In this document: positions 1 to 64,000 of the stretch, piece by piece | Position numbering within the stretch: the first letter of the stretch is position 1 | Layout: every line of letters starts with the position of its first letter | Source: Algoriphagus winogradskyi | GTDB lineage: Bacteria; Bacteroidota; Bacteroidia; Cytophagales; Cyclobacteriaceae | Reading direction: 5' to 3' | NCBI RefSeq assembly: GCF_900182815.1 | Contig: NZ_FXUA01000002.1 | Coordinates: 744,001-808,000 of the forward strand | Length of the DNA: 64,000 nt | Translations under genes and position numbers: made by a program | Notes under the pieces: generated by a model | Told to the model about the DNA's origin: nothing | Databases searched by the model: none | The model's input: only the letters and a program-made list of their open reading frames with translations

Positions 1-98
1 TTCCATTTTTTTCCTTCTAAATCCCCCGGTCTTAGGTGTGTGACACGACGATGCAAAGGTTGAGTGTGAGTCCTGCACTAGTCAAAAGTACGCTCCGC

Positions 99-153
99 CC
101 TGATCTAAAAAACAGGGTCTCCTACGGACTTCCTCCCAGTTTTTTATTCTAGG
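99..153 (+). promoter_or_regulatory. Conserved leading-region hairpin, copy A
   Basis: Imperfect stem-loop. Arm A(6)C-A-GGG (107-117) pairs with CCC-A-GT(6) (135-145), leaving one A.A mismatch, around the 17-nt loop TCTCCTACGGACTTCCT. An outer CCT/AGG pairing (99-101 with 151-153) is separated by an internal loop. Copies B (47804-47858) and C (53361-53414) keep the loop and the mismatch but change paired stem bases together. The base of the stem lies 74 nt before the small ORF that precedes ardC. Its role as an ssDNA promoter or regulatory RNA is inferred. Confidence 0.6.
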
Positions 154-227
154 CTTTTGCCCTATGCAGAACCACACTCTATGGGTTGCATGTCGGTCAG
201 AACCTCAATACCAGTGGATAAAAAAAA

Positions 228-422
228 ATGTCACTTCACGCCCACATATCGCCCTTCACTTCCAAAAAATTACCCCTTGTACTCGGGAAAAATCTTGGGT
301 CTAGTGTCGGGTCGATCTTCCTAATATCCTTGGAAATAACCGGGCTTTATGTGACTGATGAACAACTAAATAATCTCTTTATCAATCCTTTTCTGTCACA
401 CTCTAAAACTCTGCAACCATGA
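228..422 (+). CDS. Small conserved ORF upstream of ardC (64 aa)
   Basis: Unrecognised 64-residue protein. Two observations support it as real. Its TGA overlaps the ardC start as ATGA, the usual sign of translational coupling. A related ORF stands at 53488-53679 upstream of the second ardC. The two peptides share MSL...ISP...K, then GK, VGS-x-FL-x-SL-x-I, and several matching codons differ only at the third base. About 35 bp upstream of the ATG (TCGGTC, GAACCTCAA, CCAGTGGA, then an A-run) is nearly identical in both copies. It could be a leader peptide controlling ardC or a small early-entry protein. Confidence 0.45.
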   Translation: MSLHAHISPFTSKKLPLVLGKNLGSSVGSIFLISLEITGLYVTDEQLNNLFINPFLSHSKTLQP

Positions 423-1324
423 AGACTTGGGAAAATTTCAACCAATTAGCGGAAACCGTTACCAACGAAATCATCGAAGGTATCCAAAATGAAAATCTTA
501 CTTGGGAACAAGTATGGAGTCCTAAAAACTCTCCGAAGAATTATGCTTCAAACCGCCCTTATTTGGGCTTTAATGCACTTTGGCTTGCTTGGGTAACTAT
601 CTCCAAAAAATTCAAAAGTCCCTATTTCTTGACCTACAATCAGGCAAAACACCTTGGCGGAAATGTCAAGAAAGATGAAAAAGGTTCTAAGGTCGTATTC
701 TGGAAGATTTCCAAATTTGTTAAAGGAAAGGTTACCAACGAAGAAGGGGAAAACGAGGACCTTTTTGGGAGGAAGTTTACCCCCTTTATCTGGACGGTTT
801 TCAACATAGATCAAATAGAAGGAATCGACTTTTCCATTGAAGGTGCCGAGGAAAGGATTTTTTCCCCAATCGAAACTTGCGAATCCATCATTTCAGGCTA
901 TACCACCTGTCCAAATATTGTTCATGAAGGAGACGAGGCATTTTATAGCCCTTCCAGAGATTTTATCAATATGCCAGAAAAGGAATCCTTCAAAGGAGAC
1001 GAGCAATATTATTCAGTCCTATTTCATGAAATGATCCATAGCACAGGCCATTCGATCAGATTAGGAAGATTTGCAGAAAGACCAGCTTTAGTTGGTTTTG
1101 GTTCTGTGGAATATTCAAAAGAGGAATTGATTGCCGAAATGGGAGCCAGTTTTTTGAATGCACTTGCCGGAATCAAGGATGCCAATTTCAAAAACTCCTT
1201 GGCCTATCTGAAGGGATGGTTTAAGCCACTACAGGAAGATCCAAAAATGCTGATCTATGCTGCGCAAAAGGCACATCAAGCAGCCAATTACATCCTTGGA
1301 ATTGACCAGGAGGGGGAGGAGTAA
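419..1324 (+). CDS. ardC: ArdC-like antirestriction protein (copy 1)
   Basis: 301-residue protein of the ArdC / zincin-like antirestriction family, carried by conjugative elements to protect incoming DNA. Residues about 1-130 form the ssDNA-binding domain (WENFNQLAETVTNEI, then FNALWLAW and GGNVKKDEKG). The C-terminal half is the metallopeptidase-like domain with HEMIH (HExxH) near residue 204, followed by STGH and the downstream acidic segment KEELIAEMGASFL. The start is fixed by ATGA overlap with the preceding small ORF and by alignment with the second copy at 53654-54562. Terminator-like inverted repeats surround the stop. Strong family call; the duplication is visible in the sequence. Confidence 0.9.
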   Translation: MKTWENFNQLAETVTNEIIEGIQNENLTWEQVWSPKNSPKNYASNRPYLGFNALWLAWVTISKKFKSPYFLTYNQAKHLGGNVKKDEKGSKVVFWKISKFVKGKVTNEEGENEDLFGRKFTPFIWTVFNIDQIEGIDFSIEGAEERIFSPIETCESIISGYTTCPNIVHEGDEAFYSPSRDFINMPEKESFKGDEQYYSVLFHEMIHSTGHSIRLGRFAERPALVGFGSVEYSKEELIAEMGASFLNALAGIKDANFKNSLAYLKGWFKPLQEDPKMLIYAAQKAHQAANYILGIDQEGEE

Positions 1325-1336
1325 TCCCCCTTTTTT
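1311..1336 (+). terminator. Terminator overlapping the ardC stop codon
   Basis: AGGGGG (1311-1316) pairs with CCCCCT (1326-1331) and runs into T(6). The TAA stop of ardC lies in the loop. The second ardC has the same arrangement at 54548-54576. Confidence 0.6.
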
Positions 1337-1777
1337 ACTCATTTTTTCCTTTGACGCGCCACCTAAAATTTCAACCACCTCCGGTGGTACTTCTGAGAAA
1401 TAGAAAAATTCTTATAGGAAGTTTATTGCTCCACTAAAACAGAAAGACCATGAGTAATGGAGCAAAAAAACAAAAAAAATCAGGTTGCTGGATACCTACT
1501 CTAAATCAAGTCAGGCTATATTTCTTAATCCACAGATTCGTAAAAGAAGAAGGGGAAGTTTTCTTTTATTTTCACCGATCAACTTATTGGAGTTCGCAGT
1601 TCGGAGATCGAATTGGAGATTGGAAACTAGCTGCCAAAAGATGGATGTGGAATCTAGAAAACTAACAGGCTATAAGTTTTGGTTAGAAATCCCCATTCCA
1701 TAAACTTTGAAAACCTTGTCATTTTTTAAAAGGGAGTAATTCTTGCAATAGTGATTTCGAGCGTTTAAAATATTGAC
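1325..1777. other. Intergenic stretch, no convincing gene
   Basis: About 450 bases between ardC and a small ORF. It holds a short perfect hairpin, ACCACC-TCC-GGTGGT (1374-1388), without a T-run. Two overlapping ORFs of about 71 codons (1450-1665 and 1485-1703) lie in different frames over low-complexity sequence (AGTTCGCAGTTCGGAG). They have no recognisable motif, so I do not call them. Confidence 0.5.
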
Positions 1778-2005
1778 ATGAATTTGTCAAGAAAATTAAC
1801 ATTTGAAGAAGAGCGTCTCCGGGAGGAATTGGTAATCTTGGAAGAGCATATCCGTTTGAACATTCGGAGAATTTGTGCTACTAATTTGAAATTACCCTAT
1901 GAGCGACTTGCAGCTGGACGCCGCCTAAAGGAATTGTGTTTGTTAGCGATTTCATCACTTGACGATGGAGACGCAATCAAGCTAGCAGCGTGCTTTAGGG
2001 AATAA
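1778..2005 (+). CDS. Hypothetical small protein (75 aa)
   Basis: Not recognised. 75 residues, mostly helical and charged: an N-terminal coiled-coil-like segment (EEERLREELVILEEHI), then a helix rich in Arg and Leu. No membrane segment or signal peptide. It starts at an ATG about 450 bases after ardC and ends just before a convergent small membrane protein gene. Its amino-acid composition looks like a real small ICE protein, but no equivalent follows the second ardC copy. Confidence 0.45.
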   Translation: MNLSRKLTFEEERLREELVILEEHIRLNIRRICATNLKLPYERLAAGRRLKELCLLAISSLDDGDAIKLAACFRE

Positions 2006-2043
2006 AGAGAGAGGGGGATGCCTATTTGAAATTAGGGAAAATT

Positions 2044-2250
2044 TTAAAGCTTGTCCAATATTTCCCGTATTAGTCGCTCTCTGTCTAATTCCTTTTTTCT
2101 TTTTGTCCGTAGACTTACGATATAGAGTATCCAAATCCCCCAGGCCACCGCAAAAAGCGGAAAAGGATTTTCTGCTCCCAATGCTCCAATCATTGCAATG
2201 AAGCTGATGAAAATGGTTCCTAAAAATTTAATTGTATTCCACATAGTCAA
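2044..2250 (-). CDS. Small membrane protein, copy 1 (68 aa)
   Basis: Two predicted transmembrane helices (about residues 7-25 and 30-47) followed by a highly basic/acidic cytoplasmic tail (TKRKKELDRERLIREILDKL). It is nearly identical to the 66-residue protein at 54816-55016, with only a few substitutions. Both copies lie on the minus strand downstream of an ardC gene, so gene and position were duplicated together. Function unknown. The length and clean conservation between copies argue for a real gene. Confidence 0.75.
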   Translation of the reverse strand: MTMWNTIKFLGTIFISFIAMIGALGAENPFPLFAVAWGIWILYIVSLRTKRKKELDRERLIREILDKL

Positions 2251-2639
2251 GCATTCAAGATTTCATTATAAGAATTTACGATCCTAATTCAAAGTTGTTG
2301 CATTTAAAAATGTAAATGTATATTTATATAAAAGTATAAAGATATTTTGATTTTTTTATTGAAACAGAGGTCTAATTATTTAATAATCAGGATTCTTTTC
2401 GAAGTCTTAAAATGGTGGGATTTAGTTTTAATTGAATTAGCAAGGCTGACTGAACCAGTGTTTTATTGAGACATTATTCACATTCGTCCTTTTATCATTC
2501 ATTTATTGATATAAAAAACTGATTTACTTTTACATTAAAATGTTTTTCAAACATATCGTTAACTTAGGATTTAGAATGTGACTGGCCACATTTGGAACCT
2601 TTGTTAATTTGGAGTTAGTATCAAAAATATTTCACAAAA
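2251..2639. other. AT-rich intergenic region before the ABC-3C operon
   Basis: No ORF or clear repeat. It separates the divergent small membrane protein from the plus-strand operon that begins at 2640, so it should contain the operon promoter. I see no unambiguous -7/-33 pair. Confidence 0.4.
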
Positions 2640-3704
2640 TTGAACGTAAAATTTCTCAAAGCATTTAACGGGGACGCTATTCTAATCTCTTATAGAGATA
2701 AGGACGGTGTCCGTAGAAACATTTTAATTGACGGGGGGCCATCGCAAACCTATTTACGCAAAGGCAAAAAAGGCAAGCCAGAATACGGTGAACTTCATTT
2801 ATTGGTTCAGGAGCTGCGATGTCAAGATTTAAAAATCGACCTTTTGATATTGACTCACGTGGATGATGACCACATCGATGGAATTCTCTCCTGGATCCAA
2901 GACGATTCCCGTGCTCACGAAGTTATTGGTAAGGTCTGGTTCAACTCTGGCAAGATCATCGCGGCGCACTTGGCGATGGCGGAAAATCCTGAGCTTGAGA
3001 TCTCGTTACACATCAAAGCGGATTATAAAACCAGTATTCCCCAGGGAGCAACCTTCAACAAATGGCTAGAGGAAAATAACCTGATCGATGGAATTGTAAT
3101 TTTTGGAGGCAAGAGTATAGAATTAGGTGAGCTCAAATTTGAGTTTCTCTCACCTGACATAGATAAAATGACCAAATTGTTAACACTCTGGAAGAAAGAA
3201 GATCCCAATTACAATACCTCAGCCAAATATGCAGGCTACTCAGAGACTCTAAAAGAATGCCTTGCAAAAGACACTTTTGAAGAAGATGACCGTGTCGCCA
3301 ATGGGAGCTCCATCGCATTTATTCTGACGTACAAAAATCAGGACAAATATCTCTTTTTAGGGGACAGTCATCCCGGTGTTGTGCTCAAACAGCTGAATGA
3401 ACTGGGATACAACAAAAGTAATCCCCTACCGGTAAAATTTGTCAAGATCTCACATCACGGAAGTAAAGCGAACACGAGTTCAGAACTCCTCAGAGCAATT
3501 GCTACCGATAGGTACGTGATCAGTGCCCATGGCCTTAGCCACGGTCATCCGGACAAAGTGCTATTGGCGAGGATCATCGAGAATAACCCGGAATCCAGGA
3601 TATATTTCAATTATCCTGAGCTGACCGGTCTAATTTTTAATCCACAGGACAGGATAGATTATAATAAATTCCAGTTTTTTGACGCAAACGACATCAATAT
3701 ATGA
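2640..3704 (+). CDS. Metallo-beta-lactamase-fold hydrolase (ComEC/Rec2-like MBL)
   Basis: 354 residues with the MBL metal-binding signature THVDDDHIDG (near residue 75). ComEC-type motifs follow: LFLGDS (about 240), SHHGSKAN (about 273) and SAHGLSHGHPD near 300. There is no membrane segment, so this is the soluble hydrolase domain alone, plausibly acting on nucleotides or nucleic acid. It begins at a TTG codon, since no ATG occurs near the N-terminus, and ends in ATGA overlap with the protease gene. As first gene of a four-gene operon with an ABC-3C middle component and ATPase, it is a likely effector. Substrate unknown. Confidence 0.8.
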   Translation: MNVKFLKAFNGDAILISYRDKDGVRRNILIDGGPSQTYLRKGKKGKPEYGELHLLVQELRCQDLKIDLLILTHVDDDHIDGILSWIQDDSRAHEVIGKVWFNSGKIIAAHLAMAENPELEISLHIKADYKTSIPQGATFNKWLEENNLIDGIVIFGGKSIELGELKFEFLSPDIDKMTKLLTLWKKEDPNYNTSAKYAGYSETLKECLAKDTFEEDDRVANGSSIAFILTYKNQDKYLFLGDSHPGVVLKQLNELGYNKSNPLPVKFVKISHHGSKANTSSELLRAIATDRYVISAHGLSHGHPDKVLLARIIENNPESRIYFNYPELTGLIFNPQDRIDYNKFQFFDANDINI

Positions 3705-5038
3705 GTGATCAGCTTAGACCATATGTGGTGATCGTCAATAACGGCAGTGGGTGCATCTTTCAGCCAATGGATATCGGCTATAGCTATATCCTTACCGCAA
3801 AGCACAATCTGTTAGATGAGGGCGATCAGCTGAACATGCTCACCCGGTTTGAACAAAACGGTGCGAGCTGGACAGCAAGAGAAATACCTTTCCAGACTCT
3901 GGCGCTCGGTCAAAACTATTTTCCCCATCCCCAGCTGGATATCGCCATCATCACCGTACCTCGCATTCAAGGAGTCAGCTCAATTTACCGTAGCGACGAA
4001 CTTAATGAACAAATGAACGCAGGTTATGCTTTATTAGGATACCCCGCCACCAGAAGACAAGCGAATTTAGCCAACAAAAGTCTTTGGTTCCGTTCAGATG
4101 CAATTACGCAGATCATGGGCCACAATGACAACGCCAGAGAATTTACGTTAGCAGGGAACGCCAATCAGGAGGAAGTGACTGGACAGTCCGGTGGTCCCGT
4201 ACTTATTCTTCACCAAAATAACGTAATGATTGCAGGCATTGAAACCAATATGGCCAGGGCATTTGGAGAAAACATGGGCAGAGCAGAATTTTTCCCCCTA
4301 ACATCCTTTGATGAAATCATTGATCAAAATCCTGATACACTTTGCCAGCTGTTACCAGCACACCTAAGCTGTTTCTCCTTCCTGATGGACGAGGCTTTCG
4401 ATCTGGATGCCGGGTTTTCGCAAAACAATATCGCGGGCATAAAAGCTTTTCTGCTAGATAAGGCGAGATCAGTTACCCAAAGCGGGGCAGCGCCACACAT
4501 AATCAAAAAACAATTTGCAAAACGGCTGCTGATAGCAGAGCAAAAAGAAGAAATCCTTCAGGGCAAGGAAATCTGGAAAATCTGGCTGGAATTCATAACA
4601 GTCATGCAAATCATTCAAGACAGGATAATAGCGGAGAAGGATCTGGAAGACTTGTTCAATACCGTCCGCCTGTTACACTCCGATTCGGATAAAGACTGGA
4701 GCAGCGAACTCTCCAATATCGCCTATTCCGACTATCTGGGGCTCGCAGATGAGGGAACGGTAGTAATTTCTACCCGTAAACCGCCAGCAAGAGATGATCA
4801 GTATATTATTGATGGTAACATTCCCCTGATCGCCAGCGCTAGAAAAACAAGAGAAAGACACAAACTAAAGATTAACGATGGAAAGATCTTTCCCTTCGAT
4901 CACTACAAGTTCGTACACATGGATTATTTCAAAGGAAAATCCATCAGTAGAAAACATGACGAGTACAGTGCGCTGGAAACCGACCAGGAATACCTAGATA
5001 AATTAAAACTAGAATATGGAGCAGTATTTAATCCTTAG
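3701..5038 (+). CDS. Trypsin-like serine protease, ABC-3C effector
   Basis: 445 residues. The N-terminal 215 or so form a chymotrypsin/trypsin-fold peptidase with the catalytic triad visible: His in LTAKHNLL (about 34), Asp in QLDIAIIT (about 80), Ser in GQSGGP (about 162). Residues about 225-330 are helical and may be the effector-associated C-terminal domain seen in ABC-3C systems. The last 115 residues are an extra domain I do not recognise. No signal peptide, so it should act in the cytoplasm. ATGA overlap with the MBL gene and 23-nt overlap with the next gene indicate tight co-translation. Family is confident; system membership is from context. Confidence 0.8.
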   Translation: MSDQLRPYVVIVNNGSGCIFQPMDIGYSYILTAKHNLLDEGDQLNMLTRFEQNGASWTAREIPFQTLALGQNYFPHPQLDIAIITVPRIQGVSSIYRSDELNEQMNAGYALLGYPATRRQANLANKSLWFRSDAITQIMGHNDNAREFTLAGNANQEEVTGQSGGPVLILHQNNVMIAGIETNMARAFGENMGRAEFFPLTSFDEIIDQNPDTLCQLLPAHLSCFSFLMDEAFDLDAGFSQNNIAGIKAFLLDKARSVTQSGAAPHIIKKQFAKRLLIAEQKEEILQGKEIWKIWLEFITVMQIIQDRIIAEKDLEDLFNTVRLLHSDSDKDWSSELSNIAYSDYLGLADEGTVVISTRKPPARDDQYIIDGNIPLIASARKTRERHKLKINDGKIFPFDHYKFVHMDYFKGKSISRKHDEYSALETDQEYLDKLKLEYGAVFNP

Positions 5039-5573
5039 AAATAAAGCGATAGAGATATTAAAAGACCTTTTCCCAGGGGCAACAGTTGAATTCCACCGGA
5101 TTGAATATGGTGGATGGGTAACAACGGTATTCGTCCGGTTTGAATTGGACGAACTGATCCAGCTGCTATGGGAAGAAATTTCCAATGCTGTCGCATTATA
5201 TTACCAGACCAAAATCGAAACCGATTTTGAGCGCTGGAACCTTTATCTTTTTTACCTGAGCAAGCAAAAGATGGAGAAAGGATTAAAATACCGGATAGAA
5301 AATGATCCGATCTCCAGCAGGAAGATCGTGATAGAAGAATTTAATGAAGCGCTTGATCGCGGAAAAATGGAGGAAATTATTTCTAACCATATCACTAATT
5401 CCAGCCTCACCATCAATACCCCGCAGCCGGCGCCGAGTCCATTTGTACAGGATCAGGCAATCACTGCAGTGCTTAACAAGATTCTCGCTGACGTTGATGA
5501 TAAAAAGAAAAAAGCGATTGATTATGATGACCTGCTAAAAAAAATAGAAAGGAGCTTTAAGGATGAAATTTAA
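5016..5573 (+). CDS. ABC-3C middle component
   Basis: 185-residue, mostly alpha-helical protein with no enzyme motif. Size, composition and position (between an effector and a Rad50-like ABC ATPase) match the middle component of ABC-three-component conflict systems, thought to couple the ATPase to the effector. It overlaps the protease gene by 23 nt and the ATPase gene by 11 nt. A Pro-rich linker lies near residues 130-145, with a lysine-rich helix after it. The assignment is mainly by synteny. Confidence 0.6.
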   Translation: MEQYLILRNKAIEILKDLFPGATVEFHRIEYGGWVTTVFVRFELDELIQLLWEEISNAVALYYQTKIETDFERWNLYLFYLSKQKMEKGLKYRIENDPISSRKIVIEEFNEALDRGKMEEIISNHITNSSLTINTPQPAPSPFVQDQAITAVLNKILADVDDKKKKAIDYDDLLKKIERSFKDEI

Positions 5574-8500
5574 AAAAGTCGAGATACAGGCCTTCCGTGC
5601 TTATGATAAAGCCGAAGACGGTACATTTGATTTTCAGCTGAATAACCAGCGCAATGCGGACTTCATTTCAATCTATGCTCCAAACGGATTCGGTAAGACC
5701 TCTTTTTACGACGCGGTAGAATGGGGATATACCAGCAATATCCACCGTTTCCTGAGAAAGCAGAAATTCAACCAGGAAAGCAGCAAGTCTCAAAAAAACA
5801 TTAACAGCGAGGAAGGTAGCCCTGAGCACAAAAGCAAGTACCAGATTCTGCGCAACCACAATGCCGACGATGCCACCCAAGGATATGTAAAGCTCTTTAC
5901 CACAAATTCTGATAAACCAACCGTCCGCAACATCCCCATACCCCGGAGTGGTATGGTCGATTATAAGTTCGACAGCAAGGAAACAGAAAACGATTTTTTC
6001 CAGAAAGTTATCCTTTCCCAGGAATGGATTGATGCATTTTTAAAAGAAGATGATGCAGCAGAACGTTACAAAACCTTTATTAGCTATTTTGGCAACCAGC
6101 AGCTCGATAAGTACTATACTTCGATAGTCAGCCTGATCAAAACCACAGATGCGAAGATCAAGCAGTTAACCACAGATCTTAAAGGTGTCCAAAAAGAAAT
6201 CCAGTTCAACGGCGACCATGAAATCCTGAAAAAGGTCAACGATAAAATCACCGGCCTTAGAAGCATTTATAGTGAGCTAACGCTGATCGATTCTGACTTT
6301 AGCGATAAAGATTTTGTGCACTATGATAGCCAGTTGATCGAATTACAGCACGCCCTAGTCTTCCAGCTCAACAAAAATAACGGCGTCCTGAATGTGATAA
6401 AACTTGCTTTTCAAGGTAACGAAGAGGTATTAGGCCTGAACCAATACGAGGCCCAGCAGGCAAGAATGCCGGAAGTACGAAAACTATACGAAACCTACAA
6501 ATCCCGCCTGAATAGTCTCGACGACTTGAGCAAATTGAATGACGAGCTGAACGTCCTGCTTGATCAGGTGGCAGAAATCCAGAAGAGCCAGGCAGAAGTA
6601 AAGGAAATCCAGCGCATTTTTCCTGGATACGTCCAGACCCAAAAAGAAATTGATGCAGAAAAAACCAATGCCCGAAATGCAGCGGATCAACGTGATAAGG
6701 CTGAGGCTTCGCTTGCTGAAGCGAATAATGCAATCCTAAAGGCTGCAGAAGCGGAAAACAATAAACTGAACCAGATTTCCGCGACTCTGAACCGAAAAAA
6801 AGATGCCCAGTCTATCGAGCAAAAAGTAAAACAGGATCAGTCAGAGGAAACTAAGCTGTTCAACCAAAAAAGCAATGAGCAGGACAAGTTAACGGAGATC
6901 GGTCAAAAAATCGTTACCACGCAGCAACACATTAAACGTGTCGAGGATAATTTAACCGGCCTTTCCATCGGAAAATACCCAAATACCGCGGATCAACAAT
7001 ACGCCAGTTTTGTAGAACGTATTGAAAAAGCCGAACAAGAGCAGAAACGAGACGATCAAATCCGCGCACAACTCATCAACCTGGACACGCAGATCCAAAG
7101 CAGGGAAGAATTCAACAGTGAAATTGAAAGACTGGTAGCCTTGGGATCACAGATCGTTAACAGAACCCAGACCAGCGAATGCCCGTTGTGCAACCATGAT
7201 TTCAAAACTTATTCTGATCTAGCCAGCAACATTGCCGGAAATACACTGCTAGCTAAAGACCTCCAGATAATGCTGGAACAGCGTACCATTCTTCAGCAGC
7301 AGCAAAACCAGACGCTCGAAACGATCAATCAGCTGCGTCAAGAAATGGAAGCTGATTTCAGGAATGAATTGGACGGCTTTGACGATAAACTGAAAAAACA
7401 GCTTGCCGAAGAGTCTTCGATGAAAAGAGACTTGGAAACTATCGATAGAGCTCTTGCGGAGATCAACCAGACCAAGCTTGATTTTAAAGGACTTTTAAAC
7501 AATAACACATACACTGACTACCTGTCCGAATTAGATCGCCAAATCGGACAACAGGAAAAAGAACTGACAACAGCCAAGGAAAATACGATTGAGGCTAAAG
7601 CCAAGGCAGACCTGGCCAGAGAAAAATTCGAAACCACAAAAAAACAGATCGAGCTCTTTGTAAGCCGCCAGGAAGAATTGGCCGAGCGGCAGGACTATCT
7701 CCGTGTACTGGAATATTCCTTAAAAAACCTAGAGCTAGGAACTCCAGACCCGGAAGAGTTAGAAGCCTTTTCAACAAAACTCGACCATGCAAAAGATGAT
7801 CTGGAAAAACAGCGAGCAGAAAAAGCTCTAATGGTAGCAGAAACCTCTGCACCCATCATTGGCATGAACCGGGAAGACGTGGACGCACAGGTGCGACAGG
7901 CAAGAAAATCTTTAAACCAGGCAGAAGAAGCCATTAGTTCCTTCGAATCCTTCCTAATTAGGGAATTCAGTTACTTTCCAGATGAACCAAATACTGCAAA
8001 AGATTTTCTTCTGGAATTCGACAGACGCCTGAAAAGCGATATAGAAAAAGACCAAAGGACACAGCTAGATCTCCAGGTGCTAAAAGAGCAGCTCAAAGCA
8101 GTATTGCCATATTTGAAATATCAGATGTCCGTACGGGAAGAGCGGGATCTCAGGGAACAGCTCGGATTTCTGAAAGATACCGTCAGAAAAAGGCTAAACA
8201 CCGAAAAGAATAAAGTAGCAACACACCTGGACAAAGAGATCAGTTCATTCTTCTACCAGGACCTGATCAACGACCTGTACGAAAAGATCGATCCGCATCC
8301 AACTTACCGCAAAATCCGCTTCCTGTGTGATTTTAAGGACGATAAGCCCAAGCTCAATGTTTGCGTAGTTGGAGATACCGGAGAAGAAATGCTCATCCCG
8401 AACCTCTATTTCAGTACCGCCCAGTTGAATATTCTCAGCCTGAGCATATTTTTAGCCAAAGCGCTAAACGTAACCGATAAGAGTGGCAAGTACGTGGACT

Positions 8501-8727
8501 GTATTTTTATCGATGATCCCATCCAGAGCATGGACAGCATTAATATTTTATCTACAATCGATTTGCTCCGAAGCCTGGTTCACAATAATAAAAAACAAAT
8601 CATTCTGTCAACACACGATGAGAATTTCCATAATCTATTGCAGAAAAAAATACCGACAAATCTCTTTGATTCCAAATTCATAGAACTAGAAACCTTCGGT
8701 AAGGTGAAACGAGATGAAATTTATTAG
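5563..8727 (+). CDS. Rad50/SMC-like ABC ATPase of an ABC-3C system
   Basis: 1054 residues. Walker A APNGFGKTS lies near residues 38-47. Very long coiled coils run from about 170 to 880, interrupted by a zinc-hook-like CPLC motif near 540. The C-terminal half-site has the signature-like STAQLNILSLSIF, Walker B CIFIDDPIQSMD near 979 and the switch histidine in STHDENF near 1018. This is the SMC/Rad50 architecture expected of a sensor that recognises nucleic-acid or nucleoprotein structures and licenses the effectors encoded upstream. Last gene of the operon; 11-nt overlap with the middle component. Confidence 0.85.
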   Translation: MKFKKVEIQAFRAYDKAEDGTFDFQLNNQRNADFISIYAPNGFGKTSFYDAVEWGYTSNIHRFLRKQKFNQESSKSQKNINSEEGSPEHKSKYQILRNHNADDATQGYVKLFTTNSDKPTVRNIPIPRSGMVDYKFDSKETENDFFQKVILSQEWIDAFLKEDDAAERYKTFISYFGNQQLDKYYTSIVSLIKTTDAKIKQLTTDLKGVQKEIQFNGDHEILKKVNDKITGLRSIYSELTLIDSDFSDKDFVHYDSQLIELQHALVFQLNKNNGVLNVIKLAFQGNEEVLGLNQYEAQQARMPEVRKLYETYKSRLNSLDDLSKLNDELNVLLDQVAEIQKSQAEVKEIQRIFPGYVQTQKEIDAEKTNARNAADQRDKAEASLAEANNAILKAAEAENNKLNQISATLNRKKDAQSIEQKVKQDQSEETKLFNQKSNEQDKLTEIGQKIVTTQQHIKRVEDNLTGLSIGKYPNTADQQYASFVERIEKAEQEQKRDDQIRAQLINLDTQIQSREEFNSEIERLVALGSQIVNRTQTSECPLCNHDFKTYSDLASNIAGNTLLAKDLQIMLEQRTILQQQQNQTLETINQLRQEMEADFRNELDGFDDKLKKQLAEESSMKRDLETIDRALAEINQTKLDFKGLLNNNTYTDYLSELDRQIGQQEKELTTAKENTIEAKAKADLAREKFETTKKQIELFVSRQEELAERQDYLRVLEYSLKNLELGTPDPEELEAFSTKLDHAKDDLEKQRAEKALMVAETSAPIIGMNREDVDAQVRQARKSLNQAEEAISSFESFLIREFSYFPDEPNTAKDFLLEFDRRLKSDIEKDQRTQLDLQVLKEQLKAVLPYLKYQMSVREERDLREQLGFLKDTVRKRLNTEKNKVATHLDKEISSFFYQDLINDLYEKIDPHPTYRKIRFLCDFKDDKPKLNVCVVGDTGEEMLIPNLYFSTAQLNILSLSIFLAKALNVTDKSGKYVDCIFIDDPIQSMDSINILSTIDLLRSLVHNNKKQIILSTHDENFHNLLQKKIPTNLFDSKFIELETFGKVKRDEIY

Positions 8728-8894
8728 AAAAATTTTAATAATGTCGATAGGTCTCAGTTCGCAGAAGACCTAGTGTGATTAAGCCTGTATTCATAGCAAT
8801 TATGGAATCCGAAAAAAAACGGATTATGTCATTGGGCTGATCCTAGTTCGCTTCGCCAAGTTGACTTTCGTCAAATCTCGCAAAATACCATTCT

Positions 8895-10493
8895 TCAGTC
8901 TTCCCAATTTTTGAAATGTTTTTCCTTAAAGCTGTCAAAAGCTGCTCGCGCTCTTTTAAGTTGAGCTGTACTTGTTTCGAGATCATGGAGTGATTTCCAT
9001 CCTTGAATAGTTGGGTTATTGCTTGAGGATAAGAGTTCAGATCTTTCGAATTCTTCAGAATCCATTCTTTTAATAAGGTCTCTTCTTCTTGTTTCAAATT
9101 CTCTTCCAATTTGTTCCTCAAACTCCCTTGTGCTTTTAATGATTCCATTTCTTCGTTCGTCAATTGACTCCTCTTCATTTTTAAACTGCTTGCTAATTGA
9201 TTTAAAGTCGCAGAGTTCTCTTGCTTTATTTTGCTCAAACTCATTTGGAAGCTCTTCTCTTCTTTTAGTATAGTTTTTAATAAGGTTTCTTTCTCCGTCG
9301 ATATCTTTTGATACTCGTTCTGTAGTTCTGTTATTTTCAGATCTTCTTCCTTCAATGCTAAGTCGACTTTGTTCTTCTGCTCCGAAAAGATTTCTTGATT
9401 CTTCATCAACTTTTCTTTGCTCGTCATCAATTTTGCCTCTTTTTGTATAATATCTTGTGACCAAGTCTTCAGATTTTTTTCTAAAGTCTCGTTCTTCTCT
9501 CTTAAATTTTGCCTCTTCAGTTTTAATTCTCTCCAGTTCGACGCTATTTCTTGATTCCCAATCTGCTCTACTGAAACTTCGATATTCTTCTTGTTCTGAT
9601 TTAATTCGCTCTGTAGAACTCTCAACCCTTTGTATTTCCGATTCAAGGTGTTGTTTAACTGTTCTATATTGTTCTGATTCCAAGCAGACTCCAATTCTCC
9701 GTATAAGGTCTCTAATTTGCGCTGCTCTACACTTAAAAGATTCTTTGAAAAAGTAATCCGGGATTTCATCAGTAGATAATATTCCCGTTCCATTTGATGG
9801 GGGTAGTTGTATATACTCGCTTTTTTGCTCGACATGATTATAGACCCATTTAATGTATTTGATATGTTTATTGAAATTTCTAATGTCCTCTATAGATGCT
9901 TTTGGGATTACAACTTGAACCGTGTCGATTCCTAATCTCTGAAGTTTTAAAAATTTCTCTTCATCAATTTTATGGGTTGCGACGATTTCTATTAGTAAAG
10001 TAGGCTTTCCCTCTTTGTCAAAAAATGAAATGTCAGGTTTGATTAAAAGATTTTTTTCTTTAACATTTTCATTTTTGCCCCATCTTATCTCGCAATTTTC
10101 ATCTTCGTAAAATGTCAGTTCTGTTTTTGCGATTTCTGCGGAAATTACATGAGATGCCTCAATCAGGTTTGGAGGAGAGTTTATTCCAATAGGAGGATGC
10201 TTTAGGATATCTGGAACTTTGATTTGTTTTTCAATTTGAAGTATGTCTTTGGCTAGCTTATGCCTGAAAGTTTCATCTTTGTAGGTGCATTTTGGTAGTC
10301 CTTTACTCGCGCTGGCATCATGCCTAAAATAGGGAAAAAATGTCCCTTTCTTAGATTTTACTGCTTGCATAACTCTATTGCAACCCATACAGAAATACCC
10401 ATTTCGTCCACTTTCCGCGTCTGGAGCAAAAACAATATCTCCTTTTACATTGAATGCAAATACGTTTTCATTTTCCTTGAGCCAATTATTCAT
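8895..10493 (-). CDS. CoiA-like nuclease with long coiled-coil C-terminus
   Basis: 532 residues. The N-terminus has a zinc-finger-like segment (FCMGCNRVMQ... FRHDAS, plus a later Cys) typical of CoiA-like proteins. A PD-(D/E)xK nuclease core follows: PDISFF, LLIEIVATHKIDEEK around residues 155-185, then VQVVIP. From about 245 to the end it is charged coiled coil. A 330-codon ORF (8843-9835) overlaps the coiled-coil part in another frame. I chose this frame because the conserved nuclease domain is in it and its first codon positions are G-rich. Convergent with the ABC-3C operon. Possibly a stand-alone defence nuclease. Confidence 0.8.
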   Translation of the reverse strand: MNNWLKENENVFAFNVKGDIVFAPDAESGRNGYFCMGCNRVMQAVKSKKGTFFPYFRHDASASKGLPKCTYKDETFRHKLAKDILQIEKQIKVPDILKHPPIGINSPPNLIEASHVISAEIAKTELTFYEDENCEIRWGKNENVKEKNLLIKPDISFFDKEGKPTLLIEIVATHKIDEEKFLKLQRLGIDTVQVVIPKASIEDIRNFNKHIKYIKWVYNHVEQKSEYIQLPPSNGTGILSTDEIPDYFFKESFKCRAAQIRDLIRRIGVCLESEQYRTVKQHLESEIQRVESSTERIKSEQEEYRSFSRADWESRNSVELERIKTEEAKFKREERDFRKKSEDLVTRYYTKRGKIDDEQRKVDEESRNLFGAEEQSRLSIEGRRSENNRTTERVSKDIDGERNLIKNYTKRREELPNEFEQNKARELCDFKSISKQFKNEEESIDERRNGIIKSTREFEEQIGREFETRRRDLIKRMDSEEFERSELLSSSNNPTIQGWKSLHDLETSTAQLKRARAAFDSFKEKHFKNWED

Positions 10494-11373
10494 AGTTGAA
10501 TATAAGTATTCCTCTATTTTGAGGTATTACAAAGAACTTGATTAATTGAGAAAGTGACACATAATGTCGGTAATGCAAGGAGGAGAGGTCGAAAAATTCT
10601 GTGCAATGCCGATTTTTGAAACCTCCTAATGATTTTTCCTAGGCGAAGAAAATGGGTCGAGGATTGAAGGAGTCAGATAAATAAGAGGATAGGAAAATCA
10701 ATCCCTTACTTAGGTTCTATTGACAAACGATATCAATAATGGTGAGAAAAATGAGCTAGTGATTCGTACACCTCGTACGCTTCGTACCTCTCGTACCATA
10801 CGAATTGTTCGAGGATTGAAATTCGAAATCATACAAATCTGTTAAAACCATAGTACCCAAAATTTGACTTACCGCGGAAAGAATCAAAAATGAATGTTCG
10901 ATTTTGGCAAAAGGTTAGCAGAAGTCTTTAGGTTTCCAGTCCTTATCACCAAAACGAAAAAAACCGTCCAACTTTCTAGCCTTTAGAATGGCTTAGGGAT
11001 CTTAGTTTTAGAAAGAATTCGATAGCATGATTGAAATAAGTTTAAATGAATTTGAAATTTTTTGACCAAAATGAACCTGTTCCCCTATTTGTCTCGCCTG
11101 AAATATAAGATTCAGTAAATCAACAATTTACAACAGTACTGCTCAAACTAATAAACAGGTGATCGTTCTGTGGTCAACTTTTTGGTTTTTTTAGGGATTT
11201 TGATCCAGCTTGTAATTTCAAATCGATTCCATTTGATTTAAATTGTCCCCAAATCTGTCCTACGATTTGTCCCGCTTTTTCCTTTTTTGGATCTCATAAC
11301 TTTATATTTAAAATGATTTAGCGGTTGGGAATTAGAATTTCTATGGGTTACGATTTCGACTTGACTGCTTTTT
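10494..11373. other. Non-coding region homologous to the integrase upstream region
   Basis: About 880 bases with no credible ORF. From 10763 on it parallels 16411-16925 in order: the 9-bp repeat array; GTTCGAGG then TGAAATT; AAAATGAA near TTCGATTT; AAATGAATTT; then AAATGAACCTGT with CCCC and TTTGTC; and finally TTGTCC-type 9-mers spaced 12 bp apart (11243, 11255, 11267). After that the integrase gene found in the other copy is missing. I read it as the footprint of a related, decayed mobile element. Confidence 0.6.
10763..10814 (+). repeat. 9-bp iteron-like array, copy 1
   Basis: Four tandem 9-mers of form YTCGTACNN (10763, 10772, 10781, 10790), then TACGAATTGTTCGAGG. The first unit and TACGAAT are complementary, so the array can close as a hairpin. 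Further copies are at 16411-16461 (same strand) and 20586-20636 (inverted). Confidence 0.75.
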
Positions 11374-12765
11374 TTAAGAATCCCATTTCATTTTCCAAGC
11401 AGTAAATTCGGAAGGTCTGATTCGGTAGCGGACAAAATTTCCTTCATGTAATCCCAAGAGTTCTGTTTCTACTACTTCGGAGAGCCTGGATTGGTCTGGT
11501 TCTGGTAATTTTTTGACTTCGGATTTTATTGCTTCGGATGCTGCTTCTTTATCCATTGCATTGCTTACAATTTGGCTGACGATCCCGCGTATTTCTTCTC
11601 GGTATTTTAAGCGAAAAGGATCCGGCTCGCCAAGAGATTGACGAATGGCTGCATACCTTAGGGCTGACCGCTCATAGGCCCACAAAAAAACATCCTTGAA
11701 TAATTCGATGCGGTTTAATTCATAAATGCCTAGCATTCCTTTGATATAGCTTTCTTCCGGTACGTCTATAAATGAAAGAGGAGCAAGGTTGTGTCGGTTC
11801 AAAGGAATATTGGCAGCCAATCTGGATACTCGCTTATTGACATCATCAAATGGTTGGAGATAGGGAAGCTGAACCAATACAAAAAAAGCCTGCTCAAATG
11901 GATTTTGGATTTGGCTTGCCTTTGCTAGTATTAGGTCAAAAGATTCTTCGATGAGTTGTGGAATTCCCAACGGAGTAAATACCGAATTGGTGATTCCCAC
12001 GCCAAATGTTCTAAGCCTGCCGGATGCAGCCGGATTTGGCAACAGGTTGTTTGAAAGCAGGGCATGGAGATTAAGAAAAGTGTAGCGATTGAAGCCCACC
12101 TCATCAGACGATTCTACCAAAAACTCGATAGCCTCCTTGTGATTGAGAATCATCTGGGTTTCCATCGGAGACTTGTTCGAGGGGGTTTTCCCGTTATGGA
12201 TTAACAGCTCTGTATCCAACAAGGAATAGGTGTTCCCTTCCAGTCTGCTTGAATTCCAAGAAAGGTCGATCAAAAGGCGATTTAATATTTCTCTGGCATA
12301 GGTCCCTGCTGGCTGTTCTCCATTCCTAGTATTTCCCCATTCAGCCAGTTTTTGTTTTTCTTCTTTGCTGAGAAAGCTGTCGATGTTGGGACGGTAATTT
12401 TCCAAGAAACTTCGTTCGTATCCGACAGGTTTCCTTTGTGCAACAAGACGTGAGACCAAGGCCCAAACGTCTTTGCCTTCTTGTGAAAGCGGAATGGTCG
12501 ATTGTAGCTCCTCTTCTGATTTTATCTTTCCAGAATCCTGAGTTTGTTCAGGGACATTTGTATAATACTTTGTTGATCGAGCTTCTCCTTTTATTAGAAT
12601 CAGATTCTTTTCTCTGAGGCTTTTTAGTCGTCTTTGAAGTGCTCTCTTTTCAATTTGAAATGGGAGCAACCTAAGAAGTTGTTCTATTCCTAAGCCATCA
12701 GATGATGATGCAATTATTTCTTTAATCAGTTGTAGCTCATCTCGATTTTCCATTTTCAATCCCAT
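11374..12765 (-). CDS. Fic-family protein with N-terminal winged helix
   Basis: About 463 residues. An N-terminal helix-turn-helix (about 1-60: ELQLIKEIIASSSDGLGIEQ onward) precedes a Fic domain. The inhibitory-helix motif SSRLEGN is present. The Fic motif reads LQPFDDVNKRVSRL, with Gln in place of the catalytic His and Val-Asn in place of Gly-Asn, so canonical AMPylation is doubtful. This variant looks coherent rather than decayed. I prefer the ATG at 12765 (or 12753) over one at 12819, because the latter would put the upstream TGACGC repeats inside the gene. Probably autoregulated through those repeats. Confidence 0.75.
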   Translation of the reverse strand: MGLKMENRDELQLIKEIIASSSDGLGIEQLLRLLPFQIEKRALQRRLKSLREKNLILIKGEARSTKYYTNVPEQTQDSGKIKSEEELQSTIPLSQEGKDVWALVSRLVAQRKPVGYERSFLENYRPNIDSFLSKEEKQKLAEWGNTRNGEQPAGTYAREILNRLLIDLSWNSSRLEGNTYSLLDTELLIHNGKTPSNKSPMETQMILNHKEAIEFLVESSDEVGFNRYTFLNLHALLSNNLLPNPAASGRLRTFGVGITNSVFTPLGIPQLIEESFDLILAKASQIQNPFEQAFFVLVQLPYLQPFDDVNKRVSRLAANIPLNRHNLAPLSFIDVPEESYIKGMLGIYELNRIELFKDVFLWAYERSALRYAAIRQSLGEPDPFRLKYREEIRGIVSQIVSNAMDKEAASEAIKSEVKKLPEPDQSRLSEVVETELLGLHEGNFVRYRIRPSEFTAWKMKWDS

Positions 12766-12792
12766 TTGTATCGCGACAATAATAGCATAAAA

Positions 12793-12849
12793 ATGACGCA
12801 ATAAAAAGAATCGTGTCACGATAATTGACGCAATATTTAAATCGCGTCA
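12793..12849. promoter_or_regulatory. TGACGCAAT operator-like repeats upstream of the Fic gene
   Basis: TTGACGCAAT (12825-12834) faces AATCGCGTCA (12840-12849) as an inverted repeat, and a further direct ATGACGCAATA lies at 12793-12803. Placed just upstream of the Fic gene start. Its N-terminal winged helix is the obvious candidate binder (inference). Confidence 0.5.
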
Positions 12850-12957
12850 TTCTTTGGAAAGAATGTCGATTCTCTATTTCTCCGCTTTTGTCGAGTCGTT
12901 TTGAAGAATTGTCTCTGAGTTTAATCCCTAAGTTATAATATAAGAAGGTGGAATTGA

Positions 12958-15138
12958 TCAGATTCTAAAACCAAGGGAAATAACCAAACTTCTTCCATCA
13001 GACGACCATATGCCTGGTCCCGGATACATTTGAGGTCTTTTTGTGAAATAGGAGTTGTCGAAAATATTCTGAAAACTTGCCCGCAAAGTCAGGTTTTCAT
13101 AGGTATAAATTCCCTGAAGATCCCAAATGTGATAAGAAGGAACCAAACCCACTGCACCTGATGGAGGTGGACTTTTTGTATTGAGTGCGTCGGAAAAAGA
13201 TTCGCTTACAAACTGATGCTGTAGAGCCAATTGTAAAGAACCATAGGAAGCGGTTAGCCCGTTTCTGCTGATCCACTCGGGAACAGCCTCGACATGATTT
13301 CCCTCGATTTCTTCATTTCCTTCCGAACCAGCCACAAACCCGTTTAGATATCTTGCCCGCATCCAACTTGATGAGGTATAGAATGAGAGTGCAAAGCGAT
13401 CTTTTTTCAAGAATTCCCAATCCCAAAGGAGCTCAACCCCGGCCGTTCCGCTGTCTCCGATATTGCTTTTTTGAATCAGGGTATTATCATCTTGCTCCAC
13501 TAAAATACTGCCGATGCGTTTGCCTATAAATGTGTAAAACAGGGTAGCGTTTAAATGCATCGATTCCTTGGGGCTGAGTTCCCAGCCTATTTCCGAATTG
13601 TATCCAAAGCTGTGGGTAAGGTTTGGGTTGATTATAGTTAGAGGATTTCCGGGAATTATATCCTGAAACAGAACCGGTCTGTTGGCTTGGGAAATTCCTG
13701 CATAGAGGCGATTGGAAGGCGAAAACTGATAATTGGCGTTGATCCCCAACGTCACAAAATCATATTCAATTTCCTGAGGCACTTGCTCTGCTTCCACATA
13801 ACTGATAGTTCCGCTCATTGCTGAACTTCCATTCTCTATCCGTAATCCAGGTGAAATTGAAAATCGGTCATTTAAGTGAAATTGGTTTTCCAGTGATGCT
13901 GCAATGCTTTGACTTTTCAAGTTGATATCTCTGGGAAAATCTCCTACAACAGACAGGTCGTAGTCTGTGCCAGTCGTCCCTTTACCCCTTTGCCTGCGAT
14001 CAAAGGAATTATTGAAATATCGAACTGAAATTGAGAGATCATTTTTAACAGAACCTAATGTATATCCATGTAAAATTCTAGCCTCAAAAGTCCGGGTATG
14101 GTAATTATCAATATCCACATTTCTAGGAGCGTACTCAGAAGTTGCACTATTGATGGTGTCGGGCACGTTTGCAAGTGCATCAAAAGTGACTGAACTTCTC
14201 TGACCAAATATCCCGCTTCCCACCAAACTGAAACTTGTATTAGCTGCCAATCTGCCTTCCAGTGTCAATACCGGTACCCAGATTTCAGGACTGTAATAAT
14301 TGCGTGACCGGGTGGCTTGTGTTGGATCCTCCTTAAACTGGGCGTCAGTGAGTGGACCCGGAATTCGGTAAAGAAAGATACTCCGACTCAGTTCTGCTTT
14401 AGCTTTCAGGCGGTCGTTAATCTGATAGGAAATTTCCGCATGCTGGGCATCAGATTCGGATTTTCCGCCATCCCGATATCCGTTGGAATTCCTCTTTTGA
14501 TAGTATCCAAAGTAGCTGAACTTGCCAATCGTGCCTCCCACCGAAGTGTAGTTGGACAACAGTCCAAAAGACCCTACTGAACTGATGTTTTCAAGACTGA
14601 ACTTTTTAATTGGATCGGGCTTTTTGAGCACATAATTCAGCATCCCACCAAACTGCTGACCATACTGTAGCGCTGCAGTTCCACGAATCAGCTCGATCCG
14701 TTCCACTGCTTCCATGGGCATGGAATAGTGGCTGGCAGGATATCCATAGATATCTGTATTGATCATGACCCCATTTTGCCTGACATTGAATTCCCAACTG
14801 CGATGCCCATCCAATCCCCTCACAGAGACGTTGATTTGGTTTCCGGTACCATCCATGTCATAAATGAATGCTGAGGGAATTTTTGCAAACAGGCTTCGGC
14901 CTGTCTTTTCTGCAAGATTCGTAGCTAATCCACTCAGGGAAATCACTTCCGATTTCCTTCCCCCGACTACCATCAATCCATGCGTCGACGGAAGACTGGT
15001 GACAGGGTTTTGAAGTCGAAAATTCTGGATTTTAATCTCTTCGAGAGTAAGTGTTTTAACAGTGTCTTGCTGCGCAAATGCATGGTTTGATAGCCAGTAA
15101 AAGCCCATAAGCAAGTAGATATAATACTTGTATTTCAT
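12958..15138 (-). CDS. TonB-dependent outer-membrane receptor
   Basis: 726 residues with a Sec signal peptide ending in HAFAQQ, a plug domain (VSVRGLDGHRSWEFNV, RIELIRGTAALQYG, GGMLNYVLKK around 105-180) and about 22 beta strands ending in the aromatic-type terminal strand SLVISLGFRI. The plug resembles FecA/siderophore receptors rather than SusC: there is no carboxypeptidase-like N-terminal domain and no SusD partner. It imports an unidentified ligand, probably a ferric chelate, using TonB. The hypothetical gene at 15194 lies 55 nt upstream on the same strand. Confidence 0.88.
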   Translation of the reverse strand: MKYKYYIYLLMGFYWLSNHAFAQQDTVKTLTLEEIKIQNFRLQNPVTSLPSTHGLMVVGGRKSEVISLSGLATNLAEKTGRSLFAKIPSAFIYDMDGTGNQINVSVRGLDGHRSWEFNVRQNGVMINTDIYGYPASHYSMPMEAVERIELIRGTAALQYGQQFGGMLNYVLKKPDPIKKFSLENISSVGSFGLLSNYTSVGGTIGKFSYFGYYQKRNSNGYRDGGKSESDAQHAEISYQINDRLKAKAELSRSIFLYRIPGPLTDAQFKEDPTQATRSRNYYSPEIWVPVLTLEGRLAANTSFSLVGSGIFGQRSSVTFDALANVPDTINSATSEYAPRNVDIDNYHTRTFEARILHGYTLGSVKNDLSISVRYFNNSFDRRQRGKGTTGTDYDLSVVGDFPRDINLKSQSIAASLENQFHLNDRFSISPGLRIENGSSAMSGTISYVEAEQVPQEIEYDFVTLGINANYQFSPSNRLYAGISQANRPVLFQDIIPGNPLTIINPNLTHSFGYNSEIGWELSPKESMHLNATLFYTFIGKRIGSILVEQDDNTLIQKSNIGDSGTAGVELLWDWEFLKKDRFALSFYTSSSWMRARYLNGFVAGSEGNEEIEGNHVEAVPEWISRNGLTASYGSLQLALQHQFVSESFSDALNTKSPPPSGAVGLVPSYHIWDLQGIYTYENLTLRASFQNIFDNSYFTKRPQMYPGPGIWSSDGRSLVISLGFRI

Positions 15139-15193
15139 AGAAAGAAGTCATAATTAATGGGGAAATTCAGGGATTATTTCCCTGAAAAAAGAT

Positions 15194-15757
15194 TCAGGAC
15201 AACTGGAGTCCTTGGGGAGGAAGCAGTATGATATCCTTGATTCCCATCGGAATGGTGATTAAAAAAGGAGAAGAATGCCGGATTAATATTTCGGAAAGTT
15301 TTGGTGCAAAGGAGAAATCGTGAATGCGTAGGACAAAGTCTTTTACGAAAGATTTTAAAAGTACTTTCTGTAAAGGCGGACCCTCAAAATCTCCCTGATC
15401 AGATGCGAGAGAAACTATCCAGAGTTTCACCTGTTCATTAAGTTTCGTTTGGAGCTCATCCTTCACCACGACTACCTCTAGGTGATCTTCAAAATACCGT
15501 TGTTTTATTACTCGGTTCATTTTTCCCTCAATTTCCATTTGGAAATTCACCGTTTGAAAGTTTTCCTGATTCTGTCCATACGGCATGGCAAAAGGAATTC
15601 GGATCAGTTTACCCTCAAGAAAGTCTTCGTCATTTTCCCAAATCTGATTTTCCCAATGTTGATGTATTGCCATAGGCATAAGGAACTGCACCGCAAAAAA
15701 TCCCAGGTGATACAGTCCAAAGCACGTAAGGAGAAAAATGGCAGCTGATTTTCTCAT
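15194..15757 (-). CDS. Hypothetical protein with N-terminal membrane anchor
   Basis: 187 residues. One hydrophobic segment near the N-terminus (AAIFLLTCFGLYHLGFFAVQFL) acts as an anchor or uncleaved signal; the remainder is soluble and probably periplasmic. I do not recognise the family. It is first in a two-gene minus-strand unit with the TonB receptor, so a role in the same uptake process is plausible but unproven. Confidence 0.7.
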   Translation of the reverse strand: MRKSAAIFLLTCFGLYHLGFFAVQFLMPMAIHQHWENQIWENDEDFLEGKLIRIPFAMPYGQNQENFQTVNFQMEIEGKMNRVIKQRYFEDHLEVVVVKDELQTKLNEQVKLWIVSLASDQGDFEGPPLQKVLLKSFVKDFVLRIHDFSFAPKLSEILIRHSSPFLITIPMGIKDIILLPPQGLQLS

Positions 15758-16410
15758 GATTAAAGGCTAAAGTAAAGTTAAAAAAGAATGGAAATGAACT
15801 TAATATCCCAAGGATAAAAAATAATGATTTAACGCCATTGGAATTGATGGGTGGAAAATTATGAGGTTGACATTAAATTGAGTTTAGTAGAATTGTCTTT
15901 TAAAAATTGAACAGTTTACATGTTCCCTCTTATAGAGAAATCCTTTTTTTGTTCTTTCTCCGTGGCATCGATCTAAATTAGCCAACTGGAAATGATTAAT
16001 TTTTCCGGTTGGATTGGGCTATCGGATCAAATCATTTGAAAATTGAGTTTGACTTTTCAACTGAGACACTAAAAGACATAGATAAGTAACCCAATCGTGT
16101 CAAGGAAGGCCATCCACTGTTGATGCTCAGTAACGAATTATAAACTGATCTATTCCAAGATAGTAGAAGAAATAAAGATTTTGGATATTAAAATTTAATT
16201 TAGAGGAACCTTTCTTGAAAAGGGAGAGCAGCCACTTTTCATAAAAATCCTGCTTCATAGCCTTTTCATGAATTATACCTCAATGGAAACTTTGGAATTT
16301 ACTTTGTGAACACAGATTGTGCACAAAGTGATTGGTGAAGCGCAAAAACAATCAGTGGTGTTTTTGCCACAAAGAAAGATTCTCAAACAGCAAAAAGAAA
16401 AAAGGCTTAA

Positions 16411-16461
16411 TTCGTACGGTTCGTACACTTCGCACACCTCGTACAGTACGAATTATTCGAG
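16411..16461 (+). repeat. 9-bp iteron-like array, copy 2
   Basis: Units at 16411, 16420, 16429 and 16438 (TTCGTACGG, TTCGTACAC, TTCGCACAC, CTCGTACAG) followed by TACGAATTATTCGAG. Same strand as copy 1 and inverted relative to copy 3. Confidence 0.8.
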
Positions 16462-16697
16462 GGCTGAAATTAAAATCAATTCAAATGAATTTAAATTTCG
16501 AATAAAAAATGAAGATTCGATTTCTGATTAGCCTAGCTGAAGCCTTGGACGTTTTTTGTTCTTAACATCAAAAAGAAAAAAATATCATTCAAAACTGAAC
16601 CCCCTCATACAGACCAAAAACCCAGATTTTGCAAAAAATCCGAGATTTAGACAAAAATCAATTCAAATGAATTTAATTTTTTTGGTACAAAATGAAC

Positions 16698-16718
16698 CTG
16701 TCCCCCGATTTGTCCTCT
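16698..16718 (+). repeat. Pair of TGTCC repeats, 12 bp apart
   Basis: CTGTCCCCC (16698) and TTGTCCTCT (16710) are related to the four-unit array 160 bp downstream and keep the same 12-bp spacing. The homologous decayed region has a parallel pair near 11078-11096. Candidate arm-type integrase sites. Confidence 0.45.
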
Positions 16719-16777
16719 TTAAGTCGTAAACTATTAGTAAACAGTAATTTAAAATAGTCCTGTTCCCGCTACTTGGT

Positions 16778-16815
16778 AACTCCGGACAATGTAAAAATTG
16801 TTCGGAGTTTTTTGT
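16778..16815 (+). terminator. Strong hairpin with T-run upstream of the integrase
   Basis: AACTCCGGACAAT (16778-16790) pairs with ATTGTTCGGAGTT (16797-16809), 13 bp with one G.T, around a 6-nt loop, and is followed by TTTTTGTTTTT. It has the form of a Rho-independent terminator insulating int. An attachment core with inverted repeats is the alternative. Confidence 0.6.
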
Positions 16816-16872
16816 TTTTCAGGGGTTTAGCATTATTTCGAATCTATTTGATTCTGTTAAATTCGGATGATT

Positions 16873-16920
16873 TTGTCCCAGTTTTTGTCCCAGATATTGT
16901 CCCAGTTTTTGTCCCAGTTT
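16873..16920 (+). repeat. Four 12-bp direct repeats (TTGTCCCAG + 3)
   Basis: TTGTCCCAG at 16873, 16885, 16897 and 16909, separated by TTT, ATA and TTT, ending 45 bp before the integrase ATG. The 12-bp period and conserved 9-mer suggest protein-binding sites, for example arm-type sites for the integrase N-terminal domain or an int operator. Confidence 0.75.
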
Positions 16921-16965
16921 TTTATAATCTTTTTGCTTCGCTCTTTATTGTGACTATTTTGGGGC

Positions 16966-18222
16966 ATGATTGACATCAAAATTTCTGCTGTGTTGAATCC
17001 TAAAGCGATTCCCTCTTCAGGTGGACAGGGGATTTATTTGTGCATAAATTGGAAAGTTCGACATTACATTAATCTCAAACTTGAGAAAATTCCTAAAAAT
17101 GCTTGGTCAGGCAAACCAACCAAATGGGTGAATAGCCAATATCAGTATGCTGAGTTTCACAATAGGGTAATCGCTCGGGAGATTCATAGACTCAAAGGGA
17201 TTATCCAGGATTTTTATAAACGAAACGAAGTACTGACTGCGGAAAAGTTGAAGAATATTTATCTGGTAAAATATCAAGGGAAAAAGTTGAAGGGTGTGAA
17301 TGGTGTTCATGCTCCTGGTGCTAGTGATAAAGTTTCCGAATTCATTGATTATTCGATCAACTTTGGAGCTACTTCCAAAAAGGTAGCTGGAACAAAGAAA
17401 GTATATGTAACTCTGAGAAAACTTATTGAATCTTACAAAAAGACCTCTGTCATGGCAGATGTTGACGAAAACTATGTGTTGGAGTTTGTGGATTTCATGA
17501 GAAGTGATCAGACAGAAATCAATTCAGATACCACGTTGGCGAAGTATGTAGATCGCTTGAAGGTTATCTATCGAGAATACTGTGACCAGTATGCAATCCC
17601 GTTTAGAAAGAGAATTTTTGAAGGAATTGATATAGATTCCAATAAAAGACCTGAAAAGATCATCTATGTGAATGACGAGCAGTATAAGAAGCTGTTAGAG
17701 TTGAAATTCGACCGAAAAGAAAGAAGGCTTGAAATCACCAGAGATATTTTCATTTTGCTGTGTAATACCGCTCTCTATTACAATGATTTGATCGCAATTA
17801 GTAATGAAAAGGGATTTGACCGTAATTTGCTGAAGGAAAATCCCAACCACCTTGTGCTTCAGGGTGAGCGAAAGAAAAACGGTGAGGAATTCTAGATCCC
17901 TTTGAATGACACTGCTAAGAAGATCGTCAAAAAGTATTCTGTCGAGGATGATGAAATGATTTTCCCAAAGAGTGTTGCAATATCTGAACAGAAGTTCAAC
18001 CAGCATTTAAAAGTCCTGGCAGAAATGATTGGCTTTACAGATGTGCTTTCCAATAAAGTAGGAAGGAAGACCTTTGGTACCTGGACTGATCGATTGGGAA
18101 TGGATGATAATGATATTAGGATGATTTTTGGTCACTCGCCGGGATCGGTTTTAAAAAAGTATTATACTGAAAGAAGGACGGTTGAATCCTACAACAGAAT
18201 TCTTTCTTTGATTCAAAGGTGA
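16966..18222 (+). pseudogene. int: Tyrosine integrase interrupted by in-frame TAG
   Basis: The reading frame continues without shift from 16966 to 18222 (418 codons) except for a TAG at 17893-17895, after ...KNGEEF and before IPLNDTAKK. Before the stop are an N-terminal arm-binding domain (about 1-100), a SAM-like core-binding domain (about 110-210) and catalytic box I (CNTALYYNDL). After it are box II (GRKTFGTW), GHSPGSVLKKYY and the catalytic Tyr. The first catalytic Arg is absent, as in several Bacteroidota integrases such as IntDOT. The result is a recent nonsense mutation, a sequencing error or readthrough. Without readthrough the protein lacks its nucleophile and the element could not excise itself. 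Confidence 0.85.
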
Positions 18223-18224
18223 TT

Positions 18225-18905
18225 ATGCAAAAGAAGAGCAAGCTGGCTATCAAACATTATCATGGTAATGAGCTGGAAAAGATAGGCAAATCTGCCACCG
18301 GATTTCCGCTGTACGTCATGGTTCGATACAAGAATGTCAAAACCAAATTTGCTTCTAGAATCGGGATGAAATTTGTAAAGGATCATGATGGTGATCTTAG
18401 TGCTTTAGATCGAGAAGTATCCAGAATCATTGAGGAGGAAGTTAAGTATATTGAGATGCTTCGGGATTACTTTGAGGATTCTTTGGAAGTAGAATTTACG
18501 CCGTCTATGATAGTGAATGAAGCCTATGAAAAGGTCACCTTGGAAAGGGTCGTTGACTATTTTGATTCCATTTTTGAGGATAGAGAGGTAAAGGAGATCC
18601 TTTGGAATATCAATCAGGATTTAGCTGAGTTGTATGAAGTGGCTGGTCCCGTTCGGTTCTTGTCTGCTTTACGTCATTTGGATTCGGAGCTTTTTAGTAG
18701 GATTATGAATATCCCAGAGGTTAAGGAGGTCTTTGACTATTATTTGGAGTACAAGTCCCTTAATTGGCCAGAGGTGACTAGGCTGCAAGTCAGGATGGCA
18801 GATGAAGAAGGAGAAAGAGTTTCTTCTAAATTGAGAAAATGGCTAGATGAGAAATTTGATGCAGAAATGCACCATTTCTATCATTTGAAGCCTATAAATA
18901 TTTAA
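18225..18905 (+). CDS. Hypothetical integrase-linked protein (226 aa)
   Basis: I do not recognise this family. The N-terminal 60 residues (GFPLYVMVRYKNVKTKFASRIGMKF) resemble the beta-rich arm-binding module of Bacteroidota integrases; the rest is helical and acidic. An AAAGG ribosome-binding site lies 6 nt before the ATG at 18225; a GTG at 18219 overlapping the integrase stop is the alternative start. It directly follows int and ends in a terminator, so it probably assists recombination or regulates it. Confidence 0.65.
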   Translation: MQKKSKLAIKHYHGNELEKIGKSATGFPLYVMVRYKNVKTKFASRIGMKFVKDHDGDLSALDREVSRIIEEEVKYIEMLRDYFEDSLEVEFTPSMIVNEAYEKVTLERVVDYFDSIFEDREVKEILWNINQDLAELYEVAGPVRFLSALRHLDSELFSRIMNIPEVKEVFDYYLEYKSLNWPEVTRLQVRMADEEGERVSSKLRKWLDEKFDAEMHHFYHLKPINI

Positions 18906-18912
18906 ATGTTAA

Positions 18913-18947
18913 AAAATCGGACACTAGTGACCGATTTTATATTTTTT
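18913..18947 (+). terminator. Rho-independent terminator
   Basis: AAAATCGG (18913-18920) pairs with CCGATTTT (18931-18938), with CACTAGTG self-complementary inside, followed by a T-rich run. It ends the int unit. Confidence 0.75.
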
Positions 18948-18950
18948 GCT

Positions 18951-18975
18951 TATATTTGAGTAAATCAAACTCAAA
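18951..18975 (+). promoter_or_regulatory. Promoter with operator for the excisionase-like gene
   Basis: TATATTTG (18951-18958) matches the Bacteroidota -7 consensus TAnnTTTG. Overlapping it is the perfect inverted repeat TTTGAGT-aaatcaa-ACTCAAA (18955-18975), ending 5 nt before the ATG at 18981. A repressor bound here would block both initiation and the start codon region. Confidence 0.55.
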
Positions 18976-18980
18976 TCAAG

Positions 18981-19289
18981 ATGAATCAAGACACTTTTAT
19001 TCCGTTTTCAGCTGTTAGCCAAAAATGGCTTGAAGAGAAGTTCAACAAGCTGGAAGAGAAAATTGCAAATATGAGTTCGGGGACTTCCGATAAGTCCATA
19101 AAAAACGAATGGCTCTCACTTCAGGAATTCATGGAGGCAACAGGTGTGAAATCCCATTACTCCATTTCCAAAATGGAGTCCGTTTCTGAATCTAGGGGAG
19201 AGGAATTCCGCTCCATGTTCAGAGGGAAAAGACGCTTTATCCACCAAAGAGAGGTGGAAAGATTTTATGCTGGAGAGTTTGAAAATTAA
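18981..19289 (+). CDS. xis: Excisionase-like helix-turn-helix protein
   Basis: 102 residues. An N-terminal coiled-coil-like helix (EEKFNKLEEKIANM) precedes a MerR/excisionase-type DNA-binding domain (LSLQEFMEATGVKS, then KRRFIHQREVERFYAG). Small HTH proteins at this position in Bacteroidota ICEs act as recombination directionality factors or regulate excision genes. It has its own promoter/operator and its own terminator, so it is a single-gene unit. Confidence 0.65.
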   Translation: MNQDTFIPFSAVSQKWLEEKFNKLEEKIANMSSGTSDKSIKNEWLSLQEFMEATGVKSHYSISKMESVSESRGEEFRSMFRGKRRFIHQREVERFYAGEFEN

Positions 19290-19319
19290 AAAGGAAAGGA
19301 CAGCCATCCTTTCCTTTTG
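19290..19319 (+). terminator. Rho-independent terminator
   Basis: AAAGGAAAGGA pairs with TCCTTTCCTTTT around CAGCCA, immediately after the excisionase-like gene's stop. Confidence 0.75.
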
Positions 19320-19545
19320 TTGAAAAAGCCAGTGGGCAGTTCCAAGTTGTCTTTTAACCTTCTGTTATTAAAAGTGTGTACTAAATTGGTAAAACTTTCA
19401 ATCAAAGTCAACTTAGGCAAGACTGATCTCCCAACTTTTTCATCTCTCCCGACTCAGCACCAACTCTTGGTGATCAACTGATCTAATCAATTTATTCTTA
19501 AACAATTAATTGCAGCATTGGATAATAATGTTGCCTGGAATTTTA

Positions 19546-20580
19546 ATGCCAAAAAGTATGACTTTATTAAATCAAGAATCTAATTCTAATGCACCCAGAA
19601 ATGGTGAATTTTTAACCATCAAATCCGCTAACCAGTGGATTGATGAGGCCAAAAGTAAACCAATCCCCAAAAAGATATTTGGCCCATTTTGGTATGAAGA
19701 AGAGCTATGTATCCTCTTTGCCGATACGAATCAGGGTAAATCTCTGCTTGCTGTTCAGATCATCGACAGTGTGACAAAAGGAACTTCGACGCTAGGCCTG
19801 GAAATGGAGCTTCCTAAGTCCAAGGTAATTTACTTTGACCTGGAATTGACGGCCAAGCAATTTGAAATGCGATATGCACAACACGATAAGGATAAAGACA
19901 TCCTGTTTGACCATTTCGAATTCAGTGAACAATTTTTAAGAGCTGAAATCAATCCCTATGGCTATGATGTATCGGTAGAAGATTACGAATCCTTTCTCTT
20001 TCGTGAGATTGAAAGCCAAACCACTGAGTCCAAGGCAAAAATTCTGGTGATCGATAATCTGTCCTGTGTCATTTCTGATAATGAAAAAGCAAAGAATACT
20101 ACTCCGTTTTTGATTCGGCTTAACAACCTAAAGAAGATGTATGGCTGGTCGATCTTATTGATAGCACATACTCCCAAGAGGAATTTATTTGCTCCCATCA
20201 GTAGAAATGACATTCAGGGAAGCAAGAGCTTTATCAATCTTATCGATTCTTGCTTCGCAGTAGGGGAGAGTCAAAAAGATCCATCGATTAAATACCTGAA
20301 ACAAATCAAAGTCCGGTATGGAGCATTTCAATTTCCTTCTGAGAATGTAGTGGTATGCAAAATCGGTAAGGAGACTAATTTCAGCTCCTTCAAATTTTTA
20401 GAATATGGAAAAGAGTCAGAGCATCTCAAGCACTTCGATGCAGCTGATAAGGTCCAGGTAAAGAATAAAGCTTTTGAACTGAAAAAGAGTGGCTATTCGA
20501 ATGTGAAAATCGCTCTGGAATTAGGAGTGTCAGAAGGAGCCGTGCGAAAGTGGCTGAAACAGGCTGAAATCGAGGATTAG
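19546..20580 (+). CDS. RepA-like AAA (RecA-fold) helicase
   Basis: About 344 residues. RecA-fold ATPase of the AAA_25/RepA helicase group: Walker A FADTNQGKSLLA (about 60-71), FDLELTAKQ, Walker B ILVIDNLS (about 165-172) and a polar IAHTPKRN motif. The last 40 residues form a helix-turn-helix (YSNVKIALELGVSEGAVRKW). Probably the replicative helicase of the element in its circular form. The start is uncertain: ATGs at 19528, 19546 and 19558 are in frame. Followed by the inverted 9-bp array and the primase gene, a plasmid-like replication module. Confidence 0.75.
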   Translation: MPKSMTLLNQESNSNAPRNGEFLTIKSANQWIDEAKSKPIPKKIFGPFWYEEELCILFADTNQGKSLLAVQIIDSVTKGTSTLGLEMELPKSKVIYFDLELTAKQFEMRYAQHDKDKDILFDHFEFSEQFLRAEINPYGYDVSVEDYESFLFREIESQTTESKAKILVIDNLSCVISDNEKAKNTTPFLIRLNNLKKMYGWSILLIAHTPKRNLFAPISRNDIQGSKSFINLIDSCFAVGESQKDPSIKYLKQIKVRYGAFQFPSENVVVCKIGKETNFSSFKFLEYGKESEHLKHFDAADKVQVKNKAFELKKSGYSNVKIALELGVSEGAVRKWLKQAEIED

Positions 20581-20585
20581 TCGGA

Positions 20586-20636
20586 CTCGAACGAATCGTA
20601 CTGTACGAGGGGTACGAGGTGTACGAACCGTACGAA
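20586..20636 (-). repeat. 9-bp iteron-like array, copy 3 (inverted)
   Basis: On the minus strand: TTCGTACGG, TTCGTACAC, CTCGTACCC, CTCGTACAG, then TACGATTCGTTCGAG. It lies between the helicase and primase genes, where a replication origin would be plausible. Confidence 0.8.
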
Positions 20637-20779
20637 TTCCTATACCTCCTACCCTTCTTTTTCTTTTTGATGTATTTCTATCAAATGTCAGCAAAAGAGA
20701 AAAATAGCTACTGATTTCAAGTGGCTGTAAATCAACTGTCTTTTTTAATTAGTGAAAACACTTTAACACAAAACCAACC

Positions 20780-21802
20780 ATGAATTATACTGATTTAAAA
20801 CATGAAGCGAGTCGAATCAAAAGGGACTTCTCTATAATAGATTATTTCCAGGGCTTAGTGAGTGTTGGAGCACTGAAATATGAAGGTATGCAAGGGAAGG
20901 AGCATTTCTTTGGGTTTCTCTCACAGCGGACTGGTTCCATCGCAGTGGATCATAGAACCAATGTGTGGTATGACCATGCTGCAGGAAGAGGAGGGGATGT
21001 TTTAGAAGCTGTCCAGGTTTTCGAAAATAAAACCTTTGCCCAGTCAGTTGAGCAACTTTCTGATTTTCCAACAGAGAGAACCGTGATACCAACGAATAAG
21101 CCAAAGGCCGCACCGAAGATTAAGATTGAAAGTGTAAAGAGGGTTTCTCATCCGGCTTTGGTGAATTATATACGAACCAGGGGGCTAGAGCCTAATGAGA
21201 TTTCGGATTTCGCTAAGGAAGTACATTGGGGAAATAAAGGGAGGAAGTACTTCGCTGTTGGTTTTCCCAACGAGTCTGGTGGATGGGTGCTTAGATCTTC
21301 CATTTTCAAAGGGAATATTCTAGGAGGAGGTATTTCTATCCAGGTACTTGGAACTCCTGAAAGAATAAAAATCTTCGAAGGCTGGTTTGACTTTCTGAGT
21401 TATCTGAAGTTGTCAGGAGCAACCGATTTAAAAGCAATTATTTTGAACAGTACTGCCAATCTGAAATTAAGCCTGATCCTGGATGTTTTGGCAGAATGTG
21501 AGGTGGTAGATCTTTACCTGGATAACGATGCTACCGGTGATAAGTACACGGGCTTTTTCATGAAAGCAGCCCAGCTTTACCACTATTGTCGAAGGAATTC
21601 AATTTCTACTGATTGGGATTTGAAGATGCTAAAGGGTTGCCGTGATAAATTTGAGAAGCTCATTTCAACTCTCAAAATCAGCTCTAGAGATGTTGAAGGA
21701 ATATGGAGATTTCAAACTGAAGTGACCGATCAAAGGTATCGATATAAGGGATTTGAGGATTTTAATGAGCTTTTGAAGCCTCATGTTGTCACTAGAAATT
21801 AG
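20780..21802 (+). CDS. CHC2/Toprim primase-like protein
   Basis: 340 residues. The N-terminal domain resembles the DnaG zinc-binding region in fold order (FFGFLSQRTGSIAVDHRTNV, WYDHAAGRGGDVLEAV) but the usual Cys ligands are not obvious. A Toprim domain follows: IFEGWFDFLSYL (catalytic Glu) near 200 and DLYLDNDATGDKYT (DxD) near 250. Mobilizable Bacteroidota elements carry such primases to prime replication of the transferred strand. Paired with the upstream helicase; followed by a terminator. Confidence 0.8.
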   Translation: MNYTDLKHEASRIKRDFSIIDYFQGLVSVGALKYEGMQGKEHFFGFLSQRTGSIAVDHRTNVWYDHAAGRGGDVLEAVQVFENKTFAQSVEQLSDFPTERTVIPTNKPKAAPKIKIESVKRVSHPALVNYIRTRGLEPNEISDFAKEVHWGNKGRKYFAVGFPNESGGWVLRSSIFKGNILGGGISIQVLGTPERIKIFEGWFDFLSYLKLSGATDLKAIILNSTANLKLSLILDVLAECEVVDLYLDNDATGDKYTGFFMKAAQLYHYCRRNSISTDWDLKMLKGCRDKFEKLISTLKISSRDVEGIWRFQTEVTDQRYRYKGFEDFNELLKPHVVTRN

Positions 21803-22153
21803 AAACATGTTAGGAAGTGACATATTCAGTTTTTTTCATTTTATACACAAAAATACCCAGTACAGGGTATTTTTTTTGTTTGGGTTAATCCTTTTCTTGG
21901 CAGCACCATTTATTCAAAACGCATCCTCAGAGCCAAAGTGTGATAAGTATGAGTGTCAAATAAATGGGAAATATCACCAACTACTTAAGGGGATTTGCCT
22001 TATTTTGGGAAATAACACCAATTGAGGATGTTCAATCGTTGTATGCCATGCTGAAAAAATCCACCGCACAAATAACTCATTCGATTTTGCCGACTCACAA
22101 GCCAAACGCAAAAAACCAAAAGAGCTATTTATTGCCAAAGCACAATGAAATAA
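21803..22153. other. Intergenic region between the primase and STAND NTPase genes
   Basis: Contains the primase terminator, then about 270 bases with no convincing gene (an 80-codon ORF from 21783 overlaps the primase end and the terminator). The segment 22047-22130 (GCCATGCTG, AATCCACCGCACAA, CACAAGCCAAACGC) resembles sequence just after the NTPase gene at 26526-26580. Confidence 0.5.
21851..21877 (+). terminator. Rho-independent terminator of the primase gene
   Basis: AAATACCC (21851-21858) pairs with GGGTATTT (21865-21872) around AGTACA and is followed by T(5). Confidence 0.8.
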
Positions 22154-25100
22154 ATGACAGGAATTGAAAACATAGATTTTGGTAAGCTGAAACCTTATGA
22201 TGGAAAAGTAACCCAGTGCTTTGAACAGCTTTGTTATCAAATTGCATTAAAAGAATATGGCCATCTTGGAAAATTCACTCCTATCGATGGTAGCGGTGGT
22301 GATGGAGGCGTTGAATTCTACTTGAAACACAATAATGGGGAGACTTGGGGTTGGCAATGTAAATTTTTTGGTGACAATGGCAGATTGAATGTAAGTTCAA
22401 GAGATACAGCAATTGAAAATTCCTTAGAAACAGCTTGTAGAAATCATATGAATTTGACTAAGTGGTTTCTCTGTTTAAAAACAGACTTAACTACTGATAG
22501 TCTTTCAAGTAAAGGAAAGTTTAGTAAGGGAGAGCGCAGCTGGTTCAATAACGAACTTCCTAAGAAGATTCCCACTTCCAGAATAATTAATCTTGAACTT
22601 TGGGGTAAATCGGACTTTGTATCATTTCTGAATAGTGCAAAACTTCTTGGGATTAGAAGTTTCTTTTTTGGTGAACTTGAATTTAACGATGGATGGTTCA
22701 ATCGTAGATTTGAAGAAAACTACCAAAAGGTTAAGGACAAATTCGATCCAGATCTTCACAGTATAGATCAATACACTCAAACAATCATTGACTTCTCTCT
22801 TCTTAATACGGGTTATTTAAAACACTTAGAGGGTTTAAAAAAGGAGCTTCTCGATAAAGCCAATCAAATAAAATCTGCCATTGTAGATTTCCGTGACGAA
22901 AAAAATATCTCCAAAAAGGAGGAAAGTATCAGAGGTGCTTACCTTATCGTTTGTCAAGATTTTCAAAAGCATATTTCGTTAGTGTTTGAAAAGATCGACT
23001 CTTTAAAGAATTGTTTTGTTTCCTTTAAAGGAACAGAACTTTCATCTTTTCAAATAGAAGATTTGAGAAAGGACTTTTTCAAATACCTCGATAAGATTGA
23101 TTATTCATCCTTTGAAGAAAAGTCAAGGGCAGCAAGAGATGCATATTCAATTTCCTATCTCATATCCGAATTTGGTGAAATTTATGAACGTTTCTTCAGG
23201 AATTACTTTCACCAGTCTCAAAGGACTATTCATTTTATCTCAGACGCAGGTAAAGGAAAAACTCATCTTTCGTGTGACATCGCATTTAAGAGAATTCAGC
23301 AGAATGAACCAGCTATTTTTCTCACAGCTGACAAGTTTTCAGGGGAAAAGTCTATTTCTGAGGCGATAAGAAAAATCCTTGACGTTGAGAATAAATTCAC
23401 AGAAGATGAATTCCTTGATGCTCTGGATATTTACGGTTCGATAGTTAAGAAAAAAGTTCCAATAATCATTGATGGACTGAATGAAACAATAGAAAACAGG
23501 TACTTTTCCCCTATTTGGAAAAACCACCTTAGCAGTTTTGAAACTAAAACTAATGAACGTGACAATTTAGTACTAATTACTACCTGCCGTAATTCTTACA
23601 AGAATAGGGTTTGGGCTGATTCGAATGCCAACTTTCACTACTTGAATGGATTTGACGACTATGAAACTATTCAGGAGGCGGTCAACAAATATTTCAGCAA
23701 ATACCTGTTAAAAGCAGACCTATTTTTTGCACGATTAGAAAAATTTCGAGAGCCAATTTTTTTAAAAATTTTCTGTGAAATTAAAAATCCGAATTGGAGA
23801 AGTGGAGACCCTGTAGAAGTCAATATTGAGGAGGAGTCTACCTATGATATCTTTAAAGAATATCTGGATCAAGTCAATCGTAGGGTAACAAATAGCAACC
23901 ATCTTTTAAGGTCTAATGAACCTTTCATTAATAACAGCCTATCAGTTCTATCTGAGTTCTTATGGGAAAATGATCTACGGGAAATTCCAATAGATAAGTT
24001 CTACACCTTAATTGATGGTGATAAAGAGTATGACAAAGACAACTCAAAAGCGGATATATTAATCAGTGAGGGATTGGTAATGACCCGCGATATAAGAGAG
24101 AAAATAGAATTTGTCAGTTTCACCTACGATATGCTCGCAGGGTTCCTAATTGGTGTTAGATTAATAGAGCGTACTAATAATTTGAAGTATTTCACAAGCA
24201 CAGAATTCATTAACAAGATAATTCGAGAGAAAGGTCAGCATCCCTTGTATGAAGATGTACTATATGCATTGTGCATGTTATTGCCACAGGTGAAAAATGT
24301 TGCAATGCACGAATTGCTTAAAACCAATTGGAAATTACGATTTACCAAAAAGTCAATTTTTAAGAAGCTGCCAAAGTTTGTCAAGAAACAATTTAAAGAG
24401 AGTATTTCATTCTCAAATTACTGCTTTAGTCAGTCAGTTGTTACACTGTTTAGCTTGCCAGCACAATTTGTTCAAGATACCGACCGAGAATTAGTAAGGT
24501 CACTATTCAACCGTTCAATTGAAAATCATAAACCACTACTTGACCTTTTCTTTAAAACAGTCAGTGATACTAAACACCCTTTAAACTCTAACTTTTTTTC
24601 TCAGCTTCTTGCCTCTTTAGAAATGAATGCAAGAGATCTAAGTTGGACAGAGTACATTAGAAAAAGAGCCTATGATTTAGAAGAGTTTGTTGAAGAATTT
24701 GAGCAACAATGTAAATTGAATAATAGAGAGTCGGAGATTTTAATTAGGAAACAACACCTTCTTGCAAAATTCATCTTATGGTTTCTGACGAGTACAAACC
24801 GTAACCTTCGAGATAAGTCCACAAGAGCACTTTATTACTATGGGAGGAAATTTCCTTCTTCGTTTTCTAAGCTAGTTTTTGAATCATTGAAAATTAATGA
24901 CCCTTATGTATGGGAGCGTAGTTTAGCATGTTTATATGGGGTTTCAATGGGAAATCATAACTCCATAAGTTCGGATAAGTTTCGAAAAGAAACTCTTCCT
25001 GAAATTGGGAAATCGTTACATGATCTAATGTTCAAAAATGACGCTCCATTTTCAACAACCCATATTTTAGCCAGAGATTACGCCAGAAGAACAATTGAAA

Positions 25101-26497
25101 TATGTTTGATTCATCACCCTAACCTATTAACATCAAGCGAAATAGAAGAAATTCGACCTCCGTATTCTTATGGCGGTATTAGGGATTTAGGTGAACGCAA
25201 TCATGAAGAAATTGAATTTGGCTACTCTGGCCCTATTCACATGGATTTCAGCAATTATACGATAGGAAGAATTGTGAAAGATGGAGGATCTTATGCTAAT
25301 CCACCTGAAAAGGTTAAAGTTCGGAAGCAAATTCTGTGGCGGATTCACGACTTGGGTTGGAACGAAGAACTGTTCAAAGAAGCTGAGACTTCACTCGGCA
25401 ATGACAACTATTATAGCGGCCGTACAGAAAGAGCTAAAGTCGAGCGGTACGGGAAGAAGTATTCTTGGATTGCATTTTTTGAGAATGCAGGTTTAAGGAA
25501 TGATTTAGGCCTTTTGGAAAAGGAATGGGACAGATACAGACTATCAGATGCAGACATAGACCCCAGCTTTCCACAGAAACCACCAAATGAGCTATTTGTA
25601 ACTCATGATTTATTAGGTGACAGAAACTCTCCATTAGAAAAATGGTATGAAGAAGGTGGGATGCCGCATATTGAAGACTACCTAACTCAAACGGCTTTAA
25701 AAGGGCGGGACGGAGAATGGATTTGCTTAGATGGATTTATTGTTCAAGAAGATGTTCCTGCAGAACGGGAGCGATTCTCATTTATAAGGAGTTTCTTAGT
25801 TGAAGAGAAAGACTATAGTAAAGTGATGGATTTGCTAAACAAGCAAAATCTTGGCGGGCGCTGGTTGCCAGAGAAGCATGAAAACTACTATACATATGGG
25901 GGTGAACTGTACATATTTGACGAAGCTACATATGACAACTATACAGAATTAGAATTTGTTGTAGGTAAAAGAAAAGAGAAAGTTAAACCTGGAGACCCTG
26001 GTTATTATCCATCAATATTCTTGGACATTGATAAAGAAGACATTGAAATCAATAAAGAGTTTCCAGAAGAAATAGAAATTGAAGTATCAGAATTGGAAAA
26101 ATTCGAAGCGCTAATGCCTGTAATGAAATACAACTGGGAAAGTTATCATTCTTCCGTAAACAAAGATGGTCACGTCACAGTTGTTGCGAAAGAACTCGCT
26201 AATCAATTAGGATTAGTTAGCCAGCCTCAAACTTTCGACCTACTAGACCAAGATGGTACAGCGGCTTCAATTAATGTTTATTTCCACAATGAGTACAATA
26301 ACAATCATTCCCTTGTTTATCTCAGAAAGGACTTATTAGACAAATATTTGAAGGATAAGAAAATGAAGTTTGTGTGGGCTATTTGGGGAGAAAGGCAGTT
26401 GACCTTTAAAACAAATGAAAGAAGAACTGAATTCTTTACGGCTCATCCGTTCAAAGACCATCAAGTTTTTCAAAAGGTAATTGAATATGAAAAGTAG
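22154..26497 (+). CDS. STAND NTPase with N-terminal nuclease domain (Avs-like defence protein)
   Basis: 1447 residues. Residues about 15-130 contain a PD-(D/E)xK restriction-like core: GSGGDGGVEFYL then WGWQCKFF. The NTPase begins near 340: Walker A SDAGKGKTHLS (about 364-374), Walker B VPIIIDGLNET (about 435) and a sensor-like LITTCRNSY. The remaining 900 residues are helical-repeat-like, with a conserved-looking block KYSWIAFFENAGLRNDL near 1105. Nuclease-NTPase-sensor order matches STAND/Avs antiphage proteins that bind a phage protein, oligomerise and cut DNA. The subgroup is not resolved. Stand-alone gene bordered by related short sequences, suggesting acquisition as a unit. Confidence 0.75.
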   Translation: MTGIENIDFGKLKPYDGKVTQCFEQLCYQIALKEYGHLGKFTPIDGSGGDGGVEFYLKHNNGETWGWQCKFFGDNGRLNVSSRDTAIENSLETACRNHMNLTKWFLCLKTDLTTDSLSSKGKFSKGERSWFNNELPKKIPTSRIINLELWGKSDFVSFLNSAKLLGIRSFFFGELEFNDGWFNRRFEENYQKVKDKFDPDLHSIDQYTQTIIDFSLLNTGYLKHLEGLKKELLDKANQIKSAIVDFRDEKNISKKEESIRGAYLIVCQDFQKHISLVFEKIDSLKNCFVSFKGTELSSFQIEDLRKDFFKYLDKIDYSSFEEKSRAARDAYSISYLISEFGEIYERFFRNYFHQSQRTIHFISDAGKGKTHLSCDIAFKRIQQNEPAIFLTADKFSGEKSISEAIRKILDVENKFTEDEFLDALDIYGSIVKKKVPIIIDGLNETIENRYFSPIWKNHLSSFETKTNERDNLVLITTCRNSYKNRVWADSNANFHYLNGFDDYETIQEAVNKYFSKYLLKADLFFARLEKFREPIFLKIFCEIKNPNWRSGDPVEVNIEEESTYDIFKEYLDQVNRRVTNSNHLLRSNEPFINNSLSVLSEFLWENDLREIPIDKFYTLIDGDKEYDKDNSKADILISEGLVMTRDIREKIEFVSFTYDMLAGFLIGVRLIERTNNLKYFTSTEFINKIIREKGQHPLYEDVLYALCMLLPQVKNVAMHELLKTNWKLRFTKKSIFKKLPKFVKKQFKESISFSNYCFSQSVVTLFSLPAQFVQDTDRELVRSLFNRSIENHKPLLDLFFKTVSDTKHPLNSNFFSQLLASLEMNARDLSWTEYIRKRAYDLEEFVEEFEQQCKLNNRESEILIRKQHLLAKFILWFLTSTNRNLRDKSTRALYYYGRKFPSSFSKLVFESLKINDPYVWERSLACLYGVSMGNHNSISSDKFRKETLPEIGKSLHDLMFKNDAPFSTTHILARDYARRTIEICLIHHPNLLTSSEIEEIRPPYSYGGIRDLGERNHEEIEFGYSGPIHMDFSNYTIGRIVKDGGSYANPPEKVKVRKQILWRIHDLGWNEELFKEAETSLGNDNYYSGRTERAKVERYGKKYSWIAFFENAGLRNDLGLLEKEWDRYRLSDADIDPSFPQKPPNELFVTHDLLGDRNSPLEKWYEEGGMPHIEDYLTQTALKGRDGEWICLDGFIVQEDVPAERERFSFIRSFLVEEKDYSKVMDLLNKQNLGGRWLPEKHENYYTYGGELYIFDEATYDNYTELEFVVGKRKEKVKPGDPGYYPSIFLDIDKEDIEINKEFPEEIEIEVSELEKFEALMPVMKYNWESYHSSVNKDGHVTVVAKELANQLGLVSQPQTFDLLDQDGTAASINVYFHNEYNNNHSLVYLRKDLLDKYLKDKKMKFVWAIWGERQLTFKTNERRTEFFTAHPFKDHQVFQKVIEYEK

Positions 26498-26756
26498 ATT
26501 AATCCTCAACATCCATACACATTGCCAAGTCGCTAAATCCAGCGGCACAAGCCAAAACTTGCGAAAGGGTATGGCAGCCCCAACGCTGACAGAAAAGAAA
26601 ATGAAAAAGCACGGGCAACATTGTGTTAAGCAATAGCGGGTTCAGTGCTTTTTTGAAGGTAAAACTAAAAATCTAAGGTCGGTGCTATTTGACAGATTTG
26701 AGGGTTGAAGTCCACTACTGCTCATCCACTCACCGTTATCGTAAATTATGATCCCT
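26498..26756. other. Downstream flank of the STAND gene with cassette-like motifs
   Basis: Holds GCCAAGTCGCTAAATCC, GCGGCACAAGCCAAAAC, and the string AACATTGTGTTAAGCAATAG at 26609-26628. The first two echo the upstream flank (22047-22130). No ORF. Possibly a recombination scar or cassette boundary. Confidence 0.4.
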
Positions 26757-27143
26757 CTATTCCTTCCCAAACCTCTCCTCCAAAGTCGCTATCATCTTGA
26801 GCTTGGAATCCAGGAGATCACGGTAAAGTTTGTTTTCAGCGTTTAGCCGGTCGATTTCTAATTTTAGGTTTTCGATCTGTTTTTGGTCGTCGGCTAACTT
26901 TTCTGGACTCCATCCCTTAGTTGGGATGAAAGTGTCTATCATTTCTCCATCGCCGCTTTCCAGCCAGGCCAAGTTCACCTGGTGTACCTGCTTCAGCATG
27001 ATTTTTATTTTGCCGGAGACATTGTTTTTGCCTCTTTCTATATCTGAATATCCAGCCTGAGTCAATCCTATGGATGCACCAAAATCCACTTGGGTCATAC
27101 CTAAAAATTTTCGGATGATTTTTATTCGCTGATTTTCAGTCAC
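26757..27143 (-). CDS. XRE-family transcriptional regulator
   Basis: 128 residues. N-terminal helix-turn-helix (FLGMTQVDFGASIGLTQAGYSDIERG, about 13-38) of the Cro/CI type, and a C-terminal coiled coil (about 85-120) likely for dimerisation. No peptidase domain. Divergent from the acetyltransferase gene across a 600-bp region with perfect palindromes, its likely targets. Confidence 0.8.
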   Translation of the reverse strand: MTENQRIKIIRKFLGMTQVDFGASIGLTQAGYSDIERGKNNVSGKIKIMLKQVHQVNLAWLESGDGEMIDTFIPTKGWSPEKLADDQKQIENLKLEIDRLNAENKLYRDLLDSKLKMIATLEERFGKE

Positions 27144-27766
27144 TAGTAGTCAGTTTTTACTTTTTTTAAAGCTATATAATTTTCAAAAATATCGCAAAAC
27201 CATATATTTGTATATGTAGATATATTCACAAGGAATAGTTAAGTCTGCATCTACAAATTATCCAATTTCTGTGATTTATCATGATCAGAATCTATTTGAA
27301 ATTGGAGAAAAGAATAAGTTTTCTTTCTTCCTGGGAGTTTTCGAAATGGCATTATTTGACAAATATATGCTTATAAGTGTATTTCAAAACTGTTTTACTG
27401 TATTTCTGAGATTTGGTATATCTGGATATACAGATATATATCCAGATATAGGAATATCTAGATATGTCATGAAAGAAGTGCAAAGCTTCAAGTCATCAAT
27501 CTTAAAAGTTGGAATTCAATTTTAAACTTTTATGGTTTTGCGATACGGCAACAGCTTTTGAACCGTTGAAATAGTAACTGGATTTTTGTAGAAAATGAGC
27601 GTTAAGGCATCCTTTGCGTGTGCCATGCAAGTTGTGTATTTGTGACACAAATTCTGGCGAATTTTTCTCCCAAACACGCACTTGCCCTTTTAGAGATTCT
27701 TAGCAGAATCATCCAAAATGGAGGGATTTCACCTCGCAACTCGGTTAAATTTTAAGAGACTAAAAC
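27144..27766. other. Regulatory intergenic region between XRE and GNAT genes
   Basis: No credible gene; an 84-codon ORF (27271-27525) runs through AT-rich palindromes. The XRE promoter side contains repeated ATAT-rich motifs (27200-27225). The GNAT side contains the palindromes at 27417-27465. Confidence 0.5.
27417..27465. promoter_or_regulatory. Operator-like palindromes
   Basis: TATATCTGGATATA (27417-27430) and TATATCCAGATATA (27437-27450) form a perfect 14-bp inverted repeat with 6-nt spacing. Close by is the 12-bp palindrome ATATCTAGATAT (27454-27465). Probably binding sites for the XRE regulator. Confidence 0.55.
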
Positions 27767-28336
27767 ATGAGAAAATACTTAGAAGCAGATAGGGAAAAAA
27801 TCATAAAAATTTTGGTAGACTCATTCAAAGGGAATAAATCCGTGGACTTTGTAGTCAGGAAAACCGAAAAAGGAAGGAAAGTTCTTATGGAGTACAGTTT
27901 AGAAAACTGTTTGGAGAATGGGGAAGTATTTGTTTCTGATTCCGGTAATTCTTGTGCTTTGATTAAATATTCAGATCAGAAGAGTAAGCCTTTTAAATTA
28001 TGGGTTTGGGATTTGAAATTGGCCCTTCAAGGAATTGGAATACCTAGAATCCCCCAAGTGCTAAAACGGGAATCAAGCATTGAAGAGACTCAGCCTAAAG
28101 AACCTTTCCTCTATGTTTGGTTTATTGGTGTAGATCCAGAAAGCCAGGGAAAAGGAGAGGGCACCAATCTCATGAAGTCAATTCTGAACATGGCCGAAGC
28201 AAGGAATCTACCAGTCTGTTTGGAAACATCAACTGAGCGCAATTTCAAGTGGTATGAGGAATTGGGATTTTCAGTTTATTCCTCTTCAAATCAATTTGGC
28301 TTCTTGTTTAACTTTTATAGAAAGGATTTGATATGA
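27767..28336 (+). CDS. GNAT-family N-acetyltransferase
   Basis: 189 residues with the acetyl-CoA-binding motif A VDPESQGKGEGTNLM (about 123-137) and the C-terminal LETSTERNFKWYEELGF typical of GNAT enzymes. Substrate unknown. Its stop overlaps the next ORF by 4 nt (ATGA), so it is co-translated with the membrane LuxR regulator. Confidence 0.8.
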   Translation: MRKYLEADREKIIKILVDSFKGNKSVDFVVRKTEKGRKVLMEYSLENCLENGEVFVSDSGNSCALIKYSDQKSKPFKLWVWDLKLALQGIGIPRIPQVLKRESSIEETQPKEPFLYVWFIGVDPESQGKGEGTNLMKSILNMAEARNLPVCLETSTERNFKWYEELGFSVYSSSNQFGFLFNFYRKDLI

Positions 28337-29253
28337 CCGTATTCGGCACAGATATGCATATTGTGACGTTTATTTTCGTCGTATGCGAGGTATTGTTTTT
28401 CGTATCGCAATTGGTCTTTTACCTCCAAAATCCTGCTGATAAGAATCGTAAATATTACCTGATTTTGTTGGGGTTATTGATAATCTATAATGTCACTGGA
28501 GGATTGTATCCTGATCCTAATTTGGCATTTTCTGAAAAGGTACAATTGAATCTGGCCTATGGGTCAGGCTTTGTAATGGGAGCTTTTTTTCCATACTATT
28601 TCTACCGGGTTTTTGGATTGGATGAATTGAAATGGGATTCCAAAGTAGGCATATGGATTTTCCTTATAGCTCCTTTCGTTTTATTCTTTTTGATAGGTCT
28701 TCCTTTGCTTGATGATCTGCCTTTCACCATTTGGTACGGCTTGGCAATTCCATTGGCCTATGCCATTTACCTGGATGTCAAAATATTTCTTTGTATAAGG
28801 AAAAAGTTCAAGGGGACACAAAATCCTGTTGAAGCGGTTCTGACTTATATGGCTATGTGTCCTTGGGTATTGCTACCAGTATTTAGCTACGTAGATGCAT
28901 CTCAACTTTTTGAGGTTTTATGCACTAATATTGGTTTTATCATCATTACCTTTTTGTTTATCAGAAATAAAATTTACGAAAACAGAAAGGCTTTTGAAAA
29001 ATTGAATGGATTTGATCTAAAGACTCAAATTGATCAAAGTGCTTTTTTCAACCAAAGATGCACGGAACTAGGCTTGACCAAAAGAGAATGCGAAGTTGCA
29101 GAACAGGCAGCCTTAGGTCTGACCAGTAAAGAGATCGCTGAAGTACTTTTTATCTCAGAAAGAACAGTCAACAAGCACCTTCAGACTATTTACAAAAAGT
29201 CTGAGAGTAAAAACCGGGTAGAACTGATTAACTCGCTAAACGCTTATTCATAA
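28333..29253 (+). CDS. Membrane-anchored LuxR-type regulator
   Basis: 306 residues. About seven hydrophobic segments span residues 8-215, then a cytoplasmic linker and a LuxR/GerE helix-turn-helix (LTKRECEVAEQAALGLTSKE, about 238-300). The membrane part looks like a seven-helix sensor found in Bacteroidota. Overlaps the GNAT gene by 4 nt. It stands just before the mobilization genes, so it may tie transfer to an environmental cue; that link is positional only. Confidence 0.75.
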   Translation: MTVFGTDMHIVTFIFVVCEVLFFVSQLVFYLQNPADKNRKYYLILLGLLIIYNVTGGLYPDPNLAFSEKVQLNLAYGSGFVMGAFFPYYFYRVFGLDELKWDSKVGIWIFLIAPFVLFFLIGLPLLDDLPFTIWYGLAIPLAYAIYLDVKIFLCIRKKFKGTQNPVEAVLTYMAMCPWVLLPVFSYVDASQLFEVLCTNIGFIIITFLFIRNKIYENRKAFEKLNGFDLKTQIDQSAFFNQRCTELGLTKRECEVAEQAALGLTSKEIAEVLFISERTVNKHLQTIYKKSESKNRVELINSLNAYS

Positions 29254-29283
29254 TTCAAATATTTGGGTGTAAACCCGCGCTCT

Positions 29284-29327
29284 AGGCATATATGCGTATA
29301 TATATTTCTATATACGCATATATGCCT
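29284..29327. other. Perfect 19-bp hairpin, oriT candidate
   Basis: AGGCATATATGCGTATATA (29284-29302) is exactly complementary to 29309-29327 across the 6-nt loop TATTTC. Each arm also contains the palindrome GCATATATGC. It sits about 80 bp before mobA, where oriT regions of Bacteroidota mobilizable elements normally lie. A terminator for the LuxR gene is less likely since no T-run follows directly. Confidence 0.5.
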
Positions 29328-29405
29328 ATTTGTCATTTTTGCGCATTTCTAGGTATTTTTTTTCACCGCACAATTCCAATTCTTTACTCCTGCTAATACG
29401 CAGCC

Positions 29406-29771
29406 ATGAAAGAGAAAAGAGAGAATCTTTCTTGGGTATCTGTCAGGTTAAAACCGGAGATCTATACCCGATTGAAAGAGGAAAGTCAGTCATTAAAGAT
29501 GTCACTGAGTCAATTGATCAGGATGAAGCTGAGCAGTGAAGAAACCAAAATCATTGATCTCAACGGACTCCTGAATTCCATTGAAAAACTAGTCTCTGAA
29601 CAGGCTCGGGTGAACAACAATATCAACCAATTGGCAAAACATGCCAATACCTATAGGGACAAAATTTCTCCCTCTGTTTTTAAAGATCATACCATGCTAA
29701 TGTCAAAGCATATCGAGCACCGAGATTTTATGAACAAGCTTTTGAAACAAATCTATCAAGCAATCAGATGA
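29406..29771 (+). CDS. mobA: MobA-like relaxosome accessory protein
   Basis: 121 residues with an N-terminal ribbon-helix-helix (SWVSVRLKPEIYTRLKEESQ, SLSQLIRMKL) and a C-terminal segment VNNNINQLAKHANTYRD characteristic of MobC-type mobilization proteins. It would bind near oriT and recruit the relaxase, which is encoded next with ATGA overlap. Confidence 0.85.
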   Translation: MKEKRENLSWVSVRLKPEIYTRLKEESQSLKMSLSQLIRMKLSSEETKIIDLNGLLNSIEKLVSEQARVNNNINQLAKHANTYRDKISPSVFKDHTMLMSKHIEHRDFMNKLLKQIYQAIR

Positions 29772-31087
29772 GGGCAAAAATTCTTTCCAGTACGAGCAGT
29801 TTCAAGGGCGTGACTTACAACACTAACAAAACCCAAAATGAAAAAGGGGAGCTGATGAGGTTGCGCAATTTTGGGTATCTCCAGGACACTAAAGAGATAG
29901 GTCCAAACGAGGTGAAGAACTTTTTGATTGCTCACTCTAATCGAAATTCCATAGTCAGAGACAAGCAGTTTCATGCCATGATCAGCTGCAAGGAAAGAGA
30001 ATATACAAAAGAGGAGCTGACTGATATTGCTCATGAGTGGGTGGATAAAATGGGCTATGGGCAGAATCCATTCTTGATAGTTTTTCACAAGGATACGTCC
30101 AATAACCATGTCCATATAGTGTCCTCAAGAATTGATAAGGGAGGAAAGAAGATCAATGATTCTTTTGAAAAAATAAGAGCTCAGGAAGCGATCAACGAGA
30201 TCATGAGGTTGAATCCAAAACAGGAGGCCAATAGAGCAACTGAAACGCTTCAAGAATTCAGAATCAGTACCAAGGCTCAGGGAATGATGCTCTTAGAGAA
30301 TCTTGGATACAAGCTTTTGAAAAAGGATCAACAGCTGGAATTGATCAAATATGGATCAGTTCAGGGGCGAATCCCTATTTCTGAAATTAATGAAAAGCTC
30401 CAATCCTATGAATTGGATAAGACTAGAGCTAATCAGCTAAAAGCAATTCTGAATAAGTATTCCAAAATCTACAAAACTGACCCAATTCCATTATTTGAAC
30501 CGAAACACGGGAGTGTATCAGATAAGCATCTCGGTTATCGCTCGGATTTAGGGGATTTCCTTTCAGCCAAGTTTGGCGTTCAATTGATTTTTCATGGGAA
30601 GGATGCAAAGACACCTTACGGCTATTCCCTGATTGACAATGCCAATAAGATTGTATTCAAAGGAAGTGAAGTGTTTCCAATCAAGCGCTTGCTTGAAGCG
30701 GGAGGGAAGCAGCAAGCATATCAAACGGACAAGTCTAAGACAATTGATGTCATTGAAGGTAAGGTAAAGCTAAGGTCAGTATTCAACGACTTTTCTACTA
30801 TCCCGCAAGGATTAGAGCATCATTCATTAAGGTTTGAGCGAAAGGAAGGAGATACTTACTTGAAGACCTCACAAGGATTTGTTTCCACCAAGGATATTCT
30901 TCAGCCAAAGCAACTACAGGCTTTGGAAGATTATTTAGACCTATCCGAGGAGCATTCTATAAGACAAAGCCAGGACGAATTTGACTTGATACCCATACTA
31001 CATGTAGCCAATGACGAAGATGATGAAGCTACCCATGGAAGGAAAAGAAGGAAAAAACGCAATAGAGACAATGAAATCACCAGATAA
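29768..31087 (+). CDS. mobB: Relaxase / mobilization nuclease
   Basis: 439 residues. MobP/VirD2-type relaxase domain in the first 200 residues, with the metal-binding histidine motif NNHVHIVSSRID (about 111-122) and HAMISCKE (about 73). The C-terminal half is a helical region without a helicase or primase domain. It nicks oriT and stays linked to the transferred strand. ATGA overlap with mobA; its end overlaps the ParA gene. Confidence 0.9.
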   Translation: MRAKILSSTSSFKGVTYNTNKTQNEKGELMRLRNFGYLQDTKEIGPNEVKNFLIAHSNRNSIVRDKQFHAMISCKEREYTKEELTDIAHEWVDKMGYGQNPFLIVFHKDTSNNHVHIVSSRIDKGGKKINDSFEKIRAQEAINEIMRLNPKQEANRATETLQEFRISTKAQGMMLLENLGYKLLKKDQQLELIKYGSVQGRIPISEINEKLQSYELDKTRANQLKAILNKYSKIYKTDPIPLFEPKHGSVSDKHLGYRSDLGDFLSAKFGVQLIFHGKDAKTPYGYSLIDNANKIVFKGSEVFPIKRLLEAGGKQQAYQTDKSKTIDVIEGKVKLRSVFNDFSTIPQGLEHHSLRFERKEGDTYLKTSQGFVSTKDILQPKQLQALEDYLDLSEEHSIRQSQDEFDLIPILHVANDEDDEATHGRKRRKKRNRDNEITR

Positions 31088-31745
31088 AAAAATAACCATG
31101 ATCATTCTATTTGCCAATCAGAAAGGAGGCGTCGGTAAAAGTACCTTGGCAGTGCTCTTTTCCAACTTTTCAGTCCAAAAGAAGAATAGGAGGGTGAAAG
31201 TCATCGATATGGATTTTCAGCAGTCTTTGTATAACAAGCACCTTAATTCTGACCTGTTGGAAAATGAGAAGCTGTATGAAGTAGAGCTATCGAAAATTTC
31301 AGGTTTCCGGAATATCAGCAAGGTAGCAACTCGGAATCCAAACCTGCTTACTGTCATTGATCTGGCAGGGACGATGGATGATGACAATCTGGTACAGGTT
31401 TTTAAAGATTCAGGGTTGATCATATGTCCCTTTTGTTACGATGAATACAGCGTGACAAGCACTTTTGAATTTTGCTATGTGGTCAAAAAGATAAACCCGG
31501 AGAGCAAAATCATTTTGATCCCAAACCGAGTGAAAACTTCGGTAAAATATGAGACACTGGACAGTGTCAATCAGGCACTGAGCAAGTTTGGGGAATTGAC
31601 CTCACCGGTTTCAGATAGGATTGATTTTCAAAGAATAACTACATCCTACTCTCCAAAAACATTGGATCCAATTCTCGATCCAATTTTCAATAAAATATTC
31701 AACGACTACATAGACGAATCCTCATGGGAAGTGGAAACTATATAA
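31071..31745 (+). CDS. traA: ParA/MinD-type ATPase (TraA)
   Basis: About 224 residues. Deviant Walker A FANQKGGVGKST directly after the N-terminus, Walker A' VKVIDMDFQQS and Walker B LLTVIDLAGT. ParA-like ATPases open the transfer operon of CTnDOT-type elements and are usually named TraA. ATGs at 31071 and 31098 are both possible; the first overlaps the relaxase gene by 17 nt. Confidence 0.8.
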   Translation: MKSPDKKITMIILFANQKGGVGKSTLAVLFSNFSVQKKNRRVKVIDMDFQQSLYNKHLNSDLLENEKLYEVELSKISGFRNISKVATRNPNLLTVIDLAGTMDDDNLVQVFKDSGLIICPFCYDEYSVTSTFEFCYVVKKINPESKIILIPNRVKTSVKYETLDSVNQALSKFGELTSPVSDRIDFQRITTSYSPKTLDPILDPIFNKIFNDYIDESSWEVETI

Positions 31746-32074
31746 ACAAACTAGTACAAGGAGTTCGAGGCAAAATCCCTACGCCTGGGGAAGAAAAAAT
31801 GCCAGAATCCATCAACAGTGGAAAGGTAGAAAAGGAGGAGAGGAATCCAGAAGTGGATGAGCTATTAGAGCGAATTCGGGACTATAAAGTAAATGGAGAA
31901 AATCGCAGACTGATACGAATGGATTCTAAAATAGAGGATGTCTTCAAACACGTGAATTACCTGTTTGGGATCAAGGTCACCTCTCTCGTGAACTATGTAT
32001 GCTGGGATTTTCTGGAAAACAATCCTGAGCTGGTCAACGAAATCAAAAAATCACTAAACCAACTAAAGCTATGA
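31724..32074 (+). CDS. DUF3408-like conjugative element protein (TraB position)
   Basis: 116 residues. The C-terminal 60 (RMDSKIEDVFKHVNYLFGIKVTSLVNYV) resemble the DUF3408 / ribbon-helix-helix-like segment of TraB proteins in Bacteroidota elements. It overlaps the ParA gene by 22 nt and is likely its partner. Confidence 0.65.
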   Translation: MGSGNYINKLVQGVRGKIPTPGEEKMPESINSGKVEKEERNPEVDELLERIRDYKVNGENRRLIRMDSKIEDVFKHVNYLFGIKVTSLVNYVCWDFLENNPELVNEIKKSLNQLKL

Positions 32075-32442
32075 ATTGGACAGATTTCTTTCTATACCTA
32101 GCCCTTTTCTATGTAGTGTACTATGCGGTCAACGTCGTCATTGATGTGTTAAGGACACCGCATCGTGCCAAATCTCAGGAAAGGCCTTCTTATGCATTCC
32201 AGTCAGATCTATCAGAATTTGACGAAAAGCCAATGGTCGTTGAGGAGGAAGATTTTGTCAACAAATCAACTCCAAAATCTGAAAAACCCGCTTCAACTAA
32301 CGCAGAGGGTAAAGAGGAGAAAATGGAATTCAAGGAGACAAATCCTGTCAAGTCAACGGGCGGGGTGACTAACCTAGATTCCTTGTTTGCTCTGGCAAAA
32401 GAGAACTCAATCGAAATGAAAAAGAAAGTAGTGTTCTCATGA
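32071..32442 (+). CDS. TraD-position single-pass membrane protein
   Basis: 123 residues: one N-terminal transmembrane helix (FFLYLALFYVVYYAVNVVI) and a hydrophilic, Lys/Glu-rich cytoplasmic tail. No enzyme motif. ATGA overlaps with both neighbours place it in the transfer operon. Confidence 0.7.
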   Translation: MNWTDFFLYLALFYVVYYAVNVVIDVLRTPHRAKSQERPSYAFQSDLSEFDEKPMVVEEEDFVNKSTPKSEKPASTNAEGKEEKMEFKETNPVKSTGGVTNLDSLFALAKENSIEMKKKVVFS

Positions 32443-32759
32443 AGGTAAGTCATTTTCTCATTTGCTCCCTGCTAATTCTCTCTTTGCCTAGCATGGAATT
32501 ATTGGCGCAGACTCCTCCGGGCGTGGAAGAATTCCAAGAGGTAGAATCAGATATGGAATCTTTCTACGTCGCATTATCAAGACTATCTCTTGTTACCGGT
32601 GCCATCTCAGGGTTACTGGGAGGCCTGAGGGTTTACAACAATTGGCAGATGGGCCGACATCATATTGATGTAGAGGTAATCAGCTGGTTCGGAGCATGCT
32701 TGTTTCTCGCAACTGTCAGCTTTTTTCTTAGCGGACTTTACGGAGTTCCACTTACCTAA
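32439..32759 (+). CDS. DUF4134 (TraE-like) membrane protein 1
   Basis: 106 residues with a signal sequence (LLILSLPSMELLAQ) and two membrane helices, including GAISGLLGGLRVYNNWQMG, the hallmark of DUF4134/TraE. It is the more divergent of two adjacent DUF4134 genes. VirB2/pilin-like in topology. Confidence 0.8.
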   Translation: MKVSHFLICSLLILSLPSMELLAQTPPGVEEFQEVESDMESFYVALSRLSLVTGAISGLLGGLRVYNNWQMGRHHIDVEVISWFGACLFLATVSFFLSGLYGVPLT

Positions 32760-32786
32760 AACTTTACAACCAATTCAATATAGTCC

Positions 32787-33125
32787 ATGAAATATTTTCT
32801 TACTAAAACCACAAATATCATGTTCAACAGAACTACAAAAAAGATCTCATGTGCCTTAGCAATGGCCATTGTTTCAATTTCTTCACATGCCCAGGGAGTA
32901 CAGGGAATTACTGCTGCTGAATCCTCGCTATTAACCTACGTGGATCCTGTCGCAAGTCTTTGCCTGGTGATCGGTGCAGTGGTCGGGATTATAGGAGGTT
33001 TCCGAGTGTACAGCAAGTGGAATCAAGGCGATCAGGATATCAACAAAGAGTTGATGGGATGGCTGGGTTCCTGCATTTTCCTAGTACTGGTGAGTGTGGT
33101 CATCAAAGCATTTTTCGGTGTCTAA
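32787..33125 (+). CDS. traE: DUF4134 (TraE) membrane protein 2
   Basis: 112 residues (101 if started at the ATG at 32820, which gives a better signal peptide ending SHAQG). Contains VIGAVVGIIGGFRVYSKWNQGDQDINKEL, matching TraE/DUF4134 closely. Small double-membrane-span channel component similar in topology to VirB2. Its TAA shares a base with the traF ATG. Confidence 0.85.
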   Translation: MKYFLTKTTNIMFNRTTKKISCALAMAIVSISSHAQGVQGITAAESSLLTYVDPVASLCLVIGAVVGIIGGFRVYSKWNQGDQDINKELMGWLGSCIFLVLVSVVIKAFFGV

Positions 33126-33409
33126 TGGCTAAGCAATTTCCAATATATAAGGGGCTTCAAAAGCCCCTTATATATCGTGGATTTCAAGGAAAATTTATCG
33201 GATGGGGAATTTCCTCATTGATTATCGGAGTCGTGCTGGGTGGAGTTATCGGAAGTTTGACCAGCATGATTGCAGGAGGTGTAATCACAATTTCAGCAAT
33301 CGTAATTGGTCTATTGGTTACTTCTCAGCAACAAAAAAAAGGGCTGCATAGCAAAACAAGGCATGTAGGAGTATTCCAAATCGCAACATCCTTAAAACCT
33401 AAAAAATGA
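33125..33409 (+). CDS. traF: DUF4133 (TraF) membrane protein
   Basis: 94 residues beginning MAKQFPIYKGLQKPLIYRGF, with two adjacent membrane helices (SSLIIGVVLGGVIGSL and the next). Gene order TraE-TraF-TraG identifies it as the VirB3-like TraF. The ATG at 33125 is chosen over longer in-frame extensions, which would run back through traE. Confidence 0.85.
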   Translation: MAKQFPIYKGLQKPLIYRGFQGKFIGWGISSLIIGVVLGGVIGSLTSMIAGGVITISAIVIGLLVTSQQQKKGLHSKTRHVGVFQIATSLKPKK

Positions 33410-35913
33410 TATTGAAGAATAAAAGGAATGAATTTAAGTTGCCCTATGCAGGTATAGAAACTGAATTCAAAGGATTCCATCTACTTTTTAATCTAAATGG
33501 GGATTTCGGATTAATTCTGAAACTTGAAAACCCTGTAGTCCAATATTCAGCAGATCCTTCCAGGTACGACTTTTTTCACCAGCAATATACGAACGTCATC
33601 AAAATATTAGGTGAAGGTCATTTGATCCAAAAGCAGGATGTTTTTTCCACTGAAAGCTATCATGAGGATAATTCAAAGGAGTACCTGCAGAGGAAATATG
33701 ATGAACATTTTCAGGGTAGAGAATATGTTTCTCACAATACTTATTTGATTATCACCAAGCGGTCAAAAGGAAGGTATAGTGAAAAATCAGTGAATGATTT
33801 TATTCAATCCATCGGAAAAGTTACAGACCTTTTTGAGCGATCAGGGATTAAATCTAATGCTCTGAATAAAACAGAGATTGACCGCTATGTGAAAAGGATT
33901 CTCAGTATGAATTTCTACCAGGATAGAATTGTACTGGACAATTTGTTACCGGTGGAAAAACAAGTGGAAAGTGGCGATAGGGCATTCCGATCTATTTCGC
34001 TGGTTGACACCGATAAGGTAGAGCTTCCCGAAACGATAGCATCCCATTCAGAAAGAAGTGACAAGGATAGCCTCAAAGGATTTCCAGTTGATAACATGGG
34101 TTTTCTATTTGATGTCCCAAACTTCCAAACCATTGTTTACAATCAAGTCATCGAGATCGTAGAGCAAAGACCAACCCAACACAAACTTGAGGTCAAGCGA
34201 AAGCGACATTCAGGAATACCAGATCCTGCCAATGATATGTGTGTCCAGGACATTAACAGGTTATTGGAGGATGTGACAAGGAACAATCAGCTTTTGGTCA
34301 ATTGTCATTTCAATGTTTTGGTTTCGGCTCAGAAAGAACATATCCAGGGAGCTTGTAACTATGTAGAATCGTCCTTATTTCAGCAGGGGATTATTGCCAA
34401 CAAAAATTCTTACAACCAATTGGAGTTGTTCAGGACTGTCCTTCCATGCAATACAGCTGAACTGAAAGTTTACGATTATTTTTTGACCACTGCAGATGCT
34501 GCATTGTGCTTTTTCTTTAAAGAATCACTGAATCAAGATGAAAAAAGTGGTTTTCAGATTCGATTCACCGATAGACAGGGAATCCCCTTGAAAATTGATC
34601 CCTCAGATTTGCCCATGCAGACTAATCGGATCAACAATAGAAACAAATTTGTATTGGGGCCTTCCGGGTCGGGCAAATCATTCTTTATGAATGCGCTGGT
34701 GGAGCAGTATTGCATGTGGAACAAGCAGCCTGATCCTAAGTGGTTGATGGATGTGGTGATCGTGGATACGGGACATTCCTATTCAGGACTGTGTCAATAT
34801 TACAATGGCAAATACATTACCTACACCGAAGAAAAGCCCATTACCACCAATCCTTTTGCCATTGCTGAAGAGGAATACAACATCGAGAAAAAAGACTATC
34901 TCCTGACGCTTGTTTCACTTCTATGGAAGACAGCTGAAGGTACCGTTTCACAGGTGGAAGCCGATGTGATCTCGTACACCATTTCAGCTTATTATTCTTC
35001 ATTTTTCTCTGATAAAGGCAAAATTGATCGGCTTTGCTTCAATAGCTTTTATGACTTTGCCCTAGAGACAATTCCGGAAATTATGGAGCGTGAGCGAATC
35101 ACATTTGAACTGGATGAATTCCGATTTGTGCTCAAAAAATTCTACCAAGGAGGAGAGTTTGAAAATCTGCTAAACGAAGAGGTTGACCAATCCTTATTCA
35201 CCGAATCCTTTGTGGTTTTTGAAATTGACAGCATCAAGGAGCATAAGGTTCTATTTCCAATAGTGACGCTCATCATCATGGATGTATTTATCCAGAAAAT
35301 GAGATTTCGAACCAAGTACCGAAAAGCTCTGATCATTGAAGAGGCATGGAAGGCCATCGCTTCTCCTTTGATGGCTGGGTATATTCTGTATCTGTATAAA
35401 ACGGTTCGGAAGTTTTGGGGTGAGGCGATTGTAGTAACTCAGGAACTTGGAGATATCATTGGGAATGAAGTGGTGAAGGATAGTATCATCAACAATTCTG
35501 ATACGATTTGCTTGCTAGACCAAACCAAGTTCAAAGACAACTATTCACAGATTGCTTCTTTGCTTTCCATCAGTGAGAAGGAGCGAAGGAAGATTTTTAC
35601 CATCAACCAGCTGGACAACCAAGAAGGGCGTGGCAGATTCAAGGAAGTTTACATCAGAAGAGGGGCTACAGGCGAGGTATATGGAGTTGAGGTTTCTCTG
35701 TTCCAATACCTAACCTACACCACGGAAAAGCCAGAAAAATCGGCAGTAGAAATTTATGCCAATGCATTTGGAGGCTATAAAATGGGTTTGGACGCATTTG
35801 TAGAGGATTATACTACTTCTAATCTGAGTCTTCATAGTTTTTTCGAAAAGGTCAACAAAGAAGGATCTCCGCTCACTGATACATTTCTTTCACCGAATTA
35901 CCGCATAGCATGA
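33406..35913 (+). CDS. traG: TraG, VirB4-like conjugation ATPase
   Basis: 835 residues. Walker A LGPSGSGKSFF near 419-429 and Walker B ALIIEEAWKA near 640, with VTQELGDI downstream as in VirB4 ATPases. The N-terminal 350 residues match the TraG assembly domain. It powers pilus biogenesis and secretion. ATGA overlaps on both sides. Confidence 0.92.
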   Translation: MILKNKRNEFKLPYAGIETEFKGFHLLFNLNGDFGLILKLENPVVQYSADPSRYDFFHQQYTNVIKILGEGHLIQKQDVFSTESYHEDNSKEYLQRKYDEHFQGREYVSHNTYLIITKRSKGRYSEKSVNDFIQSIGKVTDLFERSGIKSNALNKTEIDRYVKRILSMNFYQDRIVLDNLLPVEKQVESGDRAFRSISLVDTDKVELPETIASHSERSDKDSLKGFPVDNMGFLFDVPNFQTIVYNQVIEIVEQRPTQHKLEVKRKRHSGIPDPANDMCVQDINRLLEDVTRNNQLLVNCHFNVLVSAQKEHIQGACNYVESSLFQQGIIANKNSYNQLELFRTVLPCNTAELKVYDYFLTTADAALCFFFKESLNQDEKSGFQIRFTDRQGIPLKIDPSDLPMQTNRINNRNKFVLGPSGSGKSFFMNALVEQYCMWNKQPDPKWLMDVVIVDTGHSYSGLCQYYNGKYITYTEEKPITTNPFAIAEEEYNIEKKDYLLTLVSLLWKTAEGTVSQVEADVISYTISAYYSSFFSDKGKIDRLCFNSFYDFALETIPEIMERERITFELDEFRFVLKKFYQGGEFENLLNEEVDQSLFTESFVVFEIDSIKEHKVLFPIVTLIIMDVFIQKMRFRTKYRKALIIEEAWKAIASPLMAGYILYLYKTVRKFWGEAIVVTQELGDIIGNEVVKDSIINNSDTICLLDQTKFKDNYSQIASLLSISEKERRKIFTINQLDNQEGRGRFKEVYIRRGATGEVYGVEVSLFQYLTYTTEKPEKSAVEIYANAFGGYKMGLDAFVEDYTTSNLSLHSFFEKVNKEGSPLTDTFLSPNYRIA

Positions 35914-36575
35914 TGAGGCATCTTCAACTGCTCATATTGCTGCTTTTCTCAGGGTCAACATTTAGTCAGACCGTTTATGTGGACCCGGCTGTTTCGGCTG
36001 CCACCGCCGCCCATGCTTTAGTTATAGACTCACAGCTTGAGGCGACTAATGAAAGGATGACTTTGATTGAGCGGGGCCAGCTGGCAATCACTGGAAACCT
36101 GACCATTGTCAATACGATGCAGGACAAAATCTACAAAGGACTTTCCGAGGTCAGTTCCATTTTGACCAACCTTTCCAATGTCAAGGAAATCGCACGAATG
36201 GCGACTGCCATTTCAGGAGATTTAAATGATGTGATGGAATTGGCGGGTGAGAATCCTGCTTTACTTCTGTTTGCCGAGCGAAACGCTACCATGTTTCAAC
36301 AACGAGCAACTTCCCTAGCCTTGGAGGTCAGTTCTTTTGTCCTAAAGGGTGGAGAAAATAACCTTATGGATGCCGGAGAAAGATCCAAGTTGATCAACCA
36401 AATCTTGAATGAAATGGTAATCCTGAGGTCCTACACCTATGGCATGTATCGATCCATGTACTTTGCCCAGATGAAGGGAGTTTTCAAGGCCTTAAATCCT
36501 TTTCAGGGATACATCAATTTGGATATCCAACTCGCACAGGATATCGCCAGAAAAGCCAAAACCCTACAGCCATGA
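35910..36575 (+). CDS. Secreted transfer-operon protein, paralogue 1 of 3
   Basis: 221 residues with a signal peptide (LLILLLFSGSTFSQ). Helical. Shares NPALLLFAE near 117 and the C-terminal pattern LNPFQGYIN...KTL with the next two genes. It occupies the TraH/TraI position but is not clearly a known Tra family. Probably periplasmic, part of or around the channel. Confidence 0.75.
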   Translation: MMRHLQLLILLLFSGSTFSQTVYVDPAVSAATAAHALVIDSQLEATNERMTLIERGQLAITGNLTIVNTMQDKIYKGLSEVSSILTNLSNVKEIARMATAISGDLNDVMELAGENPALLLFAERNATMFQQRATSLALEVSSFVLKGGENNLMDAGERSKLINQILNEMVILRSYTYGMYRSMYFAQMKGVFKALNPFQGYINLDIQLAQDIARKAKTLQP

Positions 36576-37225
36576 AAACCTTGATTCTAAGTTTAATTAT
36601 TCTGTTTGCCAATGTCGGGACAAGTCTTGCGCAAACGAATGTAGCCTTACTTCATCAGTTGGTAGAGGAATCTAAGTCCGAGTACAATTTGCAAAAGGAG
36701 GCAAAAACAAATCAGGGAAAAAATGCTGTCAATGAGGAGGTCAATAACAACCTAGTTAAATCGGTCAAAGAAAAATACAGAAGGGTTCAGGAACGATTTG
36801 CCAAGCTTTCCATTGTCATCGATGCGATTGGAATAGGTACAACTGCTGGACCTTTGGTCAATTCCATCATTGATAACCAACAACAGATCCTGTATTACTG
36901 CAAGCAAGATCCTGCTCTCCTCCTTTTTGCAATCGAGACAGAAAAGCTCTTTGTCCAGAAATCCTATTCATTGATGAATTACCTCCTCGGTCTTTCGGCC
37001 AGCATAGGGGTGGTCAATCAAATGAAAGTCTCAGACCGAAGGATTCTTTTTCAGCACATTATTGAGGAACTGAGAGAGATCAATGGTATTTCTTACAACG
37101 CTTCCCAATCTCTAAAGCATCATTTACAGGGAAACTTAGGAATCAATCCTTATCTGGGATATGTGGCTACAGAAATGGGACTGGTAAACGAAATCATTCA
37201 AAACGCCAAAACACTTGCCAGATGA
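36572..37225 (+). CDS. Secreted transfer-operon protein, paralogue 2 of 3
   Basis: 217 residues, signal peptide ending SLAQ. The core DPALLLFAIETEKLF and the tail INPYLGYVATEMGLVNEI...KTLAR align with its neighbours; it is the most divergent of the three. ATGA overlap on each side indicates that the three are made together. Confidence 0.75.
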   Translation: MKTLILSLIILFANVGTSLAQTNVALLHQLVEESKSEYNLQKEAKTNQGKNAVNEEVNNNLVKSVKEKYRRVQERFAKLSIVIDAIGIGTTAGPLVNSIIDNQQQILYYCKQDPALLLFAIETEKLFVQKSYSLMNYLLGLSASIGVVNQMKVSDRRILFQHIIEELREINGISYNASQSLKHHLQGNLGINPYLGYVATEMGLVNEIIQNAKTLAR

Positions 37226-37890
37226 AGAAGCTCCTTTTCTTTTTGCTGTTTATCAATATCGCTCAGGCATATTCTCAATCAGTGACGGTGGTATTTGACA
37301 GAAACCATTTTGCGATTGTCAATGCAAATGCCGCTATGAGGAATGTCAGCGAAATAGGATATCACCAAACGTTGGATGTCATCAAGCAAAATACGGATGA
37401 TATCGTTGTCAATTCATCCAGCCTGGCAATGGTTCAGACGATGATAGTCAAGTCCCTAACTCAGGTCAATGAAGGATTTAAGGATGCGATTCAGGTAAAG
37501 ATGATTGGTGAGACTGTCTTGGATATCAAATCAATTTCAGCTGAGGCATTTGAGCTTGCCTCTAATAATCCGCTCCTTTTTCTTTTTGTCGAAGAATATA
37601 CAGCTCAAGCTAAATCTAGAAGCATCAACCTTGCTGCCGAGGTGTCAAGCTTAATCCTAAACGAGGGTGATAATCTGCTGATCAATTACAATGTCCGGGA
37701 CGAACTTTTAGATACTGTCCAGAAGGAACTGCAGGTAATCCGCGCTCTGATGCTTTCCGCAAAAAACAGCATCTATTGGGCGAAAGCCAATGGAGTAATC
37801 CGATCACTTAACCCCTATCAATCCTACGTCAACAAGGATTTAGGGCTGATCAATGAAATTATCATCAAGCAGAAAACTCTTACACGATGA
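37222..37890 (+). CDS. Secreted transfer-operon protein, paralogue 3 of 3
   Basis: 222 residues, signal peptide ending AYSQ. NPLLFLFVEEYTAQ and the tail LNPYQSYVNKDLGLINEI...KTLTR match the two preceding genes. It also shares AAEVSSLIL with paralogue 1, so 1 and 3 are closer to each other than to 2. Confidence 0.75.
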   Translation: MKKLLFFLLFINIAQAYSQSVTVVFDRNHFAIVNANAAMRNVSEIGYHQTLDVIKQNTDDIVVNSSSLAMVQTMIVKSLTQVNEGFKDAIQVKMIGETVLDIKSISAEAFELASNNPLLFLFVEEYTAQAKSRSINLAAEVSSLILNEGDNLLINYNVRDELLDTVQKELQVIRALMLSAKNSIYWAKANGVIRSLNPYQSYVNKDLGLINEIIIKQKTLTR

Positions 37891-38669
37891 GAACCTTACT
37901 TACAATTTCTATCATTTTTTGCATATGTCTCAAGAGTCATGGACAGACTTTAATTAAGGATAAAGCCATTATAGCCCAACAAGAGAGAATGGTTTTCAAG
38001 CAATGGGATGAAGACAAGTTTTATCCAAAGCCCATCAAAGTTTTAGGAATCCCTATTAACTACTTGTGGTACTCAACTTGGGCATTGCATCCCAATTATC
38101 CAGGCCTAGACAGAAGACCTTTATCAGCCAGCGGAGAGCAGACCCAGAGGCTTGGGTTGGCTGCTGCGATGCAGATCTCTTCCGACTACTATAAACAGCA
38201 TTCGGATACTGTTAAGAATTTGGCTAGTGCAGAAATAGCTCGAATTTCAGGTGCTCTTTCGGCCTCGGATCCTCTTTATCAACTCTATTATAAGAAGGAA
38301 CTTAAGCCGTTGGAAGACCCTGTTTCCTCAGCTTTTCAGGGAATTTCTCCAGAGGTAGTGGAGTACATGACCGACCATGGAGCCTATCGATGGTACTTGG
38401 ACAACATGACATCTCTTTCCGAGCGCTATGGGTTTTCAAAGACCTTAGATATGGAGCGAGGTCAGCGAATCCTGATGTACCACAGGATTATGCTTGAAAT
38501 GAGAGAAGTCCTTGAAAAATGGCAGTACAAGCTTGATATGTCAACCAATATGCTAGCCTTCCGGAAGCTCCATGAGCGGAAAGCAAATGGGGAGATCACT
38601 CTTTCAAATCCGCATGATGAAGAGGACATAGCCAAAAAAATCGCCAATCAAACCCAAGTCCTGAAATGA
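37887..38669 (+). CDS. Secreted conjugation protein (DUF5045-like)
   Basis: 260 residues with a signal peptide (FCICLKSHGQ). Contains KVLGIPINYLWYSTWALHPNY, which fits small secreted proteins preceding TraJ in related elements. No enzyme motif. ATGA overlaps both neighbours. The family name is tentative. Confidence 0.65.
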   Translation: MRTLLTISIIFCICLKSHGQTLIKDKAIIAQQERMVFKQWDEDKFYPKPIKVLGIPINYLWYSTWALHPNYPGLDRRPLSASGEQTQRLGLAAAMQISSDYYKQHSDTVKNLASAEIARISGALSASDPLYQLYYKKELKPLEDPVSSAFQGISPEVVEYMTDHGAYRWYLDNMTSLSERYGFSKTLDMERGQRILMYHRIMLEMREVLEKWQYKLDMSTNMLAFRKLHERKANGEITLSNPHDEEDIAKKIANQTQVLK

Positions 38670-39820
38670 AGAAGCTTTTCACCGGAATTTTAATGTTCCT
38701 GGGCTTTTCGATCACGGGATTTGCCCAGTCTGTCAACCATGACGAGTACAAGGAGACTATCAGCTACTTGCAGGGAAACAGTATTTACGATAGAGGTGTG
38801 ATGACCTTTTTCGAAGAAATGAGAGATTATGGATTTGCTCATTCCGACCCTTTTATCAGGGATGCGCAGACCTTGGCCTGTATTTTCATGCTGATTTTTT
38901 TCAGTCTAAAGTGCTACGAAATGATGGCAGGGGACAAGAGGTTGGAAATCATGCCGCTTTTAAGACCCTTCGCCTTGGTGATCCTGCTCATGTGGTGGCC
39001 AATTTTCTGTCAGATCATTGCTTTTCCCACTGATTTAATTGCGGCCAAGACAGAAGCTCTATTCAGTACGCAGAACGACACTAATAATTCTCTTCGTCTT
39101 GACCGTGCCGCTTATATGGTGGAGATGGGTGATCAGCTGGTAGAATACCAAGCAGTAACTGAAATGGCTTCGGATCAGGCTGAGGATTCAGATGAGGATT
39201 TGGGAACTGTGATCGTGGACGGTGTAAAAGGGTTCTTTTCAGACCAAATCCTTTCACCGATTATGCAAATGCGGATCAGAATGCAAACCAGTCTTCAACT
39301 GCTGGTAACTCAGATTATTGAACTGATTGCAATGTGGATTCTGAGGATTTGCGTCTATATCATTTTCATGATCCAGATCATTTATTCTACTGTGCTGGTC
39401 ATTCTTGGTCCTTTTGCGGTGGTGGTCAGTATCCTACCGGCTTTTCGAGATGCTTTTACTACCTGGATAGCCCGTTTCGTCTCGGTCAATCTTTATGTAG
39501 GTGTCGCTTTTTTGATCCTATATATCACTGGAAGGCTCCAGCAATATGCTTTGGAAGTTGAAATCGATAAGTATGAGTATTTACTTTCCACAGGAGGCGG
39601 AGTGGATAGGCTTGAAAAGATGGCTTGGTTTGCAGGAAATGGCTTGCTGAGCTTCGGGCTGGTCATCGTCGCTTTTTTCGTCAGTGCCATTGCAATTCTG
39701 ACAGTTCCCTCCATATCCACTTGGATCATATCTACTTCAGGTATTTCATCAGCTGCAACCACTGCAGGAAGAATGGGATCATCCGCAACCAAAACCATTT
39801 CCAGAGCTAAAGTAATCTAA
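38666..39820 (+). CDS. traJ: TraJ, VirB6-like polytopic membrane protein
   Basis: 384 residues: signal sequence, then at least six hydrophobic helices, including the cluster around residues 210-275 (IIELIAMWILRICVYIIFMI) and a final helix near 340. Matches conjugative transposon TraJ. Forms the inner-membrane part of the channel. Confidence 0.88.
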   Translation: MKKLFTGILMFLGFSITGFAQSVNHDEYKETISYLQGNSIYDRGVMTFFEEMRDYGFAHSDPFIRDAQTLACIFMLIFFSLKCYEMMAGDKRLEIMPLLRPFALVILLMWWPIFCQIIAFPTDLIAAKTEALFSTQNDTNNSLRLDRAAYMVEMGDQLVEYQAVTEMASDQAEDSDEDLGTVIVDGVKGFFSDQILSPIMQMRIRMQTSLQLLVTQIIELIAMWILRICVYIIFMIQIIYSTVLVILGPFAVVVSILPAFRDAFTTWIARFVSVNLYVGVAFLILYITGRLQQYALEVEIDKYEYLLSTGGGVDRLEKMAWFAGNGLLSFGLVIVAFFVSAIAILTVPSISTWIISTSGISSAATTAGRMGSSATKTISRAKVI

Positions 39821-39822
39821 GC

Positions 39823-40431
39823 ATGATCATCAAAAACATAGAATCAAAAATCAGGTTGGCAACCATACTTTCTATTGGAAGTTTTTTGACCTCCATCATC
39901 ATTTGCGGGTTTGTATCAGCCTATGCCTATCAACAGGTAGCTAACGCGAGACAGTCCATCTATATCCTGGATAACGACATTCCCATTTTGGCGAAGCAGA
40001 CCAATATGCAAATGAACCGACCAGCAGAGTACAAAGCAGCAGTGGACTTGTTCCACAGCCTCTTTTTTAACCTGACTCCCGATGATAAACACATCGAATA
40101 TCAGATGGAAAAGGCCATGTACTTTGTGGATGAAACCGGAGTAGGCCAATACAACAACCTGAAAGAGAAAGGTTATTTCAATTCCATCCTTTCATCAAGT
40201 TCAGTTTTGTCTATTCAGACAGATTCGATTGTAATTGACCAAAACAGGTTCCGCTATTACGGCAAGCAGAAGATCGACCGAAGAAGCGCAACGATCACCA
40301 GATCTATTGTCACTGAGGGTGATTTGATCGATATACCCAGGAGCGAAAACAACAGCCATGGGGTATTGATCACGAACTGGAAAACCATAGAAAATAAAGA
40401 CCTCTCCAATGTTTCGAAAAATACCTTCTAA
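39823..40431 (+). CDS. traK: TraK, VirB8-like channel protein
   Basis: 202 residues: short cytoplasmic N-terminus, one membrane helix (about 15-37) and a periplasmic domain. Sequence features (NRPAEYKAAVDLFHSLFFNL, GVLITNWKTIENK) fit the TraK family. Starts 2 nt after traJ and overlaps the next gene by 23 nt. Confidence 0.85.
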   Translation: MIIKNIESKIRLATILSIGSFLTSIIICGFVSAYAYQQVANARQSIYILDNDIPILAKQTNMQMNRPAEYKAAVDLFHSLFFNLTPDDKHIEYQMEKAMYFVDETGVGQYNNLKEKGYFNSILSSSSVLSIQTDSIVIDQNRFRYYGKQKIDRRSATITRSIVTEGDLIDIPRSENNSHGVLITNWKTIENKDLSNVSKNTF

Positions 40432-40846
40432 AGTAAGAGACACGACCGTGTTCCAAGAATTCAAAAATGAATTCTCGCCACAGGTAAAAGTACTCGAGGG
40501 GCTGGCCAGGGCCTTTCTGGACCGGCATGCGAAAGTAATTTTTAGCGTTATGATCCTTCTTATTGTGGCTTCTTTCATTCTGACCTTTTTTGTCCTTAAG
40601 CCCACATCGGGCGATCAGTCCCAAGGCAATAAAAAAGGACTGAATGCCATTCCCAGTGATTTGGGCGGTGAACTTTCAGCCCTGCAAGAACTCTCTTCTC
40701 GGGCAATTCAGATGAACGAATTGAAGACTCAGATTGAACGGATCATATCCCAGGAATCCATTTCAAAAGAAGATTCCATTTACCTAGAAAAAGCGATTGA
40801 ACAATTGCAATACTTTAACAATCAACCGAAAGAAGATGAACATTGA
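40409..40846 (+). CDS. TraL-position single-pass membrane protein
   Basis: 145 residues with one membrane helix (IFSVMILLIVASFILTFFVL, about 44-63) and a periplasmic coiled-coil-like tail. It lies between TraK and TraM as TraL does in CTnDOT. No closer identity visible. Confidence 0.7.
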   Translation: MFRKIPSKVRDTTVFQEFKNEFSPQVKVLEGLARAFLDRHAKVIFSVMILLIVASFILTFFVLKPTSGDQSQGNKKGLNAIPSDLGGELSALQELSSRAIQMNELKTQIERIISQESISKEDSIYLEKAIEQLQYFNNQPKEDEH

Positions 40847-42059
40847 CTTTAAACAGCCAAAATACATTCTGCCGATTATCATGCTTCCCTTTTTGTGTTT
40901 GCTGTTTTACGGCTATAAATCATTCAGCAAGGACAGCCCAAACCAACCCATTCAGGGAACAAGCGGTATCCAGGCTCAGATAGGGAAAGTTTCAGAAAAG
41001 ATCCAAAACAAACCGATTGACACAAAACTGGATGCGTCGCGGGAAACTTATAAAAGGAAGAATGACGGCTACACTGCCATCAAAGGATTGGAACTCGATA
41101 TCGAGGAATCCAGTCAGATCAAGAGCCTATACAACGAAGAGGAAAAGAGGCTATTGGATTCCATTGACAATGCCCTAAAAAACTCAAGCTTTTATTCAAA
41201 CCCATCTAAATCCAGCGACCCGGTTCCACCAGTTTCCCAAGGAAGTTCCAGGCAGAAAAGCTTTTCTGAAGAAGATGAAGAACTGTTGCAGGCTATCAAC
41301 CAATTGGAGGGAGCAAAAACAACTAGCCCAGCAAATAAATACGAAGACCCAATGGATCTTTTCAGGGCTCAGATGGCCGTGATAGATTCCATTTCAAAAG
41401 CGAGTGACCCGGCCTTTCAGGAAAAACAGCAAAAAGAGAAAGAGTCAGAAATACCAAAGCAGGAAACTGAAAGGGATGTTTACCGAGTCCAAAAGACCAA
41501 TGGTTCGGCAACAATGTTCAATACCATCACCCGAGAGAAAAAGGGGAGGTTTATTGAGGCGATTATTGACCAGGATATCAAGAACGAAACTCTTGGGGCA
41601 AGATTGAGAATCCGACTTTTGGATGATATACTGATCGGTAACGCCCTCGTGAGCAAAGGAACTTATCTCTATGCACTTATTTCTGGGTATCAAGCCCAAC
41701 GGGTGAAGCTTACCATTTCATCGGTGATGGTTGGCGACCAGATTTATCCCATTGAGCTTTCGATTTATGATGTGGACGGGATGGAAGGGCTCTATGTTCC
41801 GGCCAGTGCCTTCAGGGAATTTTCCAAAGAACTCGGTAGCAATACCACTGGAGGAATGAGCATCAACATGCAGCAAAACTTGGATGATTTAAGCCAGCTG
41901 TATATGTCAGCCCTTCAGAAAATGTTTACCTCAACTTCTCAGGCAGTTTCCAAGACGATCAAAAAGAACAAGGCCAATATCAAATATGGAACCTCAGTCT
42001 ATCTGATCGATCCCAACGAATTGCAGGAAAACGAAAAAACGATCCAAAACCAAAACTGA
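40836..42059 (+). CDS. traM: TraM, VirB10-like conjugation protein
   Basis: About 407 residues from the ATG at 40836 (11-nt overlap with the previous gene). N-terminal membrane helix (IMLPFLCLLFYGY), a long polar linker, and a C-terminal TraM domain (about 220-385; LRIRLLDDILIGNALVSKGT, VYLIDPNEL). Envelope-spanning scaffold. Confidence 0.88.
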   Translation: MNIDFKQPKYILPIIMLPFLCLLFYGYKSFSKDSPNQPIQGTSGIQAQIGKVSEKIQNKPIDTKLDASRETYKRKNDGYTAIKGLELDIEESSQIKSLYNEEEKRLLDSIDNALKNSSFYSNPSKSSDPVPPVSQGSSRQKSFSEEDEELLQAINQLEGAKTTSPANKYEDPMDLFRAQMAVIDSISKASDPAFQEKQQKEKESEIPKQETERDVYRVQKTNGSATMFNTITREKKGRFIEAIIDQDIKNETLGARLRIRLLDDILIGNALVSKGTYLYALISGYQAQRVKLTISSVMVGDQIYPIELSIYDVDGMEGLYVPASAFREFSKELGSNTTGGMSINMQQNLDDLSQLYMSALQKMFTSTSQAVSKTIKKNKANIKYGTSVYLIDPNELQENEKTIQNQN

Positions 42060-42065
42060 TCCGCC

Positions 42066-42902
42066 ATGAAACTAAAACTTATATTTCTACTCTTTTGGGC
42101 TATTTCTATTTCGGTCAATGCTCAGCAAACTGGAACCTTGTTGAAAACACAGCTTCCCAGAGTTTACATTGACGAGGAAATATCCCTCCATTTCCTTTCT
42201 CCGGAACCGATCCAGTATGTAGATATTTCCACAAACGATATGATCGGGGATATTCCCTTGGAAAATGTGTTTCGAGTGAAGGCAGTCCGGGACAGTGTTT
42301 CTGATTTGAACGGATATAATAAATCCCTTGGAGTGGTGACCATAATAGGCCAGAAGTTTATTGCCCAATATGATCTTTGGTATTCACATGACGAACGCCA
42401 ACTGAAAACTCAGATTGAAATCCTTCCTATCAATACGAATCCATTGGAGGTAGGGGAGATTCCCATGAGTGATCAGGAACTTCGATTTTTTGCAACTGAA
42501 GCTTTCAAGGATAAAAAAAAGAATAAAATCACTCAAAGCACTCAGTACGGCATCACGGGGAAAGTCAACAAGATCTATACGGTTGATGATTATATCTTTT
42601 TGGACATCTCCTTCAAAAACAAAACAAACCTAAAGTTTGACCTGGACCAGCTCAGGTTTAAGATTGAGGATAAGAGAATTCTCAAGGCTACCAATGTTCA
42701 GTCCATAGAGATTGAACCCGAATACCAACTGTTTTCGACAGAGAGCTTTGATAAGAAATATCGAAATATCTATGTCTTCAAAAAGGTGACTTTCCCCAAT
42801 TCCAAGGTGTTTACTATCGAATTGACAGAATCCCAAATCAGTGGGAGATCACTCAAGATGCGGGTCAAATACTCCGATCTTCTAAATGCAGACACACTTT
42901 AA
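42066..42902 (+). CDS. traN: TraN, VirB9-like outer-membrane-complex protein
   Basis: 278 residues with a signal peptide ending NAQQ and a beta-rich body. DQELRFFATEAFKDKKKN and DQLRFKIEDKRILKATNVQ are typical of conjugative transposon TraN. Expected partner of TraM in the outer-membrane pore. Confidence 0.88.
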   Translation: MKLKLIFLLFWAISISVNAQQTGTLLKTQLPRVYIDEEISLHFLSPEPIQYVDISTNDMIGDIPLENVFRVKAVRDSVSDLNGYNKSLGVVTIIGQKFIAQYDLWYSHDERQLKTQIEILPINTNPLEVGEIPMSDQELRFFATEAFKDKKKNKITQSTQYGITGKVNKIYTVDDYIFLDISFKNKTNLKFDLDQLRFKIEDKRILKATNVQSIEIEPEYQLFSTESFDKKYRNIYVFKKVTFPNSKVFTIELTESQISGRSLKMRVKYSDLLNADTL

Positions 42903-42905
42903 AAA

Positions 42906-44903
42906 ATGGGCATGAATGAGAAAAGAGAGTTAAAAAGCCTTCATGGTACATTCCAATTCATCGTTTATCTGATGGTGTTCATGGACATTCTAATGTTTGT
43001 CTATGCTCCGAAGCTGATGGAAATGGAAGAGATAGGGAAATTTCTTTTTCCGCTTTTTGATAAACTCCTTAATCTGAAAATCTATCAAAATGTCTTAATT
43101 GGGAAGATCGCCATCCTATTTGCGATTTGCCTTGCTACCATCGGTACAAAATCCAAAAAGAACCTGGATCTAAATCCGAAAAACCAAATCATTTTTCCCT
43201 TGGTGTTTGGGCTGATCCTTTTTTTTGGATCGGTCTATATCTACATCTTGGAAAACTCTTTTTTGGTAATCGACTATACCTCCATTGAAAATGTCGGTTA
43301 CATCTTGAGTACATTCATTGGGGCTGTCCTAATTCATACATCTTTGGACAATGTGTCCAAAATGATCAAATCCGGACTGGGCAAGGATGAATGGAATATC
43401 GAGGGAGAATCCTTTATGCAGGATAAAAAGAAGATCGAAAATCCCTATTCGGTCAATATCCCCATGAAATTCTATTACAAGGGAAAAGTCCGTAACGGTT
43501 GGATCAATTTAGTCAATCCATTCCGTGGAACCTTTGTGATCGGAACACCTGGTTCCGGAAAGTCTTTTGGGGTGATCAATCCCTTTATCCGACAGATGAT
43601 CGGAAAAGGATTTACGATGTGTCTGTATGATTTCAAGTTTCCTGATTTGGCGCAGATCGCTTATTTCCATTACCTGAAAACTCAAGACAAAAAGAGAAAT
43701 TCAAATTTCAAATTCCATGTAATTAACCTGGATGAGGTAGAGTATTCCAGACGGATCAATCCAATCAATAGACGTTATCTGAAAACAGTTGCCAATGCAT
43801 CCGAAACTGCAGAGGCAATTTTCCAGTCCCTTCAAAAATCCGATTCCTCGGGAGGAGCTGACAAATTCTTTGAACAATCGGCGATCAACTTTCTTTCCGC
43901 TTGTATATTCTTTGTGTCCAGGTATGAGGAAGGAAAGTACTCGACGTTTGCCCATGTGCTGGATTTCCTCAATAGGGACTATGAGGATATTTTCGACTGC
44001 CTAACCAAATACCCAGAGCTCAGGTCAATGATTTCTCCTTTTCGAAGTGCCTACGAAAAGAAGGTTTTCAAGCAACTGGAAGGTCAGGTCGGAACCCTTA
44101 AAATTTTCCTGTCCAGACTTAACACCAAGGAAACAGCCTGGGTATTCAGTGGAGATGATTTTGACCTCAAAATCTCAGACCCCAACTCACCATCTATTTT
44201 GGTCCTGGCCAATAGCACCGAGACACAAAGTATTACCGGGACATGCTATTCGGTTGTAATTAATAGACTCACTCGTTTGATCAACACCAAAGGGAATTTG
44301 CCAACTGCCCTGATTGCGGATGAGGCACCGACCTTTTACATCCACAAAATCGAAAATCTGATTTCAACTGCCAGAAGTAATAAAGTAGCTGTTTTGCTGG
44401 GGCTCCAAGAATTGCCTCAGTTAAACCAGTTACAGGGGAAAGAAACGGCTTCTACCATGACTTCGGTGATCGGAAATGTCCTTTGTGGTTCGGTCCGACA
44501 CAAGGATACTTTGTCCTGGTTGGAAATGATGTTTGGCAAGCGAAAGCAATTAGGGCAGAGCGTTTCCATTGATCGAGAAAGAACTTCGGTGTCCTATAGC
44601 GAAAGGTACGAGTCACTTATTCCTGCGGGTAAAATTGCCTCCATGCATACAGGGGAGATTGCAGGGATAATCGCTACAGAGGGAACTGAATTCGACGGAA
44701 AATATAAAACCTCCAACGTGCATTGTCGGGTCAATCTTGACATGAAGGAAATAAAGCAGGAGGAAAGCTCTTATCGAACTACTCCGAAATACTATGATTT
44801 CAAAGGGAAAAAGGAAGAGATCCTTACCAAGCATTTTGAAAAAATACACCGGCAAGTAACTGAGATTATCGAAAAGCATCGAGAAATGGCACCGGTTGAA
44901 TAG
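42906..44903 (+). CDS. mobC: MobC, VirD4-type coupling protein
   Basis: 665 residues. Four N-terminal membrane helices (about 15-150), then the T4CP ATPase: Walker A GTPGSGKSFGV near 212 and Walker B LIADEAPTF near 467, followed by LLGLQELPQL. Brings the relaxase-DNA complex to the secretion channel. ATGs at 42906 and 42912 are both possible. Confidence 0.9.
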   Translation: MGMNEKRELKSLHGTFQFIVYLMVFMDILMFVYAPKLMEMEEIGKFLFPLFDKLLNLKIYQNVLIGKIAILFAICLATIGTKSKKNLDLNPKNQIIFPLVFGLILFFGSVYIYILENSFLVIDYTSIENVGYILSTFIGAVLIHTSLDNVSKMIKSGLGKDEWNIEGESFMQDKKKIENPYSVNIPMKFYYKGKVRNGWINLVNPFRGTFVIGTPGSGKSFGVINPFIRQMIGKGFTMCLYDFKFPDLAQIAYFHYLKTQDKKRNSNFKFHVINLDEVEYSRRINPINRRYLKTVANASETAEAIFQSLQKSDSSGGADKFFEQSAINFLSACIFFVSRYEEGKYSTFAHVLDFLNRDYEDIFDCLTKYPELRSMISPFRSAYEKKVFKQLEGQVGTLKIFLSRLNTKETAWVFSGDDFDLKISDPNSPSILVLANSTETQSITGTCYSVVINRLTRLINTKGNLPTALIADEAPTFYIHKIENLISTARSNKVAVLLGLQELPQLNQLQGKETASTMTSVIGNVLCGSVRHKDTLSWLEMMFGKRKQLGQSVSIDRERTSVSYSERYESLIPAGKIASMHTGEIAGIIATEGTEFDGKYKTSNVHCRVNLDMKEIKQEESSYRTTPKYYDFKGKKEEILTKHFEKIHRQVTEIIEKHREMAPVE

Positions 44904-44914
44904 ATTCCATTACT

Positions 44915-45544
44915 ATGAGAAAATTAACCACAATCATCTTTTTTCTTTTTGTAGCTCAGGAGGCTTTTTCTCAATTCAACTCTGTTGAGTTTCAAAAGGG
45001 ATTGCCATCTGTGAAGGTGGTTGAAACTAGGGAGGTCCATTCAGTTTCGGAAAAATTTGGACCAAAGCTTTTTTCCGAATTGGCTAAGCCAACTAAAGAG
45101 GAAAGAACTTTTTTGCTTGTTGCATTACCCTTGGAGAATTTTTTAATGACTTCGAATTATGGTTATCGAACAGATCCATTTTCGGGGGAAAGAAAATTCC
45201 ATCGAGGGATTGATTTGAAAACCAATCGTTCCAAAATTCTTTCCATGTTACATGGAAAAGTAATTGGGGTGGGCAGCGATACCCTGCTAGGGAATTTTGT
45301 CAAAGTCCGACATGGAAATTATGAGGCTTTGTACGGGCATCTTTCTCAATTCAAAGTTGCAAAAGGTGATCATGTTTTACCTGGTTCACTGCTTGGGATT
45401 TCTGGAAGTTCAGGCAAGGCAACAGGGGATCATCTCCATTTGACTATCAGGAAGGGCAAAGAATACATCAATCCCAGCCTGTTCATTCGGATGCTATCCA
45501 AGCTATCTACCAAGGAGGATCTAATTCATTATTTATCAAATTAA
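44915..45544 (+). CDS. M23-family metallopeptidase
   Basis: 209 residues, signal peptide ending AFSQ. LytM/M23 motifs: FHRGIDLKTN (H-x3-D) near 91, LYGHLSQF, and GDHLHLTIR (HxH). Probably trims peptidoglycan for the mating channel. Follows the coupling-protein gene by 11 nt. Confidence 0.87.
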   Translation: MRKLTTIIFFLFVAQEAFSQFNSVEFQKGLPSVKVVETREVHSVSEKFGPKLFSELAKPTKEERTFLLVALPLENFLMTSNYGYRTDPFSGERKFHRGIDLKTNRSKILSMLHGKVIGVGSDTLLGNFVKVRHGNYEALYGHLSQFKVAKGDHVLPGSLLGISGSSGKATGDHLHLTIRKGKEYINPSLFIRMLSKLSTKEDLIHYLSN

Positions 45545-45551
45545 CAAAGCT

Positions 45552-46481
45552 ATGAGAAACCAAAACGTACTACCCATGAAGGATTTGGAGATTTTCGGAG
45601 TCGTCAAAAATGGAAAATTCACCATCCCGGAAAAGGAAATCCATGCTCTGAAAAATGGGAGAATGACCAATATCGTCGAATTGAATGGTCTTAAAGGAAA
45701 AGGTGTCCAAATCGATAAATTACCGGCAAGGCTTTCCATTGTGAGAGGAGAGGATGGGAATCCTGCTTTGCGGATTGATCCAGTATATAAAGAGCCACGC
45801 ATCCATCCAGATCTAAGTGAAGTGGAACGAAATCAACTTATCAAGAAGGAATTGGCGAATATTAAAAAAGGCTATGTGGACAAGGAAGGGAACATTCAGT
45901 CGGAAATCATCGAGTACGATCATCGAACCAATCAATTTCTTTCCTACAATCCGCGAGATATCAAAGCCCCTCAATTGGTCAATGGTGAAGAGTTAACGCC
46001 TCAGCAAAAGAAGAAATACAAAGAAGGGGAAACTGTCCAGCTTGCCGATGGTACTGAGTTTCAGCTTTCCCCATCTTCACCTAAAGGGATCAGATCAAAT
46101 AGCGCAGGTTTAGTCCTTTCGGTAATGACGGATGGAGGATTGTCATACCTATTGATCACTGGGATAAAAAAAATGCTAGGAAAGGAAAGTCAGGAGGAAA
46201 AAGCCTACAGTAAAGGATATCTCCAAGCCATCAAAGAAGTTCAGAAGCAAGCAGAACGAAGAATAGCCAGAAATCCAAATGATAAGGATGCAGTCCATGA
46301 TTTGAACAATATCAAAGAGGAATACTCTAAAATTTCTGCAGACCCTTCTTTATCCAAAGAGGTTCGGGAAGATTTTGATATCCATAAAATTAAAGGGTTG
46401 AACAGCATCGATACCCAAGAGGGAGGAAATCCAAGGAAACGCTCGGATGAACAGGACAATGACGTTGAGAGAGAAGTTTGA
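45552..46481 (+). CDS. DUF3945/DUF4099-type ICE protein
   Basis: 309 residues. The middle part DPVYKEPRIHPDLSEVERNQL and DHRTNQFLSYNPRDIK match the DUF3945 repeat, and the N-terminal KDLEIFGVVKNGKFT the DUF4099 start, of cytoplasmic proteins encoded by Bacteroidota ICEs. The charged C-terminus is coiled-coil-like. Molecular role unknown. Confidence 0.7.
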   Translation: MRNQNVLPMKDLEIFGVVKNGKFTIPEKEIHALKNGRMTNIVELNGLKGKGVQIDKLPARLSIVRGEDGNPALRIDPVYKEPRIHPDLSEVERNQLIKKELANIKKGYVDKEGNIQSEIIEYDHRTNQFLSYNPRDIKAPQLVNGEELTPQQKKKYKEGETVQLADGTEFQLSPSSPKGIRSNSAGLVLSVMTDGGLSYLLITGIKKMLGKESQEEKAYSKGYLQAIKEVQKQAERRIARNPNDKDAVHDLNNIKEEYSKISADPSLSKEVREDFDIHKIKGLNSIDTQEGGNPRKRSDEQDNDVEREV

Positions 46482-47118
46482 TATTCTGACCTATAAGGGC
46501 GTGGATAAAGATATCCAACGCCTATTTTCCAAATATGCTTCCCAGGACAATAAAGGGCAAATCGTATTTGATTTTTTTGATCATCAAGGACATCGATGCG
46601 ATACCGAGATACTAAGTCTTCACCGGAATAAGCAGGCTTCTTTTGGAATTTCTGCGCTTAACCTTTCGGATAATATACGTTCCGTTTTTGCCTCCGATTC
46701 CTATGCTTCTTTGATCTACTTTGCCAACCAGTTCAAAGGAAGAATTTCTTTTGAGAAAGCTGGTTTTTTGGTTATTGGTGCTGAGTTTGATTCTAATCTA
46801 TTGAAAAAGTCCATTGAAAAATTGCCTAGAAAAGCCAAGATCAATACGATGTTCAGTTCATCGGTTTTGGGTAGAGTGATGGATTGCAAAGTTCAGGACT
46901 TAATCCATGATCGATATTGTTCCTACCGTTTAGGCAATGATCTTGTTCAGTTCGAAAATGCAAAGAAAGTATCATCAGAACCCATTCAATCATTTTCGCT
47001 TCGAACCTACTGCATTACGCAAGGTGTATTGCAAACAGTACGTACTTTCAAACCCAAAAAGAAAGCATTTGAGTCATTTTACGAACTCAATCAACAGGCT
47101 TGGGACGTGTTTAAATAA
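46447..47118 (+). CDS. Hypothetical protein, weak Toprim-like resemblance
   Basis: 223 residues, not confidently recognised. The order SDSYASLIYFANQFKG, FLVIGAEFD, INTMFSSSVLGRVMDC resembles the alpha/beta arrangement of Toprim domains in ICE proteins but lacks the acidic residues needed for catalysis. Overlaps the upstream gene by 35 nt, so translationally coupled. Confidence 0.6.
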   Translation: MNRTMTLREKFDILTYKGVDKDIQRLFSKYASQDNKGQIVFDFFDHQGHRCDTEILSLHRNKQASFGISALNLSDNIRSVFASDSYASLIYFANQFKGRISFEKAGFLVIGAEFDSNLLKKSIEKLPRKAKINTMFSSSVLGRVMDCKVQDLIHDRYCSYRLGNDLVQFENAKKVSSEPIQSFSLRTYCITQGVLQTVRTFKPKKKAFESFYELNQQAWDVFK

Positions 47119-47175
47119 TATGGTTTTGCTATATTTATCACTAAATATCCTTTCAATGACTAAACCAAATCCACA

Positions 47176-47670
47176 ATGAAAAAAATGAAGTCCCTTTTAC
47201 TTTTTGTTTTTGCCAGTTTATTTATCGCTTGTTCCTCTGAAGATGAAGAACCCAAATTGGTGGAAAAAGAAGTGACCATCGAAGTTGAAATGGCAGGAGA
47301 CTATTCTGATTACCTAGTGACTTTTACAGTTCATAGCATGCTAAGTGGCAAGTCCACTTTTGTCACTCCACAGTTGGTTGAACCTACTTCATTAGAGTGG
47401 ACTCAGATAATTGAACAAGGGAATTCTTACACCGTTACATATGAACCTTCAGCGAGTTCTCTTGAGGTTCAATCCACTTCCGATATCCACAGCTTGGGAT
47501 TTGTATTTAATGCTGTTCCATTGGATAGAAATACTGATGATACGTTTGATCTGATGTCTGCTAGTATTCGAGTTTTGGCAGATGGAGAAGTATATAGAGA
47601 ATACGATTATGAGGCATTGCCCTCAGATCAGACTTCTGTTCCTTTGGCAGATGAGATCAATATTGATTGA
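47176..47670 (+). CDS. Lipoprotein, hypothetical (164 aa)
   Basis: Signal peptide with lipobox FIACSS (Cys about 20) followed by acidic SEDEEP, matching the Bacteroidota lipoprotein export signal for surface display. The rest is beta-rich. Possibly surface exclusion or mating-pair function from its position; unproven. Confidence 0.75.
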   Translation: MKKMKSLLLFVFASLFIACSSEDEEPKLVEKEVTIEVEMAGDYSDYLVTFTVHSMLSGKSTFVTPQLVEPTSLEWTQIIEQGNSYTVTYEPSASSLEVQSTSDIHSLGFVFNAVPLDRNTDDTFDLMSASIRVLADGEVYREYDYEALPSDQTSVPLADEINID

Positions 47671-47803
47671 TTTAGCTACGAGTCATATTTTCCATTCAAC
47701 TGCCTTTCATGTCGATGAATTCTAATGCCCCATTCCGGTTTTATCCAATTGTATGCACAAAGGTCGAACCGCCTGTCAGTTTCAAAAAATTGGAGCTTCT
47801 AGC

Positions 47804-47858
47804 AGAATTTTTCGAAAAACAGGGTTTCCTACGGACTACCTCCCAGTTTTTAAATTCT
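47804..47858 (+). promoter_or_regulatory. Conserved leading-region hairpin, copy B
   Basis: A(5)C-A-GGG (47815-47824) pairs with CCC-A-GT(5) (47842-47851) around the loop TTTCCTACGGACTACCT. An outer stem AGAATTT/AAATTCT (47804-47810 with 47852-47858) follows a 4-nt bulge. The outer stem sequence differs from copy C, but pairing is kept. The base is 66 nt before the ATG at 47925. Confidence 0.6.
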
Positions 47859-47924
47859 AATTTTTGATCACTTTCCAGACCGTCCTAAATGACCTGCATA
47901 AATTTTAACTAAAACCAAAATACT

Positions 47925-48146
47925 ATGGCATTCTCAAAAAAGTACATCGGAAAAGGCAAGCAAGTCGAAAACATGGAAATCGTCGAAGTAAGCCTCAACA
48001 TGGCAGAGCTCCAAAACCACAGCTTCGAATACGAAGGCGAAACTTACGTCAAGTTCAATGTCGCCAAACTGAAAGAACCAGATCAGTACGGTAAAACTCA
48101 CACAGTTTATTTTTCTGTCAAAGAGTCTGAATCGGATGAATCTTGA
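47925..48146 (+). CDS. Small ICE protein (73 aa)
   Basis: 73 residues, acidic, beta-rich (MAFSKKYIGKGKQ, then EYEGETYVKFNVAKL). I do not recognise the function; its size and placement resemble small early genes of ICEs. Preceded by hairpin copy B, as the ardC units are, and followed by a clear terminator, so it is a monocistronic unit. Confidence 0.7.
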   Translation: MAFSKKYIGKGKQVENMEIVEVSLNMAELQNHSFEYEGETYVKFNVAKLKEPDQYGKTHTVYFSVKESESDES

Positions 48147-48148
48147 CT

Positions 48149-48173
48149 AAAAAGCCCTTAGGGGCTTTTTTAT
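48149..48173 (+). terminator. Rho-independent terminator
   Basis: AAAAGCCC-TTA-GGGGCTTTT form a stem running into T-rich sequence, starting 2 nt after the 73-aa gene's stop. Confidence 0.8.
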
Positions 48174-48285
48174 AGTCAAAAGCAAGGTGGTTTTCATTAT
48201 TCTACCCATCTATTAATTCGTACATGCTTTTACACAATAGATTTATACAATACTCATTAACTTGATGTGCTCACGTTTTTAGTGA

Positions 48286-49350
48286 TTATAGCCCAATCCT
48301 ATATGAGATAGATATTTCGCCAGGTATTTTGGTTCGAAACTCACAAAAATTTTTTTGATCTAACCTTTCTATTTTATTTTGAATTTCAAGATTTTTAAAA
48401 TTTTTCGGGTTATATCTGACAGTTACTAAATGATTTACTTGGTCAGTAAATTCCAGACTTTCATTCTCTATAAATTTTTTTGCAGAATCAAGAATTTTCG
48501 TGGGGGCTTCGATGTAGTTGTCTAATGCACCATCATTTTTTAGTTTTCTTACAATATCCAAATGGTTTTTTAAAAGGTAATAGAAGTCTTTATTGAAAAT
48601 TTCTGGAAGCCCTACTGAGCCACCAAAAGTATAGTGTAATTTTTCAGTTAGATAAACTCCTTCAATTGGATCTATTGTTTCTACAAACCGTTTCAAAAGA
48701 TCATGGGCTTTTTCCAATTCAATAATTGATTCAAAAGCTTTCAATTTTTGCTCTTTGAATATTTCCGGAATTTTCCCTTCATTATATTCAATTTGTTCGG
48801 AATATTCGGGTAATATGCCTTCAAAATCAGGATTGACAGATTCTAGATTAGTGAAAATATATGCTCTGTTCCGATAAAAATCTGCTGATTTTATCGAATT
48901 TTCAATTCTCAAAAGTGCTAACTCTTTATTGCAAACTTCAAACTCATCAGTTAATACCTTCATTGCTAAGCAGGTTACATAGTTTTCTTTACCCCTTGAA
49001 AAAATTCTTTTAATGTCACTGGAAAATAATAGAAATAATTTGTGTTCGTTTGAATTCCCTGTGTTGACTAGTAAGGAAAAGTCCAATCTTGGATTTCCAT
49101 GATTATCCAAAAAGTAGCTTTTCTTTATCCTAATTGGAGTGTTTCCATCTTGGACAAACTTTGCTTGAACCCTACCAAAACGAATATCAGTATTTAAAAT
49201 ATCTGTTTCAGTCAATTTTAATTGAACAATAAAATCAGCACCATCAATATCAACAGATCGTTCTAATATCCAAAATCGATCTATTAGGAATGCTTTTGTT
49301 CTAGCTTCTCCAATAGAGGCATTTTGCATTCGTTTTATTGTGGAATCCAT
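48286..49350 (-). CDS. DUF4365 nuclease-like protein
   Basis: 354 residues. N-terminal DUF4365 domain with a PD-(D/E)xK-like arrangement: GEARTKAFLIDRF, DGADFIVQ (about 34-41) and VQAKFVQ (catalytic-lysine position, about 62). The C-terminal half is helical and unassigned. Last of four minus-strand genes in the graspetide locus, 17 nt after the membrane protein gene. It might be an immunity or effector component, or independent cargo. Confidence 0.65.
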   Translation of the reverse strand: MDSTIKRMQNASIGEARTKAFLIDRFWILERSVDIDGADFIVQLKLTETDILNTDIRFGRVQAKFVQDGNTPIRIKKSYFLDNHGNPRLDFSLLVNTGNSNEHKLFLLFSSDIKRIFSRGKENYVTCLAMKVLTDEFEVCNKELALLRIENSIKSADFYRNRAYIFTNLESVNPDFEGILPEYSEQIEYNEGKIPEIFKEQKLKAFESIIELEKAHDLLKRFVETIDPIEGVYLTEKLHYTFGGSVGLPEIFNKDFYYLLKNHLDIVRKLKNDGALDNYIEAPTKILDSAKKFIENESLEFTDQVNHLVTVRYNPKNFKNLEIQNKIERLDQKNFCEFRTKIPGEISISYRIGL

Positions 49351-49367
49351 TACTTATCGCTTTTTAT

Positions 49368-50024
49368 TCAACAAACCGTACCTACTGGTTTTTCTATTTT
49401 GGTTCCGGAGTCGGATTGTTTTTTTGTAATAGGAATAAAAAATATCATAATAATTATAACTATCGTCAAGATTCCGAATCCAATATTAGCTATCTGAAAG
49501 CAACGAGCTGCATAAAGCAAATTGTCTCCTTTTTTATTGTCGAGTTCAGCTGATCTGTCAACGATAACAACTAGATCATTTATCTCTTCATTGATAAAAT
49601 CAATTTCTTTTTTTCTGCCTTTTATTGTCTCAGTACTTCTGTTAGGATACTGGTAGCGATTTATTTCTAGTGTCTTGGTGGCATGTATAACTGCGAATAA
49701 ATAATGAATTAAGACAATTAGAAATGCTAGAGATAAAACCACTCTATAAAAAAAGGGGATTTCAGAAAAACTCTCTAATAGTAAGGAAATGAACAAGAAG
49801 AAAACAGAAGAGACAATACTTGCTTGCCCAATCAGCTGCGAGTTTTTTGTTTCTATTGTATTTCTTCTTTCAATGTGATTAGCTTCCATTTCTTTGAGGT
49901 AACCCAATTTTCTTTCAGCAATTGAAATCTTTTTCTCCCTTTTGAACTCATATTTAATTGGAGGGGTTTTTACTGAATTCTTCCAGAATCCTATATATCT
50001 TAAATAGTTTTTAATCATCTCCAT
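49368..50024 (-). CDS. Graspetide-locus membrane protein (218 aa)
   Basis: Soluble N-terminal helix rich in Lys/Glu, two adjacent membrane helices (about 70-115), a cytoplasmic stretch, and one more hydrophobic helix near 180-200. General layout resembles SLATT/S-2TM effector-type membrane proteins. Overlaps the ATP-grasp gene by 14 nt. Could be a pore-type effector, an immunity protein or an exporter substitute; no peptidase or ABC motif is present. Confidence 0.65.
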   Translation of the reverse strand: MEMIKNYLRYIGFWKNSVKTPPIKYEFKREKKISIAERKLGYLKEMEANHIERRNTIETKNSQLIGQASIVSSVFFLFISLLLESFSEIPFFYRVVLSLAFLIVLIHYLFAVIHATKTLEINRYQYPNRSTETIKGRKKEIDFINEEINDLVVIVDRSAELDNKKGDNLLYAARCFQIANIGFGILTIVIIIMIFFIPITKKQSDSGTKIEKPVGTVC

Positions 50025-50943
50025 TAGTAAAAAGAAGAGAAATTATGGCATCTGATATGGGTAAACCTGTTTCCAGTTCAATCCAAGCCCATTGCCCGTT
50101 CGGGTTTATTTCTAAAAATATATACCTTCCATCGATATCATAAATCATATCAATAGCACCAAAAGAAAGCCCCAATTTTTTAACAAGCTCGATACATTTG
50201 AACTCAATTTCAGCTGGTAAAGTAATTGGAATTAATAATGACTTTCCTTTTCTCCAATCAACAGAAGTATTTTGATTAGACTGGGAGTTTATTTTAACCG
50301 TAAAAACCTTATCATTTACAACTGTAATTCTTAATTCATATTGTTTCAGAATATGTTTTTGGAAAATACATGGAGTTAGATCAAAGTCGTGAATACTTTC
50401 AATCGTATCAGCGTGTATAATATTTGTAAAAATATTTTTGAATCCATCGACCATTTCCACCCTTCCTTGCCTAATTGGCTTTATTATTACATTTTTATCT
50501 TGATCGTTGAAAAAATTCTGAAGTTCCTGATGATTGTTCGTGATTAGTGTTTCAGGAACATGAAATCCTAGATTTATTGCTTCAGTTAATTGAAGGAGTT
50601 TATTTTCCGCTCGATATATTTTGTCTGGTTTGCTTATCCAAACTTTTGGAGATAGAACTTCAAAAATATTACTGAATAGTGTTTCAAAATCCTGGAGTAA
50701 AAAAAGACGTTCTTTTGATTCAACTTTTTCTAGTAAAGGAAGCTTAAATCTCCTGAACCATACCGAGTCAAATTTCGAATGTCCGTCAATACTTAAAGGG
50801 TTATCTGAAGTTGGATTAATCGAATAGCTTTTTGAAAAAATATCCTCGCAATTTAATCTGTAGTATCTAATTTTCTTTCTATTTAGCTTTTCAATTAAAA
50901 AATCAGCCGTATAATCTTCCTTATGTGTAAAAATAAGTATCAT
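50011..50943 (-). CDS. MvdC/MvdD-like ATP-grasp ligase (graspetide synthetase)
   Basis: 310 residues: pre-ATP-grasp domain (ILIFTHKEDYTADFL), nucleotide-binding Lys in NVIIKPIRQG (about 150), and metal-binding terminal motif DIDGRYIFLEINPNGQW (about 270-286). Family known to form ester or amide links between Asp/Glu side chains and Ser/Thr/Lys in precursor peptides. Its ATG overlaps the stop of the precursor gene by 4 nt. No second ligase is seen. Confidence 0.85.
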   Translation of the reverse strand: MILIFTHKEDYTADFLIEKLNRKKIRYYRLNCEDIFSKSYSINPTSDNPLSIDGHSKFDSVWFRRFKLPLLEKVESKERLFLLQDFETLFSNIFEVLSPKVWISKPDKIYRAENKLLQLTEAINLGFHVPETLITNNHQELQNFFNDQDKNVIIKPIRQGRVEMVDGFKNIFTNIIHADTIESIHDFDLTPCIFQKHILKQYELRITVVNDKVFTVKINSQSNQNTSVDWRKGKSLLIPITLPAEIEFKCIELVKKLGLSFGAIDMIYDIDGRYIFLEINPNGQWAWIELETGLPISDAIISLLFTNGDD

Positions 50944-51287
50944 CTGTCTGAATCGCTGGATTCAATGGTTTTAGTATTTGTGTTTGTGTCAAGTAGGTTT
51001 ATAAGTTTCCCTAGATCAAAATCGCTGTCGGTAATTTCTGAATTTGACAAGCTTTTGGTGCTTGTATGGAGAATTGAATTTAAACGATGGTGTCTATCAA
51101 AATCAGAGTCTGTTCCCTCACCTGAAACTCTTGTGTTAGTTTGAGTTCCAAGGTTTACTTGAGAAATTGCCGGAATGTTCGTGCCCTTTAGTACAGATAA
51201 ATTTTGATTTTTTGAATACTCTATAATAGAGTAATCTAGATCTTCTTTCCCATTATTTTCAGCAAAGTTTAGTATCAATGGTTTCAT
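50940..51287 (-). CDS. Graspetide precursor peptide with three core repeats
   Basis: 115 residues from the ATG at 51287; a longer TTG start at 51323 adds 12 unlikely residues. Leader about 1-46 (MKPLILNF, then NLSVLKGTNIPA). Three cores follow: TQTNTRVSGEGTDSDFD (48-64), HTSTKSLSNSEITDSDFD (74-91), TNTNTKTIESSDSDR (101-115). Each has spaced Thr/Ser, then Lys/Arg, then Glu and Asp-Ser-Asp: donors and acceptors for ATP-grasp cross-links. First gene of the locus, overlapping the ligase gene. Class is confident; exact bonding pattern unknown. Confidence 0.8.
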   Translation of the reverse strand: MKPLILNFAENNGKEDLDYSIIEYSKNQNLSVLKGTNIPAISQVNLGTQTNTRVSGEGTDSDFDRHHRLNSILHTSTKSLSNSEITDSDFDLGKLINLLDTNTNTKTIESSDSDR

Positions 51288-51746
51288 GAGGTTATATTTT
51301 TTTAAGCCTATAAACGTGTCCAAACGAATTAAGTGGGGATTGAATGTAAGTTGTTGCCTGCAAAATGATCCGATCGGAGTCTAAAAATTATTGATTTGTT
51401 AGGAAGTATACAAATTGATCTAATTTGTTGATACTCAAATCGCCCCCAACTCCCAATTACCTCAAAAATTCGTTTCTGTTTTTTGAGCTGCTTCAATTCT
51501 GTTATCACAATGGAAGAGAACTTCCTTAGTTCAATATAGAAAGGTATTTTGAAAAGTTACATTTAGATGTTTCTTTTTACCACTGAATTCCTCGCCAAGT
51601 TAGTCCTTTGGGCTCTGGGCGACCGTAAGCTTCCGGCATAAAGCCGCTTGCTGCGCTGCGCTTTTTATTCCTTTTCCTTTCGGTCTTTGTCGCCCACGGC
51701 CTGATGATGCTTCATAATTCATTGTTCCACAAAAACGAAAAAGATT
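51288..51746. other. Intergenic region with GC-rich structured segment
   Basis: No gene. The left part should hold the graspetide promoter (minus strand). At 51617-51695, GGGCGAC and GTCGCCC close a 65-nt domain containing the hairpin CGGC-ATAAA-GCCG (51634-51646). Much more GC-rich than its surroundings. Confidence 0.5.
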
Positions 51747-52217
51747 ATGGAGACTTCCGAAAGAAAAATTGATTTGTTTGAAGTAGCTGAGATAAAGTTG
51801 AGCTACAGTACAAAAGTTAAAAACTCACTTCGTCCGAAGGTGGGAACATCAAGACAAGTATATGATGTGTTTGCCCAAGCCTGGGAAGATGATAGGATAG
51901 AATTTGTTGAGGATTTTAAAGTAATGCTGCTATCCAGAGCCAATCGAGTGCTGGGAATTGTAACCATTAGCTCTGGAGGAACAGCCGGAACAGTAGTAGA
52001 TGTAAAACTGGTCTATGCAGCTGCTATTAAAAGTGCTGCCCAATCAATCGTGCTTGCCCACAATCATCCCTCTGGAAATTTACTGCCATCAGAACAGGAT
52101 AAAAGATTGACTCAGAGAATCAAGCAAGCTGGAAATATTCTGGATATTCCAGTGTTGGATCATTTGATCATGACATCAGAAGGATATTATTCCTTTGCAG
52201 ATGAGGGAGAGCTTTAG
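51747..52217 (+). CDS. radC: RadC-like JAB-domain protein
   Basis: 156 residues, MPN/JAB metalloprotease-fold domain only: catalytic-type motif AHNHPSGNLLPSEQD (about 110-124) and DHLIMTSEGYYSFAD. Short RadC proteins are standard ICE cargo in Bacteroidota; biochemical role uncertain. Stop codon lies within the terminator loop. Confidence 0.88.
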   Translation: METSERKIDLFEVAEIKLSYSTKVKNSLRPKVGTSRQVYDVFAQAWEDDRIEFVEDFKVMLLSRANRVLGIVTISSGGTAGTVVDVKLVYAAAIKSAAQSIVLAHNHPSGNLLPSEQDKRLTQRIKQAGNILDIPVLDHLIMTSEGYYSFADEGEL

Positions 52218-52229
52218 GGCTCTCTTTTT
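52206..52229 (+). terminator. Terminator overlapping the radC stop codon
   Basis: GAGAGC (52207-52212) pairs with GCTCTC (52219-52224), followed by T(5). The TAG stop (52215-52217) is in the loop. Confidence 0.65.
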
Positions 52230-52290
52230 ATTTCGTAATTGGGCTGATTTTTAGTTAGAACGTCCTATGAATGATACTGGAAATAACCAA

Positions 52291-52857
52291 TCAATCCAAA
52301 AGACCAGGATCAATGGGCTTTTCCAAACTTGAGGCTAGATAGTTTTTTAGAATTTTTTCCATTTCCTTCCTCGGTTTGGTTATGTTGGTGTATTTGGAGA
52401 CACCGTCCAGACTGAAGATACTGTCGTTTAGGTAGGCGTTAATTTGGGCTAGGCTTCGATAGAATGCTCCGTCCAGATGGCATTCAAGAGTGAACATAAT
52501 CTGGTTCATGTATCCCAAGGCACTGCGATCTCCATCTGTGGAGTGGAATCTAATTTCGTCCAAGAGCCAATTGACTTGTTCTTGAGTTGCATTGATTCCA
52601 TCGACCGTTAGCTGTAGTTGAAGCTCTTGGCTGATTTTCTCACGAATGTTTGGAAGATCTTTGGCAGTGAGGTTTTCCAGTATCAGAGAATAGTGGGTTT
52701 TGGGGTTGTATAGCAACCAGTTTTTCCTTCGATTGACATAAAATACCGTAGCATTCCATTTTCCCAAGATCGCTGTATTCTCATCACCAACCGAAGGCGT
52801 GATATCCTTTTGGATCAATTTCTCTAGCTTTTTGCTGACGTGGATAGGAGTGGACAT
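52291..52857 (-). CDS. DUF6933-like hypothetical protein
   Basis: 188 residues, soluble. N-terminal HVSKKLEKLIQKD, then GKWNATVFYVNRRKNWLLYNPKTHYSLILENLTAKDLPNI, consistent with DUF6933-type ICE-borne proteins. No catalytic residues apparent. Convergent with radC. Confidence 0.65.
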   Translation of the reverse strand: MSTPIHVSKKLEKLIQKDITPSVGDENTAILGKWNATVFYVNRRKNWLLYNPKTHYSLILENLTAKDLPNIREKISQELQLQLTVDGINATQEQVNWLLDEIRFHSTDGDRSALGYMNQIMFTLECHLDGAFYRSLAQINAYLNDSIFSLDGVSKYTNITKPRKEMEKILKNYLASSLEKPIDPGLLD

Positions 52858-53487
52858 GGTTATGAATTTGAAGTGTAAAGGTGGGGATTTTTAAGAATAC
52901 TATCGATTTATAGGGGCTTCCTTTCGGTCAGGCTATCCGCTCTCAATCTTTCTATGTGAGCCCCAGGCTTTCGGCGAGAAAGGATTTTTGCTACTATCCC
53001 TAAGCCATTTCCCCGTTTCGCTCACTCTCTCTATTGAGATTCATTCGCGCCATTTTTTAAATGAATGCTCCTTCCTTCTCATTTCCGGAGAGAGCTTTCA
53101 CTCCCCACGGCTACCGCTTTACTTCACTTAGCCTTTACCCATTTCCCGACAAGCTGGGAATCGGGAAGGCCGTTCCGAAAAGCCGTATCCAGAGCCTCCT
53201 CAGGGGGGCAAGCCATTTTCCGCTTTTCTTTTCGAACGTCAGGGAGCGTTTTTCTTCCAAGCGGGTTGTCTGATCCGTTCCGGGTTTTTACTGGCATTAA
53301 GTCCGCCCAATCAAGCAAAAGTGAAAACCAGAACCTGGGATCGTCAAAAATTCACTTCGCCCTGAAGTGAAAAAGACGGTTTCCTACGGACTGCCTCCGA
53401 CTTTTTCATTCAGGTTATTGCCTTGCCCAGAACCCAATTTTCTATAGACGCTTGTCGGTCGGAACCTCAACACCAGTGGAAAAAAAA
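52858..53487. other. GC-rich intergenic region upstream of the second ardC unit
   Basis: About 630 bases. GGGGCT (52913-52918) and AGCCCC (52959-52964) close a hairpin-like domain; it contains CCTTTCGGTC, also present in the structured segment before radC. Two overlapping ORFs of 70 and 101 codons near 53061-53370 look spurious. Ends with hairpin copy C and the conserved ardC upstream block. Confidence 0.5.
53361..53414 (+). promoter_or_regulatory. Conserved leading-region hairpin, copy C
   Basis: Best-paired copy: CCTGAA-(g)-TGAAAAAG-A-CGG (53361-53379) against CCG-A-CTTTTTCATTCAGG (53397-53414), 17-18 bp with one A.A mismatch and one bulge, around TTTCCTACGGACTGCCT. Relative to copies A and B, C-G becomes G-C next to the A-run and GGG/CCC becomes CGG/CCG, both compensatory. 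The base is 73 nt before the ATG at 53488. Confidence 0.65.
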
Positions 53488-53679
53488 ATGTCACTTCTCA
53501 GTCAAATATCCCCGCTCTCCCAGAAAAACAATGCTCTCCTGACTATCGGGAAAAGCTCAGTAGTAGTCGGGTCAAGTTTCCTAACATCCTTGGATATAAG
53601 TGTGGATGCTTTGGCCAGGACAAATTCCTTTTTATCACTTAAACTTTATGAGAATGAAAGCTTGGGAAAATTTCAATAA
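53488..53679 (+). CDS. Small conserved ORF upstream of ardC, copy 2 (63 aa)
   Basis: Starts MSLLSQISPLSQK, then IGKSS, VGSSFLTSLDIS, parallel to the ORF at 228-422, with an almost identical 35 bp before the ATG. It overlaps the second ardC by 26 nt in another frame, instead of by 4 nt as in copy 1. Not recognised; possible leader peptide. Confidence 0.4.
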   Translation: MSLLSQISPLSQKNNALLTIGKSSVVVGSSFLTSLDISVDALARTNSFLSLKLYENESLGKFQ

Positions 53680-54562
53680 ACTAGCGGAAACTGTCACCAA
53701 TGAAATCATCGAGGGAATCCAAAATGAAAACCTCACTTGGGAAAAAGTTTGGAATCCCAGAAATGCACCTAAAAATTATGCTTCAGACAGAGTTTATACA
53801 GGTTTTAATGCACTGTGGCTTGCCTGGGTGACAACTTCAAAGAAATTTAGTACTCCTTATTTCCTAACCTTCAAACAAGCAAAGCAATTGGGTGGAAATG
53901 TAAAAAAGGATGAAAAAGGAACAAAGGTTGTATTCTGGAAGATCTCCAAGTTTGTCAAGGAAAAGACGAAAAATGAAGAAGGTGAAAACGAGGATGTTTT
54001 TGGAAGAAAATTTACTCCTTTCATCTGGACGGTTTTCAACATCGATCAAATAGAAGGAATCGATTTTATAATACAAAACACCGAGGAGGAGCGAGTTTTT
54101 TCGCCAATCGAAAGCTGCGAGGCTATTATTTCAGGTTACAGTGATTGCCCAAATATCGTTTATCAAGGCGATGAAGCATATTACAGCCCGGTCAATGATT
54201 ATATCAATATGCCTGAAAAGGAATCTTTCAAAGGAGTTGGACAATTTTATTCTGTTCTTTTTCATGAAATTTGTCACAGCACAGGTCATGCAAGTAGATT
54301 AGGCAGATTTTCAGAAAGACCTGCTTTGGTTGGGTACCAATCTGCTGAATATTCTAAAGAAGAATTAGTTGCGGAAATGGGAGCAAGCTTTCTAAATGCT
54401 TACGCTGGAATTAAGGAAGTCAATTTTAAAAATTCCTTGGCTTACCTCAAAGGATGGCTCAAGCCTCTAAAAGATGATCCAAAAATGCTGATCTATGCAG
54501 CACAAAAGGCACACCAAGCAGCCAATTACATACTTGGAATTCAAGCTGAGGGGGAGGAGTAA
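53654..54562 (+). CDS. ardC: ArdC-like antirestriction protein (copy 2)
   Basis: 302 residues, closely related over its whole length to the protein at 419-1324. ssDNA-binding N-terminus (WENFNKLAETVTNEI) and zincin-like domain with HEICH (HExxH) near 202 and KEELVAEMGASFLN. The start at 53654 aligns with copy 1; an ATG two codons earlier is also in frame. The extension from 53600 is rejected since it lies in the conserved upstream ORF. Terminator around its stop as in copy 1. Confidence 0.9.
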   Translation: MKAWENFNKLAETVTNEIIEGIQNENLTWEKVWNPRNAPKNYASDRVYTGFNALWLAWVTTSKKFSTPYFLTFKQAKQLGGNVKKDEKGTKVVFWKISKFVKEKTKNEEGENEDVFGRKFTPFIWTVFNIDQIEGIDFIIQNTEEERVFSPIESCEAIISGYSDCPNIVYQGDEAYYSPVNDYINMPEKESFKGVGQFYSVLFHEICHSTGHASRLGRFSERPALVGYQSAEYSKEELVAEMGASFLNAYAGIKEVNFKNSLAYLKGWLKPLKDDPKMLIYAAQKAHQAANYILGIQAEGEE

Positions 54563-54576
54563 TTTCCCCTCTTTTT
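54548..54576 (+). terminator. Terminator overlapping the ardC copy 2 stop codon
   Basis: GAGGGG (54548-54553) pairs with CCCCTC (54566-54571), then T(5). The TAA is in the loop, as in copy 1. Confidence 0.6.
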
Positions 54577-54633
54577 CTTATGCTTCGGTTTTTACTAACT
54601 TAACTTTACTTAGGTCAAATCACTTAAACCAAT

Positions 54634-54819
54634 TTGTCGGAACCACTCCTAATCGTGATATTATTTCTTGGAACTGGATTTGCCCTTTCCCTGATCCAAG
54701 ATGCACACCTAAAAAAGCTCTTTCTTTCCAGAATGGGCTTTACATTGGTTAGCGTTGGTTCGTTTTGTTTTTTTCTGTTGGGATCTTTCGCTTCTTTGAA
54801 ATTCCTTTTTGGATTCTAG
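54634..54819 (+). CDS. Small two-helix membrane protein (61 aa)
   Basis: Starts at TTG. Two hydrophobic helices (LLIVILFLGTGFALSLI and FTLVSVGSFCFFLLGSFASL) with a short basic loop. No family recognised. Its 3' end overlaps the convergent small membrane protein by 4 nt. Not found after ardC copy 1. Confidence 0.4.
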   Translation: MSEPLLIVILFLGTGFALSLIQDAHLKKLFLSRMGFTLVSVGSFCFFLLGSFASLKFLFGF

Positions 54820-55016
54820 AGTTTATCCAGAATTTCTCTGATTAGCCTTTCTCTGTCTAGTTCCTTTTTTCTTTTTGCTCGTAGGCTCAGGATATAAAGG
54901 ATCCACACTCCCCAGGCAACTGCAAAAAGTGGAAATGGATTTTCTGCTCCCAATGCCCCAATCATTGCAATGAAGCTGATGAATAATGTACCTAAAAATT
55001 TTATTATTGGCCACAT
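54816..55016 (-). CDS. Small membrane protein, copy 2 (66 aa)
   Basis: Near-identical to the protein at 2044-2250: two membrane helices and the charged tail KRKKELDRERLIREILDKL. Same orientation relative to ardC in both places. Confidence 0.75.
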   Translation of the reverse strand: MWPIIKFLGTLFISFIAMIGALGAENPFPLFAVAWGVWILYILSLRAKRKKELDRERLIREILDKL

Positions 55017-55119
55017 AATCAGATGGTTTACTTGATGGTCTATAATACTAGTTTACGATTAATTTTCACAGAGAGTTCTTAAAAATGTAAATAAGTAAAG
55101 ATGTTTTTATATAAAAATA

Positions 55120-55887
55120 TTATTCATTGTGCTGATATAAATATTTCGTCATATTTGCTTCTTTAGCAAGGTTGTTCCACCTTTTCTCCAGAGTCCAATA
55201 TTTATCTCCAGGCTGGGCGTAAATCATATTTCTTAGATCATTTTCATCGTTTCCATCCGCCTTCATCCTAGAAAACATCATTTTTCTCTTATAGGATGCC
55301 CCAATTGAGGTATAGAATTCAAATTGCTCCCAAGGAAATGTGTCAACGGAATATGTGCCCAATTCCCTTTCGTTCAATTTGTGTATAAACCACTTTTTAA
55401 AATCAAGTAAATGCCGATTCGCATCTGAATATTTTTTTAGAGCCCTTTTTACATCATTGTCGAGATTATTTAGGTCATTCAAGAAATGAGCCCATTCGCC
55501 AAAATTCTTTCTTCGAATAGAGGCTATATTTTCAAGTTTATCTTTAAAGCTATTCGAGATCAATCCTTCTTTTGGATGATTAAGCAGAACTCTTAGGAAA
55601 CCCATTGTCAAATCTTCCTCAATTTTAAAAGCAGATTCAAAATCCTTATCAATTAATGAGGTAGCATGATCCCAAGGGTAATGCAAAATGATTTGTGGTT
55701 TAACTTTAACAATTTCTCGTATTGCCGCTTGTACCTCTGCTAGTTTTATTAGGTTATTTGGCGAAAATGCCAATTCCATTAATGAAAGCTTTGTGCATAC
55801 AAGGGTATATTGATTTGGGTCGGGAACCTGAATTGTATTTTTGCTCAATTCATACCAAATCATGGTATCACAAATAATTCTTGTCAT
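55120..55887 (-). CDS. PIN-domain-like protein
   Basis: 255 residues. The pattern of acidic residues fits a PIN-like nuclease: Asp in IICDTMIWYEL (about 6), Glu in LSLMELAFS (about 38), and Asp in NDENDLRNMIYAQPGDKYWT near 217-236. Longer than VapC toxins (about 130) and no antitoxin gene is adjacent. Divergent from the restriction-modification operon. Family assignment is by motif only. Confidence 0.5.
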   Translation of the reverse strand: MTRIICDTMIWYELSKNTIQVPDPNQYTLVCTKLSLMELAFSPNNLIKLAEVQAAIREIVKVKPQIILHYPWDHATSLIDKDFESAFKIEEDLTMGFLRVLLNHPKEGLISNSFKDKLENIASIRRKNFGEWAHFLNDLNNLDNDVKRALKKYSDANRHLLDFKKWFIHKLNERELGTYSVDTFPWEQFEFYTSIGASYKRKMMFSRMKADGNDENDLRNMIYAQPGDKYWTLEKRWNNLAKEANMTKYLYQHNE

Positions 55888-56176
55888 TGAGAGGAAGTTT
55901 TAGGGTCAATAAAATGTGAATATTTCAAATCGGCTAAAATTAACTTATTTCTTCTTTTCTCAGATTCCCAGATACTTACCTCTAACAGATATTTTTGAAA
56001 GGATGACACAATTTGTCAGTTTAAAGAGTGTATAAGTCAATCAGATCTTTGCTCACTAATTCTCTTGAACCGATTCTTAGTACTCATTAAATATGAAGTT
56101 TGTAATAAAAGGCCTATCTCAAAAAATGAGATAATTGGTTTTTTTCTCTATTTTTAGTTTCGGACTTATTAAAGAG

Positions 56177-56386
56177 ATGAACAGGATTAAAGAAGTGCTT
56201 GAGGAAAAGGGTATTACCCAAACTTGGCTGGCAGAGCAGCTGGGGAAAAGCTACAATATGGTCAATAGCTACGTCCAAAACCGTCAACAGCCCCGTTTGG
56301 AAATTCTTTTTGAAATCGCCAAAATCCTCCAAGTAAGCGCCAAAGATCTCCTGGTGGATCAAAATCCTGCAAATCAGTCCAATTGA
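56177..56386 (+). CDS. XRE-type regulator of the restriction-modification operon
   Basis: 69 residues, essentially one helix-turn-helix (KGITQTWLAEQLGKSYNMVNSYV) with the C-terminal VSAKDLLVDQ. The ATG at 56177 is preceded by AAAGAG; an upstream in-frame ATG at 56135 lies in the promoter. Starts 24 bp before mod and acts like a controller protein. Confidence 0.8.
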   Translation: MNRIKEVLEEKGITQTWLAEQLGKSYNMVNSYVQNRQQPRLEILFEIAKILQVSAKDLLVDQNPANQSN

Positions 56387-56410
56387 AAAACAGCAAAAGA
56401 TAAAAGACTA

Positions 56411-58396
56411 ATGTCAGATCATACTACACAAGAAATGGATGGAAAGAGCCTTTCACCCACTGAAGAAAAATTGAAGGCTTTGAGGGAAGTGCTTCCTGAG
56501 GTTTTTACCGAAAATCAGATCGATTGGGAAAAGCTCAAAGCCACTTTAGGTGAGAACATCAATTTTTCAAATGAACGCTATGTGCTCAATTGGGCGGGAA
56601 AAAGTGATGCTTTTAAAATTCTGCAAATCCCATCCACTAAAACTCTGGTTCCTGCCAAAGATGAAAGTGAAAATTTTGATGAAACCCAAAACATCTTCAT
56701 CGAAGGGGAGAACTTGGAAGTGCTGAAGGTGCTCCAGAAGAGCTACTTTGGGAAGGTCAAAATGATCTACATCGACCCTCCCTATAATACCGGTAATGAC
56801 TCTTTCATCTACCCTGACAAGTTTTCAGAAACTAAAGCTGAATATGAGAAGCGGGTAGGCGATAAGGACGAGGATGGTTACATGACGAAGGATGGTATGT
56901 TCAAAAAGAACAGCAAGGAAAATGGGCAGTATCATAGCAACTGGCTCAATATGATGATGCCGAGGCTCTATCTGGCCAAAAACCTACTTCGCCAAGATGG
57001 GGTGATCTTCGTTTCCATCGATGACAACGAAGTCCATAACCTCCGCCTTTTGATGGATGAGGTTTTTGGAGAGGAGAATTTTGTTGGACAGTTCATATGG
57101 CAATCGAAAAAAGGGGGAGGAAGTGATTCAACTACAGTAGTTCAAGATCACGAGTATGTAATTTGTTATTCAAAGTATATGCATTTTTTAAAAATTGGAA
57201 TGGTTGAAATTATTTCCGAACCACTTGATAAGAAAGATGACATTGGGGCATATAGACGGGGAAGAGAGCTGAATAAGTGGGGATCCAATTCGAGAAGAGT
57301 CGATAGGCCTACTATGTGGTTTCCTGTCCCTGGTCCGAAAGGTGAAGAAGTTTACCCAATAAAGAATGATGGAAGTGAAGGATGTTGGAGATTCGGTAAA
57401 GAAAACATGATGAATTTTGTCAAAAATGGAAATGTTGAGTTTGTAAAAAGAGATGATGGATCTTACGTTGTGTATGAAAAAATCAGGTCTGAAGAAAGTA
57501 GATTTAAGCCATATAGGACACTTTTAAAGGATGTTAATGCTACCTCTGAAGGATCAATGACTGTTAGGGATCTTTTTGACGGGGAAAAAGTGTTTTCGTT
57601 TCCAAAGCCACATTCTTTACTTAAGAACCTGTTTAGTATTGGTACAACAAGTTCGAAAGGGGAAATTATATTGGACTTTTTTGCTGGGAGTTCAAGCACA
57701 GCTCATGCAATTATGGATCTAAATAAAAGTGACGGAGGTCATCGAAAACACATCTGTGTGCAACTTCCAGAACTATGTGAGGAGAAAAGTGAGGCCTTTA
57801 GGGCAGGATATTCTACCATCGCGGATATTTCCAAGGAACGAATTCGCAGAGCGGCTAAAAAGATTCAAGGTGAAATTGATGAGGAAGTCAATTCGCTTAG
57901 CCAAAAAATCAAAAAGCTGGAAGGAGAGATTCCGACTGACGAGGCCAAAACAGAAATTGCAAGCCTCCAAGCACATATTCAATCGCTTCAATCCCAGGAT
58001 CTGGGTTTTAAGGTACTTAAGTTGGACGATAGCAATTTCAAGCAATGGAAGCAGCTTTCCGGTCACAGTGCCCAGGCTTTGGCCGAGCAGATCAAGCTCT
58101 TTGTTGATCCCGTAGCTGAGTCTGCCACTGAAGAAAGCATGGTCTATGAGCTCCTCCTTAAGAGCGGGAAAGATCTCAATAGCCAAATTGAGAAAAGATC
58201 AGATGCCTACTGGATCAATGGAAAAGAGCTAATCTTGATCTTGGACAAAGTTCCCGAAGACACGATCAAAGAAGTGATCGATGCAAAGCCCTCCAAGGTC
58301 ATTGCTTTGGATAGGATCTTTAAGGAGAATGATCAGCTGAAAACCAATACTGTCCTGCAAATGAGAGATGCGGGGATAGAATTCAAGACGATTTAA
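56411..58396 (+). CDS. mod: Type III DNA methyltransferase (Mod)
   Basis: 661 residues. Beta-class N6-adenine methyltransferase: catalytic DPPYNTGND (about 121-129) precedes the SAM-binding DFFAGSSSTAHA (about 420-431). Target-recognition domain between about 225 and 410, where the DNA is visibly more AT-rich than on either side. Coiled-coil near 480-540. Modifies one strand and directs Res. Confidence 0.9.
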   Translation: MSDHTTQEMDGKSLSPTEEKLKALREVLPEVFTENQIDWEKLKATLGENINFSNERYVLNWAGKSDAFKILQIPSTKTLVPAKDESENFDETQNIFIEGENLEVLKVLQKSYFGKVKMIYIDPPYNTGNDSFIYPDKFSETKAEYEKRVGDKDEDGYMTKDGMFKKNSKENGQYHSNWLNMMMPRLYLAKNLLRQDGVIFVSIDDNEVHNLRLLMDEVFGEENFVGQFIWQSKKGGGSDSTTVVQDHEYVICYSKYMHFLKIGMVEIISEPLDKKDDIGAYRRGRELNKWGSNSRRVDRPTMWFPVPGPKGEEVYPIKNDGSEGCWRFGKENMMNFVKNGNVEFVKRDDGSYVVYEKIRSEESRFKPYRTLLKDVNATSEGSMTVRDLFDGEKVFSFPKPHSLLKNLFSIGTTSSKGEIILDFFAGSSSTAHAIMDLNKSDGGHRKHICVQLPELCEEKSEAFRAGYSTIADISKERIRRAAKKIQGEIDEEVNSLSQKIKKLEGEIPTDEAKTEIASLQAHIQSLQSQDLGFKVLKLDDSNFKQWKQLSGHSAQALAEQIKLFVDPVAESATEESMVYELLLKSGKDLNSQIEKRSDAYWINGKELILILDKVPEDTIKEVIDAKPSKVIALDRIFKENDQLKTNTVLQMRDAGIEFKTI

Positions 58397-58399
58397 TAC

Positions 58400-59413
58400 A
58401 TGGAGTTACTTGCTTATCAGTCACTTTTTAGTGACATCAAACAAAAAATCCAAAGATCTCAGGTCAAGGCAGCTGTAGCAGTCAATTCTGAGATGATTCT
58501 ATTGTATTGGGAGATTGGTAAATCCATCGCTGAAAAGCAAAGCCAAGAGGGTTGGTCTGCCGGTGTGATACCTCAATTGTCCAAAGACTTGCAAAAGGAT
58601 CTTCCCGGCACCAAGGGTTTTTCGGAAAGAAACTTAGGTAGGATGTTGGCCTTTTACAGGGAATATCCAGAAGCTTCAATTTTGCCACAGCTTGTGGCAA
58701 AATTGCCTTGGGGTCACAATATCCTCCTGATCGAGAAAATCAAAGAAAAGGAACTCCGGTTTTGGTATGCGGAACAATGCATCGCCAACAATTGGAGCAG
58801 AGATATATTGGATACCCAGGTCAAAACCAATTTGTTTGGTCGGATAGGTAATTCAGTCAATAACTTTGAAGAAACCTTGCCTGCGCCACTTTCAGATCTT
58901 GCAAATCAAACACTGAAAGATCCCTATATTTTTGATTTTCTTACACTGGACGCACAACATCGAGAGCGGGATATTGAAAAACAATTGATCCAGCATATCA
59001 CCCAATTCCTATTGGAGCTTGGGAAGGGTTTTGCCTTCATAGGAAACCAGTATCACTTAAAAGTTGCCGAAAGTGATTACTATCTGGACCTGCTTTTTTA
59101 TCATACCCGCCTAAAATGCTATGTGGTAATAGAGCTGAAAAACACACGATTTATCCCTGAATATGCAGGAAAGTTAAATTTCTATTTGTCGGCAGTAGAT
59201 AGCTTGGTCAAGGATGTTGCAGACAATCCTACAATCGGGATATTGCTATGCAAAGACAAAAGTAACATTGAGGTGGAATTTGCCCTCAGAGACATCAACA
59301 AGCCCATGGGAGTGAGTGAGCTTAAATTGGTCGAAAACTTACCGGATAATCTCAAGAGCAGTCTTCCGACTATTGAAGAAATTGAAGTGGAATTTGATAA
59401 GATGAAGAAATGA
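58400..59413 (+). CDS. DUF1016 / YhcG-type PD-(D/E)xK nuclease
   Basis: 337 residues. N-terminal helical DUF1016 domain (AVNSEMILLYWEIGKSI, GFSERNLGRMLAFYREYP) and C-terminal nuclease core (YYLDLLFYHTRLKCYVVIELK, Asp and ELK motif near 230-250). Sits between mod and res, 3 nt after mod, and overlaps res by 4 nt. Probably an accessory nuclease of the operon. Confidence 0.85.
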   Translation: MELLAYQSLFSDIKQKIQRSQVKAAVAVNSEMILLYWEIGKSIAEKQSQEGWSAGVIPQLSKDLQKDLPGTKGFSERNLGRMLAFYREYPEASILPQLVAKLPWGHNILLIEKIKEKELRFWYAEQCIANNWSRDILDTQVKTNLFGRIGNSVNNFEETLPAPLSDLANQTLKDPYIFDFLTLDAQHRERDIEKQLIQHITQFLLELGKGFAFIGNQYHLKVAESDYYLDLLFYHTRLKCYVVIELKNTRFIPEYAGKLNFYLSAVDSLVKDVADNPTIGILLCKDKSNIEVEFALRDINKPMGVSELKLVENLPDNLKSSLPTIEEIEVEFDKMKK

Positions 59414-62064
59414 AGCTAAGCTTTGAGTCAAACCTAGAACATCAGCTAAAAGCTGTCAAGTCCATTACCGATATTTTTGAGGGGCAGCCTTTGGAGGATT
59501 CATTAGTAGAGTTCAATCTCAAGGAAGAAGGAACACTGAACTTGATCAATGGGGTCAGCAATAACCTTGTTCTTTCCGAAGAGCAAATTCTGGCTAATCT
59601 GAAACAAGTACAATCAGAGAATGACTTGCCTCTCTCTACGAGGTTGGACGGCATGCACTTTTCCGTGGAAATGGAGACAGGAACGGGTAAAACATACGTT
59701 TATCTGAGATCTATTTATGAATTGAACAAACTATACGGTTTCAAGAAATTCGTCATCGTGGTGCCCTCTGTGCCAATCAGAGAAGGAGTTTTGAAAAATC
59801 TGGAAATTACCCACGAACATTTTCAAACGCTCTATGACAATACTCCGCTCAATTTCCAAGTTTATGATAGCTCTAAGGTTTCATCCTTGAGAGGCTTTGC
59901 GACCACAAACACAATTGAAGTTCTGGTGATCAATATTGATTCCTTTTCAAAGGATGAGAACATCATCAATAAGCCCAATGACAAGTTGAATGGCCAAAAA
60001 CCATTGGAGTTTATCCAATCAACTCATCCAGTGGTGATTGTAGATGAGCCACAAAATATGGAGACAGAGAAAAGAACTGTAGCAATTGAAAATTTGCAAG
60101 GTTTGTGTACGCTCAGATATTCTGCTACCCATCGAAATCAATACAATCTTTGCTATAGTTTAAACCCTGTGAAAGCCTATGATTTGGGATTAGTGAAGCA
60201 AATCGAAGTTGATTCAGTGATGGAAGAAAATGCCTTTAATAATGCATTTATATCCGTAGAAGCGGTCAAAGCAACCAAAACAAAAGTCACTGCAAAGCTT
60301 GCTATAAATAGCAATGAAAAAGGCGGAGTGAGAAAGAAATCTGTAACTGTCGCAGTAGGAGATGATTTATACGAGCTTTCTAATGAGAGAGAGGTTTACG
60401 CTGATGGATATCTGATTGAAGAAATAGATGCAGCGAATAACTGTATCACAATTTCCAATGGGAATATCATTTATAAAGGAGATAGCCAGGGTGGTTTGAC
60501 TGAAGAAGTGATGAAGTTCCAAATCCGTAAAACTGTTGAAGAGCATCTAAAAAAGGAGAAGCTTCTCAACAAGCAGGGCATCAAAGTGCTCTCACTATTT
60601 TTTATTGATAAAGTTGCTAACTATAGGCAGTATGATGCTTCCGGTATTCCTACCCAAGGAAAGTTTGCACAATGGTTTGAGGAGATCTATTTGGATTTTA
60701 TGACTAAGCCTACATTTAAAGAGTTGGATAAATTTCCACTGAAGGATGTGCATAATGGCTACTTTTCCCAAGACAATAAGGGAAGGATAAAGGATACCTC
60801 GGGTGAAACCAAAGCGGATGATGATACCTACAGTCTGATCATGAAGGACAAGGAAAAATTGCTTGGACTGACCAATCCGCTTCGATTTATTTTCTCACAT
60901 TCTGCTTTGAGGGAAGGTTGGGACAATCCCAATGTATTTCAGATATGTACCTTAAATGAAACAAAATCCGAAATCAAGAAGCGCCAGGAAATCGGAAGAG
61001 GTCTCAGACTTGCTGTAGATCAGGACGGAAAAAGAACCTATGACCGGAATATCAATAGACTGACGGTAATTGCGAATGAATCCTATGAAGATTTTGCCAA
61101 TAGTCTTCAACAGGAAATCGAGGATGAATGCGGTGTGTCATTTGCCGGACGAGTCAAGAACAAACAAACCCGCATGGCAATCAAATACAGGAAGGGCTTT
61201 GAGGCGGATCCGGCATTTTTGGATATCTGGGAAAAGCTCAAAAAACGCACCACGTACAAAGTGGATTATAAAACGGAGGATCTGATTGACAAAGCAGCAA
61301 AGCAACTTAAAGACCTTCCAAAAATCAACGCCCCATCTATTCGATCTACTAAAGTTAGGATCAATATGGGTACAGCGGGAGTAGAAACAGAATATGCTGG
61401 TGACAAACTGGAATCATATGGTGGTTATTCCTGGAAGATTCCAGATGTTTTGGGCTATATCCAAAGTAAAACTGAACTGACAAGAACCACTATTGAGCAA
61501 ATCCTGGTTCAGTCTGGAAGGATAGAAGATATCTTGATTAATCCGCAATTGTTTTTGGATTTATCCATTCAGACTATCAAGAGGGTTCTACATTACCTGA
61601 TGATAGATGGAATTAAATATCAAAAGATTGGTACCAAGGAATATGAAATGTCCCTTTTTGAATCTCAGGAACTGGAAATATATTTGAATACCTTTTCCTA
61701 CAAGGTAAAGGACTCTTCAAAAACCATTTATGAAGAATATATCCCTCTGGATTCAGGTGTTGAGAGTCAATTTGCCCAGGATTGCGAAAGCAGCGAACAA
61801 GTAAAGTTTTATTTCAAATTGCCTAACTGGTTCAAAATCCCAACGCCAATAGGAAATTATAATCCAGACTGGGCGGTAGTATTTGAAAATGAGGAAAAGA
61901 TCTATTTCGTCGCCGAAACCAAGGATACAGGAACGCCTGTCGTTGATGTTTATAGATTAAGTCCCGATGAACAAATGAAAATTAAATGCGGCAAAGCTCA
62001 TTTCGAAGAATTTAAAGATCTGGAATATAGGGTAGTCAGTAGAGTGGGGCAGTTGGTGGATTAG
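59410..62064 (+). CDS. res: Type III restriction enzyme, Res subunit
   Basis: 884 residues. Superfamily 2 helicase: Walker A ETGTGKTYVYL (about 94-104), DEPQ box VVIVDEPQNME (about 210-220), motif III SATHR and motif VI QEIGRGLRLAV (about 525). C-terminal endonuclease domain with NPDWAVVF and FVAETKDTG (about 818-840). Works with Mod. Confidence 0.9.
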   Translation: MKLSFESNLEHQLKAVKSITDIFEGQPLEDSLVEFNLKEEGTLNLINGVSNNLVLSEEQILANLKQVQSENDLPLSTRLDGMHFSVEMETGTGKTYVYLRSIYELNKLYGFKKFVIVVPSVPIREGVLKNLEITHEHFQTLYDNTPLNFQVYDSSKVSSLRGFATTNTIEVLVINIDSFSKDENIINKPNDKLNGQKPLEFIQSTHPVVIVDEPQNMETEKRTVAIENLQGLCTLRYSATHRNQYNLCYSLNPVKAYDLGLVKQIEVDSVMEENAFNNAFISVEAVKATKTKVTAKLAINSNEKGGVRKKSVTVAVGDDLYELSNEREVYADGYLIEEIDAANNCITISNGNIIYKGDSQGGLTEEVMKFQIRKTVEEHLKKEKLLNKQGIKVLSLFFIDKVANYRQYDASGIPTQGKFAQWFEEIYLDFMTKPTFKELDKFPLKDVHNGYFSQDNKGRIKDTSGETKADDDTYSLIMKDKEKLLGLTNPLRFIFSHSALREGWDNPNVFQICTLNETKSEIKKRQEIGRGLRLAVDQDGKRTYDRNINRLTVIANESYEDFANSLQQEIEDECGVSFAGRVKNKQTRMAIKYRKGFEADPAFLDIWEKLKKRTTYKVDYKTEDLIDKAAKQLKDLPKINAPSIRSTKVRINMGTAGVETEYAGDKLESYGGYSWKIPDVLGYIQSKTELTRTTIEQILVQSGRIEDILINPQLFLDLSIQTIKRVLHYLMIDGIKYQKIGTKEYEMSLFESQELEIYLNTFSYKVKDSSKTIYEEYIPLDSGVESQFAQDCESSEQVKFYFKLPNWFKIPTPIGNYNPDWAVVFENEEKIYFVAETKDTGTPVVDVYRLSPDEQMKIKCGKAHFEEFKDLEYRVVSRVGQLVD

Positions 62065-62088
62065 GGATTAATGATAATTCAATATTGA

Positions 62089-63741
62089 ATGACAAGATTA
62101 GCTCCAATGGCTACCGAAATTCTACAATACTCTTCCTTTTTCAATGAAGATCCTCCATCTCGTATTTCTTTATTAGAAGGGTTATCGAAAGATGCAATTT
62201 TGTATGAATTGGCATATCTCAACCATCTTATAAAACCCAAAAACAGAATTTTCTTTGATACTAGTTTCGATACGCAAAAGGAGATATTAAAACACCTTTT
62301 GAAATCTGATGTACTCTATACGCTTTACTTTAGGGATTTTGTAAATCACTTTCATGGGAAATCATCTCCAATAATTTTTTTTAGAGGGACCTTTTTATAT
62401 GCAATTGAAGAGATTTATCAAAGTGATGAAGTTAATTCAATCGATGGATTTAAATTTGAAAATGTAGGTCAGTGGGAAAGGCTTTTTAAATATTTATTAG
62501 CGGTAAATACAGAGCTACTTAAATTAAAATCCAAATCAAAAGAAGCGGATGAGAATCCAACTTTTGAAAATTTGAACCCAGCAACATTGCCAATAAATGA
62601 GTTATTGTTGGAAATAAACCCTGTATTTACGGTCTATCGGAGTTTTTCCATGTTTGATTTTTTCCTAAAGACCGAAAAGTATTCGGAAAACTTGATTCAA
62701 TATTTTAACAAAACCTATGGATGCATGCCGAAAGAATTTGTTCAAAGAATTCAAAGCGTAATCATGCACGAATCTTATGAAGATAAGAAGTTTGGTTTCT
62801 GGTACCCCTCAAATGGAGAAGATCCATTTTTAGAGACTTTAAGTAGAAAGACAAAAAGTAAAGTTATCCTTAAGTTTATTGGGATTAGAAAATCTCCATT
62901 GATTAAAGTAAGCAATAATGAATATTTACTTTCAGATTCTATTCTTTTGATAGAAAAATGCTGTTCTCAATTTTTGAATGACTTTTGGTTTGATTTCTTA
63001 AAAAGGAACTACAAAGAAATTGACGAGCAAAATAGGGCAATAGAAGAATTTTCCGGGTATTTTGGGAGGTTCTTTGAACAATACTGTTGTGGGATTTTGA
63101 GAAGGATATTTGAAGAATATGAGCATTCAATTTTTTTATCTCTCGATCAACTAGCTATTCCAGATTCAAAGGGAGGAAGCGAATTTTCGGATTTTTATTT
63201 TCGCTATAATAACAAAATTATTGTGGGTCAAATTAAGAGCGGGAGCCTCAATGACAAGTCTAAATATGGTGGGGATATTGAAAGTTTATATCAAAAAGGA
63301 AGAGAGGAGTTTTTCAGCCGTTTTGGGGTGGACCAATTGGCGAAGTCTGTCTCAACTTTATTGGAAAAGGCACCTTTGTTTGACAAAGGATTTCCGGTAG
63401 GTAAACAGATCCATGTTTTCCCTTTGTTAGTTGTTAATGAGAAGGTTTTTCAAACAGCATTATTTGCAGATGTTTTTAGTGATCGATTTGAAGAATTAAC
63501 TAAGGGCTTGATTAACAAAAAGGTATGTGTTAAAAGGATGTTGTTAACTCATGTTTCGGATTGGGAAAATTCAGAAGCCTATCTAACTGAATCACCAAGA
63601 AGGATCTGGGGAATGTTTGATAGTCATTTCCGGGATAAAAAATTTGTCCCTGCATTCTCAAACACGATAAACAAACTTATTCCTGTTCAGAAGCGTATTC
63701 CCAACGGTTTTGCGGAACGATTCTTAAAGTTTCTTCGATGA
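62089..63741 (+). CDS. Hypothetical nuclease-like protein in the type III R-M operon
   Basis: 550 residues, no family recognised. The C-terminal part has a PD-(D/E)xK-like arrangement: SEFSDFYFRYNNKIIVGQIKSG (about 363-384; acidic, then Q-x-K). The N-terminal 330 residues are mixed alpha/beta. More AT-rich than res, suggesting separate origin. Starts 25 nt after res. The ATG at 62107 is an alternative start. Confidence 0.6.
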   Translation: MTRLAPMATEILQYSSFFNEDPPSRISLLEGLSKDAILYELAYLNHLIKPKNRIFFDTSFDTQKEILKHLLKSDVLYTLYFRDFVNHFHGKSSPIIFFRGTFLYAIEEIYQSDEVNSIDGFKFENVGQWERLFKYLLAVNTELLKLKSKSKEADENPTFENLNPATLPINELLLEINPVFTVYRSFSMFDFFLKTEKYSENLIQYFNKTYGCMPKEFVQRIQSVIMHESYEDKKFGFWYPSNGEDPFLETLSRKTKSKVILKFIGIRKSPLIKVSNNEYLLSDSILLIEKCCSQFLNDFWFDFLKRNYKEIDEQNRAIEEFSGYFGRFFEQYCCGILRRIFEEYEHSIFLSLDQLAIPDSKGGSEFSDFYFRYNNKIIVGQIKSGSLNDKSKYGGDIESLYQKGREEFFSRFGVDQLAKSVSTLLEKAPLFDKGFPVGKQIHVFPLLVVNEKVFQTALFADVFSDRFEELTKGLINKKVCVKRMLLTHVSDWENSEAYLTESPRRIWGMFDSHFRDKKFVPAFSNTINKLIPVQKRIPNGFAERFLKFLR

Positions 63742-63752
63742 TATGCTAGAAT

Positions 63753-64000
63753 ATGGGAGATAAAGTAGATCCTTTATTAGAATTAGCTGTCTGGGGCAAT
63801 TTGGACAGATTTTCCGACTATTCCTTAATACTATTAAATGGTCATATTTTTCTTGAAAAGATAATTGAGATAGCCTTAAAGAGAATGGGAGACCCTGATC
63901 CAGAGAAGTTGTCCTTTTACTCAAAAGTAATAAGATTGAAACACCTGTTGGGGCAATCACCACATTCAGATTCTATAATTTATTCTTTGACAGAGCTAAA
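63753..64000 (+). CDS. Partial ORF at window end (HEPN-like fragment?)
   Basis: Open from ATG 63753 to the window end, at least 82 residues: MGDKVDPLLELAVWGNLDRF, then LILLNGHIFLEKIIEIAL and a helix with YSKVIRLKHLLG. Helical, with a HEPN-like look but no complete RxxxxH motif in view. Follows the 550-aa gene by 11 nt, so likely the same operon. Confidence 0.5.
   Translation, partial: MGDKVDPLLELAVWGNLDRFSDYSLILLNGHIFLEKIIEIALKRMGDPDPEKLSFYSKVIRLKHLLGQSPHSDSIIYSLTEL

What the first reader, a model, noticed from the sequence alone, without database searches (positions are those of the whole stretch)
10763..20636. 9-bp iteron-like array repeated three times, with one inverted copy between helicase and primase
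Each array is four units of YTCGTACNN plus a terminal TACGAAT-TTCGAG block (10763, 16411, and inverted at 20586). The array can close as a hairpin. Copy 3 lies between a RepA-like helicase and a primase gene, where iterons of a plasmid-type origin would be; copies 2 and 3 flank int, xis and helicase as inverted repeats.
Basis: partly seen in the sequence, partly recalled or inferred. Interest (0 to 1): 0.65.

Follow-up and report, generated by a model that had tools for sequence, protein, structure and literature searches.

The report
Helicase-matched iterons of Bacteroidota mobile elements
The repeated 9-letter DNA arrays look like landing sites for the tail of a neighbouring DNA-unwinding enzyme carried by mobile elements, most likely the points where these elements start copying themselves, and the DNA letters change in step with the enzyme's tail in related elements of many bacteria.

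Summary
The three arrays are real, correctly placed and far from chance. They belong to a stack of mobile elements at a tRNA-Met gene in an Algoriphagus genome. Copy 3 lies between helicase and primase of one ICE; copies 1 and 2 are right-end arrays of two elements to its left, the second an integrase-less fic element. At up to 2 mismatches the genome has five arrays, all in this stack. Relatives of the helicase, mostly from Bacteroidota, are generally followed by a similar array of 9-bp units whose letters follow the class of the helicase's C-terminal helix-turn-helix (RKW: TCGTAC; VNKY: GTTCAC; MKVSR/VGR: GTAACA; VR[NIY]: TCGTAA; KSTVNR: GTCCCA). Among 39 non-redundant helicases 35 match their class and none carries another class's array; in a later viral-contig set 10 of 11 classed loci match, the eleventh having a variant array. 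Spacers show no compensatory pairing, so the arrays look like double-stranded protein sites rather than selected hairpins. Best reading: iterons of a self-loading helicase replicon, working like SaPI Rep/ori but built on a RepA/T7-type helicase and a Toprim primase.

The parts
10763..10814 (+). array copy 1: right-end (E) array of the upstream ICE
   Evidence: 377 bp before a decayed attachment core (13 of 14 other aligned right ends: 337-380 bp)
11140..11151 (+). decayed attachment core (junction of the upstream ICE and the fic element)
   Evidence: alignment of right ends; position counted
11152..16772 (.). fic element without integrase (Fic protein 11374-12819 -, TonB receptor 12958-15138 -, orf187 15194-15757 -), array copy 2 at its right end
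   Evidence: layout as in L049, L055, L048
16411..16462 (+). array copy 2: right-end (E) array of the fic element
16761..16772 (+). attachment core TGTTCCCGCTAC (3' end of tRNA-Met), left end of the window's ICE
16869..16916 (+). 12-bp TTTTGTCCCAGT-like repeats, integrase arm-type sites (inferred)
   Evidence: D7; distinct from the arrays
16966..18222 (+). tyrosine integrase, read as two ORFs in one frame (16966-17895, 17902-18222)
18219..18905 (+). orf228, unknown function, conserved in the ICE family
18981..19289 (+). orf102, excisionase-like by position only (no Pfam hit)
19510..20580 (+). RepA/T7-like helicase with C-terminal HTH (class I, SEGAVRKWLK)
   Evidence: Pfam AAA_25; AlphaFold pLDDT 79.5; RSF1010 RepA Z 20.0, T7 gp4 Z 20.4
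20440..20574 (+). coding region of the three C-terminal helices (residues 311-355), proposed array-binding HTH
20586..20636 (-). array copy 3: helicase-primase (H) array
20780..21802 (+). Toprim primase (Toprim_2 above its cut-off; DnaG zinc-finger match below its cut-off)
29768..31087 (+). MobA/VirD2-type relaxase of the ICE, nearest NCBIfam MobB (below its cut-off)
33406..44903 (+). conjugation genes incl. TraG-like ATPase 33406-35913, TraM 40797-42059, coupling protein 42906-44903

Best explanation
The arrays are iterons: double-stranded binding sites of the C-terminal helix-turn-helix of the RepA/T7-like helicase encoded next to them. Helicase, array and primase form a replicon of the excised element: the helicase binds the array through its HTH, loads itself at or beside it, and the adjacent primase starts synthesis. 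In Algoriphagus ICEs a second array of the same class sits in opposite orientation about 350 bp inside the right attachment site; in the excised circle it would lie about 4 kb from the first, upstream of int, and could be a second loading or looping site. Integrase-less elements that keep attachment ends, this array and cargo are read as satellites that use the ICE's integrase and helicase in trans. Shown: array anatomy and positions, class matching with the HTH, lack of compensatory hairpin pairing, presence in integrase-less elements. Inferred: physical binding, helicase loading, replication, use in trans.
For: Array within 60 bp of the helicase stop in class I helicases 43-99% identical to the window's. 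HTH class equals array class in 72 of 76 helicases and in 35 of 39 non-redundant ones (maximum 19 in 10,000 label shuffles); the other 4 are three below the array threshold and one with unclassed HTH, no cross-class case; 2 of 1345 background windows score as arrays. ATPase domains up to 83% identical carry different HTHs and correspondingly different arrays (L087/L101). HTH class takes 16 changes on the best ATPase tree; array class takes 7 on the HTH tree (where class IV still counted as array-less). Class IV, first scored as array-less, has a related motif TCGTAA behind a 61-69 aa ORF in 10 of 10 loci. L127, left out of the count, has three forward and three inverted GTTCCA-type units inside the end of its helicase gene. 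Viral contigs scanned later: 10 of 11 classed loci match (II 5/5, III 3/3, V 2/2; class I L162 has a variant CGTAC array), and 11 relatives without a recognisable HTH have no array. Upstream xis-like proteins 65-67% identical go with three different motifs. In Algoriphagus 19 of 72 genomes have the helicase and all 19 have an array. 17 of 22 close helicase loci have a same-contig array in opposite orientation 50-125 kb away (read by eye).
Against: No binding or replication data. The classes were drawn up after seeing the arrays; only the viral set is a later test, its patterns were slightly widened, and class IV is absent from it. Strongly supported branches of the ATPase tree alone force only 1-2 changes per class. 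L123 and L133 have an HTH but no clear array near the helicase. Of six weaker relatives outside the count, L142 fits class III, L143, L144 and L145 have other repeats, L141 is weak and L146 has neither HTH nor array. 12 of 53 Algoriphagus genomes without the helicase have pattern matches, three of them single 2-mismatch hits. A distant second array outside Algoriphagus was seen in only four loci (L092, L113, L115, L121). The helicase-primase spot would also suit an operator. No melting region was identified. The window ICE's integrase is interrupted, so this copy may not excise unaided.
Confidence: 0.7

Rival explanations
1. Operator: the helicase (or another element protein) binds the arrays to control transcription of primase and, in the circular form, of int, without an origin function.
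For: The H array lies between helicase and primase genes; L152 has a second array 17 bp upstream of int; iteron proteins often autoregulate (general knowledge).
Against: Arrays are present at the ends of elements in which no integrase (L048, L049, L055) and no helicase hit was found; in class V the array overlaps the 3' end of the helicase gene; in class IV a short ORF intervenes.
Confidence: 0.15
2. Recombination accessory sites: the arrays belong to the excision/integration complex, bringing int, xis and helicase together near att.
For: E arrays lie 337-380 bp inside the right attachment core in 13 of 14 aligned ends and 168 bp in L055; [quoted passage not shown]
Against: Separate arm-like repeats flank the cores; arrays also lie within about 400 bp of tRNA-Ser genes in L043, L051 and L054 and in the helicase-primase gap, the only place found in most non-Algoriphagus loci; the motif does not follow xis-like proteins.
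Confidence: 0.1
3. Single-strand hairpin signal (RSF1010 ssi-like priming site, oriT or RNA attenuator).
For: Inverted units can fold; arrays of one ICE are oppositely oriented, as RSF1010 ssiA/ssiB are (recalled).
Against: Facing units are no more alike within a locus than between loci: class I 0.745 vs 0.784, II 0.792 vs 0.803, III 0.829 vs 0.836; E arrays 148 of 208 vs 148.3. Small sets (6, 7, 6 and 13 arrays); a role of the units themselves as stems is not excluded.
Confidence: 0.04
4. Chromosomal repeat family (REP-like) unrelated to the elements.
For: Several copies in one genome.
Against: Five arrays, all in the ICE stack; class matching with the helicase.
Confidence: 0.01

Closest known systems
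SaPI/PICI Rep-ori replicon and SCCmec Cch2 (PMC7581432 and PMC6092414, passages read)
   Same: Initiator helicase whose C-terminal domain recognises short iterons directly downstream of its gene, primase encoded nearby; PICI origins have two sets of iterons.
   Different: Here the ATPase is RecA-like of RepA/T7 type, not the DUF927 or Primase_Cterm/D5 type; the primase is Toprim type; the carrier in the window is a conjugative element; the two sets of units nearly abut instead of flanking a long AT-rich stretch.
RSF1010/IncQ RepA helicase (biology recalled; structures 1nlf, 1olo, 1g8y)
   Same: ATPase fold, Z 19.9-20.0; helicase and primase encoded by the element.
   Different: RSF1010 uses a separate iteron protein RepC and another kind of primase (recalled); here the HTH is fused to the helicase and the primase is Toprim type.
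Satellite phage P4 alpha protein with ori and crr (recalled; one passage in PMC6092414)
   Same: Origin-binding domain at the C-terminus of a helicase and two separate cis sites a few kb apart (recalled).
   Different: P4 alpha fuses primase and helicase, and P4 is a phage satellite; relatedness was not tested.
SGI1 oriV/RepA (PMC7826253, passages)
   Same: Integrated element with iterons 3' of its initiator gene, replicating after excision.
   Different: IncN2/N3-type RepA, 16-bp repeats, DnaA boxes; no helicase fusion described in the passages.
NBU1/Tn4555/CTnDOT-type elements of Bacteroides (PMC5704250, section 6 and passages; the Tn4555-like label of L148 is recalled)
   Same: Gene order xis-like, helicase, primase, mobilisation protein in L148 and L150; class V arrays there.
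   Different: No iteron or origin is described for them in what I read; [quoted passage not shown]

Membership tests
SaPI/PICI Rep-ori replicon | iterons directly 3' of the helicase gene | tested here: met
   repeat arrays there
SaPI/PICI Rep-ori replicon | C-terminal domain of the helicase determines which iteron is used | tested here: inconclusive
   covariation 35 of 39 non-redundant; binding not measured
SaPI/PICI Rep-ori replicon | helicase of DUF927 or Primase_Cterm/D5 type | tested here: not met
   Pfam scan at E 1e-3 gives AAA_25 and none of these
SaPI/PICI Rep-ori replicon | two iteron sets flanking an AT-rich stretch | tested here: inconclusive
   two opposed sets of units, but a gap of only a few to about 14 bp between them
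SaPI/PICI Rep-ori replicon | phage induction and packaging | not testable with these tools
   the window's element carries relaxase and conjugation genes
RSF1010/IncQ replicon | RepA-type helicase fold | tested here: met
   1nlf Z 20.0, rmsd 2.4 over 198 residues; tied with T7 gp4 and KaiC
RSF1010/IncQ replicon | separate iteron-binding RepC | not tested
   no search for RepC was made
RSF1010/IncQ replicon | RepB'-type primase acting at ssi hairpins | tested here: not met
   adjacent primase matches Toprim_2; no compensatory pairing in arrays
Iteron plasmid replicon with Rep_3-type initiator | Rep_3 initiator next to the iterons | tested here: not met
   no Rep_3 hit among the int-to-primase ORFs of the window
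Bacteroidota ICE | integrase, tRNA att site, relaxase, coupling protein, Tra genes | tested here: met
   (the integrase gene is interrupted)

The most novel reading that the evidence does not exclude
Bacteroidota mobile elements share an undescribed family of self-loading replicons in which exchange of a helicase's C-terminal HTH has repeatedly been matched by wholesale replacement of the iterons, giving a readable HTH-to-iteron code (five classes and several singletons so far), and in which integrase-less satellites persist by carrying only attachment ends and the helper's iteron array.
Probability: 0.55. Interest if true: 0.82.

Novelty: new variant of a known kind. Interest (0 to 1): 0.72.

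Why it matters
A 2017 review calls the maintenance of excised mobilizable elements unexplored (PMC5704250, section 6). A short array just behind the helicase gene gives a testable origin for many elements of Bacteroidota, including Bacteroides records that carry a resistance gene, and the natural HTH/array pairs would let binding specificity and incompatibility be predicted from sequence. It also suggests a handle by which small integrase-less elements use their helpers.

Tried and rejected
Hairpin/ssi reading: no within-locus compensation. An even-dyad version of the E-array test was mis-registered and replaced. Xis-like protein as binder: similar proteins go with three motifs. oriT copied into integrase-less elements: blastn of four of them against the window found the fic region, ends and arrays, plus one 43-bp match of L055 at 55086-55128; a short oriT could be missed. 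A weak cluster upstream in L111 was judged chance after printing; further class III clusters behind the helicase in L114 were not followed. The three-unit whole-genome patterns missed the second arrays of L113 and L115 that one search found, so 'only one array' there is a lower bound. The first structure (7 sequences, pLDDT 52.8) and its matches are not used. Literature: ten searches answered; seven of them were aimed at Bacteroidota elements, and no title or abstract in the listings describes these arrays. Five papers were opened, by passages only, and one section (PMC5704250, section 6) read; most subscription journals are not held.

Dropped rows: trees and table use 76 helicases, the window plus 75 of the 80 loci. 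Left out: L077 (stops; class I HTH and array), L096 (in-frame stop in the HTH; class I array), L124 (contig end), L127 (GTTCCA-type array inside the gene), L133 (odd C-terminus, no array found). Of the 28 viral loci 11 fell in an HTH class: 10 matched, L162 scored none by pattern and showed a variant array on reading. Of the 17 unclassed, L161, L163 and L165 have class III arrays, L166 GTTCAA and L167 GAAACA/TGTTTC repeats, L168 is unclear, L171-L181 match no HTH pattern and have no array. Of 23 non-helicase arrays in the loci I fetched in Algoriphagus, 14 were aligned with a tRNA-Met core and copy 1 with a decayed one; L032, L036, L043, L051, L054, L057 and one each in L046 and L048 were not in that alignment, and the integrases of the tRNA-Ser cases were not traced. 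G009 also has arrays in the same orientation as its helicase array, 434 kb and more away on its one contig. The listing is cut at its end. The stretch C2:683001-744000 was not read, so the extent of the upstream ICE is inferred from its two ends.
Full report
WHAT IS THERE. The arrays are at the stated places. Each has four direct 9-bp units YTCGTACNN and then two inverted units. In the window the two-unit pattern occurs only there, 9 times, with 0 in 100 shuffles. The window is C2:744001-808000 of a 4.97-Mb genome with five such arrays at up to 2 mismatches, all between 673 and 835 kb of one contig. Titles of close relatives name the genus Algoriphagus.

THE ELEMENT STACK. An ICE begins in a tRNA-Met gene (L011:5357-5430) next to two GTPase genes, probably der and era (names recalled; domains). 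Its order is att core, integrase, orf228, orf102, helicase, array, primase. Its right end is read as the start of the window, ending with array copy 1 and a decayed core at 11140-11151; the stretch between was not read. Next comes an element with a Fic gene and a TonB receptor but no integrase hit, ending with copy 2 and an intact core at 16761. Then the window's own ICE starts: int (two ORFs in one frame, separated by a stop), orf228, orf102, helicase 19510-20580, copy 3 in opposite orientation, primase, relaxase and conjugation genes. A further array lies at C2:834734, followed by a core and DNA that by eye resembles the start of int (no tblastn hit); this is taken as the ICE's right end. 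In 13 of 14 aligned right ends the array lies 337-380 bp inside the core; in L055 it is 168 bp, with the middle missing while array, arm-like repeats and core are kept.

INTEGRASE-LESS ELEMENTS. In L049 and L055 two cores 2.2 kb apart enclose a fic gene and the array, and I recognised nothing else there; L048 has a 7.2-kb version. The integrase query gave no hit in these three. Besides the fic region, the ends and the array, blastn found only one 43-bp match of L055 elsewhere in the window. So the array is the one non-att, non-coding site that such elements clearly share with the ICE at this sensitivity.

GENUS SURVEY. Of 72 Algoriphagus genomes 19 have the helicase (E up to 1e-60) and 31 have an array pattern; all 19 are among the 31. 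Of the 12 others, three have one 2-mismatch hit only; of five examined, three show the fic/att layout (G016, G018, G035), one lies near a tRNA-Ser gene (G017) and one is unassigned (G031). Of 22 close helicase loci, 17 have another array on the same contig in opposite orientation, the nearest 50-125 kb away (read by eye). In the excised circle of the window's ICE the two would be about 4 kb apart around attP, int, orf228, orf102 and helicase (computed).

OTHER GENERA. A profile of seven helicases found 115 relatives, of which the best 80 loci were kept. Class I helicases outside the close clade, 43-50% identical, also have the TCGTAC array just behind the stop, mostly as three forward and three inverted units. 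Helicases with other tails have arrays with other letters: GTTCAC for tails with VNKY, GTAACA for MKVSR, MxVGR or RIVNK, TCGTAA (behind a 61-69 aa ORF) for EGTVR[NIY], and GTCCCA in Tn4555-like Bacteroides records. The units are spaced 9 bp in most, 8-11 bp in some. Whole-genome pattern searches mostly found the helicase array alone, but L092, L113, L115 and L121 have a second array of the same class 3.7-5.2 kb upstream, next to int in the three examined. In L152 (the L092 genome) the order is array, int, orf, xis, helicase, array, primase, as the Algoriphagus circle would be.

STATISTICS. HTH and array class agree in 72 of 76 helicases. In the non-redundant set (<85% ATPase identity) 35 of 39 agree; the rest are L090 (contig ends 25 bp after the stop), L105 and L136 (variant units under the threshold) and L123 (HTH unclassed, no convincing array). 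None carries another class's array. The maximum over 10,000 label shuffles is 19, and 2 of 1345 background windows score as arrays. On the best ATPase tree the HTH class takes 16 changes, though strongly supported branches alone force only 1-2 per class; on the HTH tree array class takes 7 (class IV then counted as array-less, so the label sets differ). L087 and L101 are 83% identical in the ATPase yet have class I and class III tails and arrays; L082 and L089 (class I) nest with support beside L080 and L081 (class II). Classes were drawn up after looking at these loci. In the later viral-contig set 10 of 11 classed loci match; L162 has a class I tail and a variant CGTAC array. Eleven relatives, ten of them on contigs over 100 kb, match no HTH pattern and have no array.

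WHICH PROTEIN, WHICH FORM OF DNA. The xis-like protein of L084 (class I array) is 67% identical to that of L103 (class III) and 65% to that of L080 (class II), so it does not set the motif. If the arrays acted as hairpins, spacers facing each other should match within a locus; they do not beyond chance (small sets). The arrays are best read as rows of double-stranded sites for the helicase tail.

THE HELICASE. The model (76 sequences, pLDDT 79.5, pTM 0.75) has a RecA-like core and a three-helix tail. The core matches T7 gp4 (Z 20.4), KaiC (20.1) and RSF1010 RepA (Z 20.0, rmsd 2.4 over 198 residues), which are ties. The tail was barely tested by that comparison.

MECHANISM. Most likely the tail docks the helicase on the array behind its own gene, the ring is loaded there, and the neighbouring primase primes synthesis of the excised element. 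SaPI Rep and SCCmec Cch2 are described so: a C-terminal domain recognising iterons just downstream of the gene; for Cch2 removal of direct repeats abolished binding while removal of inverted repeats did not (PMC7581432, passages). PICI origins have two sets of iterons (PMC6092414, passages). The second array near the right end might be a second loading site or a looping partner, as recalled for P4 ori and crr. Binding, loading and replication are inferred; an operator function could coexist.

NOVELTY. The logic is known; the parts differ from the cases I compared (RepA/T7-like helicase with its own HTH, Toprim primase, conjugative element). A 2017 review calls maintenance of excised IMEs unexplored (PMC5704250, section 6). 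My literature searches, listed under tried and rejected, found no description of these arrays, which is weak evidence because many journals are not held.

Noticed in passing
window 16966-18222: The integrase of the window's ICE is split by an in-frame stop, so this ICE may depend on a neighbour for excision.
   Followed up: partly
L049:9106-11424, L055:7110-9350, L048:8948-16269, window 11152-16772: Elements between tRNA-Met att cores with a Fic-domain gene and array but no integrase hit; possible satellites of the ICE.
   Followed up: partly
window 22154-26497: 1447-aa protein resembling the Avs2 anti-phage protein (NCBIfam E 8.7e-111, below its cut-off), placed behind the primase.
   Followed up: no
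window 403-2249 and 53638-55021: ArdC antirestriction genes and flanks repeated 52.8-53.2 kb apart (76-82%), perhaps cargo ends of two successive ICEs.
   Followed up: no
window 16869-16916; 11067-11093; 16688-16714: TTTTGTCCCAGT-like 12-bp repeats at the left end and TGAACCTGTCCCC..TTTGTCC at right ends, probable integrase arm sites; the GTCCCA core resembles the class V iteron, possibly by chance.
   Followed up: no
L093, L097, L125, L130, L137, about 1.1-1.4 kb before the helicase stop: In five class IV loci a second kind of repeat with 10-bp period (4-8 copies, letters differ per locus) lies upstream of the helicase.
   Followed up: no
L153:10546-11172: 208-aa protein with an HNHF motif reminiscent of HUH Rep/relaxases (motif recalled, no Pfam hit) beside the second array of a Flavobacterium element.
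   Followed up: no
L150:6005-6083 and 6232-6300: Two class V arrays in tandem, one inside the 3' end of the helicase gene, in a Butyricimonas plasmid record.
   Followed up: no
L127, last 85 bases of the helicase gene: A further motif type (GGAAC/GTTCC, three forward and three inverted units) encoded within the helicase's 3' end in a Pyrinomonadaceae MAG.
   Followed up: partly
window 3701-8727: ABC-three-component-like defence genes (CTD4, SMC-like ATPase) in the cargo left of copy 1.
   Followed up: no
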